Assembly: GCF_017876795.1 (NCBI RefSeq) | Contig: NZ_JAGIOR010000001.1 | Coordinates: 4,366,501 to 4,430,500 of the forward strand | DNA from: Rhizobium leguminosarum | GTDB taxonomy: Bacteria > Pseudomonadota > Alphaproteobacteria > Rhizobiales > Rhizobiaceae | DNA length: 64,000 nt | Direction of reading: 5' to 3' | Made by a program: the position numbers and the translations under genes | Notes under the pieces: generated by a model | Database searches by the model: none | What the model was told of the DNA's origin: nothing | Seen by the model: only the letters and a program-made list of their open reading frames with translations | In this document: positions 1 through 64,000 of the stretch, piece by piece | How positions within the stretch are numbered: the first letter of the stretch is position 1 | Layout: every line of letters starts with the position of its first letter

Positions 1-158
1 TCTCAGTCGTCCCTATGGGGCTGTTGCTCGCCGCACCATGGTTCTTTGGCTGGTATGGAATTGCCGTCAGTCTGATGTTTGGTCGATTCACGTCCGCGAG
101 CGCCAAGGAGAAAGCCTTGATGGAATCAATTCGCGCGTATCGGGCGAACGCCGTTTGA
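1..158 (+). CDS. C-terminal fragment of a membrane protein, cut by the window edge
   Basis: An open frame is already running at base 3 and stops at 156-158, giving 51 residues. It has one hydrophobic stretch (GLLLAAPWFFGWYGIAVSLM) followed by a charged tail ending in RAYRANAV, as in the last transmembrane segment and cytoplasmic tail of an inner-membrane protein. The family cannot be named from this piece, and the start lies outside the window. Confidence 0.5.
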   Translation, partial: SVVPMGLLLAAPWFFGWYGIAVSLMFGRFTSASAKEKALMESIRAYRANAV

Positions 159-301
159 CTCCGGGCTGTCCGTCGCTTGATTGGAGCTAGCAAGGCCCAA
201 CCTGGACCTCAGATCTTGAGTGGGTGCGCAACCGCAATATTTTGTCCCAGCAGAATTCAATTCAGCCGCCAGTACTCAGGAACCCGCCGCATAAAGGACG
301 T

Positions 302-700
302 TCAATTCGGATGGCGCCGCGGCTCGATGGCGGGATGAGAGCGGGAAAATTCCCGGAGCGCGATCATCACCGGCATCAGGCCGCGGCCGGCATCGGTCAG
401 TCGATATTCGACATGCGGCGGCTGCTCGCCAAAGTCTTGCCTCGCCACCAGCTCGTCGTTCTCCAGCTCCCGAAGATGCTGCGTCAGCATCTTCGGGGAG
501 ATGCCTGGAATATCGCGCATCAGCTGCGAGGTCCGCATCGATGGCGCGGCGAACAGACGGAACAGGATCGGCAGCTTCCATCGTCCGCTGATCATGCGCA
601 GGACCCTGGTGACATGGGCGACCGATCCATGCGGCCCGAGGCAGACATGCCTTTCCCCCCGATCCATGGGCACTTTTAAGTGCGTAATTGCCTCATCCAT
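302..700 (-). CDS. HxlR-family transcriptional regulator
   Basis: This 132-residue protein has the HxlR winged-helix layout: ISGRWKLPILFRLF in the first third, a recognition segment around GISPKMLTQHLRELENDELVAR, and the wing VEYRLTDAGRGLMPV. HxlR proteins bind DNA as dimers and often respond to reactive carbonyl or oxidative stress. A cysteine lies near the N terminus (HVCLGPHG), upstream of the fold. The gene is divergent from the SDR oxidoreductase at 746 with about 45 bp between the start codons, so it probably controls that gene; this is inferred from layout. Confidence 0.88.
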   Translation of the reverse strand: MDEAITHLKVPMDRGERHVCLGPHGSVAHVTRVLRMISGRWKLPILFRLFAAPSMRTSQLMRDIPGISPKMLTQHLRELENDELVARQDFGEQPPHVEYRLTDAGRGLMPVMIALREFSRSHPAIEPRRHPN

Positions 701-745
701 CGTCCTGTCCTCTTAGTTCTATCTCTCAAACATAGGAGTTGCGTC

Positions 746-1555
746 TTGGATTTGAAGCTTGATGGGAAGGTTGCGCTGGTCACCGGCAGCAGCAAGGGCA
801 TCGGCGAAGGCGTGGCTCGGGGGCTGGCGCGCGAGGGCGCCATCGTCATCGTCCACGGCCGCAACAGGACGAAGACCGAGGAGGTCGCTGACGATATCAT
901 CGCCGGCGGCGGGCGCGCGCATACGGTGATCGGCGACCTGACGGATGAAGACGCGGTTGAACGCCTGGTCGAGGAGGCACAGGCCTTCGTTCGCCCCGTC
1001 GAGATTGTCGTCAACAATGCCGGCGGCTCCGGCGGAACCGAAGATTGGGCCACGGCGCGGCCCGAGACATGGGCGGCGAGCTATGACCGAAACGTGCTTG
1101 CGGCTGTCAGGATCACCACCCGCCTGCTGCCGGCCATGCGGGAGGCGAAATGGGGAAGGATCGTCAACATCTCCAGCCTTGCCGGGCTGATGCCTCCACC
1201 CAGAAAGCCGGACTATGCAGCGGCCAAGGCGGCGATGATCACAATGACCGCCTCGCTCGCCAAGGCCGTCGCCACGGACGGCATTACCGCGAATACCGTT
1301 TCACCCGGGACGATCCATAGCATCAGCCTCGACGAAGCCTTCCGCAAGGCTGCGATCAGCCAGGGGCTTGCGCCGGATGCGCCATGGACGGAGATCGAGC
1401 AGAGCGTGCTGCCGATGTTCGCCCAAGTTCCGATCGGACGGGTGGGAACGCTCGAGGAGATTGCCGACGCCATCTGCTTCCTCGCCAGCCCGCGCGCCGG
1501 TTATATCACCGGCGCAAATCTGCGGCTTGATGGTGGGCTCTGGCCAGGGCTCTAA
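746..1555 (+). CDS. SDR-family NAD(P)-dependent oxidoreductase
   Basis: This is a classical short-chain dehydrogenase of 269 residues. The dinucleotide motif TGSSKGIG lies at residues 13-20, NNAGG near 90, a catalytic serine in NISSLAG, and the YxxxK pair at Tyr157/Lys161. The C terminus YITGANLRLDGGLW is family-typical. I chose the TTG at 746 because AGGAG sits at 734-738 with good spacing and the fold begins at once; an upstream in-frame start at 680 would overlap the divergent HxlR gene. The substrate is unknown. Regulation by the neighbouring HxlR protein is likely. Confidence 0.85.
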   Translation: MDLKLDGKVALVTGSSKGIGEGVARGLAREGAIVIVHGRNRTKTEEVADDIIAGGGRAHTVIGDLTDEDAVERLVEEAQAFVRPVEIVVNNAGGSGGTEDWATARPETWAASYDRNVLAAVRITTRLLPAMREAKWGRIVNISSLAGLMPPPRKPDYAAAKAAMITMTASLAKAVATDGITANTVSPGTIHSISLDEAFRKAAISQGLAPDAPWTEIEQSVLPMFAQVPIGRVGTLEEIADAICFLASPRAGYITGANLRLDGGLWPGL

Positions 1556-1678
1556 CCTTCTGCTGGGGTCCGGCCGGTTGACATCAATAAGCACCAGCCG
1601 TCCCTGCGCATGTCGATTGCGTATGTATTGATCGCAACTCTCCGTCAGGGCATCGTTGCTCCGCGGCTCCCCCAATCT

Positions 1679-1753
1679 CCGTCATCCCAGGCCTTGAGCC
1701 TGGGATCCATGGCCCCGCTGGGGGCGGCCGGCGTGGATCCTCGGGTCAAGCCC
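1679..1753. repeat. REP-type intergenic palindrome, split by an insertion sequence
   Basis: The first hairpin is ATCCCAGGC-cttga-GCCTGGGAT (1684-1706). The second, CCTCGGG-tcaa-GCCCGAGG, begins at about 1738 and resumes after 3086 because the insertion sequence lies in its centre. The same two-hairpin unit recurs at 26674-26944 and 29908-30011, which defines a dispersed repeat family. Confidence 0.85.
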
Positions 1754-3086
1754 CATAGGCGCTAACTTAGCTGTCGATGTGCGATGGCGCGTCGTCTTCG
1801 CGGTGGCTCGCGCAGCCGATGAAGCAGCTGGCCGATGGCGATCGGCCTGACGGTCGCGTGCAAGACGGCGATAGAGATGTTGGTAATGGCGATGGCAACA
1901 AGACGCCAGATCGGCAATGTGGATCGGTTCAAGCCGCCAGGGGGAGAGAGTCCGGCGCCTCGGGATCGAGGGCCGGCAGGTCGTCTTCGGCCAGCAGCGC
2001 GGCGAGCAAGGCGATGTTGATCCACAAGCGGGCCAGGTCAGCGTCCTTGGCGCGCAGGCTTTCCAAACCGATCAACGACTTCATGCGTTTGAAGGCCAGT
2101 TCGATCTGCCATCGCAGCCGATAGGTCGAGGCGAGCCGCTCCGGCGGCCAGTCGTCGGCTGCGAGCGAAGTCAGCAGCACCAGGTAGCCGGCCATCTCGA
2201 TGCCGGCATCGCTAGGCTTGTATCGCGCCTTGGCCGCCAACCGGCGTGCCGCTCGCCTGGCTTTTGCGGCGGCCTCAGGCGGTAAAGGTAAGATCACCAC
2301 CCGTGCCGCCACCTCGATCTTGGACTTGCCGTCCTGGATCCTCACGGACCGATCAAGCACACCCTTGTCGCCCGCTTCGCGGCAGAGCGCCAAGCGATCC
2401 AGCAGGTGGCCGTCGCCATCCAGCAAGCGCGGATAGCTGGAAGGGGCGCGGACCAGAAAATCAGCCCCAGCCTTGACCACTGTAGCCAGATCGGTCGCCT
2501 TGGCATGGGCACGGTCGGCGATCCGAAGCTCGCCGGCCTTGACGCCGCGCGACAGCCGTTCGGCTTCACGACGATCGGTGACTTCAACCGAACAGAGCTT
2601 CAGCCGTGAAAGGTCGAACACCGTATGCACCATCCAGTAGGCCCGCTTAGGCCCAGGCGGTGCAACGACCGTGGCGTCAACCGCCATCAGCCGCAGGTCA
2701 CTACGCATACCGGCGAAGGCTTCGGGGCAGCGCTCGGCAAGCAACTCCGAAACCAGATAGCCCACCCAATCGGCGCTGGCCTTCAGACGCTTAAGCATAG
2801 CCACGTCGGACATCGACGCGAGCCCCCGCTGATCGGCCCAGGCCGCCAAGGTTCGAAGCGAAAAACCACCAAGCACATAGGCGAAACACAATCGCAGCAG
2901 GTCGGCCGCGCCGCCCACCTGCCGTTTGCGAAGCAGCGCCCCGGCCTCGCGTGCGCTCGCCTCCAGCTCTTCCGCCGAGCCTAGCCGTTCCACTAGGTCG
3001 TCCCAATCCACTGCTTGTAACGAATCGCTCATGACCAAGGTGAATCACCCGCGATCATCACCGTCAAGACTAAGTTAGCGCCTATG
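1754..3086 (-). mobile_element. IS4-family insertion sequence, copy 1
   Basis: The element is 1333 bp with perfect 17-bp terminal inverted repeats CATAGGCGCTAACTTAG, and one transposase gene fills most of it. Both sides carry GGGTCAAGCCC, an 11-bp target duplication fitting the 10-13 bp usual for IS4. The target is itself palindromic, so the ends could be placed up to 3 bp further out. An apparently identical copy lies inverted at 26945-28277. Confidence 0.9.
1929..3038 (-). CDS. IS4-family DDE transposase
   Basis: This 369-residue transposase carries the acidic residues Asp121 (VDATVV) and Asp175 (IADRAHAK). The IS4 YREK signature is complete: Tyr306, Arg309, Glu313, Lys320 in YRLRWQIELAFKRMK. 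The long beta-strand insertion between the second Asp and Glu is as expected for IS4. The reading frame is intact and the encoded protein is identical to that of the second copy, so the element is probably recent and possibly active. Confidence 0.93.
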   Translation of the reverse strand: MVMSDSLQAVDWDDLVERLGSAEELEASAREAGALLRKRQVGGAADLLRLCFAYVLGGFSLRTLAAWADQRGLASMSDVAMLKRLKASADWVGYLVSELLAERCPEAFAGMRSDLRLMAVDATVVAPPGPKRAYWMVHTVFDLSRLKLCSVEVTDRREAERLSRGVKAGELRIADRAHAKATDLATVVKAGADFLVRAPSSYPRLLDGDGHLLDRLALCREAGDKGVLDRSVRIQDGKSKIEVAARVVILPLPPEAAAKARRAARRLAAKARYKPSDAGIEMAGYLVLLTSLAADDWPPERLASTYRLRWQIELAFKRMKSLIGLESLRAKDADLARLWINIALLAALLAEDDLPALDPEAPDSLPLAA

Positions 3087-3227
3087 GGGTCAAGCCCGAG
3101 GATGACGGAGGGTGGGGTGAGCTCAGCGGCAAATTCAGCGTGCCGACTAGGCAGGCTCTTATGGCCTTGATGTATATTGGGAGCTTGACGTGAGCGGCTC
3201 CAACTTATCCGGATCGGGAGGCCGCTA

Positions 3228-3962
3228 ATGGGATGGGAAGCACTAGAGTTGTGGGACAGAGACGCGGCTCGCATCGAAAAGCTCTCTGGCGGAGTTGCCA
3301 ATGATGTCTGGAGCGTGCGCGTCCACGGCCAACTTGCAGTCGGTCGCCTGGGTACCAGGAGCGACGCCGATCTCGCGTGGGAAGCCGAACTCCTACGCCA
3401 CCTCGACCGCGAAGGTCTGAGCGTGCCGGTGCCGATCCCGACGGCCGATGGCCGCCTATTCGCCGATGGCCTGACAGTGATGGAATACATGCATGGCGGG
3501 CCGCCCGAGACCGAGGCCGATTGGCGTCGCGTGGCCGAGACACTCCGCGAGTTGCATCGGTTGACGCAGGGCTGGCCGCAGCGCCCAGCTTGGCGATCCT
3601 CGACTGACCTCCTGCACGCCGAAACCGGGACGAGGATAGACCTTGCCGCGATGCCGCCAAATGGCGTCGCTCGATGCCGAGCGGCATGGGCGCGGCTTGT
3701 CGGTCGCGAGACAAGCGTCGTCCACGGCGATCCCAACAACCCTGGTAACATCCGCATAGCCGCGAACCGCGTCGCACTGATCGACTGGGATGAGTCGCAT
3801 GTTGACGTGCCCGACCTTGACCTCGTCCTGCCCTACAATGCAGCCGGTCTGGAAGGCATCGCGTATGACATAGCCGCGCAAGCATCGGCAGCATGGGAAG
3901 CCGCCATCTGTTGGGACGACGAATACGCAGTCAAGCGGCTTGCCGAAGTTCGAGCGCTCTGA
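3228..3962 (+). CDS. Aminoglycoside-phosphotransferase-fold kinase
   Basis: This 244-residue protein has the APH/choline-kinase fold. The N-lobe begins with the glycine-rich stretch LSGGVANDVWSV. The catalytic Brenner loop is VVHGDPNNPGNI (His, Asp, Asn), and the metal-binding Asp is in LIDWDES. GGGAG precedes the ATG at good spacing. The family phosphorylates small hydroxylated metabolites or antibiotics; nothing here shows the substrate, and resistance should not be assumed. It stands alone between IS copy 1 and the DinB gene. Confidence 0.8.
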   Translation: MGWEALELWDRDAARIEKLSGGVANDVWSVRVHGQLAVGRLGTRSDADLAWEAELLRHLDREGLSVPVPIPTADGRLFADGLTVMEYMHGGPPETEADWRRVAETLRELHRLTQGWPQRPAWRSSTDLLHAETGTRIDLAAMPPNGVARCRAAWARLVGRETSVVHGDPNNPGNIRIAANRVALIDWDESHVDVPDLDLVLPYNAAGLEGIAYDIAAQASAAWEAAICWDDEYAVKRLAEVRAL

Positions 3963-4203
3963 GCAGTTTCGGCGAATCGACGGGCTGCGTCAGGAACCTC
4001 CCGCGACTGCAGTGCGCCATGAGCGGACGTCCCTCAAAAACGAAATATGTCATCAGGCATTTGCGGCGAGGCTGTTTCAGGATAGACTGATCGTTGTCCG
4101 TGCCCTGTAGCACGACACGCCTTTCATTGGCGCAGGCGACAGAGCACGAACGGCCCCTTCGCCTATCTCCCCACAACATCGCTAACCATTGGAGCCCGAG
4201 ACA

Positions 4204-4701
4204 ATGATCTCAGCTGGATATTGCCGACTCATGGCCCGTTACAACAGCTGGCAGAACACCTCTCTGGTCACGGCCGCTGACGGGCTGACGCATGCGGAGC
4301 GCTGGAAGGATCGGGGGGCGTTCTTTCAATCGATCGCCGCGACGCTGAACCATCTTTATTGGGCCGACGGCCTGATACTGGAGCGATTGAAGGGCAATGA
4401 GCGGCCGGAGGAAACCATCACGCACTCGCTGACAAGCCCATCGGATTGGGATGAGTTCAAGAGACTGCGTCTGCAACGCAATGCGGAAATCGAAGCGTGG
4501 GCCACAGGATTGCGCGACGCGGATCTCGACGGCATGCTTGTCTGGTATCCCGGGGACGGTGCAACGCGGGTCGAGAAGCCAAAGGCGCAGTGTGCTGTCG
4601 AAATTTTCAACCACCAGACCCACCACCGCGGCCAGGTGCACGCAATGTTGACGGCAGCCGGTGCAAAACCGGAGCCGACCGACCTTTCGCTGCTGCCATA
4701 G
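4204..4701 (+). CDS. DinB-family putative metalloenzyme
   Basis: This is a 165-residue DinB/YfiT-like four-helix bundle. The three metal-binding histidines are expected in NHLYWAD and in HQTHHRGQ near the C terminus, and both motifs are present. The family includes thiol-dependent transferases; this member has no assigned reaction. GGAG at 4192-4195 is 8 bases before the ATG at 4204, so I prefer that start over the ATG at 4189. Confidence 0.85.
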   Translation: MISAGYCRLMARYNSWQNTSLVTAADGLTHAERWKDRGAFFQSIAATLNHLYWADGLILERLKGNERPEETITHSLTSPSDWDEFKRLRLQRNAEIEAWATGLRDADLDGMLVWYPGDGATRVEKPKAQCAVEIFNHQTHHRGQVHAMLTAAGAKPEPTDLSLLP

Positions 4702-5071
4702 CATGTCCGCGATAGGCGCCGCAGAAAACTGCACGTTTCAGATTGTGTCGTTTTCGCATCACTTTCTGTCAGGTGTAAATTCCCGGTTGGCAAGCGCCAT
4801 CGCCTTCGCTACAAGAGGCTCACCGCGTCAGATCGAACATAAGGGAGGCGTTGCATGACATCATCAGCAATCACCAAAATCCTCCCGTGTGGAATGTCCC
4901 GACACTAGGTCATTTCCATTCGCGGCCCGCCTCAAGCGCGCCCGACATGCGGTTTTCACTCCCTTCATAGCCCGATTGATCTGACGGGATCATTTCGTCT
5001 CCCGTTCGGGCTTTGCCATTTAACTCTCGATTTTGAGGACCGGTTGCCGATATGCGGCCGGGTTGGTTCAA
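4702..5071. other. Intergenic stretch with a possible 17-codon mini-ORF
   Basis: No ordinary gene is visible. An ATG at 4855 follows a strong AAGGGAGG site (4842-4849) and encodes only 17 residues (MTSSAITKILPCGMSRH) before a stop at 4906-4908. CCTCCC at 4881-4886, inside the mini-ORF, can pair with the ribosome site. This might be a leader for the ABC exporter or chance. Confidence 0.3.
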
Positions 5072-6862
5072 ATGACTCGCAAGAAGCTCGATTTCCGCGC
5101 CGATGCCTATCGCAATGTGCTCGGCTTTATCTTTCATCATTGGACCCATCGGCCTGGTTTGGTGGGGCTCATCATCGTGCTGGTGATATCAAGCACGCTG
5201 GCCGAAGTCATGGTGCCGGTGTTCTCCGGCCAGATCGTCGATGCCATCGCCGGCGGCAATCCGGCCGACAATGCGCTCAGCGCCTTCGTCATCGTCGTCG
5301 CTCTGGGCTTCACCAGCGTGGCGCTGCGCTATTTCATCTTCAACGGCATCATCCGGCTGACGCTGCGCACCATGGCGGATGTCACCAATGGCGGCTTCCA
5401 CAAGGTGCAGCGCTTCTCCACCGACTGGCACGCCAACAGCTTTGCCGGCTCGACCGTGCGCAAGATCACCCGCGGCATGTGGGCGCTGGATTCGCTCAAC
5501 GACCTGCTGCTGGTCGCGCTCTTGCCGTCGATCGTCATGCTGGTCGGCGCCAGCATCGTGCTCGGCAGCTATTGGCCGATCATGGGGCTGATCGTCAGCC
5601 TGGGATCGCTGATCTATATCGGCGTCACCGTGGCGCTTTCCATGGGCTTCGTGTCGCCGGCGGCAAGGCTTGCCAATGCCTGGGATACCAAGCTTGGCGG
5701 CGCGCTGGCGGATGCGATCAGCTGCAACTCGGTGGTCAAGGCATTCGGGGCCGAAAGCCGCGAAGAGGTCCGGCTCGGCCATGTGCTTGGCAAGTGGGAC
5801 AGCCGCACGCGGCGGACATGGAAGCGCGGCACATTGAGCGGCACGATCCAGGGCTTCATGATGGTTTCCATGCAGGCCGGCATTCTGGGAACGGGCCTCA
5901 TCATGTGGCAGCAGGGGCTGGCGACGCCTGGCGACGTCACCTTCGTGCTGGCGATGTTCTTCGTCCTGCAGGGTTATCTGCGCAATGTCGGCCAGGACAT
6001 CCGCAACCTGCAACGAGCCGTCAATGACATGGAAGAGCTGGTGCTGCTCGACAAGATGCCGCTCGGCATCGAGGACAGGCCGGAGGCCACGCCCATCAGG
6101 ATTGGCAGTGGCGAGATCGTCTTCGATCGCATCACCTTCCAATATGGGGCTCATCCCAGCCCGCTTTATGACGATTTTTCGGTCGTCATCAAGCCGGGCG
6201 AGCGTGTCGGGCTGGTGGGGCATTCGGGCTCGGGCAAGACGACCTTCGTCAAGCTCATCCAGCGGCTCTACGACGTGAATTCGGGCTCGATCCGCATCGA
6301 CGGACAGGATATCGCCAAGGTGAGGCAAGCAAGCCTGCGCGGCCAGATCGCCATCGTGCAGCAGGAGCCGATCCTGTTTCACCGCACGCTGGCCGAAAAC
6401 ATCGCCTATTCCAGGCCGAATGCCTCGCGGCGCGAGATCGAGCAGGCGGCGAAACAGGCAAGCGCCCACGACTTCATTCTGAGCCTTCCGAAGGGCTATG
6501 AAACGATGGTGGGAGAACGCGGCGTCAAACTATCGGGCGGCGAACGGCAGCGCGTCGCCATCGCCCGCGCCTTCCTGGCCGATGCACCGATCCTGATCCT
6601 CGACGAGGCAACCTCCAGCCTCGACAGCGAAAGCGAAGTACAGATCCAGCAGGCGATGGAACGCCTGATGGACGGCCGCACCACACTTGTGGTCGCGCAT
6701 CGGCTGTCGACGGTGCGGGCGCTCGACCGGCTGCTGGTCTTCGACAAGGGCAAGATCGTCGAAGAGGGCGACCACCAGGCGCTGATCCGCCGCAGCGACG
6801 GCATCTACCGCCGACTGTTCGAGCGGCAGGCGCTGGAGCTGACCAAGGGTCTGGTGGCCTGA
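5072..6862 (+). CDS. ABC transporter, fused permease and ATPase (exporter type)
   Basis: This is a half-transporter of about 596 residues. The N-terminal part has six hydrophobic segments of a type-1 exporter domain. The ATPase domain has Walker A GHSGSGKTT near residue 382, the signature LSGGERQR near 486, and Walker B ILILDEATSSLD near 508. It should act as a homodimer in the inner membrane, exporting a lipid, peptide or drug; substrate unknown. The ATG at 5072 fits better than a TTG at 5033, as the family usually starts with a short charged tail. A hairpin follows the stop. Confidence 0.88.
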   Translation: MTRKKLDFRADAYRNVLGFIFHHWTHRPGLVGLIIVLVISSTLAEVMVPVFSGQIVDAIAGGNPADNALSAFVIVVALGFTSVALRYFIFNGIIRLTLRTMADVTNGGFHKVQRFSTDWHANSFAGSTVRKITRGMWALDSLNDLLLVALLPSIVMLVGASIVLGSYWPIMGLIVSLGSLIYIGVTVALSMGFVSPAARLANAWDTKLGGALADAISCNSVVKAFGAESREEVRLGHVLGKWDSRTRRTWKRGTLSGTIQGFMMVSMQAGILGTGLIMWQQGLATPGDVTFVLAMFFVLQGYLRNVGQDIRNLQRAVNDMEELVLLDKMPLGIEDRPEATPIRIGSGEIVFDRITFQYGAHPSPLYDDFSVVIKPGERVGLVGHSGSGKTTFVKLIQRLYDVNSGSIRIDGQDIAKVRQASLRGQIAIVQQEPILFHRTLAENIAYSRPNASRREIEQAAKQASAHDFILSLPKGYETMVGERGVKLSGGERQRVAIARAFLADAPILILDEATSSLDSESEVQIQQAMERLMDGRTTLVVAHRLSTVRALDRLLVFDKGKIVEEGDHQALIRRSDGIYRRLFERQALELTKGLVA

Positions 6863-6866
6863 ACCG

Positions 6867-6894
6867 AAACGCCAGGGCCGATGCCCTGGCGTTT
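6867..6894 (+). terminator. Hairpin after the ABC transporter gene
   Basis: AAACGCCAGGGC and GCCCTGGCGTTT form a perfect 12-bp stem with a 4-base loop, 5 bases after the stop codon. It ends in only three T residues, so termination strength is uncertain. Confidence 0.7.
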
Positions 6895-6925
6895 GACGGC
6901 TGACAAAGTCGGCAAACTCCTCCTT

Positions 6926-7010
6926 CGTCATGCTCGGGCTTGTCCCGAGCATCTGCCCACGTCGATGCGCAGCAGACCCTCGGCACAAGGCCGAGGATGA
7001 CGTCGGGGTA
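6926..7010. repeat. REP-like two-hairpin repeat
   Basis: ATGCTCGGG-cttgt-CCCGAGCAT (6930-6952) and CCTCGGC-acaag-GCCGAGG (6978-6996) repeat the two-hairpin plan of the other REP units with different sequence, so this is a second subtype. Confidence 0.7.
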
Positions 7011-7036
7011 AACGACGAGGCGTGTCAATAAACCGG

Positions 7037-7061
7037 CGCCAGGGCTGATGCTCTGGCGTTT
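7037..7061. terminator. Hairpin between convergent genes
   Basis: CGCCAGGGC and GCTCTGGCG pair with one G-T step around a 4-base loop and are followed by TTT. It nearly copies the hairpin at 6867-6894 and lies between the ABC transporter and the opposing DHFR-like gene, so it could serve either direction. Confidence 0.55.
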
Positions 7062-7100
7062 CTCCTTGCCGGTCCCGCGCCACCAGCGCGGTTCACGAGA

Positions 7101-7631
7101 TCAAGCCGGAACGTAAGTCAACCTGATCACGTTCTCGTCCATCCGATCGGTGGCCGTCAGGCGCAGCGGCGTCCGAGGGCCGGCGAAGAATGGCGTGCCC
7201 TGCCCCAGCACGACAGGATGCAGATAGATCTGATACTCATCGATCAGGCCAAGCTCGATCAGGCTTCGCGCCAGATTAGGGCCGGCAATGCCGATCCCCC
7301 CGTCGTGCTCGGCCTTCAAGGCGCGGATCGCGCTCTCGAGATCACCTTCGACAAGCCTGGCGTTGGGGCCGACGGATTTCAACGTGCGCGACACGACCCA
7401 TTTCGGAAGCTTCCGCCACGCCGCCGCGAAGGCCCGTTCGTCCTCACCCCACTCGGGATGTTCGTCGTCCCAGTAACGCATGATCTCATACATCTTGCGG
7501 CCGTACACACTGCCTGTCGCGCTCTGAACCTCCTCGATGAAGTGGCGGAAGAGCTTGGGACCTGGCGCAAACGCCATATGATCGACGTAACCGTCCAGGG
7601 ACTGGTTCATTCCGAACACGAGCTTAGCCAT
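7101..7631 (-). CDS. DHFR/RibD C-terminal-like reductase family protein
   Basis: This 176-residue protein matches the RibD C-terminal / YwjB-like group. It opens with KLVFGMNQSLDGYVD, contains YGRKMYEIM, the nucleotide-binding glycine stretch GGIGIAGPNLARSLIELGLIDEY, and ends with PVVLGQGTPFF. Such proteins have the dihydrofolate-reductase fold and are thought to use NADPH; their substrates are mostly unknown. The gene is monocistronic. Confidence 0.85.
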   Translation of the reverse strand: MAKLVFGMNQSLDGYVDHMAFAPGPKLFRHFIEEVQSATGSVYGRKMYEIMRYWDDEHPEWGEDERAFAAAWRKLPKWVVSRTLKSVGPNARLVEGDLESAIRALKAEHDGGIGIAGPNLARSLIELGLIDEYQIYLHPVVLGQGTPFFAGPRTPLRLTATDRMDENVIRLTYVPA

Positions 7632-8135
7632 ATCAGCTCTCCTCCATTAGATGGCATGTCCGCGTGAGTCTGATTGCATTGTGCAATCAGTTATGGGCGA
7701 GTTCAACTGGTTTTATGTCACGATTGGTTTTTGGAGTGCGCATGGTTGGTTTCTAGGCGGGCGATAAAACGAAACCTGGTGATATGGTGATGCTATGCGC
7801 CGCACGCCGGATCGAGGAGATTTCCACCGCGGATCCGCAGATCATCCTGCGCCGCGTCGCCCTTCTTGGCGACGCCGAAAGCGAATTTTTTTATCGCTAT
7901 GCCTTTTGCGGTGGCGATAAGCTCTTTTTTGACGATATTTTTTGCTTTGGGTCTAATGGGAATTATCAAACATTGTGTCGGTTGTGGACGGTAGCAGTCG
8001 GCGGATTATTGGAGAAGATTACGTATCTGCCGGTTCATGATCTGGATGAAGACAGCGGAGCGGATGGGACGGCTTGACCAAGATGGAGCAATTTCATCCA
8101 AGCATGGTAGCGGATTTGGATGAGGGGAATCTGGA
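7632..8135. other. Intergenic, AT-richer, with one doubtful ORF
   Basis: Frame 7784-8077 (+) would encode 97 residues, but it has no recognisable domain, no good ribosome site and odd composition, so I do not call it a gene. The stretch carries the promoters of the DHFR-like gene on one side and probably of the secreted protein at 8136 on the other. Confidence 0.4.
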
Positions 8136-8738
8136 ATGTCGACCTTGCTGAGAAGTTTATTGCTACTGGTCGGAATAACTTTAGCGGCGCCGGCCTTTGG
8201 CAATTGCTTAACCGCCAATGAGACCAAACAGGGCGTGCTGCTGACGAGAGAAGTGCCTTTCTTTTCCGTATTCTACAAGCCGGACGGTCCGCGTCTCACC
8301 GAACAAAAGCTGGTGGAGCGTAACCGCTCACTGCAGCCGGTGTCGGCTGTATATTTGCACCCCTTGCTCGTCGAAAAGAGAGTTGGTCCCAACGGGACGC
8401 ATGAGCTGAAATACGCGAATGCGATTGCGTTAGACGATCTGCCACAGAAGAAGAACTGGCAATCCGACACTACGCTTTTCATCAATGGCAAAAAATCCGT
8501 TTCGGGCACTACTTTTATTAGGTTCGACGGCTTGGGAGAGGAAACTATTGCATCTTGTTCCTACAAAGTTTGGGCCATCAACAGCCGTCTGGAACTGACG
8601 GAATTGCCTCCGATTATTTTTGAACAATACTATTCCCCCGAGCTTCGTCTCGTTCTTCGTTCGGTCAGGCTAGGCCCCTCCGACCAGCCGTTGAGCGAGG
8701 TTCGATTTGATCGGTTCCAAATTGGCTGGGGCAACTGA
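8136..8738 (+). CDS. Secreted protein of unknown function
   Basis: The 200-residue product starts with a clear signal peptide (MSTLLRSLLLLVGITLAAPAFG) and a likely cleavage after AFG. The mature part is beta-rich, with only two cysteines (CLTA near the new N terminus and CSYK), which may form a disulfide. I recognise no family. AT content is higher than in the neighbours, hinting at foreign origin. Confidence 0.6.
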   Translation: MSTLLRSLLLLVGITLAAPAFGNCLTANETKQGVLLTREVPFFSVFYKPDGPRLTEQKLVERNRSLQPVSAVYLHPLLVEKRVGPNGTHELKYANAIALDDLPQKKNWQSDTTLFINGKKSVSGTTFIRFDGLGEETIASCSYKVWAINSRLELTELPPIIFEQYYSPELRLVLRSVRLGPSDQPLSEVRFDRFQIGWGN

Positions 8739-8805
8739 TTGATCTTGACATCCCGTCGCCCGCACACTCGACGCACTGTCACATATCGCCCTTAGGCAAG
8801 CCCAG

Positions 8806-8897
8806 CTCACCCCTCCAACTCCACAATCGCACACCCATACCCCGCAAGCTCCAGCCTCCCCGCCACCGGCTTCTCCCCATCCAGCAGATCCCGCCCC
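8806..8897 (-). pseudogene. 3' end fragment of a GH42 beta-galactosidase gene
   Basis: The minus strand encodes about 30 C-terminal codons (roughly LELAGYGCAIVELEG, then stop) closely matching the same part of the decayed gene at 9994-10318. It is a detached copy with no upstream coding sequence and probably arose by local duplication. Confidence 0.55.
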
Positions 8898-9306
8898 TTC
8901 CGACGATGTCGCCCGATCGCGCAACACCATCGCGCAGTGGCTGACGAGAAAGCAGATCAAACCCGCCAGCCCGACCAGCGAAAGATCATTCTGCTCGGTG
9001 ACGCACGTCAGAACGGTAAACATGGAAGAGGCTCTGGATTTCAGGGCCACGCTAAGGAGTGAGCGCTTAAGCAAGGTTGAAATGGGCGGGGTGTGGGGGT
9101 GGGAAATGCGGGCGTTCGGGCGGGTTGCACAGGGGGGTGAGGGACCAGTGTTTATGGTCCGGCTCGTTTGGACATTACGGTCGCCGTATGAGACTGCTTT
9201 GGGGACGTCAGTGGAACGGCCCCTTCCTGGATGGTAACGCTGAAAGCCGACCTTTGTATTCAGCGTAGTGGGCCGACTGACGGGAAGACGAACGGAGCGA
9301 CGGGCC
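8898..9306. other. Non-coding stretch without recognisable features
   Basis: Several short frames overlap here, none with a ribosome site or a recognisable domain. I see no RNA gene or clear regulatory element. Confidence 0.4.
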
Positions 9307-9747
9307 CTACTTTACCGTGATGGCAATACCGCTGAGATCAGCGTTGACTTGCAGGCCTACCTGCTTGCCTGAGAGTTCGAGTTGGGCGCCCTTCTCATTG
9401 GTCATGACGATCACCTGGGCCCCTTTGCCGAGCGCGCCGCCACCGCCCGCCGCACCGTAGACCCCGGTTACATCTCGGGCGTGGCGAATATGGCGAACGG
9501 TACCATGAAAATTGGTCTTGGAAGCCCCGAAGGCGAGGCCGCCCGAGATACCGCCGACAGAGACGGGATAGCGGTGACCATGGAAGGTCAGCGTGCCCTC
9601 GCCTCCAGAACCACCCACAAAGAAAGCAGCCTTGTAGACCGAGAAGCTGATCGTACCGCTGTCGGCATACGCAGAGCCGGCAAAGCTGATTCCTGCTGCT
9701 GCGACAACCGCAGCCGCGACTGAACGAAATCTGGACGAAATCTTCAT
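9307..9747 (-). CDS. Secreted glycine-rich protein, unknown function
   Basis: The 146-residue protein starts with a signal peptide (MKISSRFRSVAAAVVAAAG to the SAYA-D site). The mature part is rich in glycine and beta-branched residues (FFVGGSGGEGTLTFHG, GAAGGGGALGKGAQVIV), somewhat like DUF1134/YSC84-type lipid-associated beta proteins, though that likeness is weak. GGAG lies 8 bases before the ATG at 9747; a longer upstream frame to 9951 lacks this and would bury the signal peptide. Confidence 0.65.
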   Translation of the reverse strand: MKISSRFRSVAAAVVAAAGISFAGSAYADSGTISFSVYKAAFFVGGSGGEGTLTFHGHRYPVSVGGISGGLAFGASKTNFHGTVRHIRHARDVTGVYGAAGGGGALGKGAQVIVMTNEKGAQLELSGKQVGLQVNADLSGIAITVK

Positions 9748-9993
9748 AATGCGAATCTCCTCAAAATCGAGGCTTACCCAGCCAGGCGGGCACGTCTGCG
9801 TTATGCCAAAGTCACAGTCTGAAACTGTCTCGCCCGCCATTAGTTCCAAGCAGGTGGCCAGAATCCGACTGGGAGAAAGCCGCCACGAAACGACATTGCT
9901 AATTTGATTTGAACCGCTGCTCGAGCAGCGAAGCACGTCCCCGCGCGCCATAAACGCGCGTGGACACCTTTTTTCATCGTTGGCTGCGAACCC

Positions 9994-10318
9994 TCACCCC
10001 TCCACCTCCACAATCGCACACCCATACCCCACAAGCTCCAGCCTCCCCGCAACCGCCTTCTCCCCATCCAGCAGATCCCGCCCGGCCGGCACGCCGCCGA
10101 TCGTCACAACCTGATCCGTATAATTCTGCACGAAGAGCAGCCGCCGCTCGTCATTCATCCGCATCGTCACCTCTACCCCCCTCGGGCAGCCCGCCCACCA
10201 GCGGCTCCACGCCGGCCGGGGTAAACAGCCGTTCGGCGAGCGCTTCGGTCAGATCCGGCGTGAGGTAAGTCCCGAGATAGACCACCTGCCCCTTGCCGAC
10301 CTTGCGGGAGGTCGCCAT
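9994..10318 (-). pseudogene. Decayed C-terminal part of a GH42 beta-galactosidase
   Basis: Read on the minus strand, fragments in two frames give GKGQVVYLGTYLTPDLTEAL, RRLLFVQNYTDQVVTI and LELVGYGCAIVEVEG. These match the trimerisation and C-terminal domains of GH42 beta-galactosidases. An extra G in the run near 10176-10181 shifts the frame, and the catalytic barrel is missing. Confidence 0.65.
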
Positions 10319-10552
10319 CGGAACTGGGCACTTCCGCCGAAGCTCCGCTCTCCGCCCATCACCAGACGTTCAAGAACCGTCCGCTTTCCGTGGATACTCA
10401 TTTCCGTGTCGTCCACCTCGACGCCGTCGGTCACAAAGAAGGATGACGGCTCGATGGAGGTGGAGATCGCCTGGACATTACCTCTTACCACTTGTTGACT
10501 CACCCGCGGTTGAACAATAACTTGCTAATTCGGTCGTTAGGCTTGTCCTCAC

Positions 10553-12259
10553 ATGACGGATCAATCTCTCCAGCGTCGCCTTGCTGCCATCGTCGTTGCC
10601 GATGTGGTGGGATTTTCACGCCTGATGGAGGCTGATGAAGTCGCAACGCTGGCGAACCTCAGGGAACTCCGTTTTGGCGTTATCGAGCCGGCTGTGATGC
10701 GCCACAACGGTCGCATCTTCAAGGTCGTGGGCGACGGATTCCTAATCGAATTCGGTAGCGCGGTGGACGCGGTCGAAGCAGCATTGGAAATGCAACGGGC
10801 CACCACTGCTGTTGAGGCTTCCGGAGACCGGCGCCTGCTTTTGCGTGTAGGCGTCAATCTGGGAGATGTCATTGACGACGGTTCAGACGTCCTCGGCGAC
10901 GGCGTCAATGTCGCGGCGCGCCTCGAGACGCAGGCCGCACCGGGAGGTATCTGCATTTCAGCCGGCGTTCACGGCGAGATCGTCGGCAAGATTAGCGACC
11001 GGTTCTTTGATGCAGGCGAACGCTACCTAAAGAACCTGACTCGCCCGGTCCACGTGTGGCATTGGCCGGATGCGCTGGAGAGCATACTGCCGCTGCCCGA
11101 ATGTCCGTCGATCGCTGTATTGCCGTTCACGAATATGAGTGGGGATGAAGCGGACGCGCCTTTCGTCGACGGCTTGACCGAAGACCTGATCACCGACCTT
11201 TCCCGTACGGCTGGCCTGTTCGTCATCGCGCGCAATTCCGTCTACGGCTACAAGGGCAAGCCGGTCAACGTAAAGCTGGTCGCCCAGGAACTCGGCGTCC
11301 GCTATGTCCTCGAGGGGAGCGCCAGACGCGCAATGGGCCGTGTCCGCATCAATGCCCAATTGGTCGACGCGCTTGGCGGCGGGCACTTGTGGGCCGAGAG
11401 GTTTGACCGGACGGTGGAAGATGTTTTCGAATTACAGGATGAAGTTAACGCCAAGATTGTTGAAGCCCTCGTCGGCCGGCTGACCATCCCGACGCCGCGC
11501 AATCGGCCGAAGAACTTTGAGGCGTACGATCTGTGTGTGCGCGCCCGCCTCCTGACGGAAGAGTCGCCGCAAACTGAGCGTGAGGCCTATATGCTGCTCC
11601 AACGCGCGGTCAAGCTCGAGCCATCATATGCCGAGGCGCTCGGTCTGCTCGCCTATAACCGTTGGCTTGCCTGGACTCATTTCGGCGAGCCCGAAGATCC
11701 TAACCGTCGAATGGCTGCGACGTTCGCGCAGAAGGCGGTCGACCTAGATCCCAACGATGCCGGCTGCCGTTACATTCTGGGGACCATCTTGGCTTATGAG
11801 CGGCGATGGGAGGAATCGGAGGCCGCCTTCGCCAAGGCCCTGGATCTGGACCCCAACCACGCCGACACCTGGGCCGCCATGTCGGACATTTCCGTGCTGG
11901 ACGGCAGGGTTGCCGATGGACTGGCGCATATCGAAAAAGCTCTGCGGCTCAATCCCTACCCACCCTGCTGGTATCTTTGCCATCTTGGGCAGGCGCAATA
12001 CGCCGCGCGTGACTATGAGGCGGCAACCGCTACGCTCCGCAGGAAAGACACGTATCGTACCAACTCACGCAAATTCCTGGCTGCTACGCTTGCGCAGTTG
12101 GGCCACCGTGAGGAGGCGCGGCGAGAGGCAGAATTGTTCCTGATCGCCCACCCTCATTTCACCATCGGCCATTGGCTCAGCTCCCAGCCGCTGCGCGATG
12201 CATCTGTACGAGACCACTTTGTCGACGGCTTCCGAAAGGCCGGCCTGCCGGAGATGTGA
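10553..12259 (+). CDS. Class III adenylate/guanylate cyclase with TPR repeats
   Basis: This 568-residue protein has a CHD cyclase domain (residues about 8-170) with metal-binding Asp17 (VVADVVGFSRLM) and Asp61 (FKVVGDGFLIEF). A FlgO/TolB-N-like module follows (LPFTNMSGDEADAPFVDGL, about 190-310), then TPR repeats (about 340-540, e.g. DLDPNDAGCRYILGTIL, DLDPNHADTWAAM). It should make cAMP or cGMP in the cytoplasm, with the TPRs as sensor or docking part. Rhizobia carry many such paralogs. It appears monocistronic. Confidence 0.9.
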   Translation: MTDQSLQRRLAAIVVADVVGFSRLMEADEVATLANLRELRFGVIEPAVMRHNGRIFKVVGDGFLIEFGSAVDAVEAALEMQRATTAVEASGDRRLLLRVGVNLGDVIDDGSDVLGDGVNVAARLETQAAPGGICISAGVHGEIVGKISDRFFDAGERYLKNLTRPVHVWHWPDALESILPLPECPSIAVLPFTNMSGDEADAPFVDGLTEDLITDLSRTAGLFVIARNSVYGYKGKPVNVKLVAQELGVRYVLEGSARRAMGRVRINAQLVDALGGGHLWAERFDRTVEDVFELQDEVNAKIVEALVGRLTIPTPRNRPKNFEAYDLCVRARLLTEESPQTEREAYMLLQRAVKLEPSYAEALGLLAYNRWLAWTHFGEPEDPNRRMAATFAQKAVDLDPNDAGCRYILGTILAYERRWEESEAAFAKALDLDPNHADTWAAMSDISVLDGRVADGLAHIEKALRLNPYPPCWYLCHLGQAQYAARDYEAATATLRRKDTYRTNSRKFLAATLAQLGHREEARREAELFLIAHPHFTIGHWLSSQPLRDASVRDHFVDGFRKAGLPEM

Positions 12260-12601
12260 CAGCGGGTGGGGGCAATTCCGACGCGTTCGAGGACTTGATC
12301 AACGGATATGCGCTGCGCGAGAACGGCTGTCTGGATCGCAGTGCCAAGCTTCTTCAGACGCTCCACAAAACGCGTCAACCAGCCCGAGTCTCGCATGACT
12401 TTTCCGCTGGACCGCCTTTCCGTCGCGATCTTTAAGATTCGCTCCTTGCGCTTTAGCTCTTTGTTTTTACGCATGTCGTTGCGGCAAAAGCGCTTCGCGC
12501 TTTGCCTGGGAAAACCGCTGCACACTTTTGCGCGACATGCTTTAACTATCGAGAGCAGCCTTTCCATGACGCCCGATACGGGACGCAAACCTGGCCGGCA
12601 A
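12260..12601. other. Intergenic stretch with a structured repeat
   Basis: No gene is visible. Around 12473-12541 GCATGTCG and CGACATGC flank a nested inverted repeat (AAGCG-ctt-CGCGCTT), and GCGG...CCGC also pair. This resembles a dispersed rhizobial intergenic palindrome; that identity is from memory. Confidence 0.45.
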
Positions 12602-13585
12602 TCAATCGAGATTACCAGCGCTTCCCAAAACCGCGCTACCGACGCCGGCCTGCTCAAGATCATCAAGTGGCGCGAGTATTTCGGAGACCTGATCGCGCAG
12701 CCAGGCGTGTGCACGGGAGGCGGAATTGCGCCGGTGCCAAGTCATTGCCAACAGCGTTGGCGGCAAAGCAAAGGGCAGCGGATGAATGGCAAGCCCCTCT
12801 GTGATGGCCACTTTCTGGGCCATCCGGCGCGGTACAATTCCGACGAGGTTTGTCGCGGCCACAGATCGCCAGACGGCCGCAAAGGTCGGCACCGACAGGA
12901 CTACCTCGCGTTGCAGGCCCAGTGCGGCAAGTGCGGCAGTTTCTCGATCGGGCGCCATCTCGATGACGCGGAAGGCGGCATGGCGCAGACTGCAGTATAG
13001 TTCGATGGGCATTGCCGCCGCCGGCGTAACACCGTGCTGGCGCAGAACCGGATGATCCTGTCGCGCAACAACAACGTAACTGGCATGAAAAATCGGTCGC
13101 CAATCGACCCAGGGTGAAAAATTGCCCGCAGGCAACAAGATCAGATCCAGCCTGGCTTCTCGTAGGTCGTCCATGGTCTGAAGACTGAGCGAGTCAGTAT
13201 AGCGCATCGAAATGCCCGGCGCCCGCTGTTCCAGGTTAGCCAGCAGGCCGGGAAGCATCATCTCGGTGAAAAAGTCCGACGCTGCAATGCGAAAGGTCTG
13301 CACCGCACTCACTGGATCAAAGCTTGCCGGGTTCAAAAGGCGGCTTGAATCCTCAAGCAGTTGCGTCAGCGGCAATACCAGACCAAGTGCGAATTCGGTG
13401 GGGCGCATTTGCTGGCCATCACGCACCAGCAGCGGATCGCCGAAGGCGGCGCGCAACCGCCCAAGGGCCGCCGACACGGCCGGTTGCGATAGGCCAACCC
13501 GCTCCCCGGCGCGCACGGTAGACCGTTCGCGCAACAAGGCATCCAGCACTTTCAACAGGTTGAGGTCGAACGCAGATAAATTCAT
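12602..13585 (-). CDS. LysR-family transcriptional regulator
   Basis: This 327-residue LysR protein has the N-terminal helix-turn-helix LNLLKVLDALLRERSTVRAGERVGLSQPAVSAALGRLRAAF, here cited in part as GLSQPAVSAALGRLR (about 31-45). The rest is the periplasmic-binding-like effector domain. The N-terminal pattern is like the NodD/PnbR branch. It is divergent from the cupin gene at 13686, with a 100-bp AT-rich gap, and probably regulates the cupin and the membrane gene after it. Confidence 0.9.
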   Translation of the reverse strand: MNLSAFDLNLLKVLDALLRERSTVRAGERVGLSQPAVSAALGRLRAAFGDPLLVRDGQQMRPTEFALGLVLPLTQLLEDSSRLLNPASFDPVSAVQTFRIAASDFFTEMMLPGLLANLEQRAPGISMRYTDSLSLQTMDDLREARLDLILLPAGNFSPWVDWRPIFHASYVVVARQDHPVLRQHGVTPAAAMPIELYCSLRHAAFRVIEMAPDRETAALAALGLQREVVLSVPTFAAVWRSVAATNLVGIVPRRMAQKVAITEGLAIHPLPFALPPTLLAMTWHRRNSASRAHAWLRDQVSEILAPLDDLEQAGVGSAVLGSAGNLD

Positions 13586-13685
13586 TGGACCAATTCAGTC
13601 GATATAATCATTCAATTTATCACAAACCCGGCGGTGCGTTACATCGCGGACCTTCCCATCAACCAACCACAAAGGTCCCTGCATC

Positions 13686-14135
13686 ATGAACATATACGCC
13701 CAGCCACAGCAGTCTCATAGCTGGAACGGCACCACCTATCGCATCCTGTTGTCCTCCGCCGAAACTCAAGGCGCCATGGCCATCGTCCACGGCGTTGCCG
13801 GCCCGCTTGAAGGCCCGCCCTCGCACATCCACGAGGCCGAGGACGAAACTTTCCTTGTGCTGGAAGGCGTCATCGATTTCGAACTTGAGGGCACCGTGTT
13901 TCGGCGCGGTCCGATGGAGACTGCGTATATCCCACGTGGCAAGCGTCATAGCTTCCGCACCGGTCCCGACGGCGCTGTTTGCATCGCCGTGCTGACGCCG
14001 GGAGGCTTTGAAGGCTTTTTCAAAGAAGTCGCCACAGGCGGTTTTCAAATACCGCGTGACATCGCCGCTGTTGCCGAATGTGCGGCACGCTATGGCTCGC
14101 AGTTTACCGGCCCCGGGCTGGCGCAGAGAGGCTGA
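13686..14135 (+). CDS. Cupin-domain protein
   Basis: This 149-residue single-domain cupin has the first motif GPPSHIHEAEDETFLVLEG (metal-binding His, His, Glu) and the second motif PRGKRHSFRTG with a third histidine. Such small cupins are dioxygenases, isomerases or sensors; no substrate is indicated. It is transcribed away from the LysR gene and followed after 1 base by a small membrane protein, so the pair is probably an operon. Confidence 0.85.
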   Translation: MNIYAQPQQSHSWNGTTYRILLSSAETQGAMAIVHGVAGPLEGPPSHIHEAEDETFLVLEGVIDFELEGTVFRRGPMETAYIPRGKRHSFRTGPDGAVCIAVLTPGGFEGFFKEVATGGFQIPRDIAAVAECAARYGSQFTGPGLAQRG

Positions 14136-14136
14136 T

Positions 14137-14514
14137 ATGCGTGACATCGCCTTTGTCTTTTTTCTGGCGGCGGTCGTGTGTGTCACCTCTGGCATGGGTT
14201 GGGGGATCCAGATGGCAATCAGCGGGGACCATTTGCTGGCGCCGGCCCATGCGCATCTCAACCTGGTGGGATGGACGACGCTGGCGTTGTTTGGCCTGTA
14301 CTACCGACTGACCCCCACAGCGGCGCGGGGGATCCTTCCCCGCGTTCACGCCGGACTTGCCATCCTCGGTGTCGCTCTCATGACCCCGGGGATTGCCATG
14401 GTCATCGTCGGAGGTTCGCCCGCTCTGGCCAGTGCCGGCGCGATACTGACTTTGGCCTCGATGCTGCTGTTTCTGGTGACCGTTGCCCGCCACGGACTTG
14501 GTGCAGCGGCGTGA
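14137..14514 (+). CDS. Small four-helix membrane protein, heme-copper oxidase subunit I-like
   Basis: The 125-residue product has four hydrophobic segments. Segment two is preceded by AHAHLNLVGW, the HAHxxLxGW pattern of short proteins annotated as cytochrome oxidase subunit I-like. That motif could bind heme or metal, but too few conserved residues are present to claim oxidase activity. The ATG at 14137 follows the cupin stop with a 1-base gap. Confidence 0.65.
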   Translation: MRDIAFVFFLAAVVCVTSGMGWGIQMAISGDHLLAPAHAHLNLVGWTTLALFGLYYRLTPTAARGILPRVHAGLAILGVALMTPGIAMVIVGGSPALASAGAILTLASMLLFLVTVARHGLGAAA

Positions 14515-14930
14515 CGACTGACCGCAGGCTTCGGTGCCCGCGGTCAAAAAGGCCTGACTTAACCTCTGGGCACTGGTTACCTGACGACCGCAATGGGTCG
14601 ATTGTCGTCATGACGCAGAAGCGGACATATCCATTTCCCAATAGAACATTCTATTTGCCGATTCGCTGTGGCAGGTTCCACCTGCGCCGGCAGGGAGAGA
14701 TATCCATGTGGTGAAGGAAATCGGGTTTATTGCGAACGTCGGAGCGAAGGCTCCCGTTCGTTGACAATGCGGAAAACACAGGTACTAATTCACCGGCCTT
14801 GTGCAGCCCGCCGCTCACGCCATGGTTGGTATGGTGAATGCACTTAACTGATACCGGTTCGACTCCCAGCCCTTCGGCGGTCGGTCAGCAATGTGAGCTC
14901 TGACGTCATGATTGCCTTAGAGGAACTGGC
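14515..14930. other. Intergenic stretch with one hairpin
   Basis: At 14733-14760 CGAACG-tc-GGAGC-gaag-GCTCC-CGTTCG forms a stem with a two-base bulge, possibly a terminator. A T-loop-like string near 14858-14876 was considered as a tRNA and rejected. No gene is seen. Confidence 0.45.
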
Positions 14931-15434
14931 ATGTTTAGGACGCATGGTATCAAGAATATGGCGAAAGCTTTGCGGCAGGCCCTCAAAGATCGCAACATCG
15001 AATTATCCCATAGCGATTGTTTGGAATTGGTCGCAAAGGAATTCGGTGTGAAAGATTGGAACGCACTTGCAGCGGCGATCGGGCAAGATGCGGGAGAAAA
15101 GCCTGTTCTCTTCTCGTTTGTGGGCGACGAGATAACGCTCCATCGAACGACACAACGGCTGGATGTGAACGACACCGACTTGTCGGGCTCACGTTTCAAC
15201 GACGCCAATCTTTCAGGGACATGGTTCAATCAGATCAACTTTTCCGGTGCCAAATTCAACGACAGCAATATGACCGGATGGTACGTGAACGATGTGAACC
15301 TGTCGGGCTCACGGTTTCAGAACATTAACTTGTCGGGCGTCAGCTTTTCCAACTGCCGCATACCCGGCGCCATGCTCGATGGGGTCCCGCTCGAAGAGAT
15401 AGTCGAGGCTTATAAGAAGTCGCAGGAAGCCTGA
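14931..15434 (+). CDS. Pentapeptide-repeat protein with glyoxalase-associated N-terminal domain
   Basis: This 167-residue protein has two parts. Residues 1-50 (MAKALRQALKDRNIELSHSD to KDWNALAAAI) match the small helical domain found at the start of many glyoxalase-superfamily proteins. Residues about 78-145 are pentapeptide repeats (DLSGSRF, NLSGTWF, NFSGAKF, NLSGSRF, NLSGVSF) predicted to make a right-handed beta-helix. Function is unknown; some pentapeptide proteins protect DNA gyrase. GAGGAA precedes the ATG. Confidence 0.8.
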   Translation: MFRTHGIKNMAKALRQALKDRNIELSHSDCLELVAKEFGVKDWNALAAAIGQDAGEKPVLFSFVGDEITLHRTTQRLDVNDTDLSGSRFNDANLSGTWFNQINFSGAKFNDSNMTGWYVNDVNLSGSRFQNINLSGVSFSNCRIPGAMLDGVPLEEIVEAYKKSQEA

Positions 15435-15441
15435 CCCTGCC

Positions 15442-16041
15442 ATGACCCAATCGAAAAACGGATTTCCTTTGCTTCTCACTGAGAGGCTGAAGCTGCGCGA
15501 ACCGGTTATGGACGACTGCAGCGATTTCCACGCGCTGCATCAGTTTCCGGAAGTCACCCGCTTTTCGAACTGGCCGGATGCACCGGGAAGAGCACAGAGT
15601 GAGCGCTCGATGAAGTGGATGCGTGACGCGTACGCCAAAGGAAAGGGCTGCGCCTGGATTATGGAGGATCGCATATCCGGTCGGGTATTAGGAGCTGTCC
15701 GGTTCAACAACATCGACAAGCACTGGAAGGGGGCCGAGATCGGTTACGAAATGCATCCCTCCGTTTGGGGAAAGGGGCTGATGACCGAAGCTGTGAAGGC
15801 TGTCCTAAGATGTGGGTTCGAGCACTTTTCACTAAATCGCGTCGAGGCGTGGACGCTGCCAGGCAACTCAGCGTCGCAACGTGTTCTGGAAAAAGCCGGG
15901 TTTCGATATGAAGGGACGCTTTGTCAGAAAGCGTGGTTCAAAAACGCCTTCCATGATTTCCGAATGTTCGGCTGCCTGGCTGGTCACTTGTCGATATTGC
16001 CAAAAATTGCGGATCCGAAATTTGGACGCGACGATGAGTGA
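15442..16041 (+). CDS. GNAT-family N-acetyltransferase (RimJ/RimL type)
   Basis: This 199-residue protein starts with the hallmark LLLTERLKLREPVMDD. It has the acetyl-CoA-binding segment GYEMHPSVWGKGLMTEAVKAVL and the C-terminal NSASQRVLEKAGFRYEG. It should move acetyl from acetyl-CoA to an amine on a protein N terminus or small molecule. It starts 7 bases after the pentapeptide gene and overlaps the next hydrolase gene, suggesting one operon. Confidence 0.88.
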   Translation: MTQSKNGFPLLLTERLKLREPVMDDCSDFHALHQFPEVTRFSNWPDAPGRAQSERSMKWMRDAYAKGKGCAWIMEDRISGRVLGAVRFNNIDKHWKGAEIGYEMHPSVWGKGLMTEAVKAVLRCGFEHFSLNRVEAWTLPGNSASQRVLEKAGFRYEGTLCQKAWFKNAFHDFRMFGCLAGHLSILPKIADPKFGRDDE

Positions 16042-16820
16042 TGGTAACTCAATTGAAGTTTGAGAAATTTTTCATACCGTCCAGTGAGGCAAATTCCCGA
16101 CTGGAAATTGTTGCCGCCAAGCCTCAACACACGGGACCGTATCCGACAATTATTTTCAACCACGGCTCTACCGGACGAGGCCATAATAAGACGCTCTATT
16201 CAAGGACGGTGAGTCCAGCTGTCATAGCGAGCTATTTCAATGAACGGGGCTGGATGGTTCTCTTCCCGCAACGCCGAGGTAGAGGGAAATCAGGCGGAAG
16301 CTATGGAGAGGGGCTGGCTTCTGACGGCTCCGGCTATTCCTGCGATATCGAGGTCACGATTGCGGGTTTCGAGAGGGCCGTCGAGGATGTGGACGCTGTT
16401 GTGCGTCATCTACGCGAGAGGCCCGATGTGGATCAGGGTCAACTTGCAATTGGAGGCGCCTCGCGCGGTGGCATCTTGTCGATCGCATATGCAGGCATGC
16501 GCCCCAATCTTTTCCAAGGCGCTATCAACTTCAATGGTGGGTGGCTGGGCAAGGGTTGCCGCAATCATGAAAATGTAAATCCGAGCCTATTTGAACGTGG
16601 CGCAACTTCCGGAATTCCGACGCTTTGGCTGCACGGAATCCATGACCAGTACTATCGGATCAAGCACTGCCGAGGAAATTTCGAAAGGTTTTTATCGGCT
16701 GGCGGACAGGGAGAGTTCATTGCTGCGCCCATGGGCCACGCCTTGATGTTCAAACCAGCGCTGTGGAAGAGCCATCTTGATCAGTACATGGGCGGCCTTT
16801 CCGTGTCGCAGAAATCCTGA
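16041..16820 (+). CDS. Alpha/beta hydrolase, dienelactone-hydrolase-like
   Basis: This 259-residue hydrolase has oxyanion-type HGSTGRGHNK, the nucleophile elbow GGASRGG with the catalytic serine, an acid in LWLHGIHDQYY, and the histidine in MGHALMF. Either the GTG at 16038 or ATG at 16041 could start it; both overlap the stop of the acetyltransferase, so translation is coupled. The substrate is unknown. Confidence 0.82.
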   Translation: MVTQLKFEKFFIPSSEANSRLEIVAAKPQHTGPYPTIIFNHGSTGRGHNKTLYSRTVSPAVIASYFNERGWMVLFPQRRGRGKSGGSYGEGLASDGSGYSCDIEVTIAGFERAVEDVDAVVRHLRERPDVDQGQLAIGGASRGGILSIAYAGMRPNLFQGAINFNGGWLGKGCRNHENVNPSLFERGATSGIPTLWLHGIHDQYYRIKHCRGNFERFLSAGGQGEFIAAPMGHALMFKPALWKSHLDQYMGGLSVSQKS

Positions 16821-16924
16821 CTTATGCAGCTCGCCGTCGTGGCTTCGTTGATCACCAGGGACCGACCGAAAACGGGGATCGGGCCATGACCGATGAAGAT
16901 TGGCACCGCGCCTTGACACGTCAT

Positions 16925-16955
16925 TCATTATACATTATTATATATTGTATAATGA
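16925..16955. promoter_or_regulatory. Predicted BigR operator at the blh promoter
   Basis: TCATTATACA and TGTATAATGA are perfect 10-bp inverted arms around an 11-base all-AT spacer, just upstream of the blh start at 16967. The right arm contains TATAAT, so a bound ArsR-type dimer would cover the -10 box. The position and AT-rich palindrome fit BigR/SqrR-type control; binding itself is inferred. Confidence 0.8.
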
Positions 16956-16966
16956 TGGAGAATATC

Positions 16967-18262
16967 ATGCCGCTCATCCAGATAACCGAGAAGCTTTGGG
17001 TTAGTCCGCAGCCAGGCGTCGACGAGTTTCCCTGCTTTCATGACCAGGGCTTTGAGACTCTCATCAACGTGAGGCCGGACGGCGAAGACGCGGAGCAACC
17101 CGGCAACGCGAAGGAAAAGGATGCGGCCCATCACGCCGGAATGGACTACGCCTTCATTCCCGTCGCGGCGTCATCCATCACCGAAGCTGACGTGCGCGCG
17201 TTTCAGAAAACGCTCGGAGAGGCGGATGGCAAGGTGCTTGCGCACTGCAAATCTGGCACCCGGGCGGTTCTCCTCCACCTCATCGGCGAAGTCTTGGATG
17301 GCCGCATGAAGCCGGGGGATGTCGCGGCCTTCGGCAAGAGTCACGGCTTCGACGTCTCCGGCGCCGAGAAATGGCTTTCGCGTCACCATCAGATGCGGCC
17401 AGAAGTCAAAGGGTTCTTCGATCCGCGCACGTGGAGCGTCCAATATGTGGTTTCCGATTCCGCGACGGGCAAATGCGCAATCATCGATCCCGTTCTGGAC
17501 TTCGACGAGAAGTCAGGCGCGACGGCGACGAAAAATGCGGATGCGATCCTCGATTACGTCGAAGCCAAAGGGCTCGAAGTGGAGTGGATACTCGACACCC
17601 ATCCCCATGCCGACCATTTCTCGGCCGCACGCTACATCAGGTCCAAGACGGCCGCACCGACCGCGATCGGCGAGCGCGTTGTCGATGTCCAGGAGCTCTG
17701 GAAAGGCATCTACAATTGGCAATCTCTGCCCACTGACGGGTCCCAATGGGACAAATTGTTCGCCCACGACGAGGAATTCACTGTCGGATCGATCAAGGGC
17801 CGCGTGATGTTCTCGCCGGGCCATACGCTGGCCTCGATCACCTATTTCATAGGGAACGCGGCCTTCGTCCATGACACGATCTTCCAACCCGATAGCGGTA
17901 CTGCTCGGGCCGATTTTCCGGGGGGAAATGCGTTCGAGCTCTGGAAGTCGATCCAGACCATCCTGGCGCTTCCGGACGAGACGCGGCTCTTCACCGGACA
18001 CGACTACCAGCCCGAGGGACGCCAACCGAAATGGGAGAGCACGGTCGGTCAACAGAAGCGGGAGAACAAACACATCGCCGGGCAGGACGCGGCCAGCTTC
18101 GTTAAGGTGAGGACCGAGCGCGACAAAACCCTGCCGATGCCCAAGCTCATCCTGCATTCCCTGCAGGTCAACATCCGCGGCGGCCGGTTGCCGGAGCCGG
18201 AAGAGAACGGAAAGCGTTATCTAAAAATTCCGCTGGACGCTTTGGAGGGCGCACCATGGTGA
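16967..18262 (+). CDS. blh: Bifunctional sulfurtransferase / persulfide dioxygenase Blh
   Basis: This 431-residue protein has an N-terminal phosphatase/rhodanese-like sulfurtransferase domain (about 1-115) with active cysteine in HCKSGTRA, and an ETHE1-like metallo-beta-lactamase domain (about 140-390). The latter has THPHADH, the SPGHT histidine, the bridging Asp in HDTIFQPD and GHDYQP. Blh oxidises persulfides formed during hydrogen sulfide detoxification. GGAG 6 bases before the ATG at 16967 decides the start. It heads a five-gene overlapping operon and is preceded by the operator. Confidence 0.93.
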   Translation: MPLIQITEKLWVSPQPGVDEFPCFHDQGFETLINVRPDGEDAEQPGNAKEKDAAHHAGMDYAFIPVAASSITEADVRAFQKTLGEADGKVLAHCKSGTRAVLLHLIGEVLDGRMKPGDVAAFGKSHGFDVSGAEKWLSRHHQMRPEVKGFFDPRTWSVQYVVSDSATGKCAIIDPVLDFDEKSGATATKNADAILDYVEAKGLEVEWILDTHPHADHFSAARYIRSKTAAPTAIGERVVDVQELWKGIYNWQSLPTDGSQWDKLFAHDEEFTVGSIKGRVMFSPGHTLASITYFIGNAAFVHDTIFQPDSGTARADFPGGNAFELWKSIQTILALPDETRLFTGHDYQPEGRQPKWESTVGQQKRENKHIAGQDAASFVKVRTERDKTLPMPKLILHSLQVNIRGGRLPEPEENGKRYLKIPLDALEGAPW

Positions 18263-18600
18263 CGAGGTCTCAGACATTGGACCGGCGTTTGATGGATACT
18301 ACCGATCTGCAGGCCAAGGCGACGGAAGTCTCCGAGCTTCTCAAGACGCTCGCTCATCCGATGCGCCTGATGATCGTCTGCGCCCTGATCAAAGGCGAAT
18401 ATTCGGTGGGCGAGTTGGAGGAGATGCTCGGCATCCACCAGCCAAACCTCTCGCAGCAGCTGACCGTGCTGCGGGAGGCGGAGATCGTCGAGACCCGCCG
18501 CGAAGGCAAGCAGATTTACTACAAACTGACCGCGCAGAAGGCAGAGCGCCTCGTAGGCGCGCTCTACGACATCTTCTGCGCCCCGGAGGCAACGTCATGA
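18256..18600 (+). CDS. bigR: ArsR-family sulfide/redox repressor BigR
   Basis: This 114-residue ArsR-family repressor has the recognition helix HQPNLSQQLTVLREAEIV. Cysteines fall exactly at residues 42 (MIVCALI) and 108 (DIFC), the pair that forms the regulatory disulfide in Xylella and Agrobacterium BigR. It overlaps blh by 7 bases, so repressor and enzyme are made together. Oxidation or persulfidation should release it from the palindrome upstream of blh. Confidence 0.93.
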   Translation: MVTRSQTLDRRLMDTTDLQAKATEVSELLKTLAHPMRLMIVCALIKGEYSVGELEEMLGIHQPNLSQQLTVLREAEIVETRREGKQIYYKLTAQKAERLVGALYDIFCAPEATS

Positions 18601-19007
18601 CCGAATATCTCCCCTCGCTGCTCGGCGGCATGCTGATCGGCCTGTCCGCGTCGATCCTTCTCCTTCTGAACGGCCGGATCGCAGGCATTAGCGGCATCGT
18701 CGGGCGACTGGCGCAAGGCTATCATGTTGCGACCAACGCCCTCTTCGTGGCCGGACTGATGCTCGGCCCCCTCGTCTACGGTCTTGTGGCGGGCCGCCCT
18801 CCCGCCTCGACCATCACCGCCTCCTGGCCCCTGCTGATCGGGGCGGGCCTCCTCGTTGGCGTCGGCACCCGAATGGGGTCCGGCTGCACCAGCGGGCACG
18901 GTGTCCTCGGTCTCGCCCGCCTGTCGCCGCGGTCGGGGGTGGCCGTCGCCACCTTCCTCGCCGCCGGCATCGCTACAGTGAGCCTGATGAGAGCAATCGC
19001 GTCATGA
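18597..19007 (+). CDS. YeeE/YedE-family membrane protein, first half
   Basis: This 136-residue membrane protein has four hydrophobic segments and the motif GTRMGSGCTSGHGVLG, whose cysteine is typical of the YeeE/YedE (thiosulfate uptake/sulfur transport) family. Full-length YeeE proteins contain two such halves; here they are split over this gene and the next. The ATGA overlap with bigR shows coupling. Confidence 0.88.
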   Translation: MTEYLPSLLGGMLIGLSASILLLLNGRIAGISGIVGRLAQGYHVATNALFVAGLMLGPLVYGLVAGRPPASTITASWPLLIGAGLLVGVGTRMGSGCTSGHGVLGLARLSPRSGVAVATFLAAGIATVSLMRAIAS

Positions 19008-19435
19008 GCCATCGTCTCCCGAGAATGGCGACGGCGTTGCTAGCGGGTCTGATCTTTGGCCTCGGCCTGTCGCTCTCCGGCATGCTCGACCCGGTGCGCG
19101 TCCAAGGCTTTCTCGATGTGTTCGGTGCATGGGACCCCAGCCTTGCATTCGTCCTCGGCGGTGCGGTCATTGTCGCCTTCCTCGGCGTGGCTGTCTCGCG
19201 TCGACTTCCCAAGCCCGCGTTCGACCGCGAGTTCCACATCCGCGGAACACGAATGATCGATCGTCGTCTCGTGGTCGGCTCGGCCATTTTCGGGATTGGC
19301 TGGGGCATCGCGGGGCTCTGCCCTGGACCTGCGATCTCGGCGCTTGCCCTGGGCAAGCCGGAGGCCATCCTTTTCGTCGTGGTGATGGTGGCGGGAATGG
19401 TCGCCCATGACAGATGGACGGGGCAAGGCAGATGA
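19004..19435 (+). CDS. YeeE/YedE-family membrane protein, second half (DUF6691-like)
   Basis: This 143-residue protein has four hydrophobic segments and the conserved stretch FGIGWGIAGLCPGPAI, with a cysteine matching that in the partner half. It overlaps the previous gene by 4 bases. Together the two should form one channel-like unit moving a sulfur species across the inner membrane; direction and substrate are inferred from the operon. Confidence 0.86.
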   Translation: MSHRLPRMATALLAGLIFGLGLSLSGMLDPVRVQGFLDVFGAWDPSLAFVLGGAVIVAFLGVAVSRRLPKPAFDREFHIRGTRMIDRRLVVGSAIFGIGWGIAGLCPGPAISALALGKPEAILFVVVMVAGMVAHDRWTGQGR

Positions 19436-20211
19436 ACGCCGGCTTTCTCGCGGCAGTCGTATCGGGCGGACTGGTGGGCTTCATGCTTGGCCTGCTCGGC
19501 GGCGGCGGTTCCATCCTCGCCACCCCGCTCCTCCTTTACGTCGTCGGGGTCGCGCAGCCTCATATCGCGATCGGGACGGGAGCGCTTGCCGTTTCCGTCA
19601 ACGCCTTCGCGAACTTCACCTCCCACGCAATGAGGGGACGGATATGGTGGCGCTGCGCATTGGTCTTCGCCGTCGTAGGATCGGTCGGGGCGTTCGCCGG
19701 ATCGTCACTCGGCAAGGCTATGGATGGCTCGCGCCTTCTCTTCCTGTTCGGGCTGGTAATGATCGTCATCGCAACGCTCATGCTGCGCAGGGGGAATGGC
19801 GCACAGGCTCCGGCACGCCCAGTCGACGCCCGGATGTGCCTGACGACCACTGCCGTCGCACTCGTCTCGGGACTTGCCTCCGGCTTCTTCGGCATAGGCG
19901 GAGGGTTCCTGATCGTCCCGGGGCTAATGCTCGCCACTGACATGCCGATGATCAGCGCCGTGGGGTCGTCGCTCCTGGCCGTCGGCGCGTTCGGGTTGAC
20001 GACCGCGTTCAACTACGCATCGTCGGGATTGGTCGACTGGGCGCTGGCGGCGCAGTTCGTCGGCGGGGGTGTTATGGGAGGAATCGCGGGCATGTTGCTG
20101 GCGACCCGGCTCGCAGGATACAAGAACCTGCTCAATCGTCTGTTCGCGATCCTGATCTACTCTGTGGCCACTTACATCCTCTATGAGAGCGGCCGGGGGT
20201 TCCTCGGCTGA
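19432..20211 (+). CDS. TauE/SafE-family sulfite exporter-like permease
   Basis: This 259-residue permease has about eight hydrophobic segments and the duplicated TauE motifs GLLGGGGSILATPLLLYV and GLASGFFGIGGGFLIVPGL. The ATG at 19432 overlaps the upstream stop (ATGA), preferred to an ATG at 19414. It probably exports sulfite or a related anion made by Blh, completing the operon: persulfide oxidation, redox sensing, sulfur transport and export. Confidence 0.9.
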   Translation: MNAGFLAAVVSGGLVGFMLGLLGGGGSILATPLLLYVVGVAQPHIAIGTGALAVSVNAFANFTSHAMRGRIWWRCALVFAVVGSVGAFAGSSLGKAMDGSRLLFLFGLVMIVIATLMLRRGNGAQAPARPVDARMCLTTTAVALVSGLASGFFGIGGGFLIVPGLMLATDMPMISAVGSSLLAVGAFGLTTAFNYASSGLVDWALAAQFVGGGVMGGIAGMLLATRLAGYKNLLNRLFAILIYSVATYILYESGRGFLG

Positions 20212-20643
20212 CACAGTCACGACACAGAAGCACGAGGATCCGTCATCGTGGCTGCCGCGTCGGCGCGATCGATCCGGCAAGAAGACGAGCTTCGCCATGC
20301 CATAATTCTCCATCCGGGTTCTTCAGGATAGCTTACGCGCCTGTTGCGGGTAAGTGAGCTTGGTACAAACTACGCATTTTGCCGGAATTGTGGAGCAAGT
20401 GCCGCGGGAACCTGACGAGCACTAACGTCACGCACGCCACGTTGATGTGCGGCGCGACGAAGGCCGATGATCATCGTAATACCGATGCCCAAAATGATCT
20501 TACGCATCTGGATAGACATGCTTCGCCGCGACTGCCCCGTCGGTGTTTCCATTCTATTTATCTATAGAATTACTGTTTCTATATGATCGCAGTTGCAATG
20601 GGCTTGGCAATGTATACTTTGCGAACATCGCGGGGAGAAATAA
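20212..20643. other. Intergenic stretch, no gene seen
   Basis: Only short unsupported frames occur. Around 20550-20585 the DNA is AT-rich (TTCTATTTATCTATAGAA and nearby), which would suit the promoter of the following NYN remnant, whose ribosome site GGGGAG is intact. Confidence 0.4.
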
Positions 20644-20859
20644 ATGGCAGCAGAAAATTCCGGAACCTTAGCGGTGCTGATTGATGGCGACAATGCTTCG
20701 CCGAAGATCGTCGTCGGCCTAATGGCGGAGATCGCCAACTACGGAACGGCCAGCTTCATTTCTGTACCCCATGGCATGACATTGCAACCAGAGGATACAA
20801 CAGTGGTTCCTAAAAAAGCTGTAGCGATAAAACCACACTCGCGGAATTGTACGCTATAG
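20644..20859 (+). pseudogene. Truncated NYN-domain (LabA-like) nuclease gene
   Basis: The first 39 residues (AVLIDGDNASPKIVVGLMAE, then IANYGTAS) match the start of NYN/LabA PIN-like RNases, including the first catalytic Asp. The sequence then turns into unrelated residues and stops at 71; full members are about 170-250 residues long. Promoter-like DNA and ribosome site are kept, so a short peptide could still be made, but the nuclease fold cannot form. Confidence 0.65.
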
Positions 20860-20926
20860 GACAAGTTGTTTTATCGCCGGGAAGCGAAGGGCCTGAGAAA
20901 GCCGGCTTAGGCAATGAGGGGATTTA

Positions 20927-21031
20927 CTAGGGCTTCGAAGACAGGATTTCTGAGAGTCCGCCGAAGGCTAACACGGCACAGACCGTGAGCATCACTACAG
21001 CAACGGCAATGACGATTTCGGTTCGTGTCAT
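20927..21031 (-). CDS. Possible 34-residue single-helix membrane protein
   Basis: The minus strand encodes MTRTEIVIAVAVVMLTVCAV and on to a stop at residue 35. The layout is a short polar start, one hydrophobic helix and a polar tail, as in genuine small membrane proteins. The ribosome site is weak (GAG), and no homolog could be checked. Confidence 0.4.
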   Translation of the reverse strand: MTRTEIVIAVAVVMLTVCAVLAFGGLSEILSSKP

Positions 21032-21137
21032 TCTCGATTAAATAGGCTTCTGGCTACCGGCCTCAATCGGACTTATGTCCCGTAACCTACCCCCTCATAA
21101 TGGTTAACATTCATGCAGCGGGGTGTATCATGCTTCG

Positions 21138-21380
21138 ATGGAGATCCCTGTCGAAACCGCACTCGAAATGGTCGAGCGCCACCTGCTCCGCGGTGAAGCG
21201 ATCATCGAGCAGCAGCGCATACTTATCGAGCGCCTCGGAAAGGCAGGCGCATCGACGGTCCAGGCTGAGCATCTTTTGGACGTCTTCCAGAGCATTCAGG
21301 CGGAACACCGGCTGCATCTTGCGAGACTCAAAACTGGGAATAGCAACCTACCCACCGCCCTCACGAGGGATGGTGGATAA
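21138..21380 (+). CDS. Small helical protein of unknown function
   Basis: The 80-residue product is highly charged and predicted helical (MEIPVETALEMVERHLLRGE, then EQQRILIERLGKAG). It resembles small uncharacterised rhizobial proteins. A GTG at 21123 is an alternative start. No enzymatic motif is visible. Confidence 0.5.
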   Translation: MEIPVETALEMVERHLLRGEAIIEQQRILIERLGKAGASTVQAEHLLDVFQSIQAEHRLHLARLKTGNSNLPTALTRDGG

Positions 21381-21409
21381 ACCCCCGCGGAAAAATCGCC
21401 AAGAAACTG

Positions 21410-22333
21410 CTAAGCCAGCTGAGCCCACTTTCTCCATCCGGCGTAGAAGTCCAGGAATGCTCTGAGCTTCGGCAGCGCTCGCGCCTGACTGGGAAAATAG
21501 AGGAAGAAGCCCGGCATCGTCGGCATGAAATCCTCCAGGCACGGTTCCAGCAATCCCTGCCTTACCAGTGCCTCGACATTATCGGCGGTGTTATAGGCCA
21601 GGCCGACGCCTGAAACGGCGGCAGACAGGCTTGGGCCTGAGCCGTTGACGATCAACGGCCCCTTTACGGCGATCTCGAAGGCCCGCAGCTTGCCGCCGGC
21701 ATCGAGCTGCTCCTCGAATGCCCAGCGGTAAATTGCGCCGCTCGCCAGCCGGAAATTGATGCAGGCGTGCTCTGCCAGTTGCTCGGGGCGCCGGGGTTTT
21801 TCGCGCTTTGAGAAGTAGGCGGGGGAGCCGACCACGGTCATCGCCGAGGGCTGGGTCAGGCGCACCGCCACCATGTCCTGGGCGATCGTCTCGCCGATGC
21901 GGATGCCGGCATCATAACCGTCCGCGACGATGTCGACGAAGCGGTCGTCTATCGTCAACTCCAGCTCAATATCCGGGTGAGCGGCGGCAAAGCCCGGCAA
22001 GATCGGCTCCAGAACCGGCTGCGCCACCGTCGGAAGATTGATCCGCAGCAGCCCGGCGGGTCGAGCGCCCTGCGCTTGCGCTGCATCGTACCCTGCGGCG
22101 ATCTGTGCCACACCGGCTTGCGCATGTTCCAGCAACAGCGCCCCTGCCTCGGTCAGGCCGACCGAACGGGTGGTACGGGTGAGGAGCGATGCGCCGACAC
22201 GCCCCTCCAACTGCTTGATGGTCCAGCTTATCGCGGCAGGAGTGACGCCCAATTCCAACGCCGCCGCAGTGAAGCTCCGCTTCTCCGCCACTCTGGTGAA
22301 GGCCAGGATGCCGTCCAGCAAGTCTGCCCGCAT
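21410..22333 (-). CDS. LysR-family transcriptional regulator
   Basis: This 307-residue LysR protein starts MRADLLDGILAFTRVAEKRS with helix-turn-helix ALELGVTPAAISWTIKQLEG and the wing TTRSVGLTEAGALLLEHA. The C-terminal effector domain belongs to the large AphB/CrgA-like group. The ATG at 22333 is preceded by AAGGTGGA and preferred over a GTG at 22345. It is divergent from the hydrolase gene at 22430, and the gap contains a 12-bp palindrome. Confidence 0.9.
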   Translation of the reverse strand: MRADLLDGILAFTRVAEKRSFTAAALELGVTPAAISWTIKQLEGRVGASLLTRTTRSVGLTEAGALLLEHAQAGVAQIAAGYDAAQAQGARPAGLLRINLPTVAQPVLEPILPGFAAAHPDIELELTIDDRFVDIVADGYDAGIRIGETIAQDMVAVRLTQPSAMTVVGSPAYFSKREKPRRPEQLAEHACINFRLASGAIYRWAFEEQLDAGGKLRAFEIAVKGPLIVNGSGPSLSAAVSGVGLAYNTADNVEALVRQGLLEPCLEDFMPTMPGFFLYFPSQARALPKLRAFLDFYAGWRKWAQLA

Positions 22334-22363
22334 TATCAAATCCACCTTACAAGCTCGTCAAGA

Positions 22364-22375
22364 AATCGGCCGATT
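22364..22375. promoter_or_regulatory. Palindrome in the LysR-hydrolase gap, likely regulator site
   Basis: AATCGGCCGATT is a perfect 12-bp palindrome between the divergent LysR and hydrolase genes. LysR proteins usually bind dyads in such gaps, so this is a candidate site. Confidence 0.5.
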
Positions 22376-22429
22376 AACAAATAGCATATCGGAGCGCATC
22401 TTTCCCTCGTTATTAAAAGGGAGACATGG

Positions 22430-23434
22430 ATGACTGCCTCATCGATCACCCGCCGCACCTTCGGCCTGTCGGTTGGCGCAGCCGCCCTGTTTTCCCCTAT
22501 AGGAGTTGGCATGTCTCAGACCCTGAGTGCACATCGCGGAAAAATTAAACCCCTGACCGTCAGCTTTGCGAGCGGCGACAGCTATGTGGTCGCGCATCTC
22601 TATCTGCCTGAAGACCACGATCCTGCCAAACGCTACCCTTCCGTGGCCGTGGGTGGGTCCTTCACCTCGGTCAAAGAGCAGATGGGCGGAATCTATGCCG
22701 GCGAAATGGCCCGTCGTGGGGTGATCGCATTGGCCATCGACTACCGGAACTACGGCCAGAGCGGCGGCGCCAAGCGCCAGTACGAGGACCCCGCCGCCAA
22801 GGCCGAGGACCTGTCGGCAGCGCTGCGTTATCTGGCAAGCCGGCCGGATGTGTCCGGAACGGGGCTTCTCGGAATATGCACCTCTGCTGGAACCGCTCTC
22901 TATGCGGCAGCCGAAGACGCCAATGTCGGTGCGGTCGCGACTGTGGCGGGCTTCTATGCTGAGCCAGAGTTAATGACTGCGATGATGAATGGGCGTGAGA
23001 TCATCGAGCGCCTGAGGGCTGACGGTCGCCTCGCACAGGAGATTTACGACCAAACTGGCGAGATCAAGACTATCCTGACCTACCACAATACCGATGAAAC
23101 AGCGGCGCATGTCAGCCCAAGCGAATATTACATGGATCAGACACGCGGTGGCGGCGTTCGATCCTGGCGCAATGAGTTTGCGGTCATGGCTTGGGAGCAC
23201 TGGATCGATTTCGATCCTATATCGCAGGCGTCGCGCGTCACGGCGCCGACTCTCATGATCCACTCCGAGGGTTCGGCCTTCCCAGACCAGGCCCGAAAAG
23301 TCTACGGGCTGCTGGCTGGACCCAAAGAGTTGCATTGGGCCGAAGGTGCGCAATTCGACTTCTATGATCAGGGCGACGCGGTAGGCGACGCCGCCGACCG
23401 CGTTGCTGCGCATTTCCGTGCCACGCTTGGGTAG
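22430..23434 (+). CDS. Tat-type alpha/beta hydrolase, first of a tandem pair
   Basis: This 334-residue hydrolase begins with a twin-arginine-like leader (SITRRTFGLSVGAAALFS), so it is probably exported folded. The core has AIDYRNYGQSGG, a nucleophile region GICTSAGTALYAA where Ser or the preceding Cys could act, an acid near TLMIHSEGSAFPDQ and a C-terminal helix ADRVAAHFRATLG. AAAAGGGAG lies 6 bases before the ATG. Its near-copy follows at 23532; control by the divergent LysR is likely. Substrate unknown. Confidence 0.8.
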   Translation: MTASSITRRTFGLSVGAAALFSPIGVGMSQTLSAHRGKIKPLTVSFASGDSYVVAHLYLPEDHDPAKRYPSVAVGGSFTSVKEQMGGIYAGEMARRGVIALAIDYRNYGQSGGAKRQYEDPAAKAEDLSAALRYLASRPDVSGTGLLGICTSAGTALYAAAEDANVGAVATVAGFYAEPELMTAMMNGREIIERLRADGRLAQEIYDQTGEIKTILTYHNTDETAAHVSPSEYYMDQTRGGGVRSWRNEFAVMAWEHWIDFDPISQASRVTAPTLMIHSEGSAFPDQARKVYGLLAGPKELHWAEGAQFDFYDQGDAVGDAADRVAAHFRATLG

Positions 23435-23531
23435 CGGCGGCGATCGATTCCGGCGCCGCCGTAACCCGTGAACGTCAGGATGCCGTACATCAGAGAGCAT
23501 CTTTCCCCATCATTTAACGGAGGAGACATGG

Positions 23532-24653
23532 ATGACTGCCTCATCGATCACCCGCCGCACCTTCGGCCTGTCGGTTGGAGCTGTCGCCCTGTTCTCCCGT
23601 GTCGGAGTTGGCATGTCTCAGACCCTGAGTGCACATCGCGGAAAAATTAAACCCCTGACCGTCAGCTTTGCGAGCGGCGACAGCTATGTGGTGGCCCATC
23701 TCTACCTGCCTGAAGGCCATGATCCTGCCAAACGCTATCCTTCTGTGGCCGTGGGCGGCTCCTTCACCTCGGTCAAAGAGCAGATGGGCGGTATCTACGC
23801 CGGCGAAATGGCCCGCCGTGGGGTGATGGCATTGGCCATCGACTACCGGAACTACGGCCAGAGCGGCGGCGCCAAACGCCAGTACGAGGACCCCGCCGCC
23901 AAGCCCGAAGACCTGTCGGCGGCGCTGCGTTATCTGGCAAGCCGGCGAGACGTGTCCGGAACAGGGCTCCTTGGGATTTGCACCTCTGGCGGCACCGTCC
24001 TTTACACGGCAGCCGCGGACGCCAATGTCGGTGCGGTCGCGACCGTGGCCGGCTTCTTCTCCGAGCCCGAACTGGTAGCGCTGATCAAGAAGGGACCAGA
24101 GACCATCGAACGCCTGAGGGCCGACGGTCGCCGCGCCCGGCAGCTTTACGACGAGACCGGCGAGATCAAGAACATCCGCGCCTACCACAATACCGATCAA
24201 ACGGCAGCCAGCGTCAGCCCCAGCCAATATTACCTGGATCAGACCCGCGGTGGCGGCGCTCCATCCTGGCGGAACGAATTCGCGGTCATGGCCTGGGAGC
24301 CATGGATCGATTTCGATCCTATCTCGCAGGCGCCGCGCGTCACGGCGCCGACGCTGATGATCCACTCCGAGGGTTCGGCCTTTCCCGACCAGGCCCGAAA
24401 AGTCTACGGGCTGCTGGCCGGACCCAAGGAATTGCATTGGGCCGAAGGCGCCCACTTCGATTTCTACGATCAGGATGGCGCGTCGGAAACGCCGCTGACC
24501 GCGTTGCTGCGCATTTTCACCGCACGCTCGGTTAAGCCCCCGCTCTGGTACAGGATGATTCTAGGCCGAGCGGGCCTCAAGTCATCCTGTACCAGAAGCG
24601 GAGGGAGAAACAGTTTTCGTTTTTCGCTTGACGGCCTACCTACTGGAAGGTAG
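23532..24653 (+). CDS. Tat-type alpha/beta hydrolase, second tandem copy, frameshifted C terminus
   Basis: The copy is nearly identical in leader, start and core to the gene at 22430, including upstream GCATCTTTCCC DNA. After DFYDQ it has one base fewer than copy 1 (near 24470-24500), so the natural end ADRVAAHFHRTLG now lies in another frame (stop at 24535). The annotated frame runs on through a hairpin to give 373 residues with an unrelated tail. The catalytic core is intact; whether the tail is tolerated is unknown. Confidence 0.75.
   Translation: MTASSITRRTFGLSVGAVALFSRVGVGMSQTLSAHRGKIKPLTVSFASGDSYVVAHLYLPEGHDPAKRYPSVAVGGSFTSVKEQMGGIYAGEMARRGVMALAIDYRNYGQSGGAKRQYEDPAAKPEDLSAALRYLASRRDVSGTGLLGICTSGGTVLYTAAADANVGAVATVAGFFSEPELVALIKKGPETIERLRADGRRARQLYDETGEIKNIRAYHNTDQTAASVSPSQYYLDQTRGGGAPSWRNEFAVMAWEPWIDFDPISQAPRVTAPTLMIHSEGSAFPDQARKVYGLLAGPKELHWAEGAHFDFYDQDGASETPLTALLRIFTARSVKPPLWYRMILGRAGLKSSCTRSGGRNSFRFSLDGLPTGR
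24541..24600 (+). terminator. Long hairpin after the tandem hydrolases
   Basis: CTGGTACAGGATGA (24545-24558) and TCATCCTGTACCAG (24582-24595) pair perfectly, and CGCT/AGCG extends the stem past a one-base bulge. It follows the natural stop at 24535, so it is probably the operon terminator or a small palindromic repeat. It lacks a T run. Confidence 0.55.
24636..24653. promoter_or_regulatory. Predicted TetR operator, site 1
   Basis: CTACC and GGTAG flank an 8-base spacer, just downstream of a TTGACG -35-like box (24628-24633) and 10 bases before the tetR start. The place fits autorepression. A related site lies at 25301-25315. Confidence 0.6.
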
Positions 24654-24662
24654 AAGCAAGCT

Positions 24663-25253
24663 ATGAGCAATCTTCTGACGACCTCCGATGAAATCCTCGC
24701 CTCGGCGCAGGCGCTGATTACCACCGGCGGCTATAACGGCTTCAGCTATGCCGATATTGCCGAGGTCGTCGGCATCCGCAAGGCCAGCATTCATCACCAT
24801 TTTCCCAGCAAGACCGATCTGGTGCGCACGCTTATCCAGCGATATCGGGACGATGCCGAGATGGGGGTGGCGGCTCTGGAGCGGAACGTGCAGGATCCGC
24901 TCGCGCTCCTCAAGACCTATGCGGGCCATTGGGCCGAGTGCATCGACGATGCCAGCCGGCCGTTTTGCGTCTGCGCCCTGCTGGCGAGCGAACTGCCGGC
25001 GTTGCCGCCCGAGGTCGCCGATGAGGTCAGGGGGTTTTTCCGCTTTCTCTCGGCGTGGCTGACTTCGATCATGGAACGCGGCGCCAGGACGGGGGCTTTG
25101 AGCCTGTCCAGCGAACCTCGCGTCGAGGCCGAAGTGTTCATGGCGTCCGTCCATGGCGCCATGCTTTCGGCACGGGCTTACGGGACGCCGGAGGTGTTTG
25201 CGACCATCCTGGCCCCGACCCTGCAGCGGCTGTCTCCGACCGCCGCTCGATAA
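24663..25253 (+). CDS. TetR/AcrR-family transcriptional repressor
   Basis: This 196-residue protein has the TetR helix-turn-helix YADIAEVVGIRKASIHHHFPSK in residues about 28-49, cited here in part as GIRKASIHHHFPSK. The C-terminal ligand domain has the common HWAECIDDAS region and two close cysteines (FCVCALL) that might sense thiol-reactive compounds. Operator-like palindromes lie upstream of this gene and before the next, so it probably represses itself and the following two genes. Confidence 0.88.
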   Translation: MSNLLTTSDEILASAQALITTGGYNGFSYADIAEVVGIRKASIHHHFPSKTDLVRTLIQRYRDDAEMGVAALERNVQDPLALLKTYAGHWAECIDDASRPFCVCALLASELPALPPEVADEVRGFFRFLSAWLTSIMERGARTGALSLSSEPRVEAEVFMASVHGAMLSARAYGTPEVFATILAPTLQRLSPTAAR

Positions 25254-25300
25254 GGTTCCGGGCGGAATGGCCGCCCGGGCAACAATTGCGGTTTATGAAA

Positions 25301-25315
25301 CTACCAACTAGTAGG
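25301..25315. promoter_or_regulatory. Predicted TetR operator, site 2
   Basis: CTACCAACTAGTAGG repeats the CTAC...GTAG half-sites of the site at 24636, in the gap between tetR and the secreted-protein gene. The spacer is 2 bases different, so this is weaker than site 1. Confidence 0.45.
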
Positions 25316-25324
25316 AAGAACGAG

Positions 25325-25955
25325 ATGAAAACGAACTTTCTCCCCGCCCTCATGTTCGGCCTGTCGGCGATCTCGTCGGCGGCCTTATCAACCATGCCTG
25401 TCCATGCCGAGGACCAGAAGGCCGAACAGATTCATGTCAGGGGCAGCATCGTCAACTACGCTGGCTCGACCCTCACGGTGAAGACGCGCGAGGGGGCGAG
25501 CGTCGATGTCACCCTCGCCGACGGCTGGAAACTTGCGAGCGTCGCCAAGGCCGATGTCGCAGACATCAAGCCGGGTGATTTCGTCGGCATCGCCTCGCTG
25601 CCGAAAGAGGGCGGCGGTGACGGGGCGCTCGAGGTGCTGATCTTCCCGCCGGCCATGAAAGGCGCCGGAGAAGGCAGCTACGGCTGGGATCTCAAGCCGG
25701 AGAGCAGCATGACCAATGCCACCGTCGCAGACGCCGTCAAGGGCGTCGACGGCCGGACGGTCACCGTCTCCTATCACGGCAAGGAAAAGAAGATTTCCAT
25801 TCCGGACGGCACGCCGGTCGTGACCATCGCCCCGGCAACCAAGGATGATCTCACTGCCGGCGCCGTCGTCTTCGTGCCCGCCGAAAAGGCCGCCTCCGGC
25901 ACCGTCGCCCATCAGGTGCTTGTCGGCAGGGAATGGCGTGGTTCCGCCGATGTGA
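25325..25955 (+). CDS. Secreted metal/nucleic-acid-binding-like protein with a frameshift near its end
   Basis: A signal peptide (MKTNFLPALMFGLSAISSAA) leads into two OB-like repeats: VRGSIVNYAGSTLTVKTREG and VKGVDGRTVTVSYHGKEKK, with PGDFVGIASLP and TAGAVVFVPAEK. Related rhizobial exported proteins end in a sequence like NGVVPPM. Here that ending is present but one frame off, because of an extra G in the run 25929-25931; the stop would be at 25953-25955. As it stands, the open frame instead runs to 26767 through the next gene. A sequencing error or recent mutation fits best. Function unknown. Confidence 0.65.
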
Positions 25956-26030
25956 GCCACGCCGTCGCCGATCGGCCCGGCCGCCCCGGGTCGATCGGCG
26001 ACCAACAATCCCAAACTCAGGAAAGAACTC

Positions 26031-26603
26031 ATGATGACCTACGATCAAACCACCGTCGCCGTTGGCGACAGGGACCAGTGGCTGACGCGCTATTATTTCA
26101 CCCGCGCGGCGTTTTCTCTCCTCTGGGTCGCAACCGCCCTGACTGCCGGCCGCCAGTCCTTCCCCCTGGCGGCGGCCCTGCTGATCATCTACCCGGCCTG
26201 GGATGCCGCCGCCAATTTTGTCGATGCGGCGCGACATGGCGGCCTGGCAGGCAACCGCAGCCAGGCGATCAACGTCGCAGTCAGCGCGGTGACAACAGCC
26301 GCCGTGATCATCGCGCTGACCATGAGCATGAACTCAGTCCTCGCCATCTTCGGCCTGTGGGCAATCTTTTCCGGTCTGCTGCAGCTCGGAACCGCCGTCC
26401 GGCGCTGGAAGACCAGCGGTGGCCAATGGTCCATGATCCTCAGCGGCGGCCAGTCGGCGGTCGCCGGCGCCTTCTTCATCGCCCAGGCGCAAATGCCGGA
26501 ACCACCATCCATCGCCAACATCGCCGGATACGCCGGCCTCGGCGCCTTCTATTTCCTGGTCTCGGCGGTATGGCTGGGTGTGACGCAGATGCGGCGGAGG
26601 TAG
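26031..26603 (+). CDS. DUF308-like membrane protein
   Basis: This 190-residue protein has six hydrophobic segments and ends in basic TQMRRR. Alternating glycine-rich helices and the lack of charged residues inside them fit the DUF308/HdeD-like group. AGGAAAG precedes the double ATG at 26031/26034. It is the last gene of the TetR-controlled unit; a stress-related membrane role is only a guess. Confidence 0.7.
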   Translation: MMTYDQTTVAVGDRDQWLTRYYFTRAAFSLLWVATALTAGRQSFPLAAALLIIYPAWDAAANFVDAARHGGLAGNRSQAINVAVSAVTTAAVIIALTMSMNSVLAIFGLWAIFSGLLQLGTAVRRWKTSGGQWSMILSGGQSAVAGAFFIAQAQMPEPPSIANIAGYAGLGAFYFLVSAVWLGVTQMRRR

Positions 26604-26673
26604 ACGGTTGCTGCCTCGGCTGGCGAAAGTGCTGTGCCCGATCTGCTCCGCGTCTATCGAAAACGCGCGCCCA

Positions 26674-26944
26674 ACTTCCGTCATCCCAGGCCTTGAGCCT
26701 GGGATCCATGCCGCGGCTGATGGCGGCCAACGGATCCTTCACCCGAGGAGGACAGAGGGTGGGGTGAACTCCCGGGCAAACACTGCAATGGCGGACAGAG
26801 GAAGGGGCCAACGTCGCCGGATATTCGGCCAGACCGCCAAGTCGTCTGTCGAAACCGCTCCCCCAACCTCCGTCATCCCAGGCCTTGAGCCTGGGATCCA
26901 CGCCGCAGCCGATGGCGGCCATCGTGGATCCTCGGGGCAAGCCC
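26674..26944. repeat. Two REP units, the second split by IS copy 2
   Basis: The first (26674-26768) keeps ATCCCAGGC-cttga-GCCTGGGAT but its second hairpin is damaged (ATCCTTCACCCGAGG). The second (26866-26944) is complete up to CCTCGGGGCAAGCCC, where the insertion sequence begins; its other half follows at 28278. Confidence 0.8.
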
Positions 26945-28277
26945 CATAGGCGCTAACTTAGTCTTGACGGTGATGATCGCGGGTGATTCACCTTGGTCAT
27001 GAGCGATTCGTTACAAGCAGTGGATTGGGACGACCTAGTGGAACGGCTAGGCTCGGCGGAAGAGCTGGAGGCGAGCGCACGCGAGGCCGGGGCGCTGCTT
27101 CGCAAACGGCAGGTGGGCGGCGCGGCCGACCTGCTGCGATTGTGTTTCGCCTATGTGCTTGGTGGTTTTTCGCTTCGAACCTTGGCGGCCTGGGCCGATC
27201 AGCGGGGGCTCGCGTCGATGTCCGACGTGGCTATGCTTAAGCGTCTGAAGGCCAGCGCCGATTGGGTGGGCTATCTGGTTTCGGAGTTGCTTGCCGAGCG
27301 CTGCCCCGAAGCCTTCGCCGGTATGCGTAGTGACCTGCGGCTGATGGCGGTTGACGCCACGGTCGTTGCACCGCCTGGGCCTAAGCGGGCCTACTGGATG
27401 GTGCATACGGTGTTCGACCTTTCACGGCTGAAGCTCTGTTCGGTTGAAGTCACCGATCGTCGTGAAGCCGAACGGCTGTCGCGCGGCGTCAAGGCCGGCG
27501 AGCTTCGGATCGCCGACCGTGCCCATGCCAAGGCGACCGATCTGGCTACAGTGGTCAAGGCTGGGGCTGATTTTCTGGTCCGCGCCCCTTCCAGCTATCC
27601 GCGCTTGCTGGATGGCGACGGCCACCTGCTGGATCGCTTGGCGCTCTGCCGCGAAGCGGGCGACAAGGGTGTGCTTGATCGGTCCGTGAGGATCCAGGAC
27701 GGCAAGTCCAAGATCGAGGTGGCGGCACGGGTGGTGATCTTACCTTTACCGCCTGAGGCCGCCGCAAAAGCCAGGCGAGCGGCACGCCGGTTGGCGGCCA
27801 AGGCGCGATACAAGCCTAGCGATGCCGGCATCGAGATGGCCGGCTACCTGGTGCTGCTGACTTCGCTCGCAGCCGACGACTGGCCGCCGGAGCGGCTCGC
27901 CTCGACCTATCGGCTGCGATGGCAGATCGAACTGGCCTTCAAACGCATGAAGTCGTTGATCGGTTTGGAAAGCCTGCGCGCCAAGGACGCTGACCTGGCC
28001 CGCTTGTGGATCAACATCGCCTTGCTCGCCGCGCTGCTGGCCGAAGACGACCTGCCGGCCCTCGATCCCGAGGCGCCGGACTCTCTCCCCCTGGCGGCTT
28101 GAACCGATCCACATTGCCGATCTGGCGTCTTGTTGCCATCGCCATTACCAACATCTCTATCGCCGTCTTGCACGCGACCGTCAGGCCGATCGCCATCGGC
28201 CAGCTGCTTCATCGGCTGCGCGAGCCACCGCGAAGACGACGCGCCATCGCACATCGACAGCTAAGTTAGCGCCTATG
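26945..28277 (+). mobile_element. IS4-family insertion sequence, copy 2
   Basis: This has the same 1333-bp length and 17-bp ends as the copy at 1754, in the opposite direction. The flanks are GGGGCAAGCCC on the left and GGGTCAAGCCC on the right, an 11-bp duplication with one mismatch. It sits at the same point of a REP hairpin as copy 1. Confidence 0.9.
26993..28102 (+). CDS. IS4-family DDE transposase, second copy
   Basis: The 369-residue translation is identical to that of copy 1, with Asp121, Asp175 and the Tyr306/Arg309/Glu313/Lys320 signature intact. The start codon (minor GTG or internal ATG at residue 3) is the same in both. Confidence 0.93.
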   Translation: MVMSDSLQAVDWDDLVERLGSAEELEASAREAGALLRKRQVGGAADLLRLCFAYVLGGFSLRTLAAWADQRGLASMSDVAMLKRLKASADWVGYLVSELLAERCPEAFAGMRSDLRLMAVDATVVAPPGPKRAYWMVHTVFDLSRLKLCSVEVTDRREAERLSRGVKAGELRIADRAHAKATDLATVVKAGADFLVRAPSSYPRLLDGDGHLLDRLALCREAGDKGVLDRSVRIQDGKSKIEVAARVVILPLPPEAAAKARRAARRLAAKARYKPSDAGIEMAGYLVLLTSLAADDWPPERLASTYRLRWQIELAFKRMKSLIGLESLRAKDADLARLWINIALLAALLAEDDLPALDPEAPDSLPLAA

Positions 28278-28770
28278 GGGTCAAGCCCGAGGAGGACGGA
28301 GGGTGGGGTGAACTCCCGGGCAAAAAAGCCATGGCGGACGGAGGAATGGGCCAATCTCGCCTGATGCAACGACAGTCCGCCGCCTAACCCCACTCCGTTC
28401 TCCCCGCTCTTGCATCGCACGTCCCCACTCCGTTTTGCGGGGGTCCGGAGGACGGTTAAGGTGAGAGGCGGCCCTCGGCGCCAACCGGACCGCCTTGCGC
28501 CGACAGCGGACGCAATAGCCAACTGCCGACATTGCCAAGCTCGCGGTCAGCGACAGGCTTTCGGCTCTTATGCTATCTGGTTGTTCCAGAGCGATCAGCG
28601 GAAACCGTCGATTCGAAAGTGGAACGGGATGGGCAAACCGGCGACAAAAGCGTCAAACCGTAGCGTGATCCCGCAGCCCGCACGCGACCTCGTGCTCCCG
28701 AGCATCGCATCGACGTCGCCTGCAAAACGCGGGAGCAGCCCTCTCGCAAAGCTCTTACGGGACAGCGCCG
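28278..28770. other. Intergenic stretch: REP half, then no clear feature
   Basis: Bases 28278-28315 are the second half of the REP unit split by IS copy 2. The rest has short overlapping frames without ribosome sites or known domains, and should hold the promoter of the kinase at 28771. Confidence 0.5.
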
Positions 28771-29754
28771 ATGCTCGACTTTGATCCGCACTATTCGACC
28801 CCGCGAGTTGAGGCGGTCGAACGGTTCATCGATCAGCACTATTCGCTGGCGGGGCCGGTCTCTTGCCGACTGCTGCAACGCGGCCTGAACGACGTCTACC
28901 TTGCCGTTGGGAGCAACGGCGAGCGTTATGTCTTCCGACTTTCCCATCAGCGGGCGCGTGGTCCAGCCGACGTCAGAACCGAAACGGCTTTTCTCACACA
29001 TCTCATGCAATCGGGCGTTCCGGTCGCAGCACCGATCCCAACACGCGATGGCGCCTTGTTCCTGCGGGGATTTGCGCCGGAGGGGGTGCGCGAGGGGGTG
29101 CTCTTCCGGGCGATCGATGGCCGCCAGCCGCAGACGACGGATGCCGGCGATGCAGTCGCCAACGGGAGGACTCTTGCTCGGATGCACAATGCAGCCGAGA
29201 CATTTTCGCCGGAGGGGGCACTCTATCGGCTTGACCTCGAACACCTGCTGCATCGGCCGCTGGCGCGAATACGCGACAGCGGCATTGTCGAAGACGCCGA
29301 CGTCCGCAGCGATCTCGAACACATCGCGGCGCGGACCGCAAAGGCGATCGAAGCCTACGGCAGTCTCACCTGGACCTATTGTCATGGCGATTGTCACGGC
29401 TTCAATTCGCGGATCAACGATGCTGGCGAAGCGGTATTTTTCGACTTTGACGACGGCGGTCCAGGATATCTCGCCTACGACCTGTCGGTCTTTCTATGGG
29501 CGCAAGTCTCCTTCGGCCGGAGCTCAACCGCCATGTGGGACGCCTTCATCGACGGCTACCGCGCCGTCCGGCCGATCACCCCGGACGATTTTGAGGCCGC
29601 CCTCCGCTTCGTGATCGTCCGCCATTTCTGGCTGATGGGCGAATATGCCAGCCGGGCTCAGGAATGGGGCAGCGAGACCGTCGGCTGGATCGCGCGGGAG
29701 GCGGATTTTCTGAAGACATGGGAGACGGAGCGGTTTGTCGATCGTCTGTTCTGA
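28771..29754 (+). CDS. APH-fold kinase, homoserine kinase/SrkA-like
   Basis: This 327-residue protein has an N-lobe with RLLQRGLNDVYLAVGSNGER, the catalytic loop TYCHGDCHGFNSRI and the metal-binding FFDFDDGG. Length and spacing fit the group containing homoserine kinase ThrB and the stress kinase SrkA/RdoA. The substrate may be a metabolite or a protein. It stands alone downstream of IS copy 2 and upstream of a REP unit. Confidence 0.8.
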   Translation: MLDFDPHYSTPRVEAVERFIDQHYSLAGPVSCRLLQRGLNDVYLAVGSNGERYVFRLSHQRARGPADVRTETAFLTHLMQSGVPVAAPIPTRDGALFLRGFAPEGVREGVLFRAIDGRQPQTTDAGDAVANGRTLARMHNAAETFSPEGALYRLDLEHLLHRPLARIRDSGIVEDADVRSDLEHIAARTAKAIEAYGSLTWTYCHGDCHGFNSRINDAGEAVFFDFDDGGPGYLAYDLSVFLWAQVSFGRSSTAMWDAFIDGYRAVRPITPDDFEAALRFVIVRHFWLMGEYASRAQEWGSETVGWIAREADFLKTWETERFVDRLF

Positions 29755-29907
29755 TTTCGGTTCTGGTCAGGAGGTCTACAACGCAAGGGGGCTGCACGGC
29801 ACGCCTTTTCATTGTCGCCCACTAGCTTGTTTTGTTTCCATCCCTCGCCCCCAGCAACGCAATCAATCCCGCGGCATCCGGCGCAAGTGTTGCGCAAAAC
29901 GCCCCCC

Positions 29908-30011
29908 AACTTCCGTCATCCCAGGCCTTGAGCCTGGGATCCATGCCGCAGCTGACGGAGGCCGGCGTGGATCCTCGGGTCAAGCCCGAGGAGGACGGAG
30001 GGTGGGGTGAG
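29908..30011. repeat. Complete, uninterrupted REP unit
   Basis: Both hairpins are intact: ATCCCAGGC-cttga-GCCTGGGAT, then CCTCGGG-tcaa-GCCCGAGG, followed by AGGACGGAGGGTGGGG. It shows the target as it was before IS insertion at the other two sites. Confidence 0.85.
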
Positions 30012-30122
30012 CGCTGTGCCGACACAGCGATGGTGGACGAAGGAAGAGCGGCTTTCGCTTCGGTCAGCAATCATTGTCATGCCGCCAATCCGCCGCCTAA
30101 CCACATGCCTGACCTCGCCCAA

Positions 30123-30716
30123 TCACCCACCCCTCGCCCCGCGCAACGCAATCAACCCTCGCCGTAGCCACAGCAATTGCTGCGGCGGCATCTGGCGCAG
30201 ATGTTCGTAGTCCATCACCGTGACGTTATAGACCGTGCTCCTGACCTGCGGGCCGTCCTGGCAGCGCAGCAGGATGCCCTGGAGGGCCATCATGCGGTTG
30301 CTGGCTTTGCGGGCGCGGTCGGCGAGGCTTTCGGTGACTTCGCCTTCGTGGCCTTTGACGGTGAAGAGCGATTGGGCGCGCGGGCTCGGGGCCGGGATGC
30401 CGGTGGTCTTGTGGTAGCGGGCCATGGCCTCGGCATAGTCGTCGCCGGCCTGGCGCTGCTCTGAAGTGATCAGGCCGTCGAGGAACATGCGGCCGAGGGT
30501 ATAACCGGCAAACGGGCTTTTGACCGTCTCGTCATCAACCGTCCTGCCGAAGCCGTGGATGCGGCGGCGGGCTGATATGGCGACGCTGATATTGTCCTTC
30601 TCGGTCTCGAACGGCTTGATCTTGCCGCAGGGAAAACGCTCGACATTTTCCTTGCGCGGCCGGCCGGCGCCCTTGTTTGCCCGTTGTGTCCTGGCCTTGG
30701 CTGCTTTGCCACCCAT
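30123..30716 (-). CDS. Prophage-associated protein of unknown function
   Basis: This 197-residue basic protein starts MGGKAAKARTQRANKGAGRP and has AISARRRIHGFGRTVDDE and a mixed C-terminal half. I recognise no domain, but similar proteins occur next to LuxR- and GcrA-like HTH proteins in rhizobial prophages. The ATG at 30716 is chosen because the longer frame to 30941 overlaps the LuxR-type gene. It is the last gene of the minus-strand early-type operon. Confidence 0.55.
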   Translation of the reverse strand: MGGKAAKARTQRANKGAGRPRKENVERFPCGKIKPFETEKDNISVAISARRRIHGFGRTVDDETVKSPFAGYTLGRMFLDGLITSEQRQAGDDYAEAMARYHKTTGIPAPSPRAQSLFTVKGHEGEVTESLADRARKASNRMMALQGILLRCQDGPQVRSTVYNVTVMDYEHLRQMPPQQLLWLRRGLIALRGARGG

Positions 30717-30730
30717 GCTGATTGTCCTTC

Positions 30731-30928
30731 CTATCGAATGATGCCGTTGCGCAGTGCGGCGGCGACCAGTGCGGTATCCTTGAAGACGCCGAGTCTCATC
30801 TTGGCGTTGGCGATGTGCGTGTTCACGGTGACGGGAGAGATGCCGAGAATGCTGCCGATCTCGGCGGCGGTCTTTCCCGCCGCCATCCAGCCGATGATTT
30901 CGGTCTCGCGCGGGGTGACCTTGCTCAT
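30731..30928 (-). CDS. Stand-alone LuxR-type helix-turn-helix protein
   Basis: All 65 residues are a LuxR/GerE DNA-binding domain: PRETEIIGWMAAGKTAAEIG and SPVTVNTHIANAKMRLGV. No receiver or autoinducer domain is attached. It overlaps the GcrA-like gene by ATGA. A role as small prophage regulator is inferred. Confidence 0.8.
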   Translation of the reverse strand: MSKVTPRETEIIGWMAAGKTAAEIGSILGISPVTVNTHIANAKMRLGVFKDTALVAAALRNGIIR

Positions 30929-31224
30929 GGCGCCGGCCCATCGATGAACGGCACGCGCGGCATCGTCACCTCGGCGCCTGAGAACGTCACCCGCCGGACG
31001 CGGTCGGGGTGGCGGATCGGCGCCACCGGTGCGGGATCGGCCTCCGGCGGTTTCTGCCTTGCGTCCTGCCTGGCGGGGAACCTGTCGCGGTTGCGGTGCG
31101 CCATGTTGATGACGGTGTTCTTCTTCGAGCCGAACAGCTCGGCGATCGCTCTTGCCGAGCGCCCTTCGTTCCAAAGCTGCGCTGCCTTGACGATCCTGTC
31201 TTCCGTCCAGAATAGCTCTCTCAC
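30925..31224 (-). CDS. GcrA-like helix-turn-helix protein
   Basis: The 99-residue protein opens with FWTEDRIVKAAQLWNEGRSA and AELFGSKKNTVINMAHRNRD, matching the N-terminal DNA-binding part of the GcrA cell-cycle regulator (WT..R...L..LW..G.SA..IA). The sigma70-binding C terminus of GcrA is not evident. It overlaps both neighbours by 4 bases. Confidence 0.7.
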   Translation of the reverse strand: MRELFWTEDRIVKAAQLWNEGRSARAIAELFGSKKNTVINMAHRNRDRFPARQDARQKPPEADPAPVAPIRHPDRVRRVTFSGAEVTMPRVPFIDGPAP

Positions 31225-31949
31225 CCTGCTGCCTCCTGTGCGTCGCGTGCGGCCCTTGCGATAATCGGGTTGTCGGGAAACATCCTGGCCAGCTCCCGCT
31301 TGGCACTGCGGCTGCCATTGGCCGCAGCGCTAAGCAGCTGCATCTTGTAGGCGGCGACTTTCGGCTTCTGCGTCTCGGGTTCCGGCTCGAGGCGCGGGCG
31401 GCTTTGGGCTGCCATCACCGCCTGCTGATTTCGGCACTCCTCGGCAAAACTGGCGCTGCTCGGGGCAAAGGCGCGGTTATGATCCCTCACCTTTCCGGAG
31501 ATGAAGCCTCTGGCGGCCCGCCAGACCGCCTCGGCCGAAATGCCGTCGATGGCGACGAGATAGGCGCGGATCTGCATGTCGGGATCAGTGCCGGCGGATG
31601 CGGGAAACCCGAAAGCATCCCCGCTATGATTTTCACCGGAGAGGAAATCTCTTGCGGCATCGACTGTCGTCCTTCTCGCACTGCTGTTGATCGACCCGGC
31701 TTCCCTCGCCTTCTCCTTGAGGTACCAGTCGCATTTGATCGCCTGCCAGCCGCGGAAGATCTGCATCTCGGCGGCGCCGGCCGGATCGCCGGTCAGCAGA
31801 TATTCCCTGGCCTGCATCCGGGCGGCATAGGCCGTCAGCGGTTTCCGCAGCGTGCGCTTGCGATGCTCGATGACGGCTGCCGCCAGCTCCTCCCCCAGCA
31901 CCGGGCTGAGGATGTCCATGATGTCCTTGCTCATAATTTCCTTCGCCAT
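31221..31949 (-). CDS. Prophage-region protein, unknown function
   Basis: This 242-residue protein is helical and charged, with segments AYAARMQAREYLLTGDPAGA and WRAARGFISGKVRDHNRAFA. The ISAEAVWRAARGFISGKV pattern resembles replication-linked phage proteins, but I cannot name a family. AGGAA precedes the ATG. It is translationally coupled to the GcrA-like gene. Confidence 0.5.
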   Translation of the reverse strand: MAKEIMSKDIMDILSPVLGEELAAAVIEHRKRTLRKPLTAYAARMQAREYLLTGDPAGAAEMQIFRGWQAIKCDWYLKEKAREAGSINSSARRTTVDAARDFLSGENHSGDAFGFPASAGTDPDMQIRAYLVAIDGISAEAVWRAARGFISGKVRDHNRAFAPSSASFAEECRNQQAVMAAQSRPRLEPEPETQKPKVAAYKMQLLSAAANGSRSAKRELARMFPDNPIIARAARDAQEAAG

Positions 31950-32012
31950 CGGGTTTCCTTCGCCATCTCGTTCCTTTCTCCCGCCGATCGGGCCACGGCC
32001 CGGCCGCAGCCC

Positions 32013-32243
32013 TCAGACCCGCAGCCGCCGTTGCCCGCCGGCAAAATTGACCGGCGTGCCTGGCTTGATGCGGTGGGGAAACCGGCGGATCTCCGCGCCG
32101 GCATGATCCAGCCCCACGGTGTCGCCCTTCTCGGCGCTTCGAAGCCGGTGGATCTCGATCTCGACCGAAGGCACCGACGCCCCGAGGATGGCTGCGATTT
32201 CGATATAGTCCCTGCCGGTGCGGAAGAGCTCGAGCGCGTTCAT
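32013..32243 (-). CDS. Small helix-turn-helix protein
   Basis: This 76-residue protein starts MNALELFRTGRDYIEIAAIL and continues GASVPSVEIEIHRLRS, which fits a helix-turn-helix similar to sigma-4/GcrA types. The tail is basic. It lies in the leftward prophage operon. Confidence 0.55.
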   Translation of the reverse strand: MNALELFRTGRDYIEIAAILGASVPSVEIEIHRLRSAEKGDTVGLDHAGAEIRRFPHRIKPGTPVNFAGGQRRLRV

Positions 32244-32451
32244 GCCAGTGATCCTTGTTGTCCATTTCGAGCGCAGCGCGCCGTTGCCGCCGAAGCGGGT
32301 GCTGCCCAGGTGCTTGATTGCAAATTCATCGACGACGACCGGAGCGCCAGCTCTGTTGCGGGAGCAAAGGCTCCGTCGCCCGCCGGCCATCGCCCGGGGA
32401 AAAGATGCCGGCGTCGCCGAGGGAGGCGACGACGCCAGCCACCGACAGCTG

Positions 32452-32667
32452 TCAGGGAGGGGTGAGGCTGTCGGGATTGGTGATCGGAAACGCGCCGGGA
32501 TCAGCGATCATGTCTTTCGGGCTCGTTTGCCGGGCGCAATTTTCGCAGTGGCGCTCGATCACCTCGGCGATCGACAGCGCCTTGCCGCAGTTCGGGCAGC
32601 CGCTGTAGCCGGCGCTGCGGCGCTTGATTGCCAGGGTAGAGGTGTTGATGGTCTCGCTGTTTGTCAT
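32452..32667 (-). CDS. Small zinc-ribbon protein
   Basis: The 71-residue product has two CxxC knuckles (GCPNCGK and HCENCAR) 17 residues apart, enough for a zinc ribbon. ATGs at 32673 and 32667 are both possible. The start abuts the strongest repressor operator (32674-32694), so this leftward transcript is probably the prophage operon shut off by the S24 repressor. Confidence 0.65.
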   Translation of the reverse strand: MTNSETINTSTLAIKRRSAGYSGCPNCGKALSIAEVIERHCENCARQTSPKDMIADPGAFPITNPDSLTPP

Positions 32668-32673
32668 GTGCAT

Positions 32674-32694
32674 TAGGGTATATTTACTACCCTA
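32674..32694. promoter_or_regulatory. Repressor operator 1 (perfect)
   Basis: TAGGGTA, a 7-base spacer, then TACCCTA: perfect 7-bp inverted arms directly before the zinc-ribbon gene and 57 bases before the repressor start. It lies in the divergent control region typical of lambdoid switches. Confidence 0.75.
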
Positions 32695-32708
32695 TATGTC
32701 AAGCATAA

Positions 32709-32729
32709 TAGGGCATGACATATACCCTG
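32709..32729. promoter_or_regulatory. Repressor operator 2 (imperfect)
   Basis: TAGGGCA, 7 bases, TACCCTG keeps the spacing of operator 1 with 5 of 7 arm positions paired. A further half-site TGGGGTA follows at 32733-32739, near the repressor's own start. Confidence 0.65.
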
Positions 32730-32750
32730 AATTGGGGTATTTTTTATATC

Positions 32751-33398
32751 ATGTTGAAAGATCAGGAACAATTTGAACGCGAAGAACGCGCAAAGCGGCT
32801 GGTCATGGCCAGGAAAAACGCGGGCTTTGCCGGGCCGAAAGCGATCGTCGATCGGTTCGGCTGGAATGCGAATGTCTACAAGGCGCATGAGTCCGGCCGC
32901 AACGGCTTCGGCATTGCCGATGCGAAGAAATATGCCCGGGCGTTCAAGGTCAATCTCAACTGGCTGCAGTTCGGAACCGGCAACGCGCTCGATCCGGATG
33001 AGCTGCCGGTCTCCGTCGCCGACGTACCGAAGATCTCCTGGGTCAGCGCCGGACAGCTGAGCGAGCAGGCGCCGATCACCGACTTTTCGGAATTCCCGAC
33101 TGTGGCCGCGCTCGATCTTCCCGATGGCGAATGGATCGCGCTCGAGGTCGAAGGCAATTCGATGAACAAGATCTCGCCGCCGGGCTCGATCATCTTCGTC
33201 AATCTTCGCGACAAGCGCCTGGCGCCGAACGCGCTCTATGTCGTCGCCGACGAAACGGGCGCTGCTACCTACAAGCGCTATCGCCCGAACGACGACCCGC
33301 CCTTCCAGCCCGCCTCCTATGAGGACGTACCGCCGCCGGAGTTCCACGGCGCCGTCACCATCGTCGGCCGCGTCCGCCGATCGATCATCGAGATGTAG
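32751..33398 (+). CDS. Phage CI-type repressor with S24 self-cleaving domain
   Basis: This 215-residue protein has an XRE-like DNA-binding domain (about 10-75, KRLVMARKNAGFAGPKAIVD) and an S24/LexA peptidase domain. The latter has the Ala-Gly cleavage site in SWVSAGQL, catalytic Ser in EGNSMNKI and Lys in TYKRYR. It should keep the prophage silent until RecA-stimulated self-cleavage. It is divergent from the zinc-ribbon operon, with operators between them. Confidence 0.88.
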   Translation: MLKDQEQFEREERAKRLVMARKNAGFAGPKAIVDRFGWNANVYKAHESGRNGFGIADAKKYARAFKVNLNWLQFGTGNALDPDELPVSVADVPKISWVSAGQLSEQAPITDFSEFPTVAALDLPDGEWIALEVEGNSMNKISPPGSIIFVNLRDKRLAPNALYVVADETGAATYKRYRPNDDPPFQPASYEDVPPPEFHGAVTIVGRVRRSIIEM

Positions 33399-33454
33399 TG
33401 ATCGATGCTCGGCAGCAATACTGCAAGCAAGCCATATTCATCAAGGAAACCAGG

Positions 33455-33559
33455 ATGATCCGCCCTTCCTGGCGCGCCGGCAGAATCTGGTTCTATATCG
33501 TCACCCCAGCAGTGTTTCTACTGGCCTTCAGCGCCGCCCGCGAGATGTACGGCCTGTAG
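33455..33559 (+). CDS. 34-residue membrane protein
   Basis: The frame reads MIRPSWRAGRIWFYIVTPAV and ends AAREMYGL. It has a basic start, one hydrophobic helix and a short tail, with AGGAAACCAGG just before the ATG. It follows the repressor gene by 56 bases. Real small-protein character is likely; function unknown. Confidence 0.5.
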   Translation: MIRPSWRAGRIWFYIVTPAVFLLAFSAAREMYGL

Positions 33560-34132
33560 GATTTTGTGCTGAAGCTCCCCTGATCCGGCAGCCAGGATCA
33601 TCAGGGATATCGGGACGCTCCCTTCTCTGAAGCCACAAATTGTAGAGACTCCGGACGCCGTCCGCGCACCACCCGCGTCACCGCCGGGATGGAACGAATG
33701 GCTGCAGGGACCATGTCCCTCGATAGCCTCTCCCGATCATAGATTCGGTGATCCCAAAACCCGTCTCGATCACCGCGGTTCCGATCTCGTTGCGCCTGCC
33801 GTTTTTCTCTATCAGATTCCAAGATAGCCTTGTTTCTATCTCTCTATCTTAGCTCCTGAAGGCTGGTGAGGGAGGGTTCCGGCCAAAGCTTCCCCCTACC
33901 CCATGAGCAAAGCCCATGAAGCTGGGAGAGCATTGGCCAAGTCCTGAAGGCCGGAGCCGGGATGGGACACGTGCCAGAGGGGCCATTCGCTTCGCCCTCG
34001 TCCTGATTTTCTGACAGCGCACTTAAGGACTTTCGCTTCCCGCGCCGTTGGGCTTCGTCAGCTCGGGAGTTGCACCCGGTCGCCCAATCACTGGCGAGAG
34101 ACATACGCCTATGATTCGTACCTCGTCAATCG
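33560..34132. other. Non-coding stretch in the prophage region
   Basis: No credible gene. AAGATAG (33821-33827) and CTATCTT (33844-33850) form a weak hairpin, and TCCTGAAGG occurs twice (33854 and 33942 areas). It may be decayed phage DNA. Confidence 0.4.
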
Positions 34133-34153
34133 TAAGGTATTTTTTATACCTTT
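34133..34153. promoter_or_regulatory. Repressor operator 3
   Basis: TAAGGTA, 7 bases, TACCTTT has the same 7-7-7 layout as the operators at the repressor promoter, with 6 of 7 arm positions paired. It lies upstream of a TTGACG box (34159-34164). Confidence 0.65.
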
Positions 34154-34166
34154 CACCGTTGACGCA

Positions 34167-34187
34167 ATGGGTATGATATATACCTTT
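34167..34187. promoter_or_regulatory. Repressor operator 4 over a promoter
   Basis: ATGGGTA, 7 bases, TACCTTT lies just after TTGACG (34159-34164) and would overlap the -10 region of the promoter for the gene at 34227. Confidence 0.6.
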
Positions 34188-34226
34188 ATCCCACAAGCCG
34201 ATCAGCGGCGCGTGAGAGGACAGGCG

Positions 34227-34490
34227 ATGCAGCACATCCGCAATATCGAGACCGAGGAGAGCAAACGCGACGCCCGCTGGAATGGCGCCCGGGGGATCGG
34301 CGACTGCAGCGCCTATATGGCGATCGAGGCCCAGCGCATGGGCGCCCTCGGCTTTGCCTTCCTGCGCCGTCCCGAACATTCGATCCGCGGCCCGTCCTGG
34401 CTGCGCGGCGCTGCGGCCTCCGTCGAGGAGCATTACCGCTATGCCCGCGAGATCATGGGCATGACCGATCACGATCAGCTTTACGCCTGA
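34227..34490 (+). CDS. Small prophage protein, unknown function
   Basis: The 87-residue product (MQHIRNIETEESKRDARWNG, later GALGFAFLRRPEHSIRG) has no recognised domain. The ATG at 34227 is preferred to 34167, since the latter falls inside operator 4. It is the first gene of a rightward unit that the repressor probably controls. Confidence 0.55.
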   Translation: MQHIRNIETEESKRDARWNGARGIGDCSAYMAIEAQRMGALGFAFLRRPEHSIRGPSWLRGAAASVEEHYRYAREIMGMTDHDQLYA

Positions 34491-34502
34491 GGGGAAACGG
34501 AG

Positions 34503-34730
34503 ATGTTTGCCGATTGCATCATCAAGGCCTTTTCCGGCTGCGCCTGCCCGCCCGGTGAATGCGCGGAAAAGCCCCGCATCCCGGCACCGGTCACCTTCAT
34601 CTCCTGGCGCAAGCAGGCCATCACCTGCCTCACCTTCGGCTTCCTCGCCGCCATCGTCACGGCCGCCTGGATGGAGACGCAGTTCAAGAACCAGGATCGC
34701 GCCGATCAGGAGCGGGTATCATGGAAGTGA
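34503..34730 (+). CDS. Small membrane protein
   Basis: This 75-residue protein has an N-terminal cysteine-rich part (CIIKAFSGCACPPGEC) and one transmembrane helix (ITCLTFGFLAAIVTAAW). GGGGAAACGGAG precedes the ATG, 12 bases after the previous stop. An accessory lysis or envelope role is possible but unproven. Confidence 0.55.
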   Translation: MFADCIIKAFSGCACPPGECAEKPRIPAPVTFISWRKQAITCLTFGFLAAIVTAAWMETQFKNQDRADQERVSWK

Positions 34731-34756
34731 GCCCGGGCTTTGCCCAGCATCAGCGA

Positions 34757-34996
34757 TCACGAGCTATACTTGATATCGCTCGCCTTGGCCGCGGTGATGA
34801 AGGCCCGCCGCACCTGCTCGGGCTCGGCGGCATCGTTGAAGACGTCAAGCACAAGCCGCTCGGCCACCTTGGCCGCCGGCGTCTGGTCGGGCCAGTCATT
34901 CAGCAAAGTGTTGCCGGCCTGAACGACATTATAGACCGTCCTCACCTTGCCATTGATGGTGATCTTCACCGGTTTGAAGCTTCGTCGCTTGCTCAT
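34757..34996 (-). CDS. DUF982 family protein
   Basis: This 79-residue protein follows the DUF982 pattern: short beta-strand start (VKITINGKVRTVYNVVQAGN), LLNDWP in the middle, a helix (AAKVAERLVLDVFND) and the end VRRAFITAAKAS. The family is almost limited to Rhizobiales and has no known function. It faces the small membrane-protein genes and may be a later insertion into the prophage. Confidence 0.85.
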   Translation of the reverse strand: MSKRRSFKPVKITINGKVRTVYNVVQAGNTLLNDWPDQTPAAKVAERLVLDVFNDAAEPEQVRRAFITAAKASDIKYSS

Positions 34997-35264
34997 GATG
35001 CAGCCCCTCACGCTGGATACGCGACTCAACGAATCAGTTGGGGACTCGTTCCGGTTGATTCGAAAACCGGTGAATCAAACTGATTCGGGCAACGCCAATG
35101 CACTGCGTTGCTGTTCAACCGTGTCGTTATGACTTTCCTGCAGAAGAATTATAACCGGAGAGAAGAGCGAGCTGGTGAAGGCCTTCCGCGGCAAGGGAGC
35201 GATCTAAACCCTACCTTCCAAAAGAGATCGTGATATGCTCGGAGTCCAATTTGGAGAAACAACT

Positions 35265-36851
35265 ATGTTGAAAAATCATATAGTTGGACTGGCGGTTGGC
35301 GCGTTTGTGGTTTTTGTGACCCAGGCAGTAGCGATTGCCGATCCGCTCCCCAGAGGTTTTGAACGCCACAAATTCAACGGGTCGGTCAGACCGGAGGTCA
35401 AGGACGGCGTGACCCGGTTTCAGATATTCGACCGCCAGTGTTCCAATGTCGACTATGGAGATGGACGCGGCGAAAATGATTGTCGCAATGGCAACGTCCG
35501 CTCGACGATTCGCTATACGCGAGACATGAAGGCTGGCGAAAGCGTCGAATACAAGTTTGATTTCCGGCTCGATCCGGCTTTTGGCTACGAAGGCTGGCAC
35601 AACAACTCCGCAAATGGCTTTTATCCCGATGGCCGGGACAGCCATTTGCGTTTCGCCTCCTGGGAAGGACCGGCAGTCCACAATTTCATCTACATGCTGA
35701 AAGCCGACACCCGCAACGGCGTGAACTTTCTCGCCCGCCAGTGCCAAAAACCGGAAGATTTCGGCAAATGGGCGACATTCTCGCTGAAAATCCGATGGGC
35801 AAACGATGAGAGCGGATGGGTTACGGCAAGCTGCGACAACAAGGTGATCTACGCCGCCGAAGGCGAAGCAACCAACCAGGCTCCGCATTGCTGGGAATCG
35901 AACGAGTGCGAGCCGCAATCAAACCGCGACCCAAAATCATTCAACTTCATTCTCGGCCCGGTGATGATGGGTTGGGGTCACGACTGGAAGACCTATGACC
36001 ATCATACGTCCCAGTTTGACGTGGTGCAGCCAGATGGTATCGGCATCGATGTCCGCAATGTCAGTGTGACCCGCGGTGTCAGCGACTATTCCGCCGAACA
36101 GGCAGGCTTGCTCAAGAGATTGCAGCAGCAACTGGCTCGTTTGGGCTGCAAGCCGGGGAATGTTGAGGGCAAGCCTGACAAGACAACACGGCAAGCCGCG
36201 CTCTCCTGCCGCAAGTTCGACAGCGGTTCGCTTCCCGAGGCGCTCAACCTCACGACGCTGCAAGCCTTCACTGACGCCTATGCCAAGCCGGAGACCGCAA
36301 GTCTGCCTTCAGGCAACGCTGCGGCTAGTGCCGAAAACGTTTCGCCAAAACCGAGGACCTATATCAAGCTGGGCGAAATGCTTGCCATGAAGACGGGCAA
36401 AGACACCGAGGTGAATTCCAACTTCTTTGGCAAGATCAAAGGCGCCAAGAAGGGGCAGACCGAGCTGGACTTCATCATACTGGGTCAGTTCGACTACACC
36501 GACAACACTTTCAGCCAGCTGTCATTTCTTCTGCAGGACAATCTCTCCAAGGCCGAAGTCAATGCGGCGGCCAAGTGCGGCTATGGGACAATCAGATTTC
36601 CAGACGGCACAGATCATTTGGAGATCGGCATGCAACGTTCAGGAAACACGTTCTCGTCCCCGCCAAGAACTGACTGCTTGATTCAAGCGCTCGGTAAACG
36701 ACCGGCATCGCAGGTTCCCCGCCTGACCACGGGGTTTGCCGATCTGGCCAAATCAATGGTTTCCGACGGCAGTTGGAAGAAACTTAGGCAGGAAGGTTTG
36801 AAGATATTTGTCAAACGTGTTGCGGATGGTGAGATCACAGTCGGCGGCTGA
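35265..36851 (+). CDS. Secreted polysaccharide-lyase-like protein with peptidoglycan-binding domain
   Basis: This 528-residue protein starts with a signal peptide (MLKNHIVGLAVGAFVVFVTQ to VAIA). The next 240 residues resemble the concanavalin-type heparin-lyase/PL fold (YRFDFRLDP-like YKFDFRLDPAFGYEGWHN, RFASWEGPAVHNF, and HDWKTYDHHTSQFD). A peptidoglycan-binding helix bundle follows (LLKRLQQQLARLGCKPGNVE). The C-terminal 170 residues are unassigned. It probably acts on surface polysaccharide in the periplasm or outside. Confidence 0.65.
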   Translation: MLKNHIVGLAVGAFVVFVTQAVAIADPLPRGFERHKFNGSVRPEVKDGVTRFQIFDRQCSNVDYGDGRGENDCRNGNVRSTIRYTRDMKAGESVEYKFDFRLDPAFGYEGWHNNSANGFYPDGRDSHLRFASWEGPAVHNFIYMLKADTRNGVNFLARQCQKPEDFGKWATFSLKIRWANDESGWVTASCDNKVIYAAEGEATNQAPHCWESNECEPQSNRDPKSFNFILGPVMMGWGHDWKTYDHHTSQFDVVQPDGIGIDVRNVSVTRGVSDYSAEQAGLLKRLQQQLARLGCKPGNVEGKPDKTTRQAALSCRKFDSGSLPEALNLTTLQAFTDAYAKPETASLPSGNAAASAENVSPKPRTYIKLGEMLAMKTGKDTEVNSNFFGKIKGAKKGQTELDFIILGQFDYTDNTFSQLSFLLQDNLSKAEVNAAAKCGYGTIRFPDGTDHLEIGMQRSGNTFSSPPRTDCLIQALGKRPASQVPRLTTGFADLAKSMVSDGSWKKLRQEGLKIFVKRVADGEITVGG

Positions 36852-36952
36852 GATCGCAGCACAGCGCCACACGTTCCATCGGCCGCGGCTTCTTCCTTCA
36901 GGGACCCATCCCACTGCGACGAAGCGGCGGCGCTAATCTTCACGCTCTCGGC

Positions 36953-37147
36953 CTAAGCCGCACCAGAGGCATATTCCGACATGGTTTGGAAACCGTCGCT
37001 CTCATGGGCGATCTGGGCCGTGAAATGGCAGATGCGCAGCGGCGCGTCGATGCCCGCCGCATAGAGATCGTCAGCGTCCGCCGAAATGCCGGCAAGGATC
37101 ACCGGCTTGCCGCCCGGGGCAAACCGCTTCAGGTCGTCGATGTTCAT
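36953..37147 (-). pseudogene. Truncated GH19-type endolysin gene
   Basis: The 64 residues MNIDDLKRFAPGGKPVILAG to HFTAQIAHESDGFQTMSEYA match the start of phage GH19 chitinase-like lysins, including the first catalytic Glu in HES. The frame stops at SGAA, removing the second catalytic half; intact relatives are about 180-210 residues. GAGGCG lies before the ATG. This marks decay of the prophage lysis module. Confidence 0.65.
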
Positions 37148-37299
37148 GAAATCGCCTCGTTAAGGATAGATAGGTGAGGTGCTGCGTTTCATCGCGCGAT
37201 GATGGTCGTTGCATGCGGCGCTGAACGAGGGTAAGCCCTGCTCAAGCATCTGTGAATATTATGCCCATAACCACGAGGCCTGCCGAAGGAGGAATGCGA

Positions 37300-37833
37300 A
37301 TGCGACTCTTTGTTCTGACCTTTGTTCGTCTCGGACCTGCTTTGCTCTATGCCATCGGCGCGGTATTTTCCGTCAGCATGCTACTGCTGGCCATGTATCC
37401 ATCACGCCCGTTTGCTTGGGCGCTGTACCTGACGCTGCTGCCGGTGTTTCGCCTACCCCTTATGTTACTTAGCGTTGCGGGGATGGGGGCGCGGGAACTT
37501 CTCGCTGCGTTTGCATCGATGGCGATTTTCGGCGTCTATCTTTCTTTTCACCCGAAACGGTTTCTTAGGGCGCGCTTCGTTCATGCTCATGTTGCGCTGC
37601 TCGGGCTGGTGCTTACCAATGCCGCTGCAAGCACAGCCGAAGCAGGCCGTATTGGGTCGTCGCTCCCCGGTTATGTCGACTGGTCACTGCCGTTGCCTAC
37701 AGCGGTGCTCGGAACCGCGTTGATCATCTGGGCCGCCCTCGCCTGCCTTTCCATACACGCCGAGATCATCCGGCGCATCCGCATCCCGGCCAGCATTGAT
37801 CGGCTGCTGGCGCATCGCGTGTCGTTGCATTGA
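37300..37833 (+). CDS. Multi-pass membrane protein, unknown function
   Basis: This 177-residue protein has five hydrophobic segments (e.g. LLYAIGAVFSVSMLLLAMY, LPLMLLSVAGM) and a basic C terminus. AAGGAGG at 37286-37292 suits the ATG at 37300 better than that at 37294. No family is recognised. Confidence 0.6.
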   Translation: MRLFVLTFVRLGPALLYAIGAVFSVSMLLLAMYPSRPFAWALYLTLLPVFRLPLMLLSVAGMGARELLAAFASMAIFGVYLSFHPKRFLRARFVHAHVALLGLVLTNAAASTAEAGRIGSSLPGYVDWSLPLPTAVLGTALIIWAALACLSIHAEIIRRIRIPASIDRLLAHRVSLH

Positions 37834-37960
37834 CGGACGCCGATGGCGGCGGGGCGGTGTAAGTCGCATGCTTAATACTTGGTATTCACCAATTTAGCCG
37901 GTTGAGATTGCCATTTTCCGCAACCGTGCGAAGATGCGCTTAAACAACGCGGGGGTACCA

Positions 37961-38644
37961 ATGAGCAATCGACACTTGATTATTGCAGACGTCATCGGCC
38001 GGATTGGCATCTGCTCCTATTCAATACTAGTTGTGTGGAGCAAGATCGCGCGGACGTTGACGACCGGCGACTATCCGTCCCGCGGCGTCGTATTCCTAAT
38101 AGCTGAGATCGCTGCGATCTTATTTATCGGCATGATGTGTGTCGTGACCCTAACGAGAATGCCCCAAGTGCGGTCTGCGCGCGGCGTTGAACCATACCTG
38201 ACGGCGATGGCAGGCACATTCCTCTTCCTACTAATCGCCTTCCTGCCTCCGCCAATGGTGTTGCCAGATGCTGTGCGCGTTGCCGCAATGGTTTTGATGA
38301 TCATTGGCTTCCTTTCATCGGCATATATGCTTGCGATCCTCGGCCGCAGTTTCAGCATAGCACCGGGCGCAAGAGCTCTGGTCACAACGGGGCCATATTC
38401 CATCGTCCGGCACCCGCTCTATCTGACCGAGGAGATATTCATTATCGGAACGATTCTGTTCAGCTTTTCTCCGTGGACAGTTTTTCTCGGAATCGTGCAT
38501 TGGTGCCTGCAACTTCGCCGGATGAGTAACGAAGAGACGGTGCTCTGGGCGGCATTTCCAGACTACCGGTCATATGCCGAGCGCGTCCCCAAGGTGATTC
38601 CGTTTTTGCCCATGCGCGGCAAACGCGCCACGACCGCTGGATGA
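37961..38644 (+). CDS. Isoprenylcysteine carboxyl methyltransferase-like membrane protein
   Basis: This 227-residue protein has six hydrophobic segments and the ICMT/PEMT signature GPYSIVRHPLYLTEE followed by FPDYRSYAERVPKVIPF. Bacterial members methylate small or lipid substrates with S-adenosylmethionine in the membrane; the substrate is unknown. It lies between the prophage remnant and the integrase remnant. Confidence 0.8.
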   Translation: MSNRHLIIADVIGRIGICSYSILVVWSKIARTLTTGDYPSRGVVFLIAEIAAILFIGMMCVVTLTRMPQVRSARGVEPYLTAMAGTFLFLLIAFLPPPMVLPDAVRVAAMVLMIIGFLSSAYMLAILGRSFSIAPGARALVTTGPYSIVRHPLYLTEEIFIIGTILFSFSPWTVFLGIVHWCLQLRRMSNEETVLWAAFPDYRSYAERVPKVIPFLPMRGKRATTAG

Positions 38645-38752
38645 CGGGTTATGACCCAACGCTCGGCTATGATCTCGGGAAAGCGGCAGTCGGCATGCTG
38701 AAGCTGGTATCCGTAGCGTAGCGGGCGACGCCCTTGGTGATGCGGGGAAGAT

Positions 38753-38917
38753 GTCACGCCGCACACCCTGCGCCATACGCGCGCTACGTGGCTGGCAAAT
38801 GCCGGGATCGACGTTCAGAAAGCCGCTTCTTCGCTCGGGATTACCACCGAGGAATTCGAGCGGACGTACCTACACAACGATCCTGAGTTCCAGCAGAACG
38901 CGGCAAACGCCTACTGA
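38753..38917 (+). pseudogene. C-terminal remnant of a tyrosine integrase
   Basis: The frame gives VTPHTLRHTRATWLANAGID, then SSLGITTEEFERTYLHNDPE and a stop. This is box II of phage integrases (HxLRHTxAT, with catalytic His and Arg) and the tyrosine region (RTYLH). Everything before it is missing or shifted. It lies 69 bases from the tRNA-Pro scar, so it is probably the integrase of the prophage on its left. Confidence 0.75.
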
Positions 38918-38985
38918 AGCTGTGCGCAAACTGTGCGCTATTCGGGTTTAACGGGAATATCGGGAAGCTAAGTGATCGAAAAAGC

Positions 38986-39035
38986 TGGTCGGAGTGGAGT
39001 GATTCGAACACTCGACCCCCACGTCCCGAACGTGG
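38986..39035 (-). other. 3' half of tRNA-Pro(CGG): attachment-site scar
   Basis: Read on the minus strand, the DNA holds the anticodon stem-loop CCACG-TTCGGGA-CGTGG, then the T arm GAGTG-TTCGAAT-CACTC and acceptor end CACTCCG-A-CCA. The D arm and 5' acceptor strand do not follow (39036 onward is unrelated), so this is not a functional tRNA. Duplicated tRNA 3' ends are the usual att cores of tyrosine integrases, and such a gene lies 13 bases away. Confidence 0.88.
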
Positions 39036-39047
39036 CGGTCGAGAAAT

Positions 39048-40574
39048 TCAAGGTCCCGCATATCCAGCCCTCACAATTGATCTTATTGAGCTTTTTTGAT
39101 TCTCGGGCAATTCCAAGTCAAACCAAGCGATTCCGTTTCTGTCAGTTTCTGTCAGTTTCTGTCCGATGTTTTGCGCCCCCCTCGCCGTCGTCTGGCCCGC
39201 ATCCAAGAAGGAGTCGGCAACCTTTTCGAGGTCCTCTTCTCGGTGCTTTGCGTAGACGTTCACGAGCGTTTCAGTAGTCATGCCGAGATACGCCGCGATA
39301 GCTACAAGCGGCAGATGGGGCTGCTGGCAGAGCTTCGTCGCAGTCGTGTGTCGGAAAGTGTGGATGACCGCGTCGGTGTCCTGTCCGAGAACCTCACGGA
39401 AACATTTCCGCATGGACTTCTGAAGTTCCCCGGGCTCTTCTTTGCCATTGGAACTGTACGGGTACATGCAGGGGTAACGAAGGCCCTGACGCTTCCATTT
39501 CACGCAGTATCGAACCAACAGGCTGGGCATCCGAATCTTAGGCGCTGACTTGTTGTCATACTCGACTTCATCGTCTCCAAGACGATGGAGCCATCCTCTC
39601 CAAATCATTTTGCCAGACGCATCGCGCACCTGCTTCAGCTCGATCCAAGGACGATCTCCCTCGTCTTCGAACGAGGCTAGAGACATGCGGGTCTTACGGG
39701 AACCGGTGAAGTAGGCCAGCAGCATGAACCTTGCCAAATGCCGCCAGATGAACACGGTCTGCTTGGGCTTCTTGTCGATCCATCCCATACCGCGCTTGAA
39801 ATGCGCATGAGTGATCAATCTGATGACCTGCTCATCCGTGAACACGGTGGTGCGCGGATCGTACTTGCCCGTCAGCGGAATTTTGACGTGAATTCGGGTC
39901 AACCGACGTTCATAGGCGCACGTCAGTGCTGAGTTCAGGTCTTGCAGGTAACGGAGTGCGGATTCTGGCTGGAATGGCACAGCAGACACATCGAAGGGTT
40001 CGGGTGCGACTGGCGGTTTCCTCTTTAGTTCCCGAACAATGCGGCCGCTCTTAGCACGAGCGAGTGCCGCAGCGTCCCATTTCTCTTTCTTTTCAAGGTA
40101 TGCCTGAACCTTTCGTGCATGTAATGCCCTAGCCCTAGCTTGTGCCTTATCGCGCAAGAACCGCACGAAATCGTCTCGAGCATCTACGTCGAGGTCGTCG
40201 AGGCTCATCTCCCCGAAAAACTCGAGAATTGTCTTCAGACGGCTAAGGGCTTCGTGTTCTCGTGCAACTGCTTTCTTCTTCTTGTCGCTGCCGGGTATGA
40301 AATTGATGATGCGGACGTCTGCGTACTTTTTGATAGCGTCCGCGACCAGGACGTCCGAGCTGTCCTGGTTCTTAACGACCACCTTCGCCGTCACGTGCTT
40401 CTCAGCAATATATTTCGCGAGAGCCAGTTCCGTCTTTGATCCGTGATCCGGGTCCTGCTTCCCGAAGCCCAGGCTGAATTTGACGGTTTTGCCGTCCGCG
40501 TCGATATCGCGGATGAAGAAGGTGTCGGTACTCTCGTCGTGCCAAGTGCGGGCACCTTTACGCGGTCGAGCCAT
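39048..40574 (-). CDS. int: Tyrosine recombinase / integrase
   Basis: This 508-residue integrase has an N-terminal DNA-binding half, a core-binding domain and a catalytic domain. Visible catalytic residues are Arg in FTGSRKTRMSLASF, His-Arg in IHTFRHTTATKL, and Tyr in LVNVYAKH. A C-terminal extension of about 60 residues contains three copies of a TTTCTGTCAG DNA repeat (near 39135-39165, plus strand). Its 3' end abuts the tRNA-Pro scar, so it should integrate and excise this element there. Confidence 0.92.
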   Translation of the reverse strand: MARPRKGARTWHDESTDTFFIRDIDADGKTVKFSLGFGKQDPDHGSKTELALAKYIAEKHVTAKVVVKNQDSSDVLVADAIKKYADVRIINFIPGSDKKKKAVAREHEALSRLKTILEFFGEMSLDDLDVDARDDFVRFLRDKAQARARALHARKVQAYLEKKEKWDAAALARAKSGRIVRELKRKPPVAPEPFDVSAVPFQPESALRYLQDLNSALTCAYERRLTRIHVKIPLTGKYDPRTTVFTDEQVIRLITHAHFKRGMGWIDKKPKQTVFIWRHLARFMLLAYFTGSRKTRMSLASFEDEGDRPWIELKQVRDASGKMIWRGWLHRLGDDEVEYDNKSAPKIRMPSLLVRYCVKWKRQGLRYPCMYPYSSNGKEEPGELQKSMRKCFREVLGQDTDAVIHTFRHTTATKLCQQPHLPLVAIAAYLGMTTETLVNVYAKHREEDLEKVADSFLDAGQTTARGAQNIGQKLTETDRNGIAWFDLELPENQKSSIRSIVRAGYAGP

Positions 40575-40582
40575 GCAATGTC

Positions 40583-41122
40583 CTACTTCTTCTGTTTCTT
40601 GGCATTGAGCAGAGCCGCGTCGAGGATCGACATCGCCGACATCGTTGCACCAGTCTTCCGTTCTTTATCTCGGGCCGCGACTGCCGCCTCGGTGCGCGGC
40701 GCTCGGGCTGCTCTCGTAGGCTCAGACAGGCCCCCAAGCGCCAACCAGGCTCGTAGCGCCTGGATTGTGACGGTCCACTTGTTGGATTCCTTTTGGCCTT
40801 CCAGATGCCCGTTGCGGATAGCCCGCTCCAACGTGCTAACCTTGTAGGTCGGACTGGGGAGCCGCTCTCCATTGCGCAGCACTTCGCCGCCGAGGATCGG
40901 CAGATAGATCGCATTCGACAAGGTGTGTCTGAAATCCTCGTCGAACGGCCGGGTTGTCCTACCCGCAGCCTCTCCCAAAGCCAGGTCGATAGCCTCATGA
41001 AGCGTGCGGCTGACGGAGTTGCAATACAGTTCGTGCTCCACAATGAGCTCATCGATATCCGCCATCAGACGTCGGCTCACCGCAGCCTCACTCAGTCCGT
41101 CCAGCTCGTCATCTTTGTCCAA
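40583..41122 (-). CDS. Excisionase-like DNA-binding protein (provisional)
   Basis: The 179-residue protein has a central segment YKVSTLERAIRNGHLEGQKE followed by NKWTVTIQALRAWL. This follows the winged-helix pattern of excisionase/MerR-like proteins (s..TL..AI..G.l......W.v....L..WL). It lies 8 bases upstream of the integrase on the same strand. A role in directing excision is inferred. Confidence 0.55.
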   Translation of the reverse strand: MDKDDELDGLSEAAVSRRLMADIDELIVEHELYCNSVSRTLHEAIDLALGEAAGRTTRPFDEDFRHTLSNAIYLPILGGEVLRNGERLPSPTYKVSTLERAIRNGHLEGQKESNKWTVTIQALRAWLALGGLSEPTRAARAPRTEAAVAARDKERKTGATMSAMSILDAALLNAKKQKK

Positions 41123-41393
41123 TGCAGATGCTCCACGTTATTTCTGTCCGGGGAGAAACACGATCTCGGGGGGATATGTCAACAACTATTTTGCAACTTT
41201 TACGCGGGCGATCGGAAACGTGAGGGAGTGTTGCAATCGAGTTCTTTAATTAATTTATTCAGATGGTTAGTCACCGTTAGAATTTGAGGTCTCGCATTAA
41301 CCGGGTGTAAAGTCGCCGACTTCCGAAATTCAAGAACTCAACTATGTGGAGCACGGCGCGAGTTCTTGGATTTACGGCCCGCGCCCGCCGGCT
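41123..41393. other. Promoter region of the xis-int unit with a terminator-like hairpin
   Basis: CAAGAACTC (41331-41339) and GAGTTCTTG (41360-41368) can pair and may end the leftward transcript arriving from 44296. An AT-rich tract (TTTAATTAATTTATTC, near 41244) likely carries the promoter of the excisionase-integrase pair. Confidence 0.5.
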
Positions 41394-41825
41394 TTATTCA
41401 CCAGGTCTTGAATTCCGTTGGTATCGACGCCCAAGGATTTCCGCCGCGCGTTCAACCGCGAGGCTGCCTTCGGATACCCATCGAGCGATCTGTGTTGCGG
41501 TGAAGCCCGGGGACAACGCGTTTCGTTCCAGGATGTCGTAGAGCGCCTGATATCCAGATGCCCCGGTCAGGTGCAGCGCGATTTTCCCCAGCAATTCGAA
41601 GCGCCTCCAGACGTCGACCACAGGGACGCCGTCGGCGATGTCGTCAGCGAGCGCTTGGGTCATGATTGCCCGCTTCACGGCTCCGTCGCGCGGCCAACGC
41701 CTGAGAGCAAACTCCGTGACGTCGACCACCTCGCCACGGCGTCCGCACTCGCGAACATACGCCAGTGCAGCCGATCTGATTTCGGACGCTCGTCGTCGCC
41801 GCTGGTCCTCCTCGACATCGGTCAT
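41394..41825 (-). CDS. Island protein of unknown function
   Basis: This 143-residue, charged and helical protein (RRRRASEIRSAALAYVRECG; ATQIARWVSEGSLAVERAAE) has no recognised family. It overlaps the metallophosphoesterase gene by 4 bases (ATGA), so the two are made together. Confidence 0.55.
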   Translation of the reverse strand: MTDVEEDQRRRRASEIRSAALAYVRECGRRGEVVDVTEFALRRWPRDGAVKRAIMTQALADDIADGVPVVDVWRRFELLGKIALHLTGASGYQALYDILERNALSPGFTATQIARWVSEGSLAVERAAEILGRRYQRNSRPGE

Positions 41826-42367
41826 GCTAGCTCCATACCGACCGTCAACTCGCTAAAAAGTCTCGGCTGGAAGAAGATGTCGGGCAGGTCGACGCCCACG
41901 TCGCGAGACCGCCCGATACCCGGCAGTTTGCCGTGCGAGTGCCCGTAAAAGTGGACGGAGCCGTAGTGTTGCGATGGCCACGACCTGGAAGCATAGTGCG
42001 CCAGCCATAGGTCGTGGCCGCCATCCGTCGTGCGCATCGCATGCTCAGGCCGCGACGCCCAGTCGAGCGTTGCCAGCGTCGGGTGCAGCGCCCCACGCTT
42101 GTCGACGTCGTGATTACCAATCACAAGGTATTTGCGCCCCTTGAGCCGCGCGAAGATGCCCCTGATACGGTCGACATCGCGGCTCAAGTTGAACGCGAAA
42201 TCGCCGAGATGGTAGACGATATCACCGTCGCCGACGACAGAGTTCCAGCTTTCGACGATGTATTCGTCATGCTCCTCAATGGAGGCGAAAGGTCTGGGCT
42301 GCATGCTGAGCAGGCGCTCGTGTCCCAGGTGAGTGTCAGCGACATAAAACTTTTTCACGAAGGTCAT
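41822..42367 (-). CDS. Calcineurin-like metallophosphoesterase
   Basis: The 181-residue protein has all metal-site motifs in order: YVADTHLGH (DxH), LGDFAF (GD), IGNHDVDKRG (GNHD), LAHYAS and GHSHGKL (GHxH). It should hydrolyse a phosphoester, possibly a nucleotide or nucleic acid end, with two metal ions. It is the middle gene of a leftward unit after the AAA+ protease. Confidence 0.88.
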   Translation of the reverse strand: MTFVKKFYVADTHLGHERLLSMQPRPFASIEEHDEYIVESWNSVVGDGDIVYHLGDFAFNLSRDVDRIRGIFARLKGRKYLVIGNHDVDKRGALHPTLATLDWASRPEHAMRTTDGGHDLWLAHYASRSWPSQHYGSVHFYGHSHGKLPGIGRSRDVGVDLPDIFFQPRLFSELTVGMELA

Positions 42368-42376
42368 GGGGCGCTC

Positions 42377-44296
42377 CTAGATCGCAAGCGGAAGCTGTTG
42401 AGAATGAGGCCGGTAGGCATCAAATGCTTCATGAACCTCCGATCCATCGAGCCGACCGCGAAGTCGAAGAAGTTGTGCTACTTCGTCGAGGGCGCACCAA
42501 TTTTGCTCGAGGATCGCCTGAGCGCGGGAGAGCTGGTCTTGCAAGATGTCATCGATCCGTCGACGCAGCGGTGGATCGAAGCTGCGAGCCTGCACAAGGG
42601 AGATCGCGTCACGGTGTCCGTCAGAGACCAGGGTATCTCCCATGCCCAGCGAAGACAGCATGTACGCCGCAGTATTAGAGGCTTCAGCAAGGTCGGCGAC
42701 ACAGCCTTCGGCATGGCCTCCGAAGACCATGCGCTCCGCCGCGACGCCTGCCAGCAGCTGCGCGATCCGATCCACGAACCAACCGGCGTCGTGGTGACCT
42801 TCGCGATGCTTGATGATCGCCACCCCCGCGATCCCATCCTCAGTGCGATCCTTGGAGATCACAACTTCTAGGACTTTGAACCCGAGCGCCGCGGCGACGA
42901 CCGCATGGGCAGCCTCATGCAGGGCAAGGGCATGAATTTCATCTTTGGTGCGGCGTTCGCGCTTCGGAAGACATTTCAGAACGTGCTTGATATTGACGGT
43001 AACGCCGTGACGACGAGCCAGCCGTCGGGCTTCCCGCGCTGCACGTTCGAGGTCAGCGCCAGACATGCCTGCCGAGCGATCGCGAACGACGCTCAAGGGC
43101 GGCAGCTCGGTCCCCAAATGCTGCTCAAGGATCGAAACACGATCTCCGGCGTCGGGCAGTCCGAGTTCGATGTGCCGGTCGAGACGTCCCGAGCGGCGCA
43201 GCGCCTGATCGATCCCGGTCACATTGTTCGCGGCCCCGATGACGATGACGCCCTCGCGTTCCAGCGCGCCGTCTGTGCATTCCAGCAGTGCATTGACAAC
43301 ACCGCGCATCCACTCGTCGGACCGGCCGTGGCCGATACTCCCGCGCGCTACGAAAGCATCGGCCTCGTCGATGAGGATGACCGACGGCGCACACGCATGC
43401 GCTTCGTTGAAGGAAGCCCGCATAGCTCTGATGAGATCGCCCTGGTGTCCTTCGCCGTTAGAAATCCACGCGGCGTAGCCACCGATAACAAAGTGTGCAT
43501 CGAGAGATTTGGCCAGCGCCGAGGCGAAGGTCGTCTTGCCGCACCCGGGTGGTCCCGAAAGCAGGACGGCGTTATCGACGTCAGTCCACGCGATGCAACC
43601 TGCGCTCCAATCTGCGATATCCTTCTTGAGTTCCAGGCCCCAATCTTTTGCAGCCCCGTAGCCGAACAGTTCCTCGAGCGGACGAACGTCCGGAACGTTT
43701 CGAGGGGAAGCTTTGTTCTTGGCCTCGGCTTCCTTCGCTTCAGCTTCGGCTTCCGCCTCGGAGACTTCCATGTGCAGTCGACGGGTCTCTTCGATCGGCC
43801 GAGGCGACAGAAGGGCCAAGCGGCGGCGACGCCACGGCATTCCGATCAGCGTCTTGGCCTCCGCATGACTGATCGCCCGTCCAAATCGGGCTGCCGCCTC
43901 GACGACAAGCTCAACCGAAAACTCAGCTTCGATGATGCCGTCAGCAAGAGCCACGGTTGGATGATTGGCGTCGCTCGTGGCCGCGAAGATCAGGAATGCC
44001 GCGGAGTTAGAGGCGCTGAGGCCGACGTCAATTCCGCATCCCGGCTTGAGTTTTGAGACGCTGATCAAGACTTCGTTGGCGGTGTCGTCAACGAAGTCTT
44101 GGACGTCAAGTTGTCGGGCAGATGCGAGGTCGCGCAGGGCGAGAAAGCCTTCGTCCTCCCAGAGCCCGGCGTCGGAAGTGGGAGGCACGATTACGAGATG
44201 AACACCGCGCGGTGCCAAGCCAAGCCCAGCAACGATGCGGTCGATATGAAGACGAGCGAGAACGCGCTCATAGTCCGGACGGCTTTTATAAGCCAT
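42377..44296 (-). CDS. FtsH-like AAA+ ATPase with M41 zinc protease domain
   Basis: This 639-residue protein has an N-terminal 210-residue region of its own, with an acid/alanine coiled tract (EAEAEAEAKEAEAKNKA), then an AAA+ domain with Walker A LSGPPGCGKTTFA, Walker B VILIDEADAF and arginine finger region RRSGRLDRH. The M41 peptidase follows, with zinc motif HEAAH in LALHEAAHAVVAAALGF and a likely third ligand in GCVADLAEAS. No FtsH-type membrane helices are seen, so it should be soluble. AGGAGG before the ATG at 44296 decides the start. Targets unknown. Confidence 0.88.
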   Translation of the reverse strand: MAYKSRPDYERVLARLHIDRIVAGLGLAPRGVHLVIVPPTSDAGLWEDEGFLALRDLASARQLDVQDFVDDTANEVLISVSKLKPGCGIDVGLSASNSAAFLIFAATSDANHPTVALADGIIEAEFSVELVVEAAARFGRAISHAEAKTLIGMPWRRRRLALLSPRPIEETRRLHMEVSEAEAEAEAKEAEAKNKASPRNVPDVRPLEELFGYGAAKDWGLELKKDIADWSAGCIAWTDVDNAVLLSGPPGCGKTTFASALAKSLDAHFVIGGYAAWISNGEGHQGDLIRAMRASFNEAHACAPSVILIDEADAFVARGSIGHGRSDEWMRGVVNALLECTDGALEREGVIVIGAANNVTGIDQALRRSGRLDRHIELGLPDAGDRVSILEQHLGTELPPLSVVRDRSAGMSGADLERAAREARRLARRHGVTVNIKHVLKCLPKRERRTKDEIHALALHEAAHAVVAAALGFKVLEVVISKDRTEDGIAGVAIIKHREGHHDAGWFVDRIAQLLAGVAAERMVFGGHAEGCVADLAEASNTAAYMLSSLGMGDTLVSDGHRDAISLVQARSFDPPLRRRIDDILQDQLSRAQAILEQNWCALDEVAQLLRLRGRLDGSEVHEAFDAYRPHSQQLPLAI

Positions 44297-44313
44297 GGAG
44301 CCTCCTGCAAAAA

Positions 44314-44358
44314 CCACTAAGCTGGCATCCGAAATGGATGCGCGAGACGGCTTAGTGG
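44314..44358 (-). promoter_or_regulatory. Nested hairpin in the leader of the AAA+ protease gene
   Basis: CCACTAAGC (44314-44322) pairs with GCTTAGTGG (44350-44358), and inside it GCATCC (44325-44330) pairs with GGATGC (44336-44341). It lies between the Rep stop and the ribosome site of the protease gene, so it could end the Rep transcript or control the protease. Confidence 0.55.
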
Positions 44359-44476
44359 CGTATTCGCAGGGTCTTCATTTTGATCGGCTCCAGTTCGAAT
44401 TTCGGCAATCATGCCGCGTGCGAAGCCGGAGGTCAACGCGGCATCCGGGTATCTGGTTAATCGAGTACGATCGACC

Positions 44477-45901
44477 TTAAAACGGAATTTCCGCGTCATC
44501 GACGTTGTTGTCGCCGGCCTTTTGGATGACATTGATCATCCTCAGCGGCGCGTCGTCGTAGGTCAACGCCTGCGGCTGCCATAGCTCATGTGTCGGATGA
44601 GCCGGCCGTTCAGGCTTTGGAAGTCCGCGCGGTATAGAAAAGGCAGCAGTGTGTTCGACGTCATCTTCGTCAATTACGAAACCGAAGTGACGTCTCTCGA
44701 CCCACTCTTCGAATGCCTGTTCGGCACCGACGCGGGCGATCAGGTCGAGGAATTCCCTCGCTTTCATGCCAGCCGTTCCAATGCCGTAGTTCACTGCACC
44801 GTGGATGTCCGTCGACCAGTGGTCGAACACCTTCGTCGCAGGTAGTCCGACTGCCGTTTCGGCTTGACGGAAGTGCATCAGAGGCGGGAAGTTCACTCGG
44901 GCCTCCTGCGCCATGTTGTAAACGGTGCTGAGGAGCCTGGCTGCCGTCCTCGGCGCTATCCAGGCAGGCTTGAGTTCGCGTAGCTTCTTCGACGAACGAC
45001 CGACTTTGATGGTCAGCATTTCGTCGACAAACGCGATATTGATCGGAAAGCGTTTCCTGATGCCGCGGATTGCCAGAAGCTCATCGCAGACAAGCTGAAG
45101 GGTTTCGTCAAGGACACTGGTCTGCGTCTTCTCCGGCATGCCAACGAACGCCCTGAATTCGGCCTTGGTCATCGCCGGAACATCACGATAGAGTTCGTTC
45201 TTGCCCGCAGCCAGGCAGAGCTTGAGGTACAGGGGAAAGGTGAACTTGCTCTTGAACCGGGACAGCGCGTTCAGTTCCACCCAAGCGTAATCGCGGCTTT
45301 CCAAGACGGCAGCTTTCAGTGCTGCCGGGAGTCGGAAGTAGAGCACGTCGCAACCACGCAGAGCCGCCATATCGTCGGTATCGTGGAGGACTTGCAGCAT
45401 GTGCATCCGCGCTTGGCCACGGTAGCCGCGCTGGTTAAGGCGCAGCGTCATCTCCGCCGAGGAAAGGCGTACGAGTGATTGCTTCGCGCGCTGGAGGCTG
45501 TCCAAGCCGAGGTAGCGGACGACGTCCCCAAGGCGGATCGAGTGGACGTCCCCGTTGATGCCCTGCTTGCGGGCTTCTGCGAACAGCCGCCAGAATGCGG
45601 CGATGTCATGGGCGCGGACATGGTTAGACGTGATGGCCATCGTGTCAATGACGATCCGAGGTATTTCGACTCTCGGAGAGGAATCATCGTTCGCGTAGAC
45701 AGCTTCAGACGATAGGTTGCGGCACCTGATGCCACTGCGTCGATGGCCTCGGACGATGTCGTCGCCGGCTCGCTGCCAGACATATGCTCGCTCGCTACCG
45801 TCTTCCCGGACATGAACGAAGAAGTCGCCGCGCTTGCCGTGAAGCTTATGACGCTTGCGCTTGGGCGCTTCCCTTGTCCCGATGTTTGATGGCAACAGCA
45901 T
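44477..45901 (-). CDS. Plasmid-type replication initiator (Rep_3-like)
   Basis: This 474-residue protein has two winged-helix-like parts typical of Rep_3/RepB initiators: DVVRYLGLDSLQRAKQSLVR with LSSAEMTLRL, then LSRFKSKFTFPLYLKLCL. The C-terminal 200 residues are unassigned. GGGAGA 8 bases before the ATG at 45901 supports that start over upstream ones. A replicator inside an integrated element suggests it can replicate after excision. The 600-bp region upstream carries palindromes and may be the origin. Confidence 0.72.
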   Translation of the reverse strand: MLLPSNIGTREAPKRKRHKLHGKRGDFFVHVREDGSERAYVWQRAGDDIVRGHRRSGIRCRNLSSEAVYANDDSSPRVEIPRIVIDTMAITSNHVRAHDIAAFWRLFAEARKQGINGDVHSIRLGDVVRYLGLDSLQRAKQSLVRLSSAEMTLRLNQRGYRGQARMHMLQVLHDTDDMAALRGCDVLYFRLPAALKAAVLESRDYAWVELNALSRFKSKFTFPLYLKLCLAAGKNELYRDVPAMTKAEFRAFVGMPEKTQTSVLDETLQLVCDELLAIRGIRKRFPINIAFVDEMLTIKVGRSSKKLRELKPAWIAPRTAARLLSTVYNMAQEARVNFPPLMHFRQAETAVGLPATKVFDHWSTDIHGAVNYGIGTAGMKAREFLDLIARVGAEQAFEEWVERRHFGFVIDEDDVEHTAAFSIPRGLPKPERPAHPTHELWQPQALTYDDAPLRMINVIQKAGDNNVDDAEIPF

Positions 45902-46515
45902 TGCCGATGTCTCCCGCATTCCTATGAAAAGTGTGCTTGTCGGCTTTGGGAGGCACAATAGGCCGACAGTGATTTTTCGAAGGAATTCTCACGGCTTTCG
46001 ACGGCGTCAAGCTTTGTGCCGATTCCGTGAACCTCAGAGCGCGGTGGTATTAGGTAAGCTCAGATATGGGATTTTGGGTTCGCTGTGAAATTTTGATGGA
46101 AGCCATTCTTGCGATAGCCACATTGAAACCTGGGGTTCGGATTCATCCGAGATGGTTTCCAGGGCTTCGCCTTAAAAAGGGACGGGACGCTTCGCTTGTT
46201 TTGTAATTCTGCCCAATGGCGAAGCCTGGAGCAAGCGTTAGATCGGCAGGGAACGTCGAGAGCGTAGCGACCGAGATAGCTTTCGATGAGACAAAGGGGT
46301 TCCCTTTGACAATGGGTTTCCTGCTAATGATGGGCTCCTCTTAATTTCTTTGATATCCCTTTGTCGCCCCGGCGAAGCGCCGTAGGCTCCTAGTGCGCCG
46401 CGAAGTTTTCAAATCGATTTCTACACGTAGAAAATAGAATGCATTTCTACGCGTAGGAGAATCTTGCGCTAAGTTTGGCCGACGAGCACACTTCTACATG
46501 TAGAAACTCTCTGGG
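45902..46515. other. Divergent control region and candidate origin
   Basis: No gene is visible between the Rep gene and the gene at 46516. CAAAGGG/CCCTTTG inverted repeats occur near 46293-46309, with another CCCTTTGTC near 46350; three palindromes at 46418-46506 are listed separately. Low coding content beside an initiator makes this the best origin candidate. Confidence 0.5.
46418..46506. promoter_or_regulatory. Three TTTCTAC-NN-GTAGAAA palindromes
   Basis: Sites are at 46418-46433 (centre AC), 46444-46459 (centre GC, last arm base changed) and 46491-46506 (centre AT, first base changed). They lie just upstream of the gene at 46516 and could be operators of an element-encoded regulator or binding sites at the origin. 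Confidence 0.7.
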
Positions 46516-46959
46516 ATGAGCATCATGGCAACGGCAATTGAAAATGAGATCGAAGAGGTGGCGACATCAATGAGTGACGAACTGGGCTTGCTGCGCGAAC
46601 TGCTGGACGACGACGCCGTTGTCGTCGAACGACCGAGAAAGCCACGGAAGCCTTCCGTCGGTATCGACGGCATGACGCCGGCTGAGTTTCGGGCGTATAA
46701 AGCCCGGCTCCAGGCAGAACGCCGCGCGAAGCTCAAGGCGCAGGAAGTTGCCGGCACCTTGCCATTCGACGCCGAGACGACACGTGACGCGCTCGCCGAC
46801 GCCGCGATCATGCTTCTCTACGCGGGCGGCCCCGGCGCGAACGCGATCCTGAACTATTTGGGACAGGTGTATGCAGACAAGCCAGGTGCGCCGATGACAA
46901 TCGCCGCCCGGGTGAAGACCCGCGTCCTGAAACCGAAATTGCTGAGATTTGCTCGTTAG
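46516..46959 (+). CDS. Island protein of unknown function
   Basis: This 147-residue protein is acidic at its start (ENEIEEVATSMSDELGLLRE), then basic (AERRAKLKAQEV), with a hydrophobic helix AAIMLLYAGGPGANAILNYL. An ATG at 46525 is an alternative start. The three palindromes directly upstream suggest tight control. Confidence 0.55.
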   Translation: MSIMATAIENEIEEVATSMSDELGLLRELLDDDAVVVERPRKPRKPSVGIDGMTPAEFRAYKARLQAERRAKLKAQEVAGTLPFDAETTRDALADAAIMLLYAGGPGANAILNYLGQVYADKPGAPMTIAARVKTRVLKPKLLRFAR

Positions 46960-46964
46960 TCTTC

Positions 46965-47006
46965 CTGATTTACGAATGGGACATCGGCGTCCCATTCGTA
47001 AATCAG
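46965..47006 (+). terminator. Long perfect hairpin after the 46516 gene
   Basis: CTGATTTACGAATGGGAC and GTCCCATTCGTAAATCAG form a perfect 18-bp stem with a 6-base loop, starting 5 bases after the stop. No T run follows. It is either a terminator or a structured RNA element. Confidence 0.65.
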
Positions 47007-47020
47007 ATTCCCCTGCGTGT

Positions 47021-47068
47021 TGTCGCTTGCATCGAAACGCCGTTTCGTAGGCTTGCAACGGCGTTTCG
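47021..47068. promoter_or_regulatory. Leader module of the 47080 gene
   Basis: TGTCGCTTGCATCG (47021-47034) is repeated exactly at 49012-49025. CGAAACGCCGTT (47033-47044) and AACGGCGTTTCG (47057-47068) form a 12-bp inverted repeat, and CGAAACG-c-CGTTTCG inside it is itself a palindrome. GGAGA follows and starts the gene. Confidence 0.65.
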
Positions 47069-47079
47069 GGAGATATGAG

Positions 47080-47382
47080 ATGGCAAGCCAATTTTTTCGG
47101 ACTACAGAGCGGCAGCGGACGTCTGCCCAAGCGACCCGCAAGCGACGCGCGGCAGCAGGCAGGCCTCAGCCCGTGGTCGTCGACGAGGCGCTATCGTCGG
47201 CAATACGGTCAGCGCTCAAGCAGATCAAGACCCAGGGCGATCGTACGGCGAAAACGTCTGATGTCCTCAATTCGATATTCGCGTCTGCTATAGACCACCT
47301 GGTAGCGGTCCGGGGTCTCGACAGAGAGCAATGCTCCTCGGCTTTGTCTGCCCGTCTGATCAAGCGTCGGCGATACGCGTGA
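47080..47382 (+). CDS. Small basic protein of unknown function
   Basis: The 100-residue product has a basic N terminus (RTTERQRTSAQATRKRRAAA) and a helical C-terminal part (LSSAIRSALKQIKTQGDR; DVLNSIFASAIDHLVAV). It may bind nucleic acid. The ATG at 47080 directly follows the leader hairpin and its GGGAGA site. Confidence 0.6.
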   Translation: MASQFFRTTERQRTSAQATRKRRAAAGRPQPVVVDEALSSAIRSALKQIKTQGDRTAKTSDVLNSIFASAIDHLVAVRGLDREQCSSALSARLIKRRRYA

Positions 47383-47532
47383 TTTCAAAAACGTTTGTCT
47401 GTGTTCTCCCCATTACTTCCTTTTTTGGAATCGGGATTCTTCAAAAACACGGCGTTTCGACCGTCGGCGACGGGACTACTTCCGCGCCGCCGGTCGTCGT
47501 AGCATGTGTCATTGTTCAGAGACCCATCGAGA

Positions 47533-48177
47533 ATGGCTACATATGAAGGCTCGGGCGATAAGCCCTCAGTCGCACTTCGGCTCAAGCGAGTAGAAGCGAT
47601 CCTAGAAAATCTGAAGCCTGGCGAAGGAGCGCCCTCGGATATCCTCGCGGCCCTCGATCGGCTCTACGACATGTCGTTGCGCGGCGGCATGCACACGGAA
47701 GGCGACGTCACCGCTGACATGGTCGACGGGATGTTCTGGTTCCGCCAGCAGTCGATCTCGTCCTCGGAGAAGAAGTCCATCGTGAGTGTCACCTACGGCG
47801 ACACCGACCAGTTGAACCGGGTGAAGGACATCCCTTTTATCAAGCAGGTCCTCGGCATCGACGCGGACTGGAATTTTGCCATCACCGATCCGAGTGGAGA
47901 CCAGAATCGAGAGTCTTTGGTCGGGAACATCTACGGGCACAAATCCATCTACGCCGATATGTACGGCCGAGGGCAGACCGTCGTCGGCATCGTCGGCAAC
48001 CAGGACCAGCTGACGACGCTCTACGATGACCATGGTTCTGTTTGGCGGGCGATGTACGGCGTCTTCTACAATGTCGACGATGACGCGCCGACGAAGTCGC
48101 TGTTGCAGATGATCCGCGACCTCCGCGACGAGATCGACGATCTCAGGTCGCGCGTCGCCTACCTGGAGTCCCATTGA
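47533..48177 (+). CDS. Phage-like structural protein of unknown function
   Basis: This 214-residue protein has no known domain. It contains LAALDRLYDMSLRGGMHTEG and ends with a coiled-coil-like LRDEIDDLRSRVAYLESH. It overlaps the GpZ-like tail gene (TGATGA), hinting that both belong to one particle or complex. CGGCGTTTCG at 47450-47459 lies in its leader. Confidence 0.5.
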   Translation: MATYEGSGDKPSVALRLKRVEAILENLKPGEGAPSDILAALDRLYDMSLRGGMHTEGDVTADMVDGMFWFRQQSISSSEKKSIVSVTYGDTDQLNRVKDIPFIKQVLGIDADWNFAITDPSGDQNRESLVGNIYGHKSIYADMYGRGQTVVGIVGNQDQLTTLYDDHGSVWRAMYGVFYNVDDDAPTKSLLQMIRDLRDEIDDLRSRVAYLESH

Positions 48178-49001
48178 TGAGCCTGAACCTCATTACCGAT
48201 CTCAGCCGGCACTTCCGCGCTCTTGAATCCGACGTCATGAAGGCGGCCGCTGCCACCTTGAACTCGACCGTCTTCGAAGCCCGCGACAAAGTCATCTCAA
48301 CGTCGAAGCGGACTTTCGACCGGCCGAAAGACTGGTCGACGTCGAAGGCTTGGGTGTTCACAAAGGCCAAGTCGTCCGACGGCACACGGATGTTCGCCGA
48401 ACTCCGGGCAAAGCCTGAACAGGCCAAGGTGCTGCAATACCAAGTCGACGGAGGTATCCGGCGCAAGGGCGATTCTGGCGCAACCAGATACGACGCTCCC
48501 GTCGGTGCCGACGCCGCGCACACCGATGCGTTTGGCGGCATTGCCAAGGGAGCGCTGAAGAAAGTCGCGAAGGCGGCCGCCAAGGAGAAGAAGGATCGCA
48601 GGACCGTCGCCGGCCGTCGTGCTGCTCTTCGTGGTCAACGCCTGACCGCGACGTCGGAGGCACAGCGATCCCGCGCGGCGCTTCGCCTGAAGCCTCTCAA
48701 GTGGGTCAACAAGTCCGCCAATGAACCCGGCACCTTTTTTGGGAAAATCGGCGACACCCGGGGCTTCTGGACCCGTCCAGGCAGATCGTTGGCTGCGCCG
48801 GTACGCCGGACGGGCCTCCGCTCCGTTCAGCCACGAGGCGACAACAAGCCCAAGCTCATCCTAGCCTTCGCGGACCATGCGAAATACCGTAAGCGCGTAC
48901 CGTTCGCCGACGTCATGCAGCGCGCTCGTATCGCAAAGATGTCGACCGCGAACTTCGCTCGGGAACTGGCGAGAGTGCAAGCACGGCGGACATCTCCCTG
49001 A
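48177..49001 (+). CDS. Phage minor tail protein GpZ-like
   Basis: This 274-residue basic protein has the pattern of prophage minor tail protein Z: AAAATLNSTVFEARDKVIST, TFDRPKDW, a middle block with VLQYQVDGGIRRKGD, and FFGKIGDTRGFWTRPG. No other tail genes are near, so it may be a remnant or reused piece. Its ATG overlaps the stop of the previous gene. Confidence 0.55.
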   Translation: MSLNLITDLSRHFRALESDVMKAAAATLNSTVFEARDKVISTSKRTFDRPKDWSTSKAWVFTKAKSSDGTRMFAELRAKPEQAKVLQYQVDGGIRRKGDSGATRYDAPVGADAAHTDAFGGIAKGALKKVAKAAAKEKKDRRTVAGRRAALRGQRLTATSEAQRSRAALRLKPLKWVNKSANEPGTFFGKIGDTRGFWTRPGRSLAAPVRRTGLRSVQPRGDNKPKLILAFADHAKYRKRVPFADVMQRARIAKMSTANFARELARVQARRTSP

Positions 49002-49056
49002 AACGCCGTTTTGTCGCTTGCATCGCCGGCTCCCAGTCTCCCCCTTAAAGGGAGAC
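48999..49056. promoter_or_regulatory. Leader of the nucleotidyltransferase gene with masked ribosome site
   Basis: TGAAACGCCGTTTTG (48999-49013) overlaps the upstream stop and matches the island leader motif; TGTCGCTTGCATCG follows at 49012-49025. GTCTCCC (49036-49042) pairs with GGGAGAC (49050-49056), which contains the Shine-Dalgarno sequence 6 bases before the ATG. Confidence 0.65.
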
Positions 49057-49062
49057 ATCACT

Positions 49063-50025
49063 ATGCAACAAGAATTTCGAATACTCGCGGAGGCGCTCGG
49101 CAATTCGCTCAAGCAGACATGCCGCAACAAAGGCATGGACGTGACGATGGCAGCGTCGCGCCATGTCGACGACCGCATACTCTTTCATCGGAGAGCCGGG
49201 TTCGGCGGCTCGGCGATGATGGTCAAGGGTGGGTGTCTATTCGACCAGCAACTCCGCCCGACCACCGACCTCGATATCGTTACACCCGTGCACTGGACCG
49301 AGGCAGAGCTGCAGAAAGGCTTCGCAAGGATCGCGGAAGCACTGCGTGCCGAAGGCCTATCGATCGATCAGATCAAGATCAAAGAGCTGGACGTCACCAA
49401 CGTTGACCCTGTTGTCCGTGTGGTCATTCAGGGCAAATGCGGGACGCTGCGCGCCCATACGCACGTCGACATTACTTACGCCAGCGGGCCTTTTGCGTTT
49501 CCGCAAGGCGTTCAGCGCCAAGAGTTGCCCTCGCTGTTGCCCAAGCGATATCCGGGAGCCGTCGTCCATGTTCAGCCTCTCGCCGCCGCGGCTGCGGAAA
49601 AGTGGCTTGCGGTGCTGACGCAACGGGACGATGACTTTCGAGCCAAGCACGCCCTCGACCTCTTGAGCTTCGATGTCATGGGCGTCGACCCAGAGGCGGT
49701 CGCGGTGGAACTGCTCCGCGTTGCCCGCCACCGCCGAATTCCCCTGTCATTCTGTTCGCCGTCGCCGCAGGCACTGAACTGGGTCTCTTTCCTGCTGCGC
49801 GGGGATTCGTGGGTCAAGACAGCGGCACAGCGCCGGATCGACGACTTCGATCTGCTGCAGTCGCATGAGTTGCTGAACGACTACTGGTCGCGAACGCACC
49901 GGGCGCTGACCCGGGCGGTCATCGCCCAAGTTCGCCGCGAAAGCAGGACTAAGCCTTCGCTCGTTGACAGGTTGGCCGCCCGGCAGAGCGCTCCGACATA
50001 TCGGCCACCACAACCGACCCCGTGA
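49063..50025 (+). CDS. AbiEii/AbiGii-type nucleotidyltransferase
   Basis: This 320-residue protein contains the AbiEii-family core MMVKGGCLFDQQLRPTTDLD: the GG...L...R.T.DLD nucleotidyltransferase signature with two catalytic Asp. AbiEii proteins are toxins in type IV toxin-antitoxin and abortive-infection systems. No AbiEi antitoxin gene is adjacent, unlike usual loci. The ribosome site may be folded away in a hairpin, an alternative way of holding expression down. Confidence 0.8.
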   Translation: MQQEFRILAEALGNSLKQTCRNKGMDVTMAASRHVDDRILFHRRAGFGGSAMMVKGGCLFDQQLRPTTDLDIVTPVHWTEAELQKGFARIAEALRAEGLSIDQIKIKELDVTNVDPVVRVVIQGKCGTLRAHTHVDITYASGPFAFPQGVQRQELPSLLPKRYPGAVVHVQPLAAAAAEKWLAVLTQRDDDFRAKHALDLLSFDVMGVDPEAVAVELLRVARHRRIPLSFCSPSPQALNWVSFLLRGDSWVKTAAQRRIDDFDLLQSHELLNDYWSRTHRALTRAVIAQVRRESRTKPSLVDRLAARQSAPTYRPPQPTP

Positions 50026-50051
50026 AAAAATCGCGACGTCGTCTTTTTTGG

Positions 50052-50066
50052 CGAAACGGCGTTGCG
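50052..50066. promoter_or_regulatory. Leader motif of the 50132 gene
   Basis: CGAAACGGCGTTGCG repeats the island leader motif CGAAACGCCGTTTCG with three changes. GGGAGACATC lies further on, just before the ATG at 50132, as in the 49063 leader. Confidence 0.5.
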
Positions 50067-50131
50067 TCATTCGGCCGATGGTCACAGCATTATTGGTAAG
50101 GGCGAAAGGAACGTCCCAGGGAGACATCGAA

Positions 50132-50545
50132 ATGAAAACAGAAACGAATATCATTGGTGAAACGGACGACTGCTCAGCATGGAGCCTGGTCGATTTTGTT
50201 CAGGACACGTCGACCGGTCGACGGCAGAGCCTTTTCAACATGATGCGAGAACTAGAAGGCGCGATCGTGGTTCCTGAAGGTCAGAAGCCTTACATGTACA
50301 TCCTCTCATGGAAGCTTCCGGACAAATTTTTCGGAGTTGGAGCCACGTTGAACTTCGAAACGGCCGATATCTACAACGGGTTCCAGGAGAAGCTGAGCAG
50401 GTTCGATATCGTCGGTCTGTGGGGCGACATCGCAAGGAACGTGAAGGGTAGACACAAGTCTGTCTGGCGTATGATCTTCTGCCGCCTCATTTTCGATGCG
50501 CTCGTCAATGGCAGCCAAACAAGAGAGCCAAAATTGGCTGCTTGA
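50132..50545 (+). CDS. Island protein of unknown function
   Basis: This 137-residue protein (SAWSLVDFVQDTSTGRRQSL; WKLPDKFFGVGATLNFETAD) has no recognised family. It starts after GGGAGACATC and ends before a strong terminator, so it is a self-contained cassette. Confidence 0.6.
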   Translation: MKTETNIIGETDDCSAWSLVDFVQDTSTGRRQSLFNMMRELEGAIVVPEGQKPYMYILSWKLPDKFFGVGATLNFETADIYNGFQEKLSRFDIVGLWGDIARNVKGRHKSVWRMIFCRLIFDALVNGSQTREPKLAA

Positions 50546-50568
50546 GAGCCACAAAAACAAACACAAAA

Positions 50569-50593
50569 GGGCGGCCACCGAGCCGCCCTTTTT
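50569..50593 (+). terminator. Rho-independent terminator
   Basis: GGGCGGC-caccga-GCCGCCC followed by TTTTT, with four A residues before the stem. It lies 23 bases after the stop of the 50132 gene. Confidence 0.92.
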
Positions 50594-50639
50594 GTTGCTT
50601 GCAAGCCGCTGGGCCACCGTTTCCTTAGGGAGACGTCAC

Positions 50640-51533
50640 ATGAGCAAATACGATCATCAGGAATATCAAAAGGCGCTTTTTCACCTGGCTTGCGAGCTCG
50701 ATATGCCAGATCGCGTTCTTCAGCCGGTCCGGCATCTAGTCGATTGCAGTCTCGGCAGAATATACTGGAACGACTGGCTCCGGTCCGACGCAGTCGATCC
50801 CGACTGGACTCCGACGCCTGGCGACCACGACGATCCACCATGGCATCGCGTCGACGGATGGCCTGATATGGGCGGCGATTATCTGTATCGAAAGTGGTCA
50901 CGCAGGGCGCAGCTGTGGATGCAATGGCACTCTGTGGATGCCTGGCACGTCGCCGACTGGCTGATCACTGCTCAGTCGGACGGGCATGCGTGGCTGGCAA
51001 ACGTCGATGACCAAGGCCGGCCGAAGAAGCTGATGAAGTGTGGTTCGATTGACCGGCTTGTTCATGAAGCGACGAAGGGACTGTGTGATCGCAACGCACG
51101 CCTTGCTCGTGACGTCGTCCTCGGTCCAACCGACGAGCATTTCATCTATGACCTCGGTGCGGGTCACACGCTCGTCGAGTTGCGGTCTCGCGCAGCACTC
51201 CGCAAAGAAGGCACTCTCTTGAGACATTGCATCGGGCAAGGCAGCTACGACGACCTCCTCGGCGATCCCGAGGTCGTGCTCGCCTCGGTGCGCGACCCAG
51301 ACGGCACTCCGCTGGCAACGCTGGAGGTGCGTGGCGGCTTCATTCGCCAGTTTCGATCACAATCCAACTCGGAGCCGCCTGATGCAGTTAAGGACTTGGT
51401 CGCGGGAGCAGCCGATACGTTCGGTTGGCGCGACTGGCGTGACCGTCCCGGCTCGCGAGCCGACGATCGGGACTACCCGCCCGAGGCCGCGGTGATCCTT
51501 CATGGCCTGCCGCCACCCCGCCGTCGCGGTTGA
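50640..51533 (+). CDS. PcfJ-like protein
   Basis: This 297-residue protein has a C-terminal part matching the PcfJ-like pattern: EGTLLRHCIGQGSYDDLL, then ASVRDPDGTPLATLEVRGGF and IRQFRSQSN. PcfJ-like proteins are found on conjugative and phage-related elements with unknown molecular role. The acidic, tryptophan-rich N-terminal half is unassigned. GGGAGACGTC precedes the ATG. Confidence 0.7.
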   Translation: MSKYDHQEYQKALFHLACELDMPDRVLQPVRHLVDCSLGRIYWNDWLRSDAVDPDWTPTPGDHDDPPWHRVDGWPDMGGDYLYRKWSRRAQLWMQWHSVDAWHVADWLITAQSDGHAWLANVDDQGRPKKLMKCGSIDRLVHEATKGLCDRNARLARDVVLGPTDEHFIYDLGAGHTLVELRSRAALRKEGTLLRHCIGQGSYDDLLGDPEVVLASVRDPDGTPLATLEVRGGFIRQFRSQSNSEPPDAVKDLVAGAADTFGWRDWRDRPGSRADDRDYPPEAAVILHGLPPPRRRG

Positions 51534-51534
51534 C

Positions 51535-51552
51535 CCGGCGGAATTCCGCCGG
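51535..51552. terminator. Perfect 18-bp palindrome after the PcfJ-like gene
   Basis: CCGGCGGAATTCCGCCGG starts 2 bases after the stop. As RNA it could form only a tight hairpin, so it may equally be a protein-binding site in the leader of the next gene. Confidence 0.5.
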
Positions 51553-51597
51553 CGGACACATCATCGTTATAGCCGCCAAGACGACAGGGAGAAGTCC

Positions 51598-51891
51598 ATG
51601 CAGCTGTTTCGGAACTTACACGATGCCCTTGAGCGCCATCTTCCGACGATCGTCGACGAGGCTGCTAGACAAGAAGCGCTGCGATATCTACGCGGCCTCA
51701 AATCCGTCCTGGCGACTACGGTCGACACCTCGACGTCGTCCAACGTCATCCAGTTCGAAGACCGTCTCATCCGCCGGCGCATTGAAAGATCGATCGCCCA
51801 GAGCCATCGTAGACAGCTATCAGACGCTCGCAGAGTACATATGCGAGCCGTCGACGAGTTTGGATGGGACATCTGGGATGACATCGACTGA
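51598..51891 (+). CDS. Small helical island protein
   Basis: This 97-residue protein (MQLFRNLHDALERHLPTIVD; RRRIERSIAQSHRRQLSD) is helical and basic, with an acidic end DEFGWDIWDDID. The GGGAGAAGTCC leader is nearly the same as that of the 52118 gene. No family is recognised. Confidence 0.6.
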   Translation: MQLFRNLHDALERHLPTIVDEAARQEALRYLRGLKSVLATTVDTSTSSNVIQFEDRLIRRRIERSIAQSHRRQLSDARRVHMRAVDEFGWDIWDDID

Positions 51892-52021
51892 ACGGCCCGA
51901 GTGCGAATACGAAGAAGATGATCGGCCACCGCCACCCCCATGGGGCGAATGGTGGCCGGAGGCATGGGAACAGCGTGAACTCGACAACGCGGATGCCGAT
52001 GTGCCATCACCTCTACCGTGA
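51878..52021 (+). CDS. Small acidic proline-rich protein (tentative)
   Basis: The 47 residues begin MTSTERPECEYEEDDRPPPP and continue WGEWWPEAWEQRELDNADAD. The gene overlaps the end of the previous one by 14 bases in another frame. Strong acid and tryptophan bias argues for real selection, but no ribosome site is clear. Confidence 0.4.
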   Translation: MTSTERPECEYEEDDRPPPPPWGEWWPEAWEQRELDNADADVPSPLP

Positions 52022-52117
52022 CTATTTTGCGAGTTGCATAAAACTCTAACGACCCTGGCAAGGGTTGATTCCGAAACGCCGGCTACAAGGCGGGCTCAAT
52101 ATTTCGGGAGAAGTCCA

Positions 52118-52267
52118 ATGACGACGTCGATCCTCATCCACAGCCTCATACGTAGCGAGAAGAAGACTCGCTATTCGGCTTGCGGATGCCGGTCAAAAAA
52201 TCCGTCGAGAGGACCACTGCATGACTCCTGGCTCTTCGGCACCGACGCCACAGCCACAGGCGACTGA
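52118..52267 (+). CDS. 49-residue island protein (tentative)
   Basis: MTTSILIHSLIRSEKKTRYS opens a short frame behind GGGAGAAGTCCA, a close copy of the 51598 leader. CGAAACGCC (52072-52080) lies upstream. It overlaps the start of the next gene. The leader is the main evidence. Confidence 0.4.
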   Translation: MTTSILIHSLIRSEKKTRYSACGCRSKNPSRGPLHDSWLFGTDATATGD

Positions 52268-52610
52268 CCTCAAAACCGCCACCGCACTGCTGCAGCTTGC
52301 GCTGCAGTTGCATCACCTCCGCTCCACGGCTGACGTACTCGACGGCCGCAGCCTGACGCTCGACGACGATGGCTACATGCTGACGCCTAACGCTGTCCGC
52401 GAACCTGGTCCGTGCGCCGTGTCTGTCGCATTTCCGGATGGCGTCGGCATTGGTGCCGTGTTCGAGACGTTGGGCTTCCCGTTCTCACATCCCAGCTTGG
52501 AACACGCGGTGACAATCGTCGCAAAGGCCAAGATGGAGTTGGAGACCGCTCGCGCGGAAGCGCAGCGTCTTCTGAATGCCTTCGTCGGTGAGTTCGCAAC
52601 GGCGGCATGA
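52221..52610 (+). CDS. Island protein of unknown function
   Basis: This 129-residue protein has an N-terminal helix-rich part (TATALLQLALQLHHLRSTAD), a middle beta-type segment and a C-terminal helix (AKMELETARAEAQRLLNAF). It begins inside the 52118 frame. No family is recognised. Confidence 0.55.
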   Translation: MTPGSSAPTPQPQATDLKTATALLQLALQLHHLRSTADVLDGRSLTLDDDGYMLTPNAVREPGPCAVSVAFPDGVGIGAVFETLGFPFSHPSLEHAVTIVAKAKMELETARAEAQRLLNAFVGEFATAA

Positions 52611-52880
52611 AGCCTTTACGACCTCTACGGCATTTGGGAGGACGTGGAGGTCGTAAATTCCCGAGAATCGACGAACCGATAAAATGCCGATCAATCGAGG
52701 AATGAGTTTTTCAGGCACTGCCGTTAGACCCGAAATCAGAGACAAAGAAAAGGAGACGCTACCCAAGGCTACGATAGAACCCCGATCGCGAAGAAGTGGC
52801 GACAACCAACCATATTGGCAATTGCGTTCAATACGGGTCACCGGCTCACCGCCTGCCGGTTGCGAAAGGAGTTCTCGACG

Positions 52881-53366
52881 ATGTCGAAGCCCTACCACCA
52901 GCGCCCGGCCGGTCCGGCGCTTCCGTCTCCTCGCCCCGAAGTGGTTCGTCGTCCCGACGGTCACTCGCCCGGTGAGGAGAAATATCACGTCTGGCGTACC
53001 GCCGGTCCTGATACCATCGATCGCGATCGCGGCGTAATCCGCGAATACGAGGTCTATGGTCTGCTGGACTGGCATTCCGGTCCGCGCGCGGCACATCTCA
53101 AGCTGTCTCGCAATTGGACGCTCCGCCTCCTTCTCGTCGACGATAAGTTGACGGCGGAGGCGCAAGTGCTTCTCTATCCTCGTGCTGCGAAGCTCGTGGG
53201 TTCCGAGGAGCCGGAACGCGGTGTGGTGATCACGTTCGCGATCTCGACGGCCGACGAGGACGCCGAGGTTCGCAAACTGAAGCGCTACGTGCTGCGCTTG
53301 GCACCGTGGGCGAGCAAGCGCCTCGGTTCTGCCTTCGAGAACTATCTCGAAGAACAGGGTCTCTAA
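52881..53366 (+). CDS. Island protein with a decayed paralog nearby
   Basis: This 161-residue protein has an unstructured proline-rich start (PGPALPSPRPEVVRRP-like) and a conserved C-terminal 100 residues (LSRNWTLRLLLVDDKLTAEA; AEVRKLKRYVLRLAPWASKR). The latter part is repeated as a pseudogene at 56135-56416. GGAG lies 9 bases before the ATG, and ACCGGC/GCCGGT (52840-52860) form a hairpin in the leader. Function unknown. Confidence 0.65.
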   Translation: MSKPYHQRPAGPALPSPRPEVVRRPDGHSPGEEKYHVWRTAGPDTIDRDRGVIREYEVYGLLDWHSGPRAAHLKLSRNWTLRLLLVDDKLTAEAQVLLYPRAAKLVGSEEPERGVVITFAISTADEDAEVRKLKRYVLRLAPWASKRLGSAFENYLEEQGL

Positions 53367-53375
53367 GTCTCTGCG

Positions 53376-53408
53376 AGCCCTCGGCGTCTGACGTCGCCGG
53401 GGGCTTTT
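53376..53408 (+). terminator. Rho-independent terminator
   Basis: AGCCCTCGGCG (53376-53386) and CGCCGGGGGCT (53395-53405) pair with one T-G step, followed by TTTT. It ends the gene at 52881. Confidence 0.85.
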
Positions 53409-53456
53409 CCTGCCGGTGACGCCGCGGCATCCCGATTATCAGCAGACAAACACCAG

Positions 53457-53807
53457 TTAGTTCGTGCCATTCTTGAGCGATGCATCGAACTCGTCCATGT
53501 CTTCGCCGGCGAGAAATGCCCTGGCGCGCATCATGTAGTACGACCGTACGGCATTCCTCGCTTCTTCCGCGATACCATCGAAGCCCTTATCTTTGTCAGG
53601 ATTGTCGGGAAATTGCATCTGGAACATCAAAAGTGCGGTCTCTTCGACCTGCTGCTGATCTGGCGCTTGTTTCTTTATCGGCAGCTCTGCGTCGTCACGA
53701 ACTTTGTCGCCAAGCTGAACGATCCAGCCGTTCACCATCCGCCTGAACGACGGAACAAAGGCATAGAGCGCACCAATGATCAAAATCCAACCGACAACAT
53801 TTTCCAT
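53457..53807 (-). CDS. Membrane-anchored protein, unknown function
   Basis: This 116-residue protein begins with one membrane helix (VVGWILIIGALYAFVPSF) followed by a charged, helical soluble part (EEARNAVRSYYMMRARAFLA). Topology suggests anchoring with the bulk in the cytoplasm. No family recognised. Confidence 0.55.
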   Translation of the reverse strand: MENVVGWILIIGALYAFVPSFRRMVNGWIVQLGDKVRDDAELPIKKQAPDQQQVEETALLMFQMQFPDNPDKDKGFDGIAEEARNAVRSYYMMRARAFLAGEDMDEFDASLKNGTN

Positions 53808-53965
53808 TACGATACGATCCCCAACTTAATCGGGAAGTTCGTACCAACCGCGATTCCTGACTGCAAGTAGTTACCGGAACCCTGCGGGCGAAGCCGTGGC
53901 ATGCAGTGCTGGAGAAGGGGGGATGAAGCTGGTATTGAACGTCAGCCTTATCGTGGGGATGCTTT

Positions 53966-54664
53966 ATGCTTTTGAATGCTGAAAAAATTGGGGTGTTTGC
54001 GGCTTACGAATGGATTAATCCGCTAGAGCCATTTGCTAGGGCTCTCGAAGATTGGGATGACGCACTAGCATATGATTCGGGTTTTCAAGTTAGCGTTGGT
54101 GACATAGCCGCGACCTGTGGTTCGACGATAGCGCTGAAGTCGATCCCTGATGACGTTGATCGACGGGGTGCAATAAGCTTAATGATACCTGCCCTGACAA
54201 GGATGGTACGATTGACGCCTGATCAGAAGGTCCACAGAAGCCTTAATCTACTTCGAAGGTGGGCAGGCGGCGATAAGGACGTCAGTGTAGAAGAGGTTTG
54301 TGCTCTTGTGAACACCGCCGCCGACCACAAGATAGTCGAATGGCCGCCCCTGGATTTTGCTTCCCCATGGCCGAGGAAACACACGTGGGAAGATGACGTC
54401 GACGATCAAGTTCTGAGTGTGTTCAGAAGAGCGTCATCCGTCCCTTGGATTTTGAAAAGTGCCACGGACTATGCGGCGGGTTCAGCTCTCGAGACGTGGA
54501 GGGAAGACGCAAATGATCGACAACCGGGTACCGTTGCTCAGAAGATCATTGACCTCCTGCCAGATGGGCCTTCAGAGGCCGAACAGCAAGTAGCGGACAT
54601 CTTGGCGTTATCACCTCTCCACTCACTTGAAAGGGTTGATGGGTCATTCGCCAGAAGATGGTAA
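53966..54664 (+). CDS. Island protein of unknown function, defence-adjacent
   Basis: This 232-residue, mainly helical protein (EKIGVFAAYEWINPLEPFAR; HRSLNLLRRWAGGDKDVSV) is less GC-rich at third positions than its neighbours. No domain is recognised. It lies between the small-gene cluster and the helicase-methylase-HNH operon, a place where undescribed defence or anti-defence genes occur. Confidence 0.55.
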   Translation: MLLNAEKIGVFAAYEWINPLEPFARALEDWDDALAYDSGFQVSVGDIAATCGSTIALKSIPDDVDRRGAISLMIPALTRMVRLTPDQKVHRSLNLLRRWAGGDKDVSVEEVCALVNTAADHKIVEWPPLDFASPWPRKHTWEDDVDDQVLSVFRRASSVPWILKSATDYAAGSALETWREDANDRQPGTVAQKIIDLLPDGPSEAEQQVADILALSPLHSLERVDGSFARRW

Positions 54665-54723
54665 GTTTTCTTGGGAATTAGGTCAATTTCCGCACCGTAG
54701 TTATCAACCATGGATGTGCGCCC

Positions 54724-54987
54724 ATGTCTCCCGAACTCGATCTCCACCTGGCCGACCTCAAGATTAAGACGAAGGCGCGAACTCGCGAGGATTTGTGGAA
54801 CACGGCGATCATGACGGTCATCGCGGCTGGCTTGGCATACTGGGCCTACAGGACGGTAGCCCACACCGCACTTTTCGGCTTCCTGACCTTCGTCGTGGTC
54901 GCAATGGGGAATCGCGTATCGAGCGAGCTGTATCGCTGGAGATCGCAGATCGACGCGAACAAGCTGATGGACAAGCTTGAGATGTAG
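54724..54987 (+). CDS. Small two-helix membrane protein
   Basis: The 87-residue product has two hydrophobic helices (IMTVIAAGLAYWAYRTVA and LFGFLTFVVVAMGN) between polar ends. It follows the 53966 gene by 60 bases on the same strand and may be its partner. Confidence 0.55.
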   Translation: MSPELDLHLADLKIKTKARTREDLWNTAIMTVIAAGLAYWAYRTVAHTALFGFLTFVVVAMGNRVSSELYRWRSQIDANKLMDKLEM

Positions 54988-55000
54988 CAAGCCGTTACCC

Positions 55001-55696
55001 TCAGTGGATCAAGGACTTTAGCCAATCGTTGCCGTAAGTGCCGATGAGCCAGCCCACTAAACCGGGTCCCAGCAATCTGAATATACCGGTGACCGATCCG
55101 GAACCGACCAGACCCAACAGCTTCCACATTGCAGTCGTACGAGCAGGATTTTTGTGCTCTCCGTTGACTATTTGACGTCTGGCAAAGCGCAGCCATCTGA
55201 TCCGCTGCCGTTGTCCCCATGTCGGCTTCAGATCGATGCTGGTGACGTAGGCGTAAGCTATCAGATCGCGGATGTCCTGCTGAGCACCGAGATGCAGTCC
55301 CCAGTAGTCGATGAAGCCAATGCGCAAGATGATGGCGTCTTCTTCCACGTTGGAGACGGCTGATTTGACCGGATACATGATCACCGCCATCTCGCCTGAC
55401 GGTCCGCGGCTGTAAACCAGCGTTGGGCCTGACTCGACAGCAATGCCGCCCGTGATAGTTCGGCGTCCGGGCATCGGCCTGTTGCCGAACCGAACCTGAA
55501 GCCACCCAGGCAGTTTGGGATCGGTCTCGATGAAGTGCGACATATAAGGGTTGAGCTCGGCGAACCCGCACGTCTCGTTCAGTCGACGCTCAATAATGCG
55601 TTTCCCGAGCCGGACGAACTCGTCTGACCCTTCGTTCCACTTGATCCTCTCTTTGTGCGCCGCCGCCCAAATATTTCTCTCAGCGTTCTCGGTCAT
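55001..55696 (-). CDS. Island protein with hydrophobic C-terminal tail
   Basis: This 231-residue protein has a soluble body (ERIKWNEGSDEFVRLGKRII; LQVRFGNRPMPGRRTITG) and a C-terminal hydrophobic stretch (LGLVGSGSVTGIFRLLGPGL). A membrane-acting effector is one possibility, but no family is recognised. It converges on the 54724 gene with a 13-base gap. Confidence 0.55.
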   Translation of the reverse strand: MTENAERNIWAAAHKERIKWNEGSDEFVRLGKRIIERRLNETCGFAELNPYMSHFIETDPKLPGWLQVRFGNRPMPGRRTITGGIAVESGPTLVYSRGPSGEMAVIMYPVKSAVSNVEEDAIILRIGFIDYWGLHLGAQQDIRDLIAYAYVTSIDLKPTWGQRQRIRWLRFARRQIVNGEHKNPARTTAMWKLLGLVGSGSVTGIFRLLGPGLVGWLIGTYGNDWLKSLIH

Positions 55697-56134
55697 TCCC
55701 GCGCCCCATTTTCGTCCCTCAACCCCGATTTACCCTGGTCGCGGATAGCATCCTCTTGCTTGCGAGGGAATAGATTCTGGTCGGCCGATTTGTCCCGGTC
55801 CGCCGGCCGTCACACCAATGATGTCAGACACCAACACAGGGAGAGTTTGATGTCCAAAAAGAAGAATAAGTGAGTAAGTCGCCATGGCCGGAGAACGATT
55901 TCTGGCATGCCGATACAGCCTATGTACCGACAGCGGAGGAACTGGATCGCATCGATATCTATGAGATCGGCAAGTATCCTCGTAAACCGCGTAGAGACGC
56001 AGTCTGACGGACCGCCGACATCGCTCGAATTCCGGGTCGGCATGGCGTCGGCCCACATCGTCGTCGAAATGTCTATGATCGATGACATCGTCGACTGGTC
56101 GCCTTCTATCGGTATGATCAGAAGGGTGATTTCC
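55697..56134. other. Decayed coding remnants, no intact gene
   Basis: Frames are short and broken. A few residues resemble the start of the protein at 52881, as expected if this is the ruined 5' part of the paralog whose 3' end follows. Confidence 0.4.
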
Positions 56135-56416
56135 ACATTCATCACGCGCAAGCTGTTGCGCGTCTGGACGTTGCGCCTCCTCCTCAACGACGACGTTTTG
56201 ACGGTGGAAGCGGAAGTGGTGCTCTACCGTCGTGCGGCAAAGCTCGTTAACTCGGCATAGCCAGAACGCGGTGTCGTGATCACGATCCCGATCTCGACAC
56301 CCGACGAGGAAGCCGAGGTCCGCAAGCTGAAACGCTACGTGCTTCAGCTTGGGCCTTGGGCGGGCAAGCGCCTCGGCCCCACCTTTGAGGCTTACCTCCA
56401 AGATCGGGGCCTCTAA
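56135..56416 (+). pseudogene. Decayed paralog of the 52881 gene
   Basis: The plus strand gives LRVWTLRLLLNDDVLTVEAE and YRRAAKLVNSA, then a TAG at 56258-56260, then PERGVVITIPISTPDEEAEV to the same end as the intact gene. GAG to TAG at the Glu of SEEPER explains the stop. Both copies end in CTAAGTCTCT and a terminator, so the block was duplicated. Confidence 0.82.
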
Positions 56417-56512
56417 GTCTCTAAATCAGCCCCCGACGTCTACCCGATGCTGGGGGAACAGCAAGGAGTTGTGTCATCAACAATGGCTGCCCACGCCCAT
56501 GGGATCAGCGTG

Positions 56513-57298
56513 TTAATCGGTTCGCCAGCGACGGAGCCGATGCCAGGCGAGGTTTTCTCGATGGGCTGGCGTCAACGAGAGCGGTGGCGCAGTAGAAAGG
56601 GAAAGCTCTTCGGCGGCGATGTCAGACAACGCGGGGGAAGCAATGGGCTTGCCGTCGTCGCCAAAGCTGATCAGGCCGGCATCGAAAGCGGCATCCCAAA
56701 GCGAGGATAGCAATAAGCCGTTGTGAACATCGAGGCGCTGGGCGTCGGATGAGCATTCCGCCCAAGGAATGATGTGCGAGGCGCGTAGCAGTTCGCGGTC
56801 GGTAATGCCGGTTAGTGGGCATGCGCCGTTCCAATAACCCATGAGCGCATCTCGGAAAATGTTTTGGCCGATCCGGACGCGGGTTATCGTTTCCGCCTCA
56901 GTTGCTCCCAGACCTGCCGTCTCCTGCTGAAAGCGCTCAAGCGGGAGTGTGGGGAGGCTCATCGAAAGCCGGTAGACTTGGCTGACTCCCGCATAGAGCT
57001 GTTCGAGGTCAGCGAACATAAACGCCGCAGCATGTCCCTTGGCGCACGGTGTGGCCTGGTCAAAGCCGCGCCCGATCATTTCCCGCGCGGCTCCCGCATG
57101 TTGCACAGACAGGAAGTATGGTCCGACCGCAGCCACCGCGGCCAAGGCGATTTCGCCGGCCGCGGTGGCCGAACGGAAGAATACCCAACCAGCCGCTTGT
57201 TCAGGGCCTATGCGATAACCTTGATCAAAAGCTGCATCCCGCAAATTGGATTCGGCAACGATCGGAATGCCCCAGAGCCTTCTTCCTGTCTCGTTCAT
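56513..57298 (-). CDS. HNH endonuclease (HNH_2 type)
   Basis: This 261-residue protein has a C-terminal HNH nuclease domain: DALMGYWNGACPLTGITDRE, LLRASHIIPWAEC and RLDVHNGLLLSSLWDAAFDA, with the expected Cys, His, Asn and His. The N-terminal 130 residues are a separate, possibly target-sensing part. Its ATG overlaps the methylase stop by 4 bases. A restriction effector partnered with the methylase and helicase is the natural reading. Confidence 0.88.
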   Translation of the reverse strand: MNETGRRLWGIPIVAESNLRDAAFDQGYRIGPEQAAGWVFFRSATAAGEIALAAVAAVGPYFLSVQHAGAAREMIGRGFDQATPCAKGHAAAFMFADLEQLYAGVSQVYRLSMSLPTLPLERFQQETAGLGATEAETITRVRIGQNIFRDALMGYWNGACPLTGITDRELLRASHIIPWAECSSDAQRLDVHNGLLLSSLWDAAFDAGLISFGDDGKPIASPALSDIAAEELSLSTAPPLSLTPAHRENLAWHRLRRWRTD

Positions 57299-60200
57299 TT
57301 GCCGGACGCCAGTCTGTCAAAAGCCCCCAGGACCAACCGACCTGTGCGGTATTCTCCGAACTCTCGAAGCTCGTTTCTCTTGAGTCCTCGGAATGTCTGG
57401 CTGGGGTAGTCATCTCCCATCACGTCTGCGGGATCGAGCACGTAGCGCAGTTCGTCTCGGGTCAGGCCATATTTGATTGCATAGAAGGCATCCAGTTCAG
57501 CACGGAGATGGGCGCGGCGAAGAGGGTCCCAGCCAAACGGCGGCCCACCGTATCCCAAATCAGTGGCAAATGGCTGCATCGAACTGGCCGTATAGCACAG
57601 CTCTACTACACACCGGCTAATCCATTCCAGCTCGTGTTCCGAGTACGTATGTGGCGAGAGCACCGGGAATTGCTTTAGATAGGAATATGTAAGCGACGTT
57701 CCGCCAATTTTCTGCCTGGCACAGAAGTCCAAGGCTAACGCGGTTAAATTTGCGAGCAGGGCAACTGCGTGTCGAATAGAGTGGTTGACAAAATAAAGTG
57801 GGAATTTGTGCCCTACCCCCATCCTCGGAAAAAGGCCGGAAATAACCGTCCGCTCATTCGTGGCGTTGGTGATGTCCCGCCAGCCCATCAACCAACCACG
57901 ATTCCAACCTTTTGCCCTAAGCCGACTTTCGACCTCCTCCTCCGGTACCCAGTAGCGCGGAGTGACCTCGAAAACGGGGTTTTGCTTGTCAGTTTCCGTG
58001 ACTTCTGTCGTCTCCACTCCCTGATACGTCGCCCAACGATGATCGAACTGGTGAATCATCTTGGCCTCGTAGAGAGGGACATAGTGCTGCCGACCGTCGT
58101 GCCAACGCATGCCGTCGCGTGTCAGGCCGGCCTTCGAGAGGTCGGCAGCGGTGCGAAAGAGGGCGCTTTCTGAAGTCATATTGAACAGCCCTTGACGGAA
58201 CTCGATACCCCAAAGGTTTCCCTCCATTCCCCTACCTTCGTCTATTAGCACGGGAACGCGATCGTAAATCTTCGCGGCTAGTTCTGCATCCCTCTCAGAT
58301 CGAAAGACCGGCGCTGTCTTAGTGTTCGGATTAATGCGAGAGATTTGCTTCGGCGAAAGGCAAAACCGCCGCCGCTCGTCCTCCAGTGCGGTCACTTGTC
58401 TCAAAAAGAACGCGAATTCGGCGGGTTGTTTGTTGTCTTTCGCTAGCGTGAGAACACAAAACTTGAAGGCATGGTGAACACCCGGAAACACAAACTCTTC
58501 ATTCTCGAAGGAAAAAAGCGACGAAAGGTAATCTTGTTCGATCAGGTGACCGAAGAAGGGCGCAGTGGTGGCATCGGTGGCGATACCGGTGGGCACTATA
58601 ATGCCTGCTCGACCCTTCCCATTGGTGAGTCGCAAAAAATGCTCGGCAAACAGCGCATAGGTATTCACCTTACCTTTAGCGGTGAGGTCAAATCTTCCGG
58701 ACTCCCGCGAAAACTGATTCGCGGCCTCGAAGGTGCGTTTCGCTCGCTCATAGTCTTGGTAGAGTTCGGGGTTTTCCCGCGTTAACTCAGCAATCGCCTC
58801 CTTACGAGCCGACCCAGCTAGTGCGGCAATGTCAGCGTCTCGAGTCGCAAAATACTCTTCCTCCGAAAGCTGCATGACTTCCCATGGAGGATTACCGATT
58901 ACCACATTAAAACCACCGGCAGCCACGATGTCGGCGAACTCCAGAGGCCAATGGAAGGCGGAGGCGCTGCCGGCGAGGTCGATTGCTGAGGTGAGCTGCG
59001 GGTTGCCCTGCCCGCCCGCTAGCGCGGTTCGAACATCGAGCGTCGTCGGCACCATATCGAGCTCTTTCGAAGTCGCCATCGCCGACTTGCGGAACTGCTT
59101 GGGTCGCAGAAAAGCGGCAATGTAAAGGTCGCTGGCCGTCTTCTTTGCCCACCAGCTCTTGCCAAGATGCAGTGCTGAAAACGCTTCTGCTTTGGCCCGC
59201 AATTGCGCCGGCGTATCCTCGCTCATCTCGTGCAGCTTCTTTGCGGCCGCTGCTAGATCGGCTGCATCTGCATGACCGAACAGGTCGCGCGTTTTGGAAT
59301 CGCGCTGCTGCTTGTTGACCTTGCTGGCAACTTTTGCGGCTTCCTTGTCATCGCCGGTCAGCGCCTTGTAGGCCGCGTCCGGGATTCCCTTTTCTAGGAC
59401 CTTGAGGTCGAAGACACCAAGCAAACTGTCGCCACAGCGGATATTAGCATCGAGGAAACCGAGTGGCTTGCCGGGTTCGACCGTCTCGATCCACAGCGCC
59501 ACCTTGGTCAGCTCGACAGCCATGGGATTGCGATCAACCCCATAAATCGAACTACGCACGACGTCGCGCATAGCGGCGTTGTAATCCGGCGCATCCGGGT
59601 TCCTCGTACGCGCCACGCGCGCTGCCATGCGCCGTGCAGCACCGAGCAGAAAATGGCCCGAACCGCAGGCCGGATCGATGACGGTTAGCTTCAGAATGGC
59701 ATCTGCCCCACCTACCGCCTCTGCCTTGTCGAGCACGGGATCGAGTGTCGAGTCTAGCATAGCCTGAACGAGGCTATCAGGCGTGTAGTAGGAGCCCGAG
59801 ACCTTCCTCGAATTACCCTTGGTCTCCGCGCCGCCGGCGAACGTAAAGGTGCGGCCCTGATTCTCACGGATGGGTACGAGTTCGAGCAAGCTCTCATAAA
59901 CCGAGCCCAGCTCCTCGGTCGCTATGTCGCGCCAGTTGATGCGCACACGCTGACCGTCGTCAACCAGATAGCTCAGCCGGAAAACCGCGGTCAGAAAAGC
60001 CTTGTTCGGCAGCTTCAGATCATGGATGTCGCGCGTCAATTCCGGTGCGAACAGGCCGCCGAGTGCCGGCAGCCCGAGAAGCTTTTCACCACGTTCGAGC
60101 GCGGCGAAAACAACCTGCATACCCTCCCAGGCATCGTGGTGATGATCATGCGCGGTCCGTCTCGCGGAACGCTCGCGAAGATAATCAAAGCCATAGGCGC

Positions 60201-61182
60201 TCTGGTAGAGACCTCGTACGTGGGCCGAAGCCTGTCGGGCGTGTAAAAGATCGCGATCCTCGGCGACTGCAAGGAAGATGAGCCGGTACACGACGCGGAG
60301 CAATTGCTCGAACCAGATGTTGATCTGGACTTCGTTGTTATCCAGCCGGGCGCGGAATTCCGGATTGGCGTCCAGGAAACCTTGACCGAGTGCGACCAGG
60401 GAGTCTTCAACGTTCCCCCGCAGACGCTCGCGCGCCGCGGTACCCGCCTGCTGGCCGGCGGAGCGCCAACGCTCGAGCGAGCAATTTTCCGGAGCCGTGC
60501 CTTCTGCGCCGAAGCGCGTTGCATGGATCAGTAGCCAGAGTGCGGTAAAGTCCGCGAACATTTCATCGCGGAAGATCGCCCCCAGGTCGGCTTCGATGAA
60601 GGCCTGCCGGGTAATCGAGGCATTGTCGCGCATGAGCCTCAGCCGATCGCCGGCAAAGCACAGGCCCCACAGAACCTTATCGTTAGCGTTCAGCCAATCT
60701 TGCAGAAGAACCACAGGAGAGCGGCGGGCAATCGTACCTCCGTTGCCGTCGCCGAGTTCGGGCAGCGATTTGGTGAAGGCGTCCGCATCTCGTAAGGGAG
60801 CGGCGACAACGATCGGCACACGTCCATCTTTCGCTTCGAATGTGATGCGATAGTCGTGCTCTTCGTGATGGTGCCGGTGCGGTCCAGTCAACTTGTCGAA
60901 ACCGAACCCCTGCTGAAGGAAGGAGCGAATGAACTCTGCCGCCTGCACGCTGTTGGGATTCTCGATCCTGGCAAAACCTTGCCAATGAGCCTGAGCAATG
61001 CGGAAGTAGCGGGTGATTTCGTCGCGAAGGCTCGTGCCCTTGGGGCACCCATAGTCCTGCGCAGCCTTCTGGTCCGGCGTGGTGGCAGCGACAAGCGCAA
61101 CCTGCGCCGGCGAGATGAGACCGCCCTCTATGCTGATAGCTGACAGGCCGATATCTGCCGATCTTCTGGCGTAACGCGCCAT
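57295..61182 (-). CDS. Eco57I-type N6-adenine DNA methylase, DrmMI/PglX-like
   Basis: This 1295-residue protein has the SAM-binding motif [13 protein letters not shown] near residue 504 and the N6-adenine catalytic motif NPPW ([13 protein letters not shown]) near 764, with long N- and C-terminal specificity-type regions. Its size and motif order fit DrmMI of class 1 DISARM and PglX of BREX, rather than a simple type II enzyme. It starts on the TAATG overlap with the helicase stop and overlaps the HNH start. It should mark host DNA at adenine. Confidence 0.88.
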
Positions 61183-63968
61183 TATGCCCCCTCCGGCAAT
61201 AGTACATAGATGCCAATAACGTCGGCCGGCATGACCGCCTGAACCTTGACCGCCGCACCGCCTCGAGCCGCTTCGGTCAACCGTAAATGATCCTCTGAAA
61301 GTATTTCGGCCCGCGAGCGGGCATATTCACCAATGGCAATTTCATAGGCGGTATATCGCTCGAGTGCCCTCGTGATCTGCCGCTGGATGGCAGTCTGATC
61401 GAGGTTGCCAGAAGCTTCGTGTTCAAGCAGAGCCAAAGCGTCCGGACCAGTAAGCGATGCATCCTGCTCCGTTCCAGAAAACGCGATGCCAGTCGCTTCT
61501 TCTGCAAGGAGGAGCTTATTGGTTTTGCCGCTGGTGACGAGCTTGAAGCGAAGGCGCAATACCAGCACGGTCGTCATTTCCGTAATCGCATCTGTTCGCC
61601 ACGCGCCGGCACGCCCTAGTGGTGTGAAGGTCGCAGAGCGTGGGTCCAATGCGCCCTCGGTCATTCCTTCCGCGAGGGCCGCGACAAGTGGATGGGCTCG
61701 GCCAACCAACATCGTTTCGGGCGCGGGTTCGTCCGTGAAACCAACGCGACGGGTGCCACGGATACCCCGGAATTCTAACCGCTCGCGAAGGCGATCGGGC
61801 AGCTTGTGGAAATGGACTTTCGGCACTTCGCCGGTTCGGTCGATCGGTGAGCCAATTCGCTTGAGAGCGCGGTCGGTGAAACGGGCAACCTCCTGCGGCC
61901 CTCCATTCAGCGCTCGCATCTTCGACCACTCCGGAATGACCTCTTCAGGCTTCAGGGCACCTTGTGCATAGCGCGCCCGGCTGGCTTTGGCATTCTCTTC
62001 GGCATCACGCCACTTGGCTTCGAACCGGTTGACGGAAGAACCGAAATCGAAATTGTACTGGGTGCGGGGCGTCTTGGACCGCAAGAAGAGTGCCTGCATC
62101 AATGCCGCGGTTAGCCCGTCGCTGTCCTCCGGCATCGGTACCGCGATACCTGTCGCCTTTTGGATCGCGTCCGCCTTCTTCTTGATAACTTGAAGCACCG
62201 CTCCGTCGATCGCACTGTTTTCGCCGAAGACGGTAATCGAGATGACTTCCGTCGATCTCTGGCCATAACGGTCGACGCGTCCTTCCCGCTGCTGATGGCG
62301 CGTCGGATTCCAGGAAAGGTCATAGTGGACGACGGAATTGAATAAGCTCTGAAGGTTGATACCCTCCGACAAGCAATCCGTCGCGACGAGAATGCGTTTG
62401 TCGTGCTCCTCCATGGAATCGACACGAGCGCGTCGCTCTTCCGGCGGAAGGATACCCGTTACGACTTCAACACGGTGAGACGGATATAATTTCCGCAACT
62501 CCTCGCCAACGGCCTCGGCAGTGGCAATGAATCGGCAGAATATTACCGGCTTTGCTCCCTCTGGCAGAATTTGCTTTAGGATAACCTTGATGTGGCTGAT
62601 CTTCGGATCACGATCACGCCTGTTGTCCAGAGCATCTGCTAAGCCGATCAACTCGTTGAGAGCTCTCGTTTCCTCATTGTCGGCGTCCGGCGTCCCCGGC
62701 TCGACATCGCTGTCATCAATCAACCCTTCGGCCTCGTCGAAGACGACCGGCTCAATGGCCTCCGCATCTGAAATGCCTGATAACCTGTTGCGAAGCGCAT
62801 TGGCGGCCGCCGCAGGGGACGAGCCGACGCATCGCATCAGCGCCAGCGTTCCCCAGAAGGCAAGCCGGCGTCGGCCCTGGTCTTCGCCCGCACGGTTGGT
62901 CACCGCCATGCAGTAATCGAGAACCTTCTCTTGAAAGTCCGCAAAATCGCCCGCAAGCGTGTAGGCGAGATCGGTCTTCATGTGCTTTGCGAATGTCCGG
63001 TGCTCGTTCCAGCCCCCCTCGACGATATCCGGTCGTCGGCGCTGAACGTAGTGCTGAGCAAGCCGGCGTCGGTATCGCTCCTGAGCATTGGCGTCGTGTG
63101 TCGCAGGACGATTTGCGAATTCCTTGTCGATGAGGCTCAGCAAGCGATCGAACGCATCCTCGTCCCCGCTATGGGGTGTCGCGGTCAGCAGCAAGAGCTG
63201 CCGGTCATCACTTGAGGCGAGGCGCTGCAACAGTTCGTACCGTTGGTGCCTGCCCTTTTCTCCACCGACGCAGGTGTGCGCCTCGTCGACAATCACCATG
63301 TTCGGGCAGGCTCGCGCAAAATCGTCACGGCGACCATCCGCCTTTATGTAGTCAAGGCTGACGACTGTGAACGGGTAGGCCTCGAACAAGCTCTGTGAGG
63401 CCGGCAAACCGCGTTCGAGGCTGCGTGCGCGAGCTGAAGTGACTGGCACAGCATCGATATCGAACTTTTCGGCAAGCTCGGAGACCCATTGCTCAACGAG
63501 ATGCGGAGGGCAGATAACGGTGAAGCGATCGATTGTGCCACGATCCAGGAGCTCGCGTACGATCAATCCGGCTTCGATGGTTTTGCCAATACCCACGTCA
63601 TCGGCGATCAGGAGACGAACCGTGGGCAACTTGAGCGCCATCATAAGTGGGACGAGCTGATAGGCACGTGGCTCCACGCCCAGCTGGGCCGCGCTTCGAA
63701 AGGGGCCGGCCCCGCGTCGTAAGGATAGCCTCAATGCATCTGCGAGGAGCCTGGCTCCATCTTGGGTATCGATTCGATCGTTGCCCGGTAGGGCGAACGT
63801 CGCCGGTTTGACGGACTCTCGCTCAAGAGCGAGGACAAGACGCTGTGAGTCTTCCTCTGACCCGAGCAGCGGGCGAACGTTGAGAATGCCCTCATCCGGA
63901 GAAGGAAGCACAACCCATTCCCTTCCACGGGCTTCGACGAGGTCGCCCGGAGCAAATCGAACAGTCAT
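61182..63968 (-). CDS. SNF2/DEAD-type helicase, DrmD-like
   Basis: This 928-residue superfamily-2 helicase has Walker A DDVGIGKTIEAGL (about 122-134), DEAH-type IVDEAHTC near 225, motif III LLTATPHSGDEDAF and motif VI QQREGRVDRYGQRS near 570. The C-terminal 300 residues are accessory. The pattern fits DrmD, the SNF2-like helicase of class 1 DISARM. GGGAGA precedes the ATG at 63968. It is first of the three coupled genes in the window; upstream genes lie beyond the edge. Confidence 0.87.
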   Translation of the reverse strand: MTVRFAPGDLVEARGREWVVLPSPDEGILNVRPLLGSEEDSQRLVLALERESVKPATFALPGNDRIDTQDGARLLADALRLSLRRGAGPFRSAAQLGVEPRAYQLVPLMMALKLPTVRLLIADDVGIGKTIEAGLIVRELLDRGTIDRFTVICPPHLVEQWVSELAEKFDIDAVPVTSARARSLERGLPASQSLFEAYPFTVVSLDYIKADGRRDDFARACPNMVIVDEAHTCVGGEKGRHQRYELLQRLASSDDRQLLLLTATPHSGDEDAFDRLLSLIDKEFANRPATHDANAQERYRRRLAQHYVQRRRPDIVEGGWNEHRTFAKHMKTDLAYTLAGDFADFQEKVLDYCMAVTNRAGEDQGRRRLAFWGTLALMRCVGSSPAAAANALRNRLSGISDAEAIEPVVFDEAEGLIDDSDVEPGTPDADNEETRALNELIGLADALDNRRDRDPKISHIKVILKQILPEGAKPVIFCRFIATAEAVGEELRKLYPSHRVEVVTGILPPEERRARVDSMEEHDKRILVATDCLSEGINLQSLFNSVVHYDLSWNPTRHQQREGRVDRYGQRSTEVISITVFGENSAIDGAVLQVIKKKADAIQKATGIAVPMPEDSDGLTAALMQALFLRSKTPRTQYNFDFGSSVNRFEAKWRDAEENAKASRARYAQGALKPEEVIPEWSKMRALNGGPQEVARFTDRALKRIGSPIDRTGEVPKVHFHKLPDRLRERLEFRGIRGTRRVGFTDEPAPETMLVGRAHPLVAALAEGMTEGALDPRSATFTPLGRAGAWRTDAITEMTTVLVLRLRFKLVTSGKTNKLLLAEEATGIAFSGTEQDASLTGPDALALLEHEASGNLDQTAIQRQITRALERYTAYEIAIGEYARSRAEILSEDHLRLTEAARGGAAVKVQAVMPADVIGIYVLLPEGA

Positions 63969-64000
63969 AACTTATCTCCCGAAGTACGATGCCAAACTGG
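63969..64000. other. Start of the helicase leader, cut by the window edge
   Basis: It contains the GGGAG ribosome site for the helicase. Whether a promoter or another gene lies beyond cannot be seen. Confidence 0.5.

What the first reader, a model, noticed from the sequence alone, without database searches (positions are those of the whole stretch)
56513..63968. Coupled helicase - giant adenine methylase - HNH operon: a DISARM-like system with an unusual effector
The three genes are joined by a TAATG and an ATGA overlap, so they are made as one unit. The helicase and methylase look like DrmD and DrmMI, but in class 1 DISARM these are followed by drmA, drmB and drmC. Here an HNH nuclease takes that place and no drmABC is seen downstream. 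It may be a reduced or alternative defence system in which HNH supplies cleavage, or the first half of a longer locus whose other genes lie beyond base 64000.
Basis: partly seen in the sequence, partly recalled or inferred. Interest (0 to 1): 0.82.

Follow-up and report, generated by a model that had tools for sequence, protein, structure and literature searches.

The report
ARMADA defence operon with HNH nuclease
The three genes are the back end of a four-gene anti-phage defence operon of the recently named ARMADA kind, in a lineage whose built-in DNA-cutting domain has decayed while a separate DNA-cutting enzyme has become a close partner, which suggests one cutter has taken over from the other.

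Summary
The genes lie on the minus strand in the order helicase, methylase, HNH, joined by TAATG and ATGA. The missing gene is just right of the window, upstream: one 1,713-aa YprA-like helicase with a fused DUF1998-type zinc domain, ending 3 bp before the SNF2 helicase. That is ARMADA type I gene order (PMC12458937), not DISARM. New here: the HNH. Of 102 related loci, 59 have HNH and a decayed C-terminal Vsr-like nuclease, 20 have no HNH and an intact one, 5 have both, 1 has neither (L122, methylase gene broken) and 17 were not scorable. In a mixture-model tree the HNH loci form one clade and all three Vsr changes lie inside it; that nesting alone could be chance (about 0.21). The four active-site residues of the VcaM4I relative are kept in 57 of 57 complete HNH rows, and HNH diverges in step with the helicases. 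Likeliest: HNH is the cutting subunit of this ARMADA branch. The operon sits in a probable 36-kb element in tRNA-Pro.

The parts
63972..64000 (-). Last 29 bases of the first gene of the operon, the YprA-like (ArmC-type) helicase, 1,713 aa; the gene runs on to extended coordinate 69113 (L003:1472-6613). Its C-terminal Vsr-like nuclease domain has lost its catalytic residues.
61182..63968 (-). SNF2/RapA-type helicase (ArmA/BrxHII/DrmD-like), 928 aa, with DEAH box
57295..61182 (-). N6-adenine DNA methylase (ArmB/PglX/DrmMI-like), 1,295 aa, with DPACGSG and NPPW motifs
56513..57298 (-). HNH nuclease, 261 aa, last gene of the operon
56534..56926 (-). HNH domain, residues 125-255, closest solved relative VcaM4I; putative active site H175, N193, D202, D206
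56939..57298 (-). N-terminal alpha+beta domain of the HNH protein, about residues 1-120, outside the stretch that aligns to VcaM4I; weak resemblance to the DNA-binding domain of phage T4 MotA
38983..39035 (.). 53-bp direct repeat, exact copy of the 3' end of tRNA-Pro that also stands at extended coordinate 74841 (L003:12341); probable left attachment site of the element that carries the operon
39048..40574 (-). Integrase of the element, 508 aa (PHROGs integrase E 2.6e-20; Pfam Phage_integrase only 18.3 bits, under its cut-off of 27.1)
40583..41122 (-). Possible excisionase, 179 aa (weak PHROGs match, E 1.2e-4)

Best explanation
A four-gene ARMADA type I defence operon (YprA-like helicase, SNF2 helicase, adenine methylase, HNH) of a large branch in which the nuclease built into the YprA-like helicase has lost its active site. 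Shown from sequence: gene order, intact helicase and methylase motifs, decayed Vsr-like tail, complete HNH active site, repeated linkage and co-divergence of HNH with the helicases. Inferred: the methylase marks host DNA; the two helicases survey DNA and engage unmarked or abnormal phage DNA; the HNH protein, held in check by its linker helix as in VcaM4I, is recruited or released by the helicase complex and cuts. In evolution the HNH gene joined first, some lineages still carry both nucleases, and the fused Vsr domain then decayed in at least three lines.
For: Gene order and domains match ARMADA type I. Of 102 related loci: 59 decayed Vsr with HNH, 20 intact Vsr without HNH, 5 with both, 1 with neither, 17 not scorable. 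Mixture-model tree of 72 loci built without the Vsr region: one clade of 54 (SH-aLRT 99) holds all HNH loci on it; the 18 loci outside all have an intact Vsr; 3 changes of Vsr state, by inspection all inside that clade. HNH active-site residues equal to VcaM4I H224, N241, D250, D254 are kept in 57 of 57 complete rows of 59. Distances among HNH proteins follow those of the YprA-like (r 0.89) and SNF2 (r 0.91) helicases over 58 loci; methylase and YprA-like give 0.81, the two helicases 0.97, HNH and methylase 0.76. Intact tails match Pfam DUF559 above cut-off (3 of 3 tested); decayed tails match nothing (3 of 3 tested). The full-length HNH family is rare: in 385 genomes of the class it is in 4, three with the operon and one beside a 102-aa piece of its SNF2 helicase.
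Against: No experiment. L122 has a decayed Vsr and no HNH on the rest of its contig: after methylase and ATPase come an aconitase-like ORF and other ORFs that read by eye like housekeeping genes, none matching the HNH profile; its methylase gene is broken (change of frame and about 1 kb of extra DNA), so the operon may be dead, but it shows that HNH can be absent. L063 (G581) and L041 (G049, not among the 102) are decayed and their draft genomes show no HNH match; L063's contig ends inside the methylase, L041's 78 bp after the methylase frame. Three Vsr losses nested in the HNH clade could be chance (about 0.21 if losses fall by branch length). HNH state changes twice on the mixture tree once L122 is counted (once without it); a FastTree of 100 loci puts nine beta-proteobacterial loci elsewhere and needs three (two without L122). 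Five loci have both nucleases, so HNH presence does not force loss. The HNH is a relative of modification-dependent enzymes, so it could act alone. The ARMADA mutants told include none in the Vsr nuclease, so whether ARMADA needs any nuclease is unknown.
Confidence: 0.57

Rival explanations
1. The HNH protein is a separate modification-dependent (type IV) restriction enzyme that travels with ARMADA and kills phages with modified DNA that the methylase-based system cannot tell from self; it is a partner system, not a subunit.
For: Its HNH domain is closest to VcaM4I and TagI, both modification-dependent enzymes. In 47 of 64 loci more than 300 bp stand between methylase and HNH, GmrSD or DUF262 genes are neighbours upstream in the window's genome and in a Paracoccus plasmid, and L122 has the other genes without HNH.
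Against: Only residues from about 121 on align to VcaM4I, so its EVE sensor is not matched. Of the 8 genomes with a full-length member in the class and phylum samples, 6 have the operon; of the other 2 one has HNH beside a helicase remnant and one at a contig end beside a gene like that before HNH in L037. The family diverges in step with the helicases, and this view does not explain why the Vsr site decays only within the HNH clade.
Confidence: 0.24
2. ARMADA does not need a nuclease: the helicases block phage replication themselves, the Vsr tail is kept for structure in one branch and dispensable in another, and HNH is an accessory back-up effector.
For: In the E. [quoted passage not shown] HNH co-occurs with an intact Vsr in 5 loci, and L122 has neither.
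Against: 84 of 85 scored loci have HNH or an intact Vsr site, and the exception has a broken methylase gene; the loci are related, so this is weak.
Confidence: 0.16
3. A reduced or alternative DISARM in which HNH replaces DrmC.
For: Helicase and methylase are relatives of DrmD and DrmMI.
Against: The upstream gene is a fused YprA-like helicase nearer to DruE than to DrmA; the DrmD match is below the curated cut-off; no separate DrmB among the proteins scanned.
Confidence: 0.03

Closest known systems
ARMADA type I (Bell et al. 2025 preprint, PMC12458937; passages, parts 1 and 2 of Results and one methods section)
   Same: YprA-like helicase first, then BrxHII/RapA-like helicase, then PglX-like methylase. 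Carriage on tRNA-inserted mobile elements is described there for islands with ARMADA type II.
   [quoted passage not shown] here the Vsr site is lost and an HNH gene closes the operon.
ARMADA type II (same paper)
   Same: Shares homologues of three proteins.
   Different: Other gene order and a GajB-like helicase with RelE-like domain as fourth gene; here HNH is fourth.
DISARM class 1 (gene set as told in PMC12458937 and recalled)
   Same: DrmD-like helicase, DrmMI-like methylase.
   Different: No separate drmA, drmB or drmC among the proteins scanned; the DUF1998-type domain is fused to the helicase.
BREX-related (BR) type 1 systems (Rakesh and Krishnan 2026, PMC12839542; abstract, passages and one section)
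   Same: The authors describe loci lacking the helicase-fused REase in which a nearby nuclease (HNH among others) likely compensates: the same idea.
   Different: Those systems are centred on a DUF499 ATPase; the words ARMADA, YprA and DUF1998 do not occur in that main text.
VcaM4I, EVE-HNH modification-dependent endonuclease (PDB 6yex; PMC7897488, passages)
   Different: N-terminal sensor is EVE there; here another alpha+beta domain.

Membership tests
ARMADA type I | YprA-like helicase with fused DUF1998-type zinc domain | tested here: met
   DEAD and MZB (MrfA Zn-binding) domains above cut-off in one 1,713-aa protein; best PADLOC hits are Druantia DruE
ARMADA type I | BrxHII/RapA-like helicase gene | tested here: met
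   SNF2 domain; BrxHI|BrxHII models 207 and 175 bits, DrmD 264, a model labelled DpdE 618 bits over nearly its whole length; NCBIfam RapA 131 bits, under its cut-off
ARMADA type I | PglX-like adenine methylase gene | tested here: met
   Eco57I and N6_Mtase domains; DrmMI 226 bits, PglX 66 bits; NCBIfam PglX models far under their cut-offs; NPPW motif
ARMADA type I | Order YprA, BrxHII-like, PglX-like | tested here: met
ARMADA type I | Predicted active Vsr-type nuclease at the C-terminus of the YprA-like protein | tested here: not met
   D, DG and H of the motif absent in the window's protein. The paper says YprA helicases of ARMADA typically have the nuclease; hence filed as a variant, not a plain member
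ARMADA type I | Place inside the published type I clade of the YprA tree | not tested
   the paper's reference sequences were not fetched; gene order and domains are the only ground for the type
DISARM | separate drmA, drmB (DUF1998) and drmC genes next to the pair | tested here: not met
   fused YprA-like gene directly upstream instead; none of the 10 proteins scanned is a DrmB or DrmC by its listed matches; genes farther off were not scanned
DISARM | DrmD above curated cut-off | tested here: not met
   NF038317 296.7 bits, cut-off 610
BREX | pglZ and brxC | not tested
   no direct search for these families
Dpd | DpdA and 7-deazaguanine genes | not tested
   a DpdE-labelled PADLOC model is the best hit of the SNF2 helicase but NCBIfam DpdE is below cut-off, 197 of 500 bits
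Modification-dependent HNH enzymes (VcaM4I type) | HNH active site H, N, D, D | tested here: met
Modification-dependent HNH enzymes (VcaM4I type) | PUA/EVE or other known modification-sensing domain | tested here: inconclusive

The most novel reading that the evidence does not exclude
A nuclease hand-over caught in progress: a single acquisition of an HNH gene at the base of a large ARMADA type I branch made the helicase-fused Vsr nuclease redundant, some lineages still have both, and the Vsr domain then died at least three times, leaving HNH as the obligatory cutting subunit recruited to the helicase complex through a new N-terminal domain, while other defence genes are loaded between methylase and HNH.
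Probability: 0.42. Interest if true: 0.62.

Novelty: new variant of a known kind. Interest (0 to 1): 0.5.

Why it matters
How ARMADA, Druantia and DISARM destroy phage DNA is open; a 2026 review passage names ARMADA, BREX, DISARM, MADS and Druantia as restricting by unknown mechanisms (PMC12904381, passage seen). Loci with only Vsr, both nucleases, or only HNH are natural versions of one system that can be compared directly: they predict which active site matters in which host, and they point to HNH-only operons as the clean system in which to test whether ARMADA needs a nuclease at all. It also means that ARMADA annotation should look for HNH and should not assume an active Vsr.

Tried and rejected
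Reduced DISARM: rejected, see membership test. A strict swap of Vsr for HNH: my first view (note) and wrong; extending the loci showed five with both nucleases. The upstream GmrSD as part of the system: a relative of it was found in 0 of 80 loci L080-L159 at E 1e-8; in 57 of them the YprA-like frame starts more than 2.5 kb into the locus. Sign test on independent pairs: only 1-2 pairs, uninformative. Terminator after HNH: none found by pattern, 1.1 expected by chance, says nothing. A model of the decayed Vsr tail (alignment A3) and a Foldseek search of the HNH model could not be run: the machine was busy each time; for the latter the VIA-align second look was run instead. EVE, PUA and SRA folds are not among its listed matches to the N-terminal part, but the list is filled by HNH domains, so this shows nothing.

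How loci were scored: the 102 rows are the window's operon, 21 loci from genome samples and the 80 best of 534 confirmed stretches of one capped scan, led by the window's protein, so they lean to its kin. L040 (YprA in two frames, HNH present, decayed tail), L041 and L067 (short pieces) were left out. L140 and L077 appear to be one contig held twice; some other rows are near-identical. Of the 20 intact loci scored as without HNH, 11 have contigs running 8 kb or more past the operon (L132, L136, L155, L156, L159, L065, L066, L072, L073, L075, L076); 9 rest on absence from draft assemblies, some incomplete (L071, L074, L077, L078, L079, L134, L138, L157, L158). L134 is the weakest: its genome has a 153-bit partial match (profile 47-255) on what by its position is another contig; if that belongs, 20 and 5 become 19 and 6. 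Only part of HNH is seen in the stretch of L036, L038, L080, L081, L102, L115, L125 and L150; whole ones are seen for L036 and L038 and for L080. L131's HNH match is a short end piece beside transposase-like ORFs and was left unscored. L148 and L154 are divergent (L148 without a methylase match) but counted as HNH-positive. For the tree, 30 of 102 rows (long, short or near-duplicate) were dropped beforehand and every second well-filled column was used. Of the 7 class genomes with a YprA match at E 1e-60, 3 have the HNH; of the 14 phylum genomes, 4.
Full report
What is there. The window is bases 4,366,501-4,430,500 of contig 1 of a 7.58-Mb genome. The three genes are on the minus strand and read right to left: SNF2-type helicase, adenine methylase, HNH. 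Junctions are TAATG and ATGA. Because of the direction, the gene before the helicase is outside the window on the right. It ends 3 bp before the helicase's ATG and encodes 1,713 aa with a DEAD helicase core and a fused MrfA-type zinc-binding domain. Its best PADLOC matches are Druantia DruE (288 bits), then DpdJ (99); the best DrmA shown has 60 bits. So the operon has four genes.

What it is filed under. Bell et al. (PMC12458937; [quoted passage not shown] All three and their order are met here. They state that the C-terminal domain of the YprA-like protein in ARMADA I and II is a predicted active Vsr nuclease. That feature is not met here. HNH occurs in that main text only in the reference list; its supplements were not open to me. 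Searches for ARMADA with YprA or HNH or Druantia, and for DISARM with HNH and Vsr, listed only that paper and two others (open-licence PMC papers only); in passages of those two no HNH of ARMADA is told, the HNH of one being ZorE of Zorya.

The comparison. I searched 297 genomes of the order, 385 of the class and 398 of the phylum with the YprA-like protein, fetched the loci found, and took the best 80 loci of one capped scan of one genome for each of 84,980 species. In 102 aligned proteins I read five columns of the Vsr-like site and scored four. Intact tails read like ADFGYS..IYIDGPHHE and match Pfam DUF559 above its cut-off in 3 of 3 tested; decayed tails lack the motif and match nothing in 3 of 3 tested. 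The window's protein is decayed. The exception, L122, has a methylase gene broken by a change of frame and about 1 kb of extra DNA, and after its ATPase gene an aconitase-like ORF. Two more decayed loci, L063 and L041 (the latter not among the 102), lie in draft genomes without an HNH match, their contigs ending inside or just after the methylase. Further weak points are told under Tried and rejected.

Order of events. With the Vsr region left out, a mixture-model tree of 72 loci puts all HNH loci in one clade of 54 with SH-aLRT 99; the 18 loci outside are all intact. It needs three changes of Vsr state, by inspection L133, L123 and the stem of the large branch that holds the window, and one change of HNH state, or two with L122 as absent. 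The five loci with both nucleases are beta-proteobacterial members of the same clade. This suggests HNH first, Vsr decay after; the root is at the midpoint, so gain and loss are not told apart by the count. Two cautions: a FastTree of 100 loci separates the beta-proteobacterial group and needs two HNH changes, three with L122, and three losses in a clade with 60% of the tree length could be chance (0.21).

Is HNH a real part? Its distances follow those of the helicases (Mantel r 0.89 with YprA-like, 0.91 with SNF2, 58 loci; methylase with YprA-like 0.81, HNH with methylase 0.76, helicases with each other 0.97); descent as a linked block would give this too. In 385 class genomes 16 have some match at E 1e-20, 4 of them over nearly the whole profile and 12 over the HNH half only; of the 4, three have the operon and one has HNH beside a 102-aa piece of the SNF2 helicase. 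In 398 phylum genomes, overlapping that sample in part, 6 have it at E 1e-55: four with the operon, the same remnant, and one on a 9-kb contig beside a gene like the one that precedes HNH in L037, with no YprA match in that genome at E 1e-60. HNH starts within 300 bp of the methylase in 17 of 64 loci, after 0.3-3 kb in 31 and after more in 16; an ATPase of about 660 aa stands between in 29 of the 64, one of two such proteins tested having weak LmuB and DUF2326 similarity. Two annotated plasmids show the same arrangement: Agrobacterium deltaense pEL101-243 and Paracoccus marcusii pCP157_06; 12 of 72,556 plasmid records carry a relative of the HNH at E 1e-30, of which I looked at these two.

Mechanism. 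Shown: intact DEAH/DELH boxes and methylase motifs, the P-loop of the YprA-like helicase invariant in 11 of 11 aligned, dead Vsr site, complete HNH site. Inferred: self-marking by methylation, surveillance by two helicases, cutting by HNH. Bell et al. [quoted passage not shown] coli type II genes and most of the motif mutants tested abolish protection, and in that section no nuclease mutant, so whether a nuclease is needed is open.

Setting. A 53-bp exact repeat of the 3' end of tRNA-Pro stands at 38983 and at extended coordinate 74841, with an integrase and a possible excisionase beside the left copy. The operon and an upstream GmrSD gene lie between, so they probably belong to a mobile element of about 35.9 kb; no empty site was looked for. 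Left of the left repeat is what I read by eye as the end of another integrase gene, so islands may be stacked there.

Verdict. A real, recurrent and apparently undescribed variant of a system described in 2025; the sequence case for HNH as a regular component of this branch is strong, the case for a nuclease hand-over is fair and rests on few independent events, with one exception in a damaged locus.

Noticed in passing
window 38983-39035 and extended coordinate 74841 (L003:12341): 53-bp exact tRNA-Pro repeat bounding a probable integrative element of about 35.9 kb with integrase 39048-40574; left of it the DNA reads by eye like the end of a second integrase, so islands may be stacked.
   Followed up: partly
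L003:7499-9625 (extended coordinates 69999-72125), minus strand: GmrSD-type restriction gene (GmrSD_N and GmrSD_C above cut-off), 708 aa, 885 bp upstream of the YprA-like gene.
   Followed up: partly
window 48174-49001, plus strand: Protein with a phage minor-tail match (PHROGs 1924, E 7e-19) inside the element: possible prophage remnant.
   Followed up: no
window 48877-50025, plus strand: AbiEii-type nucleotidyltransferase (Pfam E 8e-11) inside the element; no partner was looked for.
   Followed up: no
window 42377-44317, minus strand: AAA ATPase fused to an M41 (FtsH-type) peptidase domain inside the element, 646 aa.
   Followed up: no
window 22430-23434 and 23532-24653; 1929-3038 and 26993-28102: Two pairs of ORFs begin with nearly the same or the same 60 residues: recent duplications or repeated elements.
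   Followed up: no
window 61182-63968 against PADLOC model PDLC02853 (labelled DpdE): The model matches the SNF2 helicase over nearly its full length at 618 bits, far above other DpdE models; it may be built from ARMADA helicases and mislabel them.
   Followed up: no
L085, L092, L107, L111, L112, L114, L133 between methylase and HNH: Variable other genes between methylase and HNH, defence-like where tested or by eye (HD-domain in L085, AAA_15 in L107, DUF262-like in L114): perhaps a loading site inside the operon.
   Followed up: partly
L122 (rest of its contig: L184): ARMADA locus with decayed Vsr, broken methylase gene and no HNH before an aconitase-like ORF: the one scored exception.
   Followed up: yes
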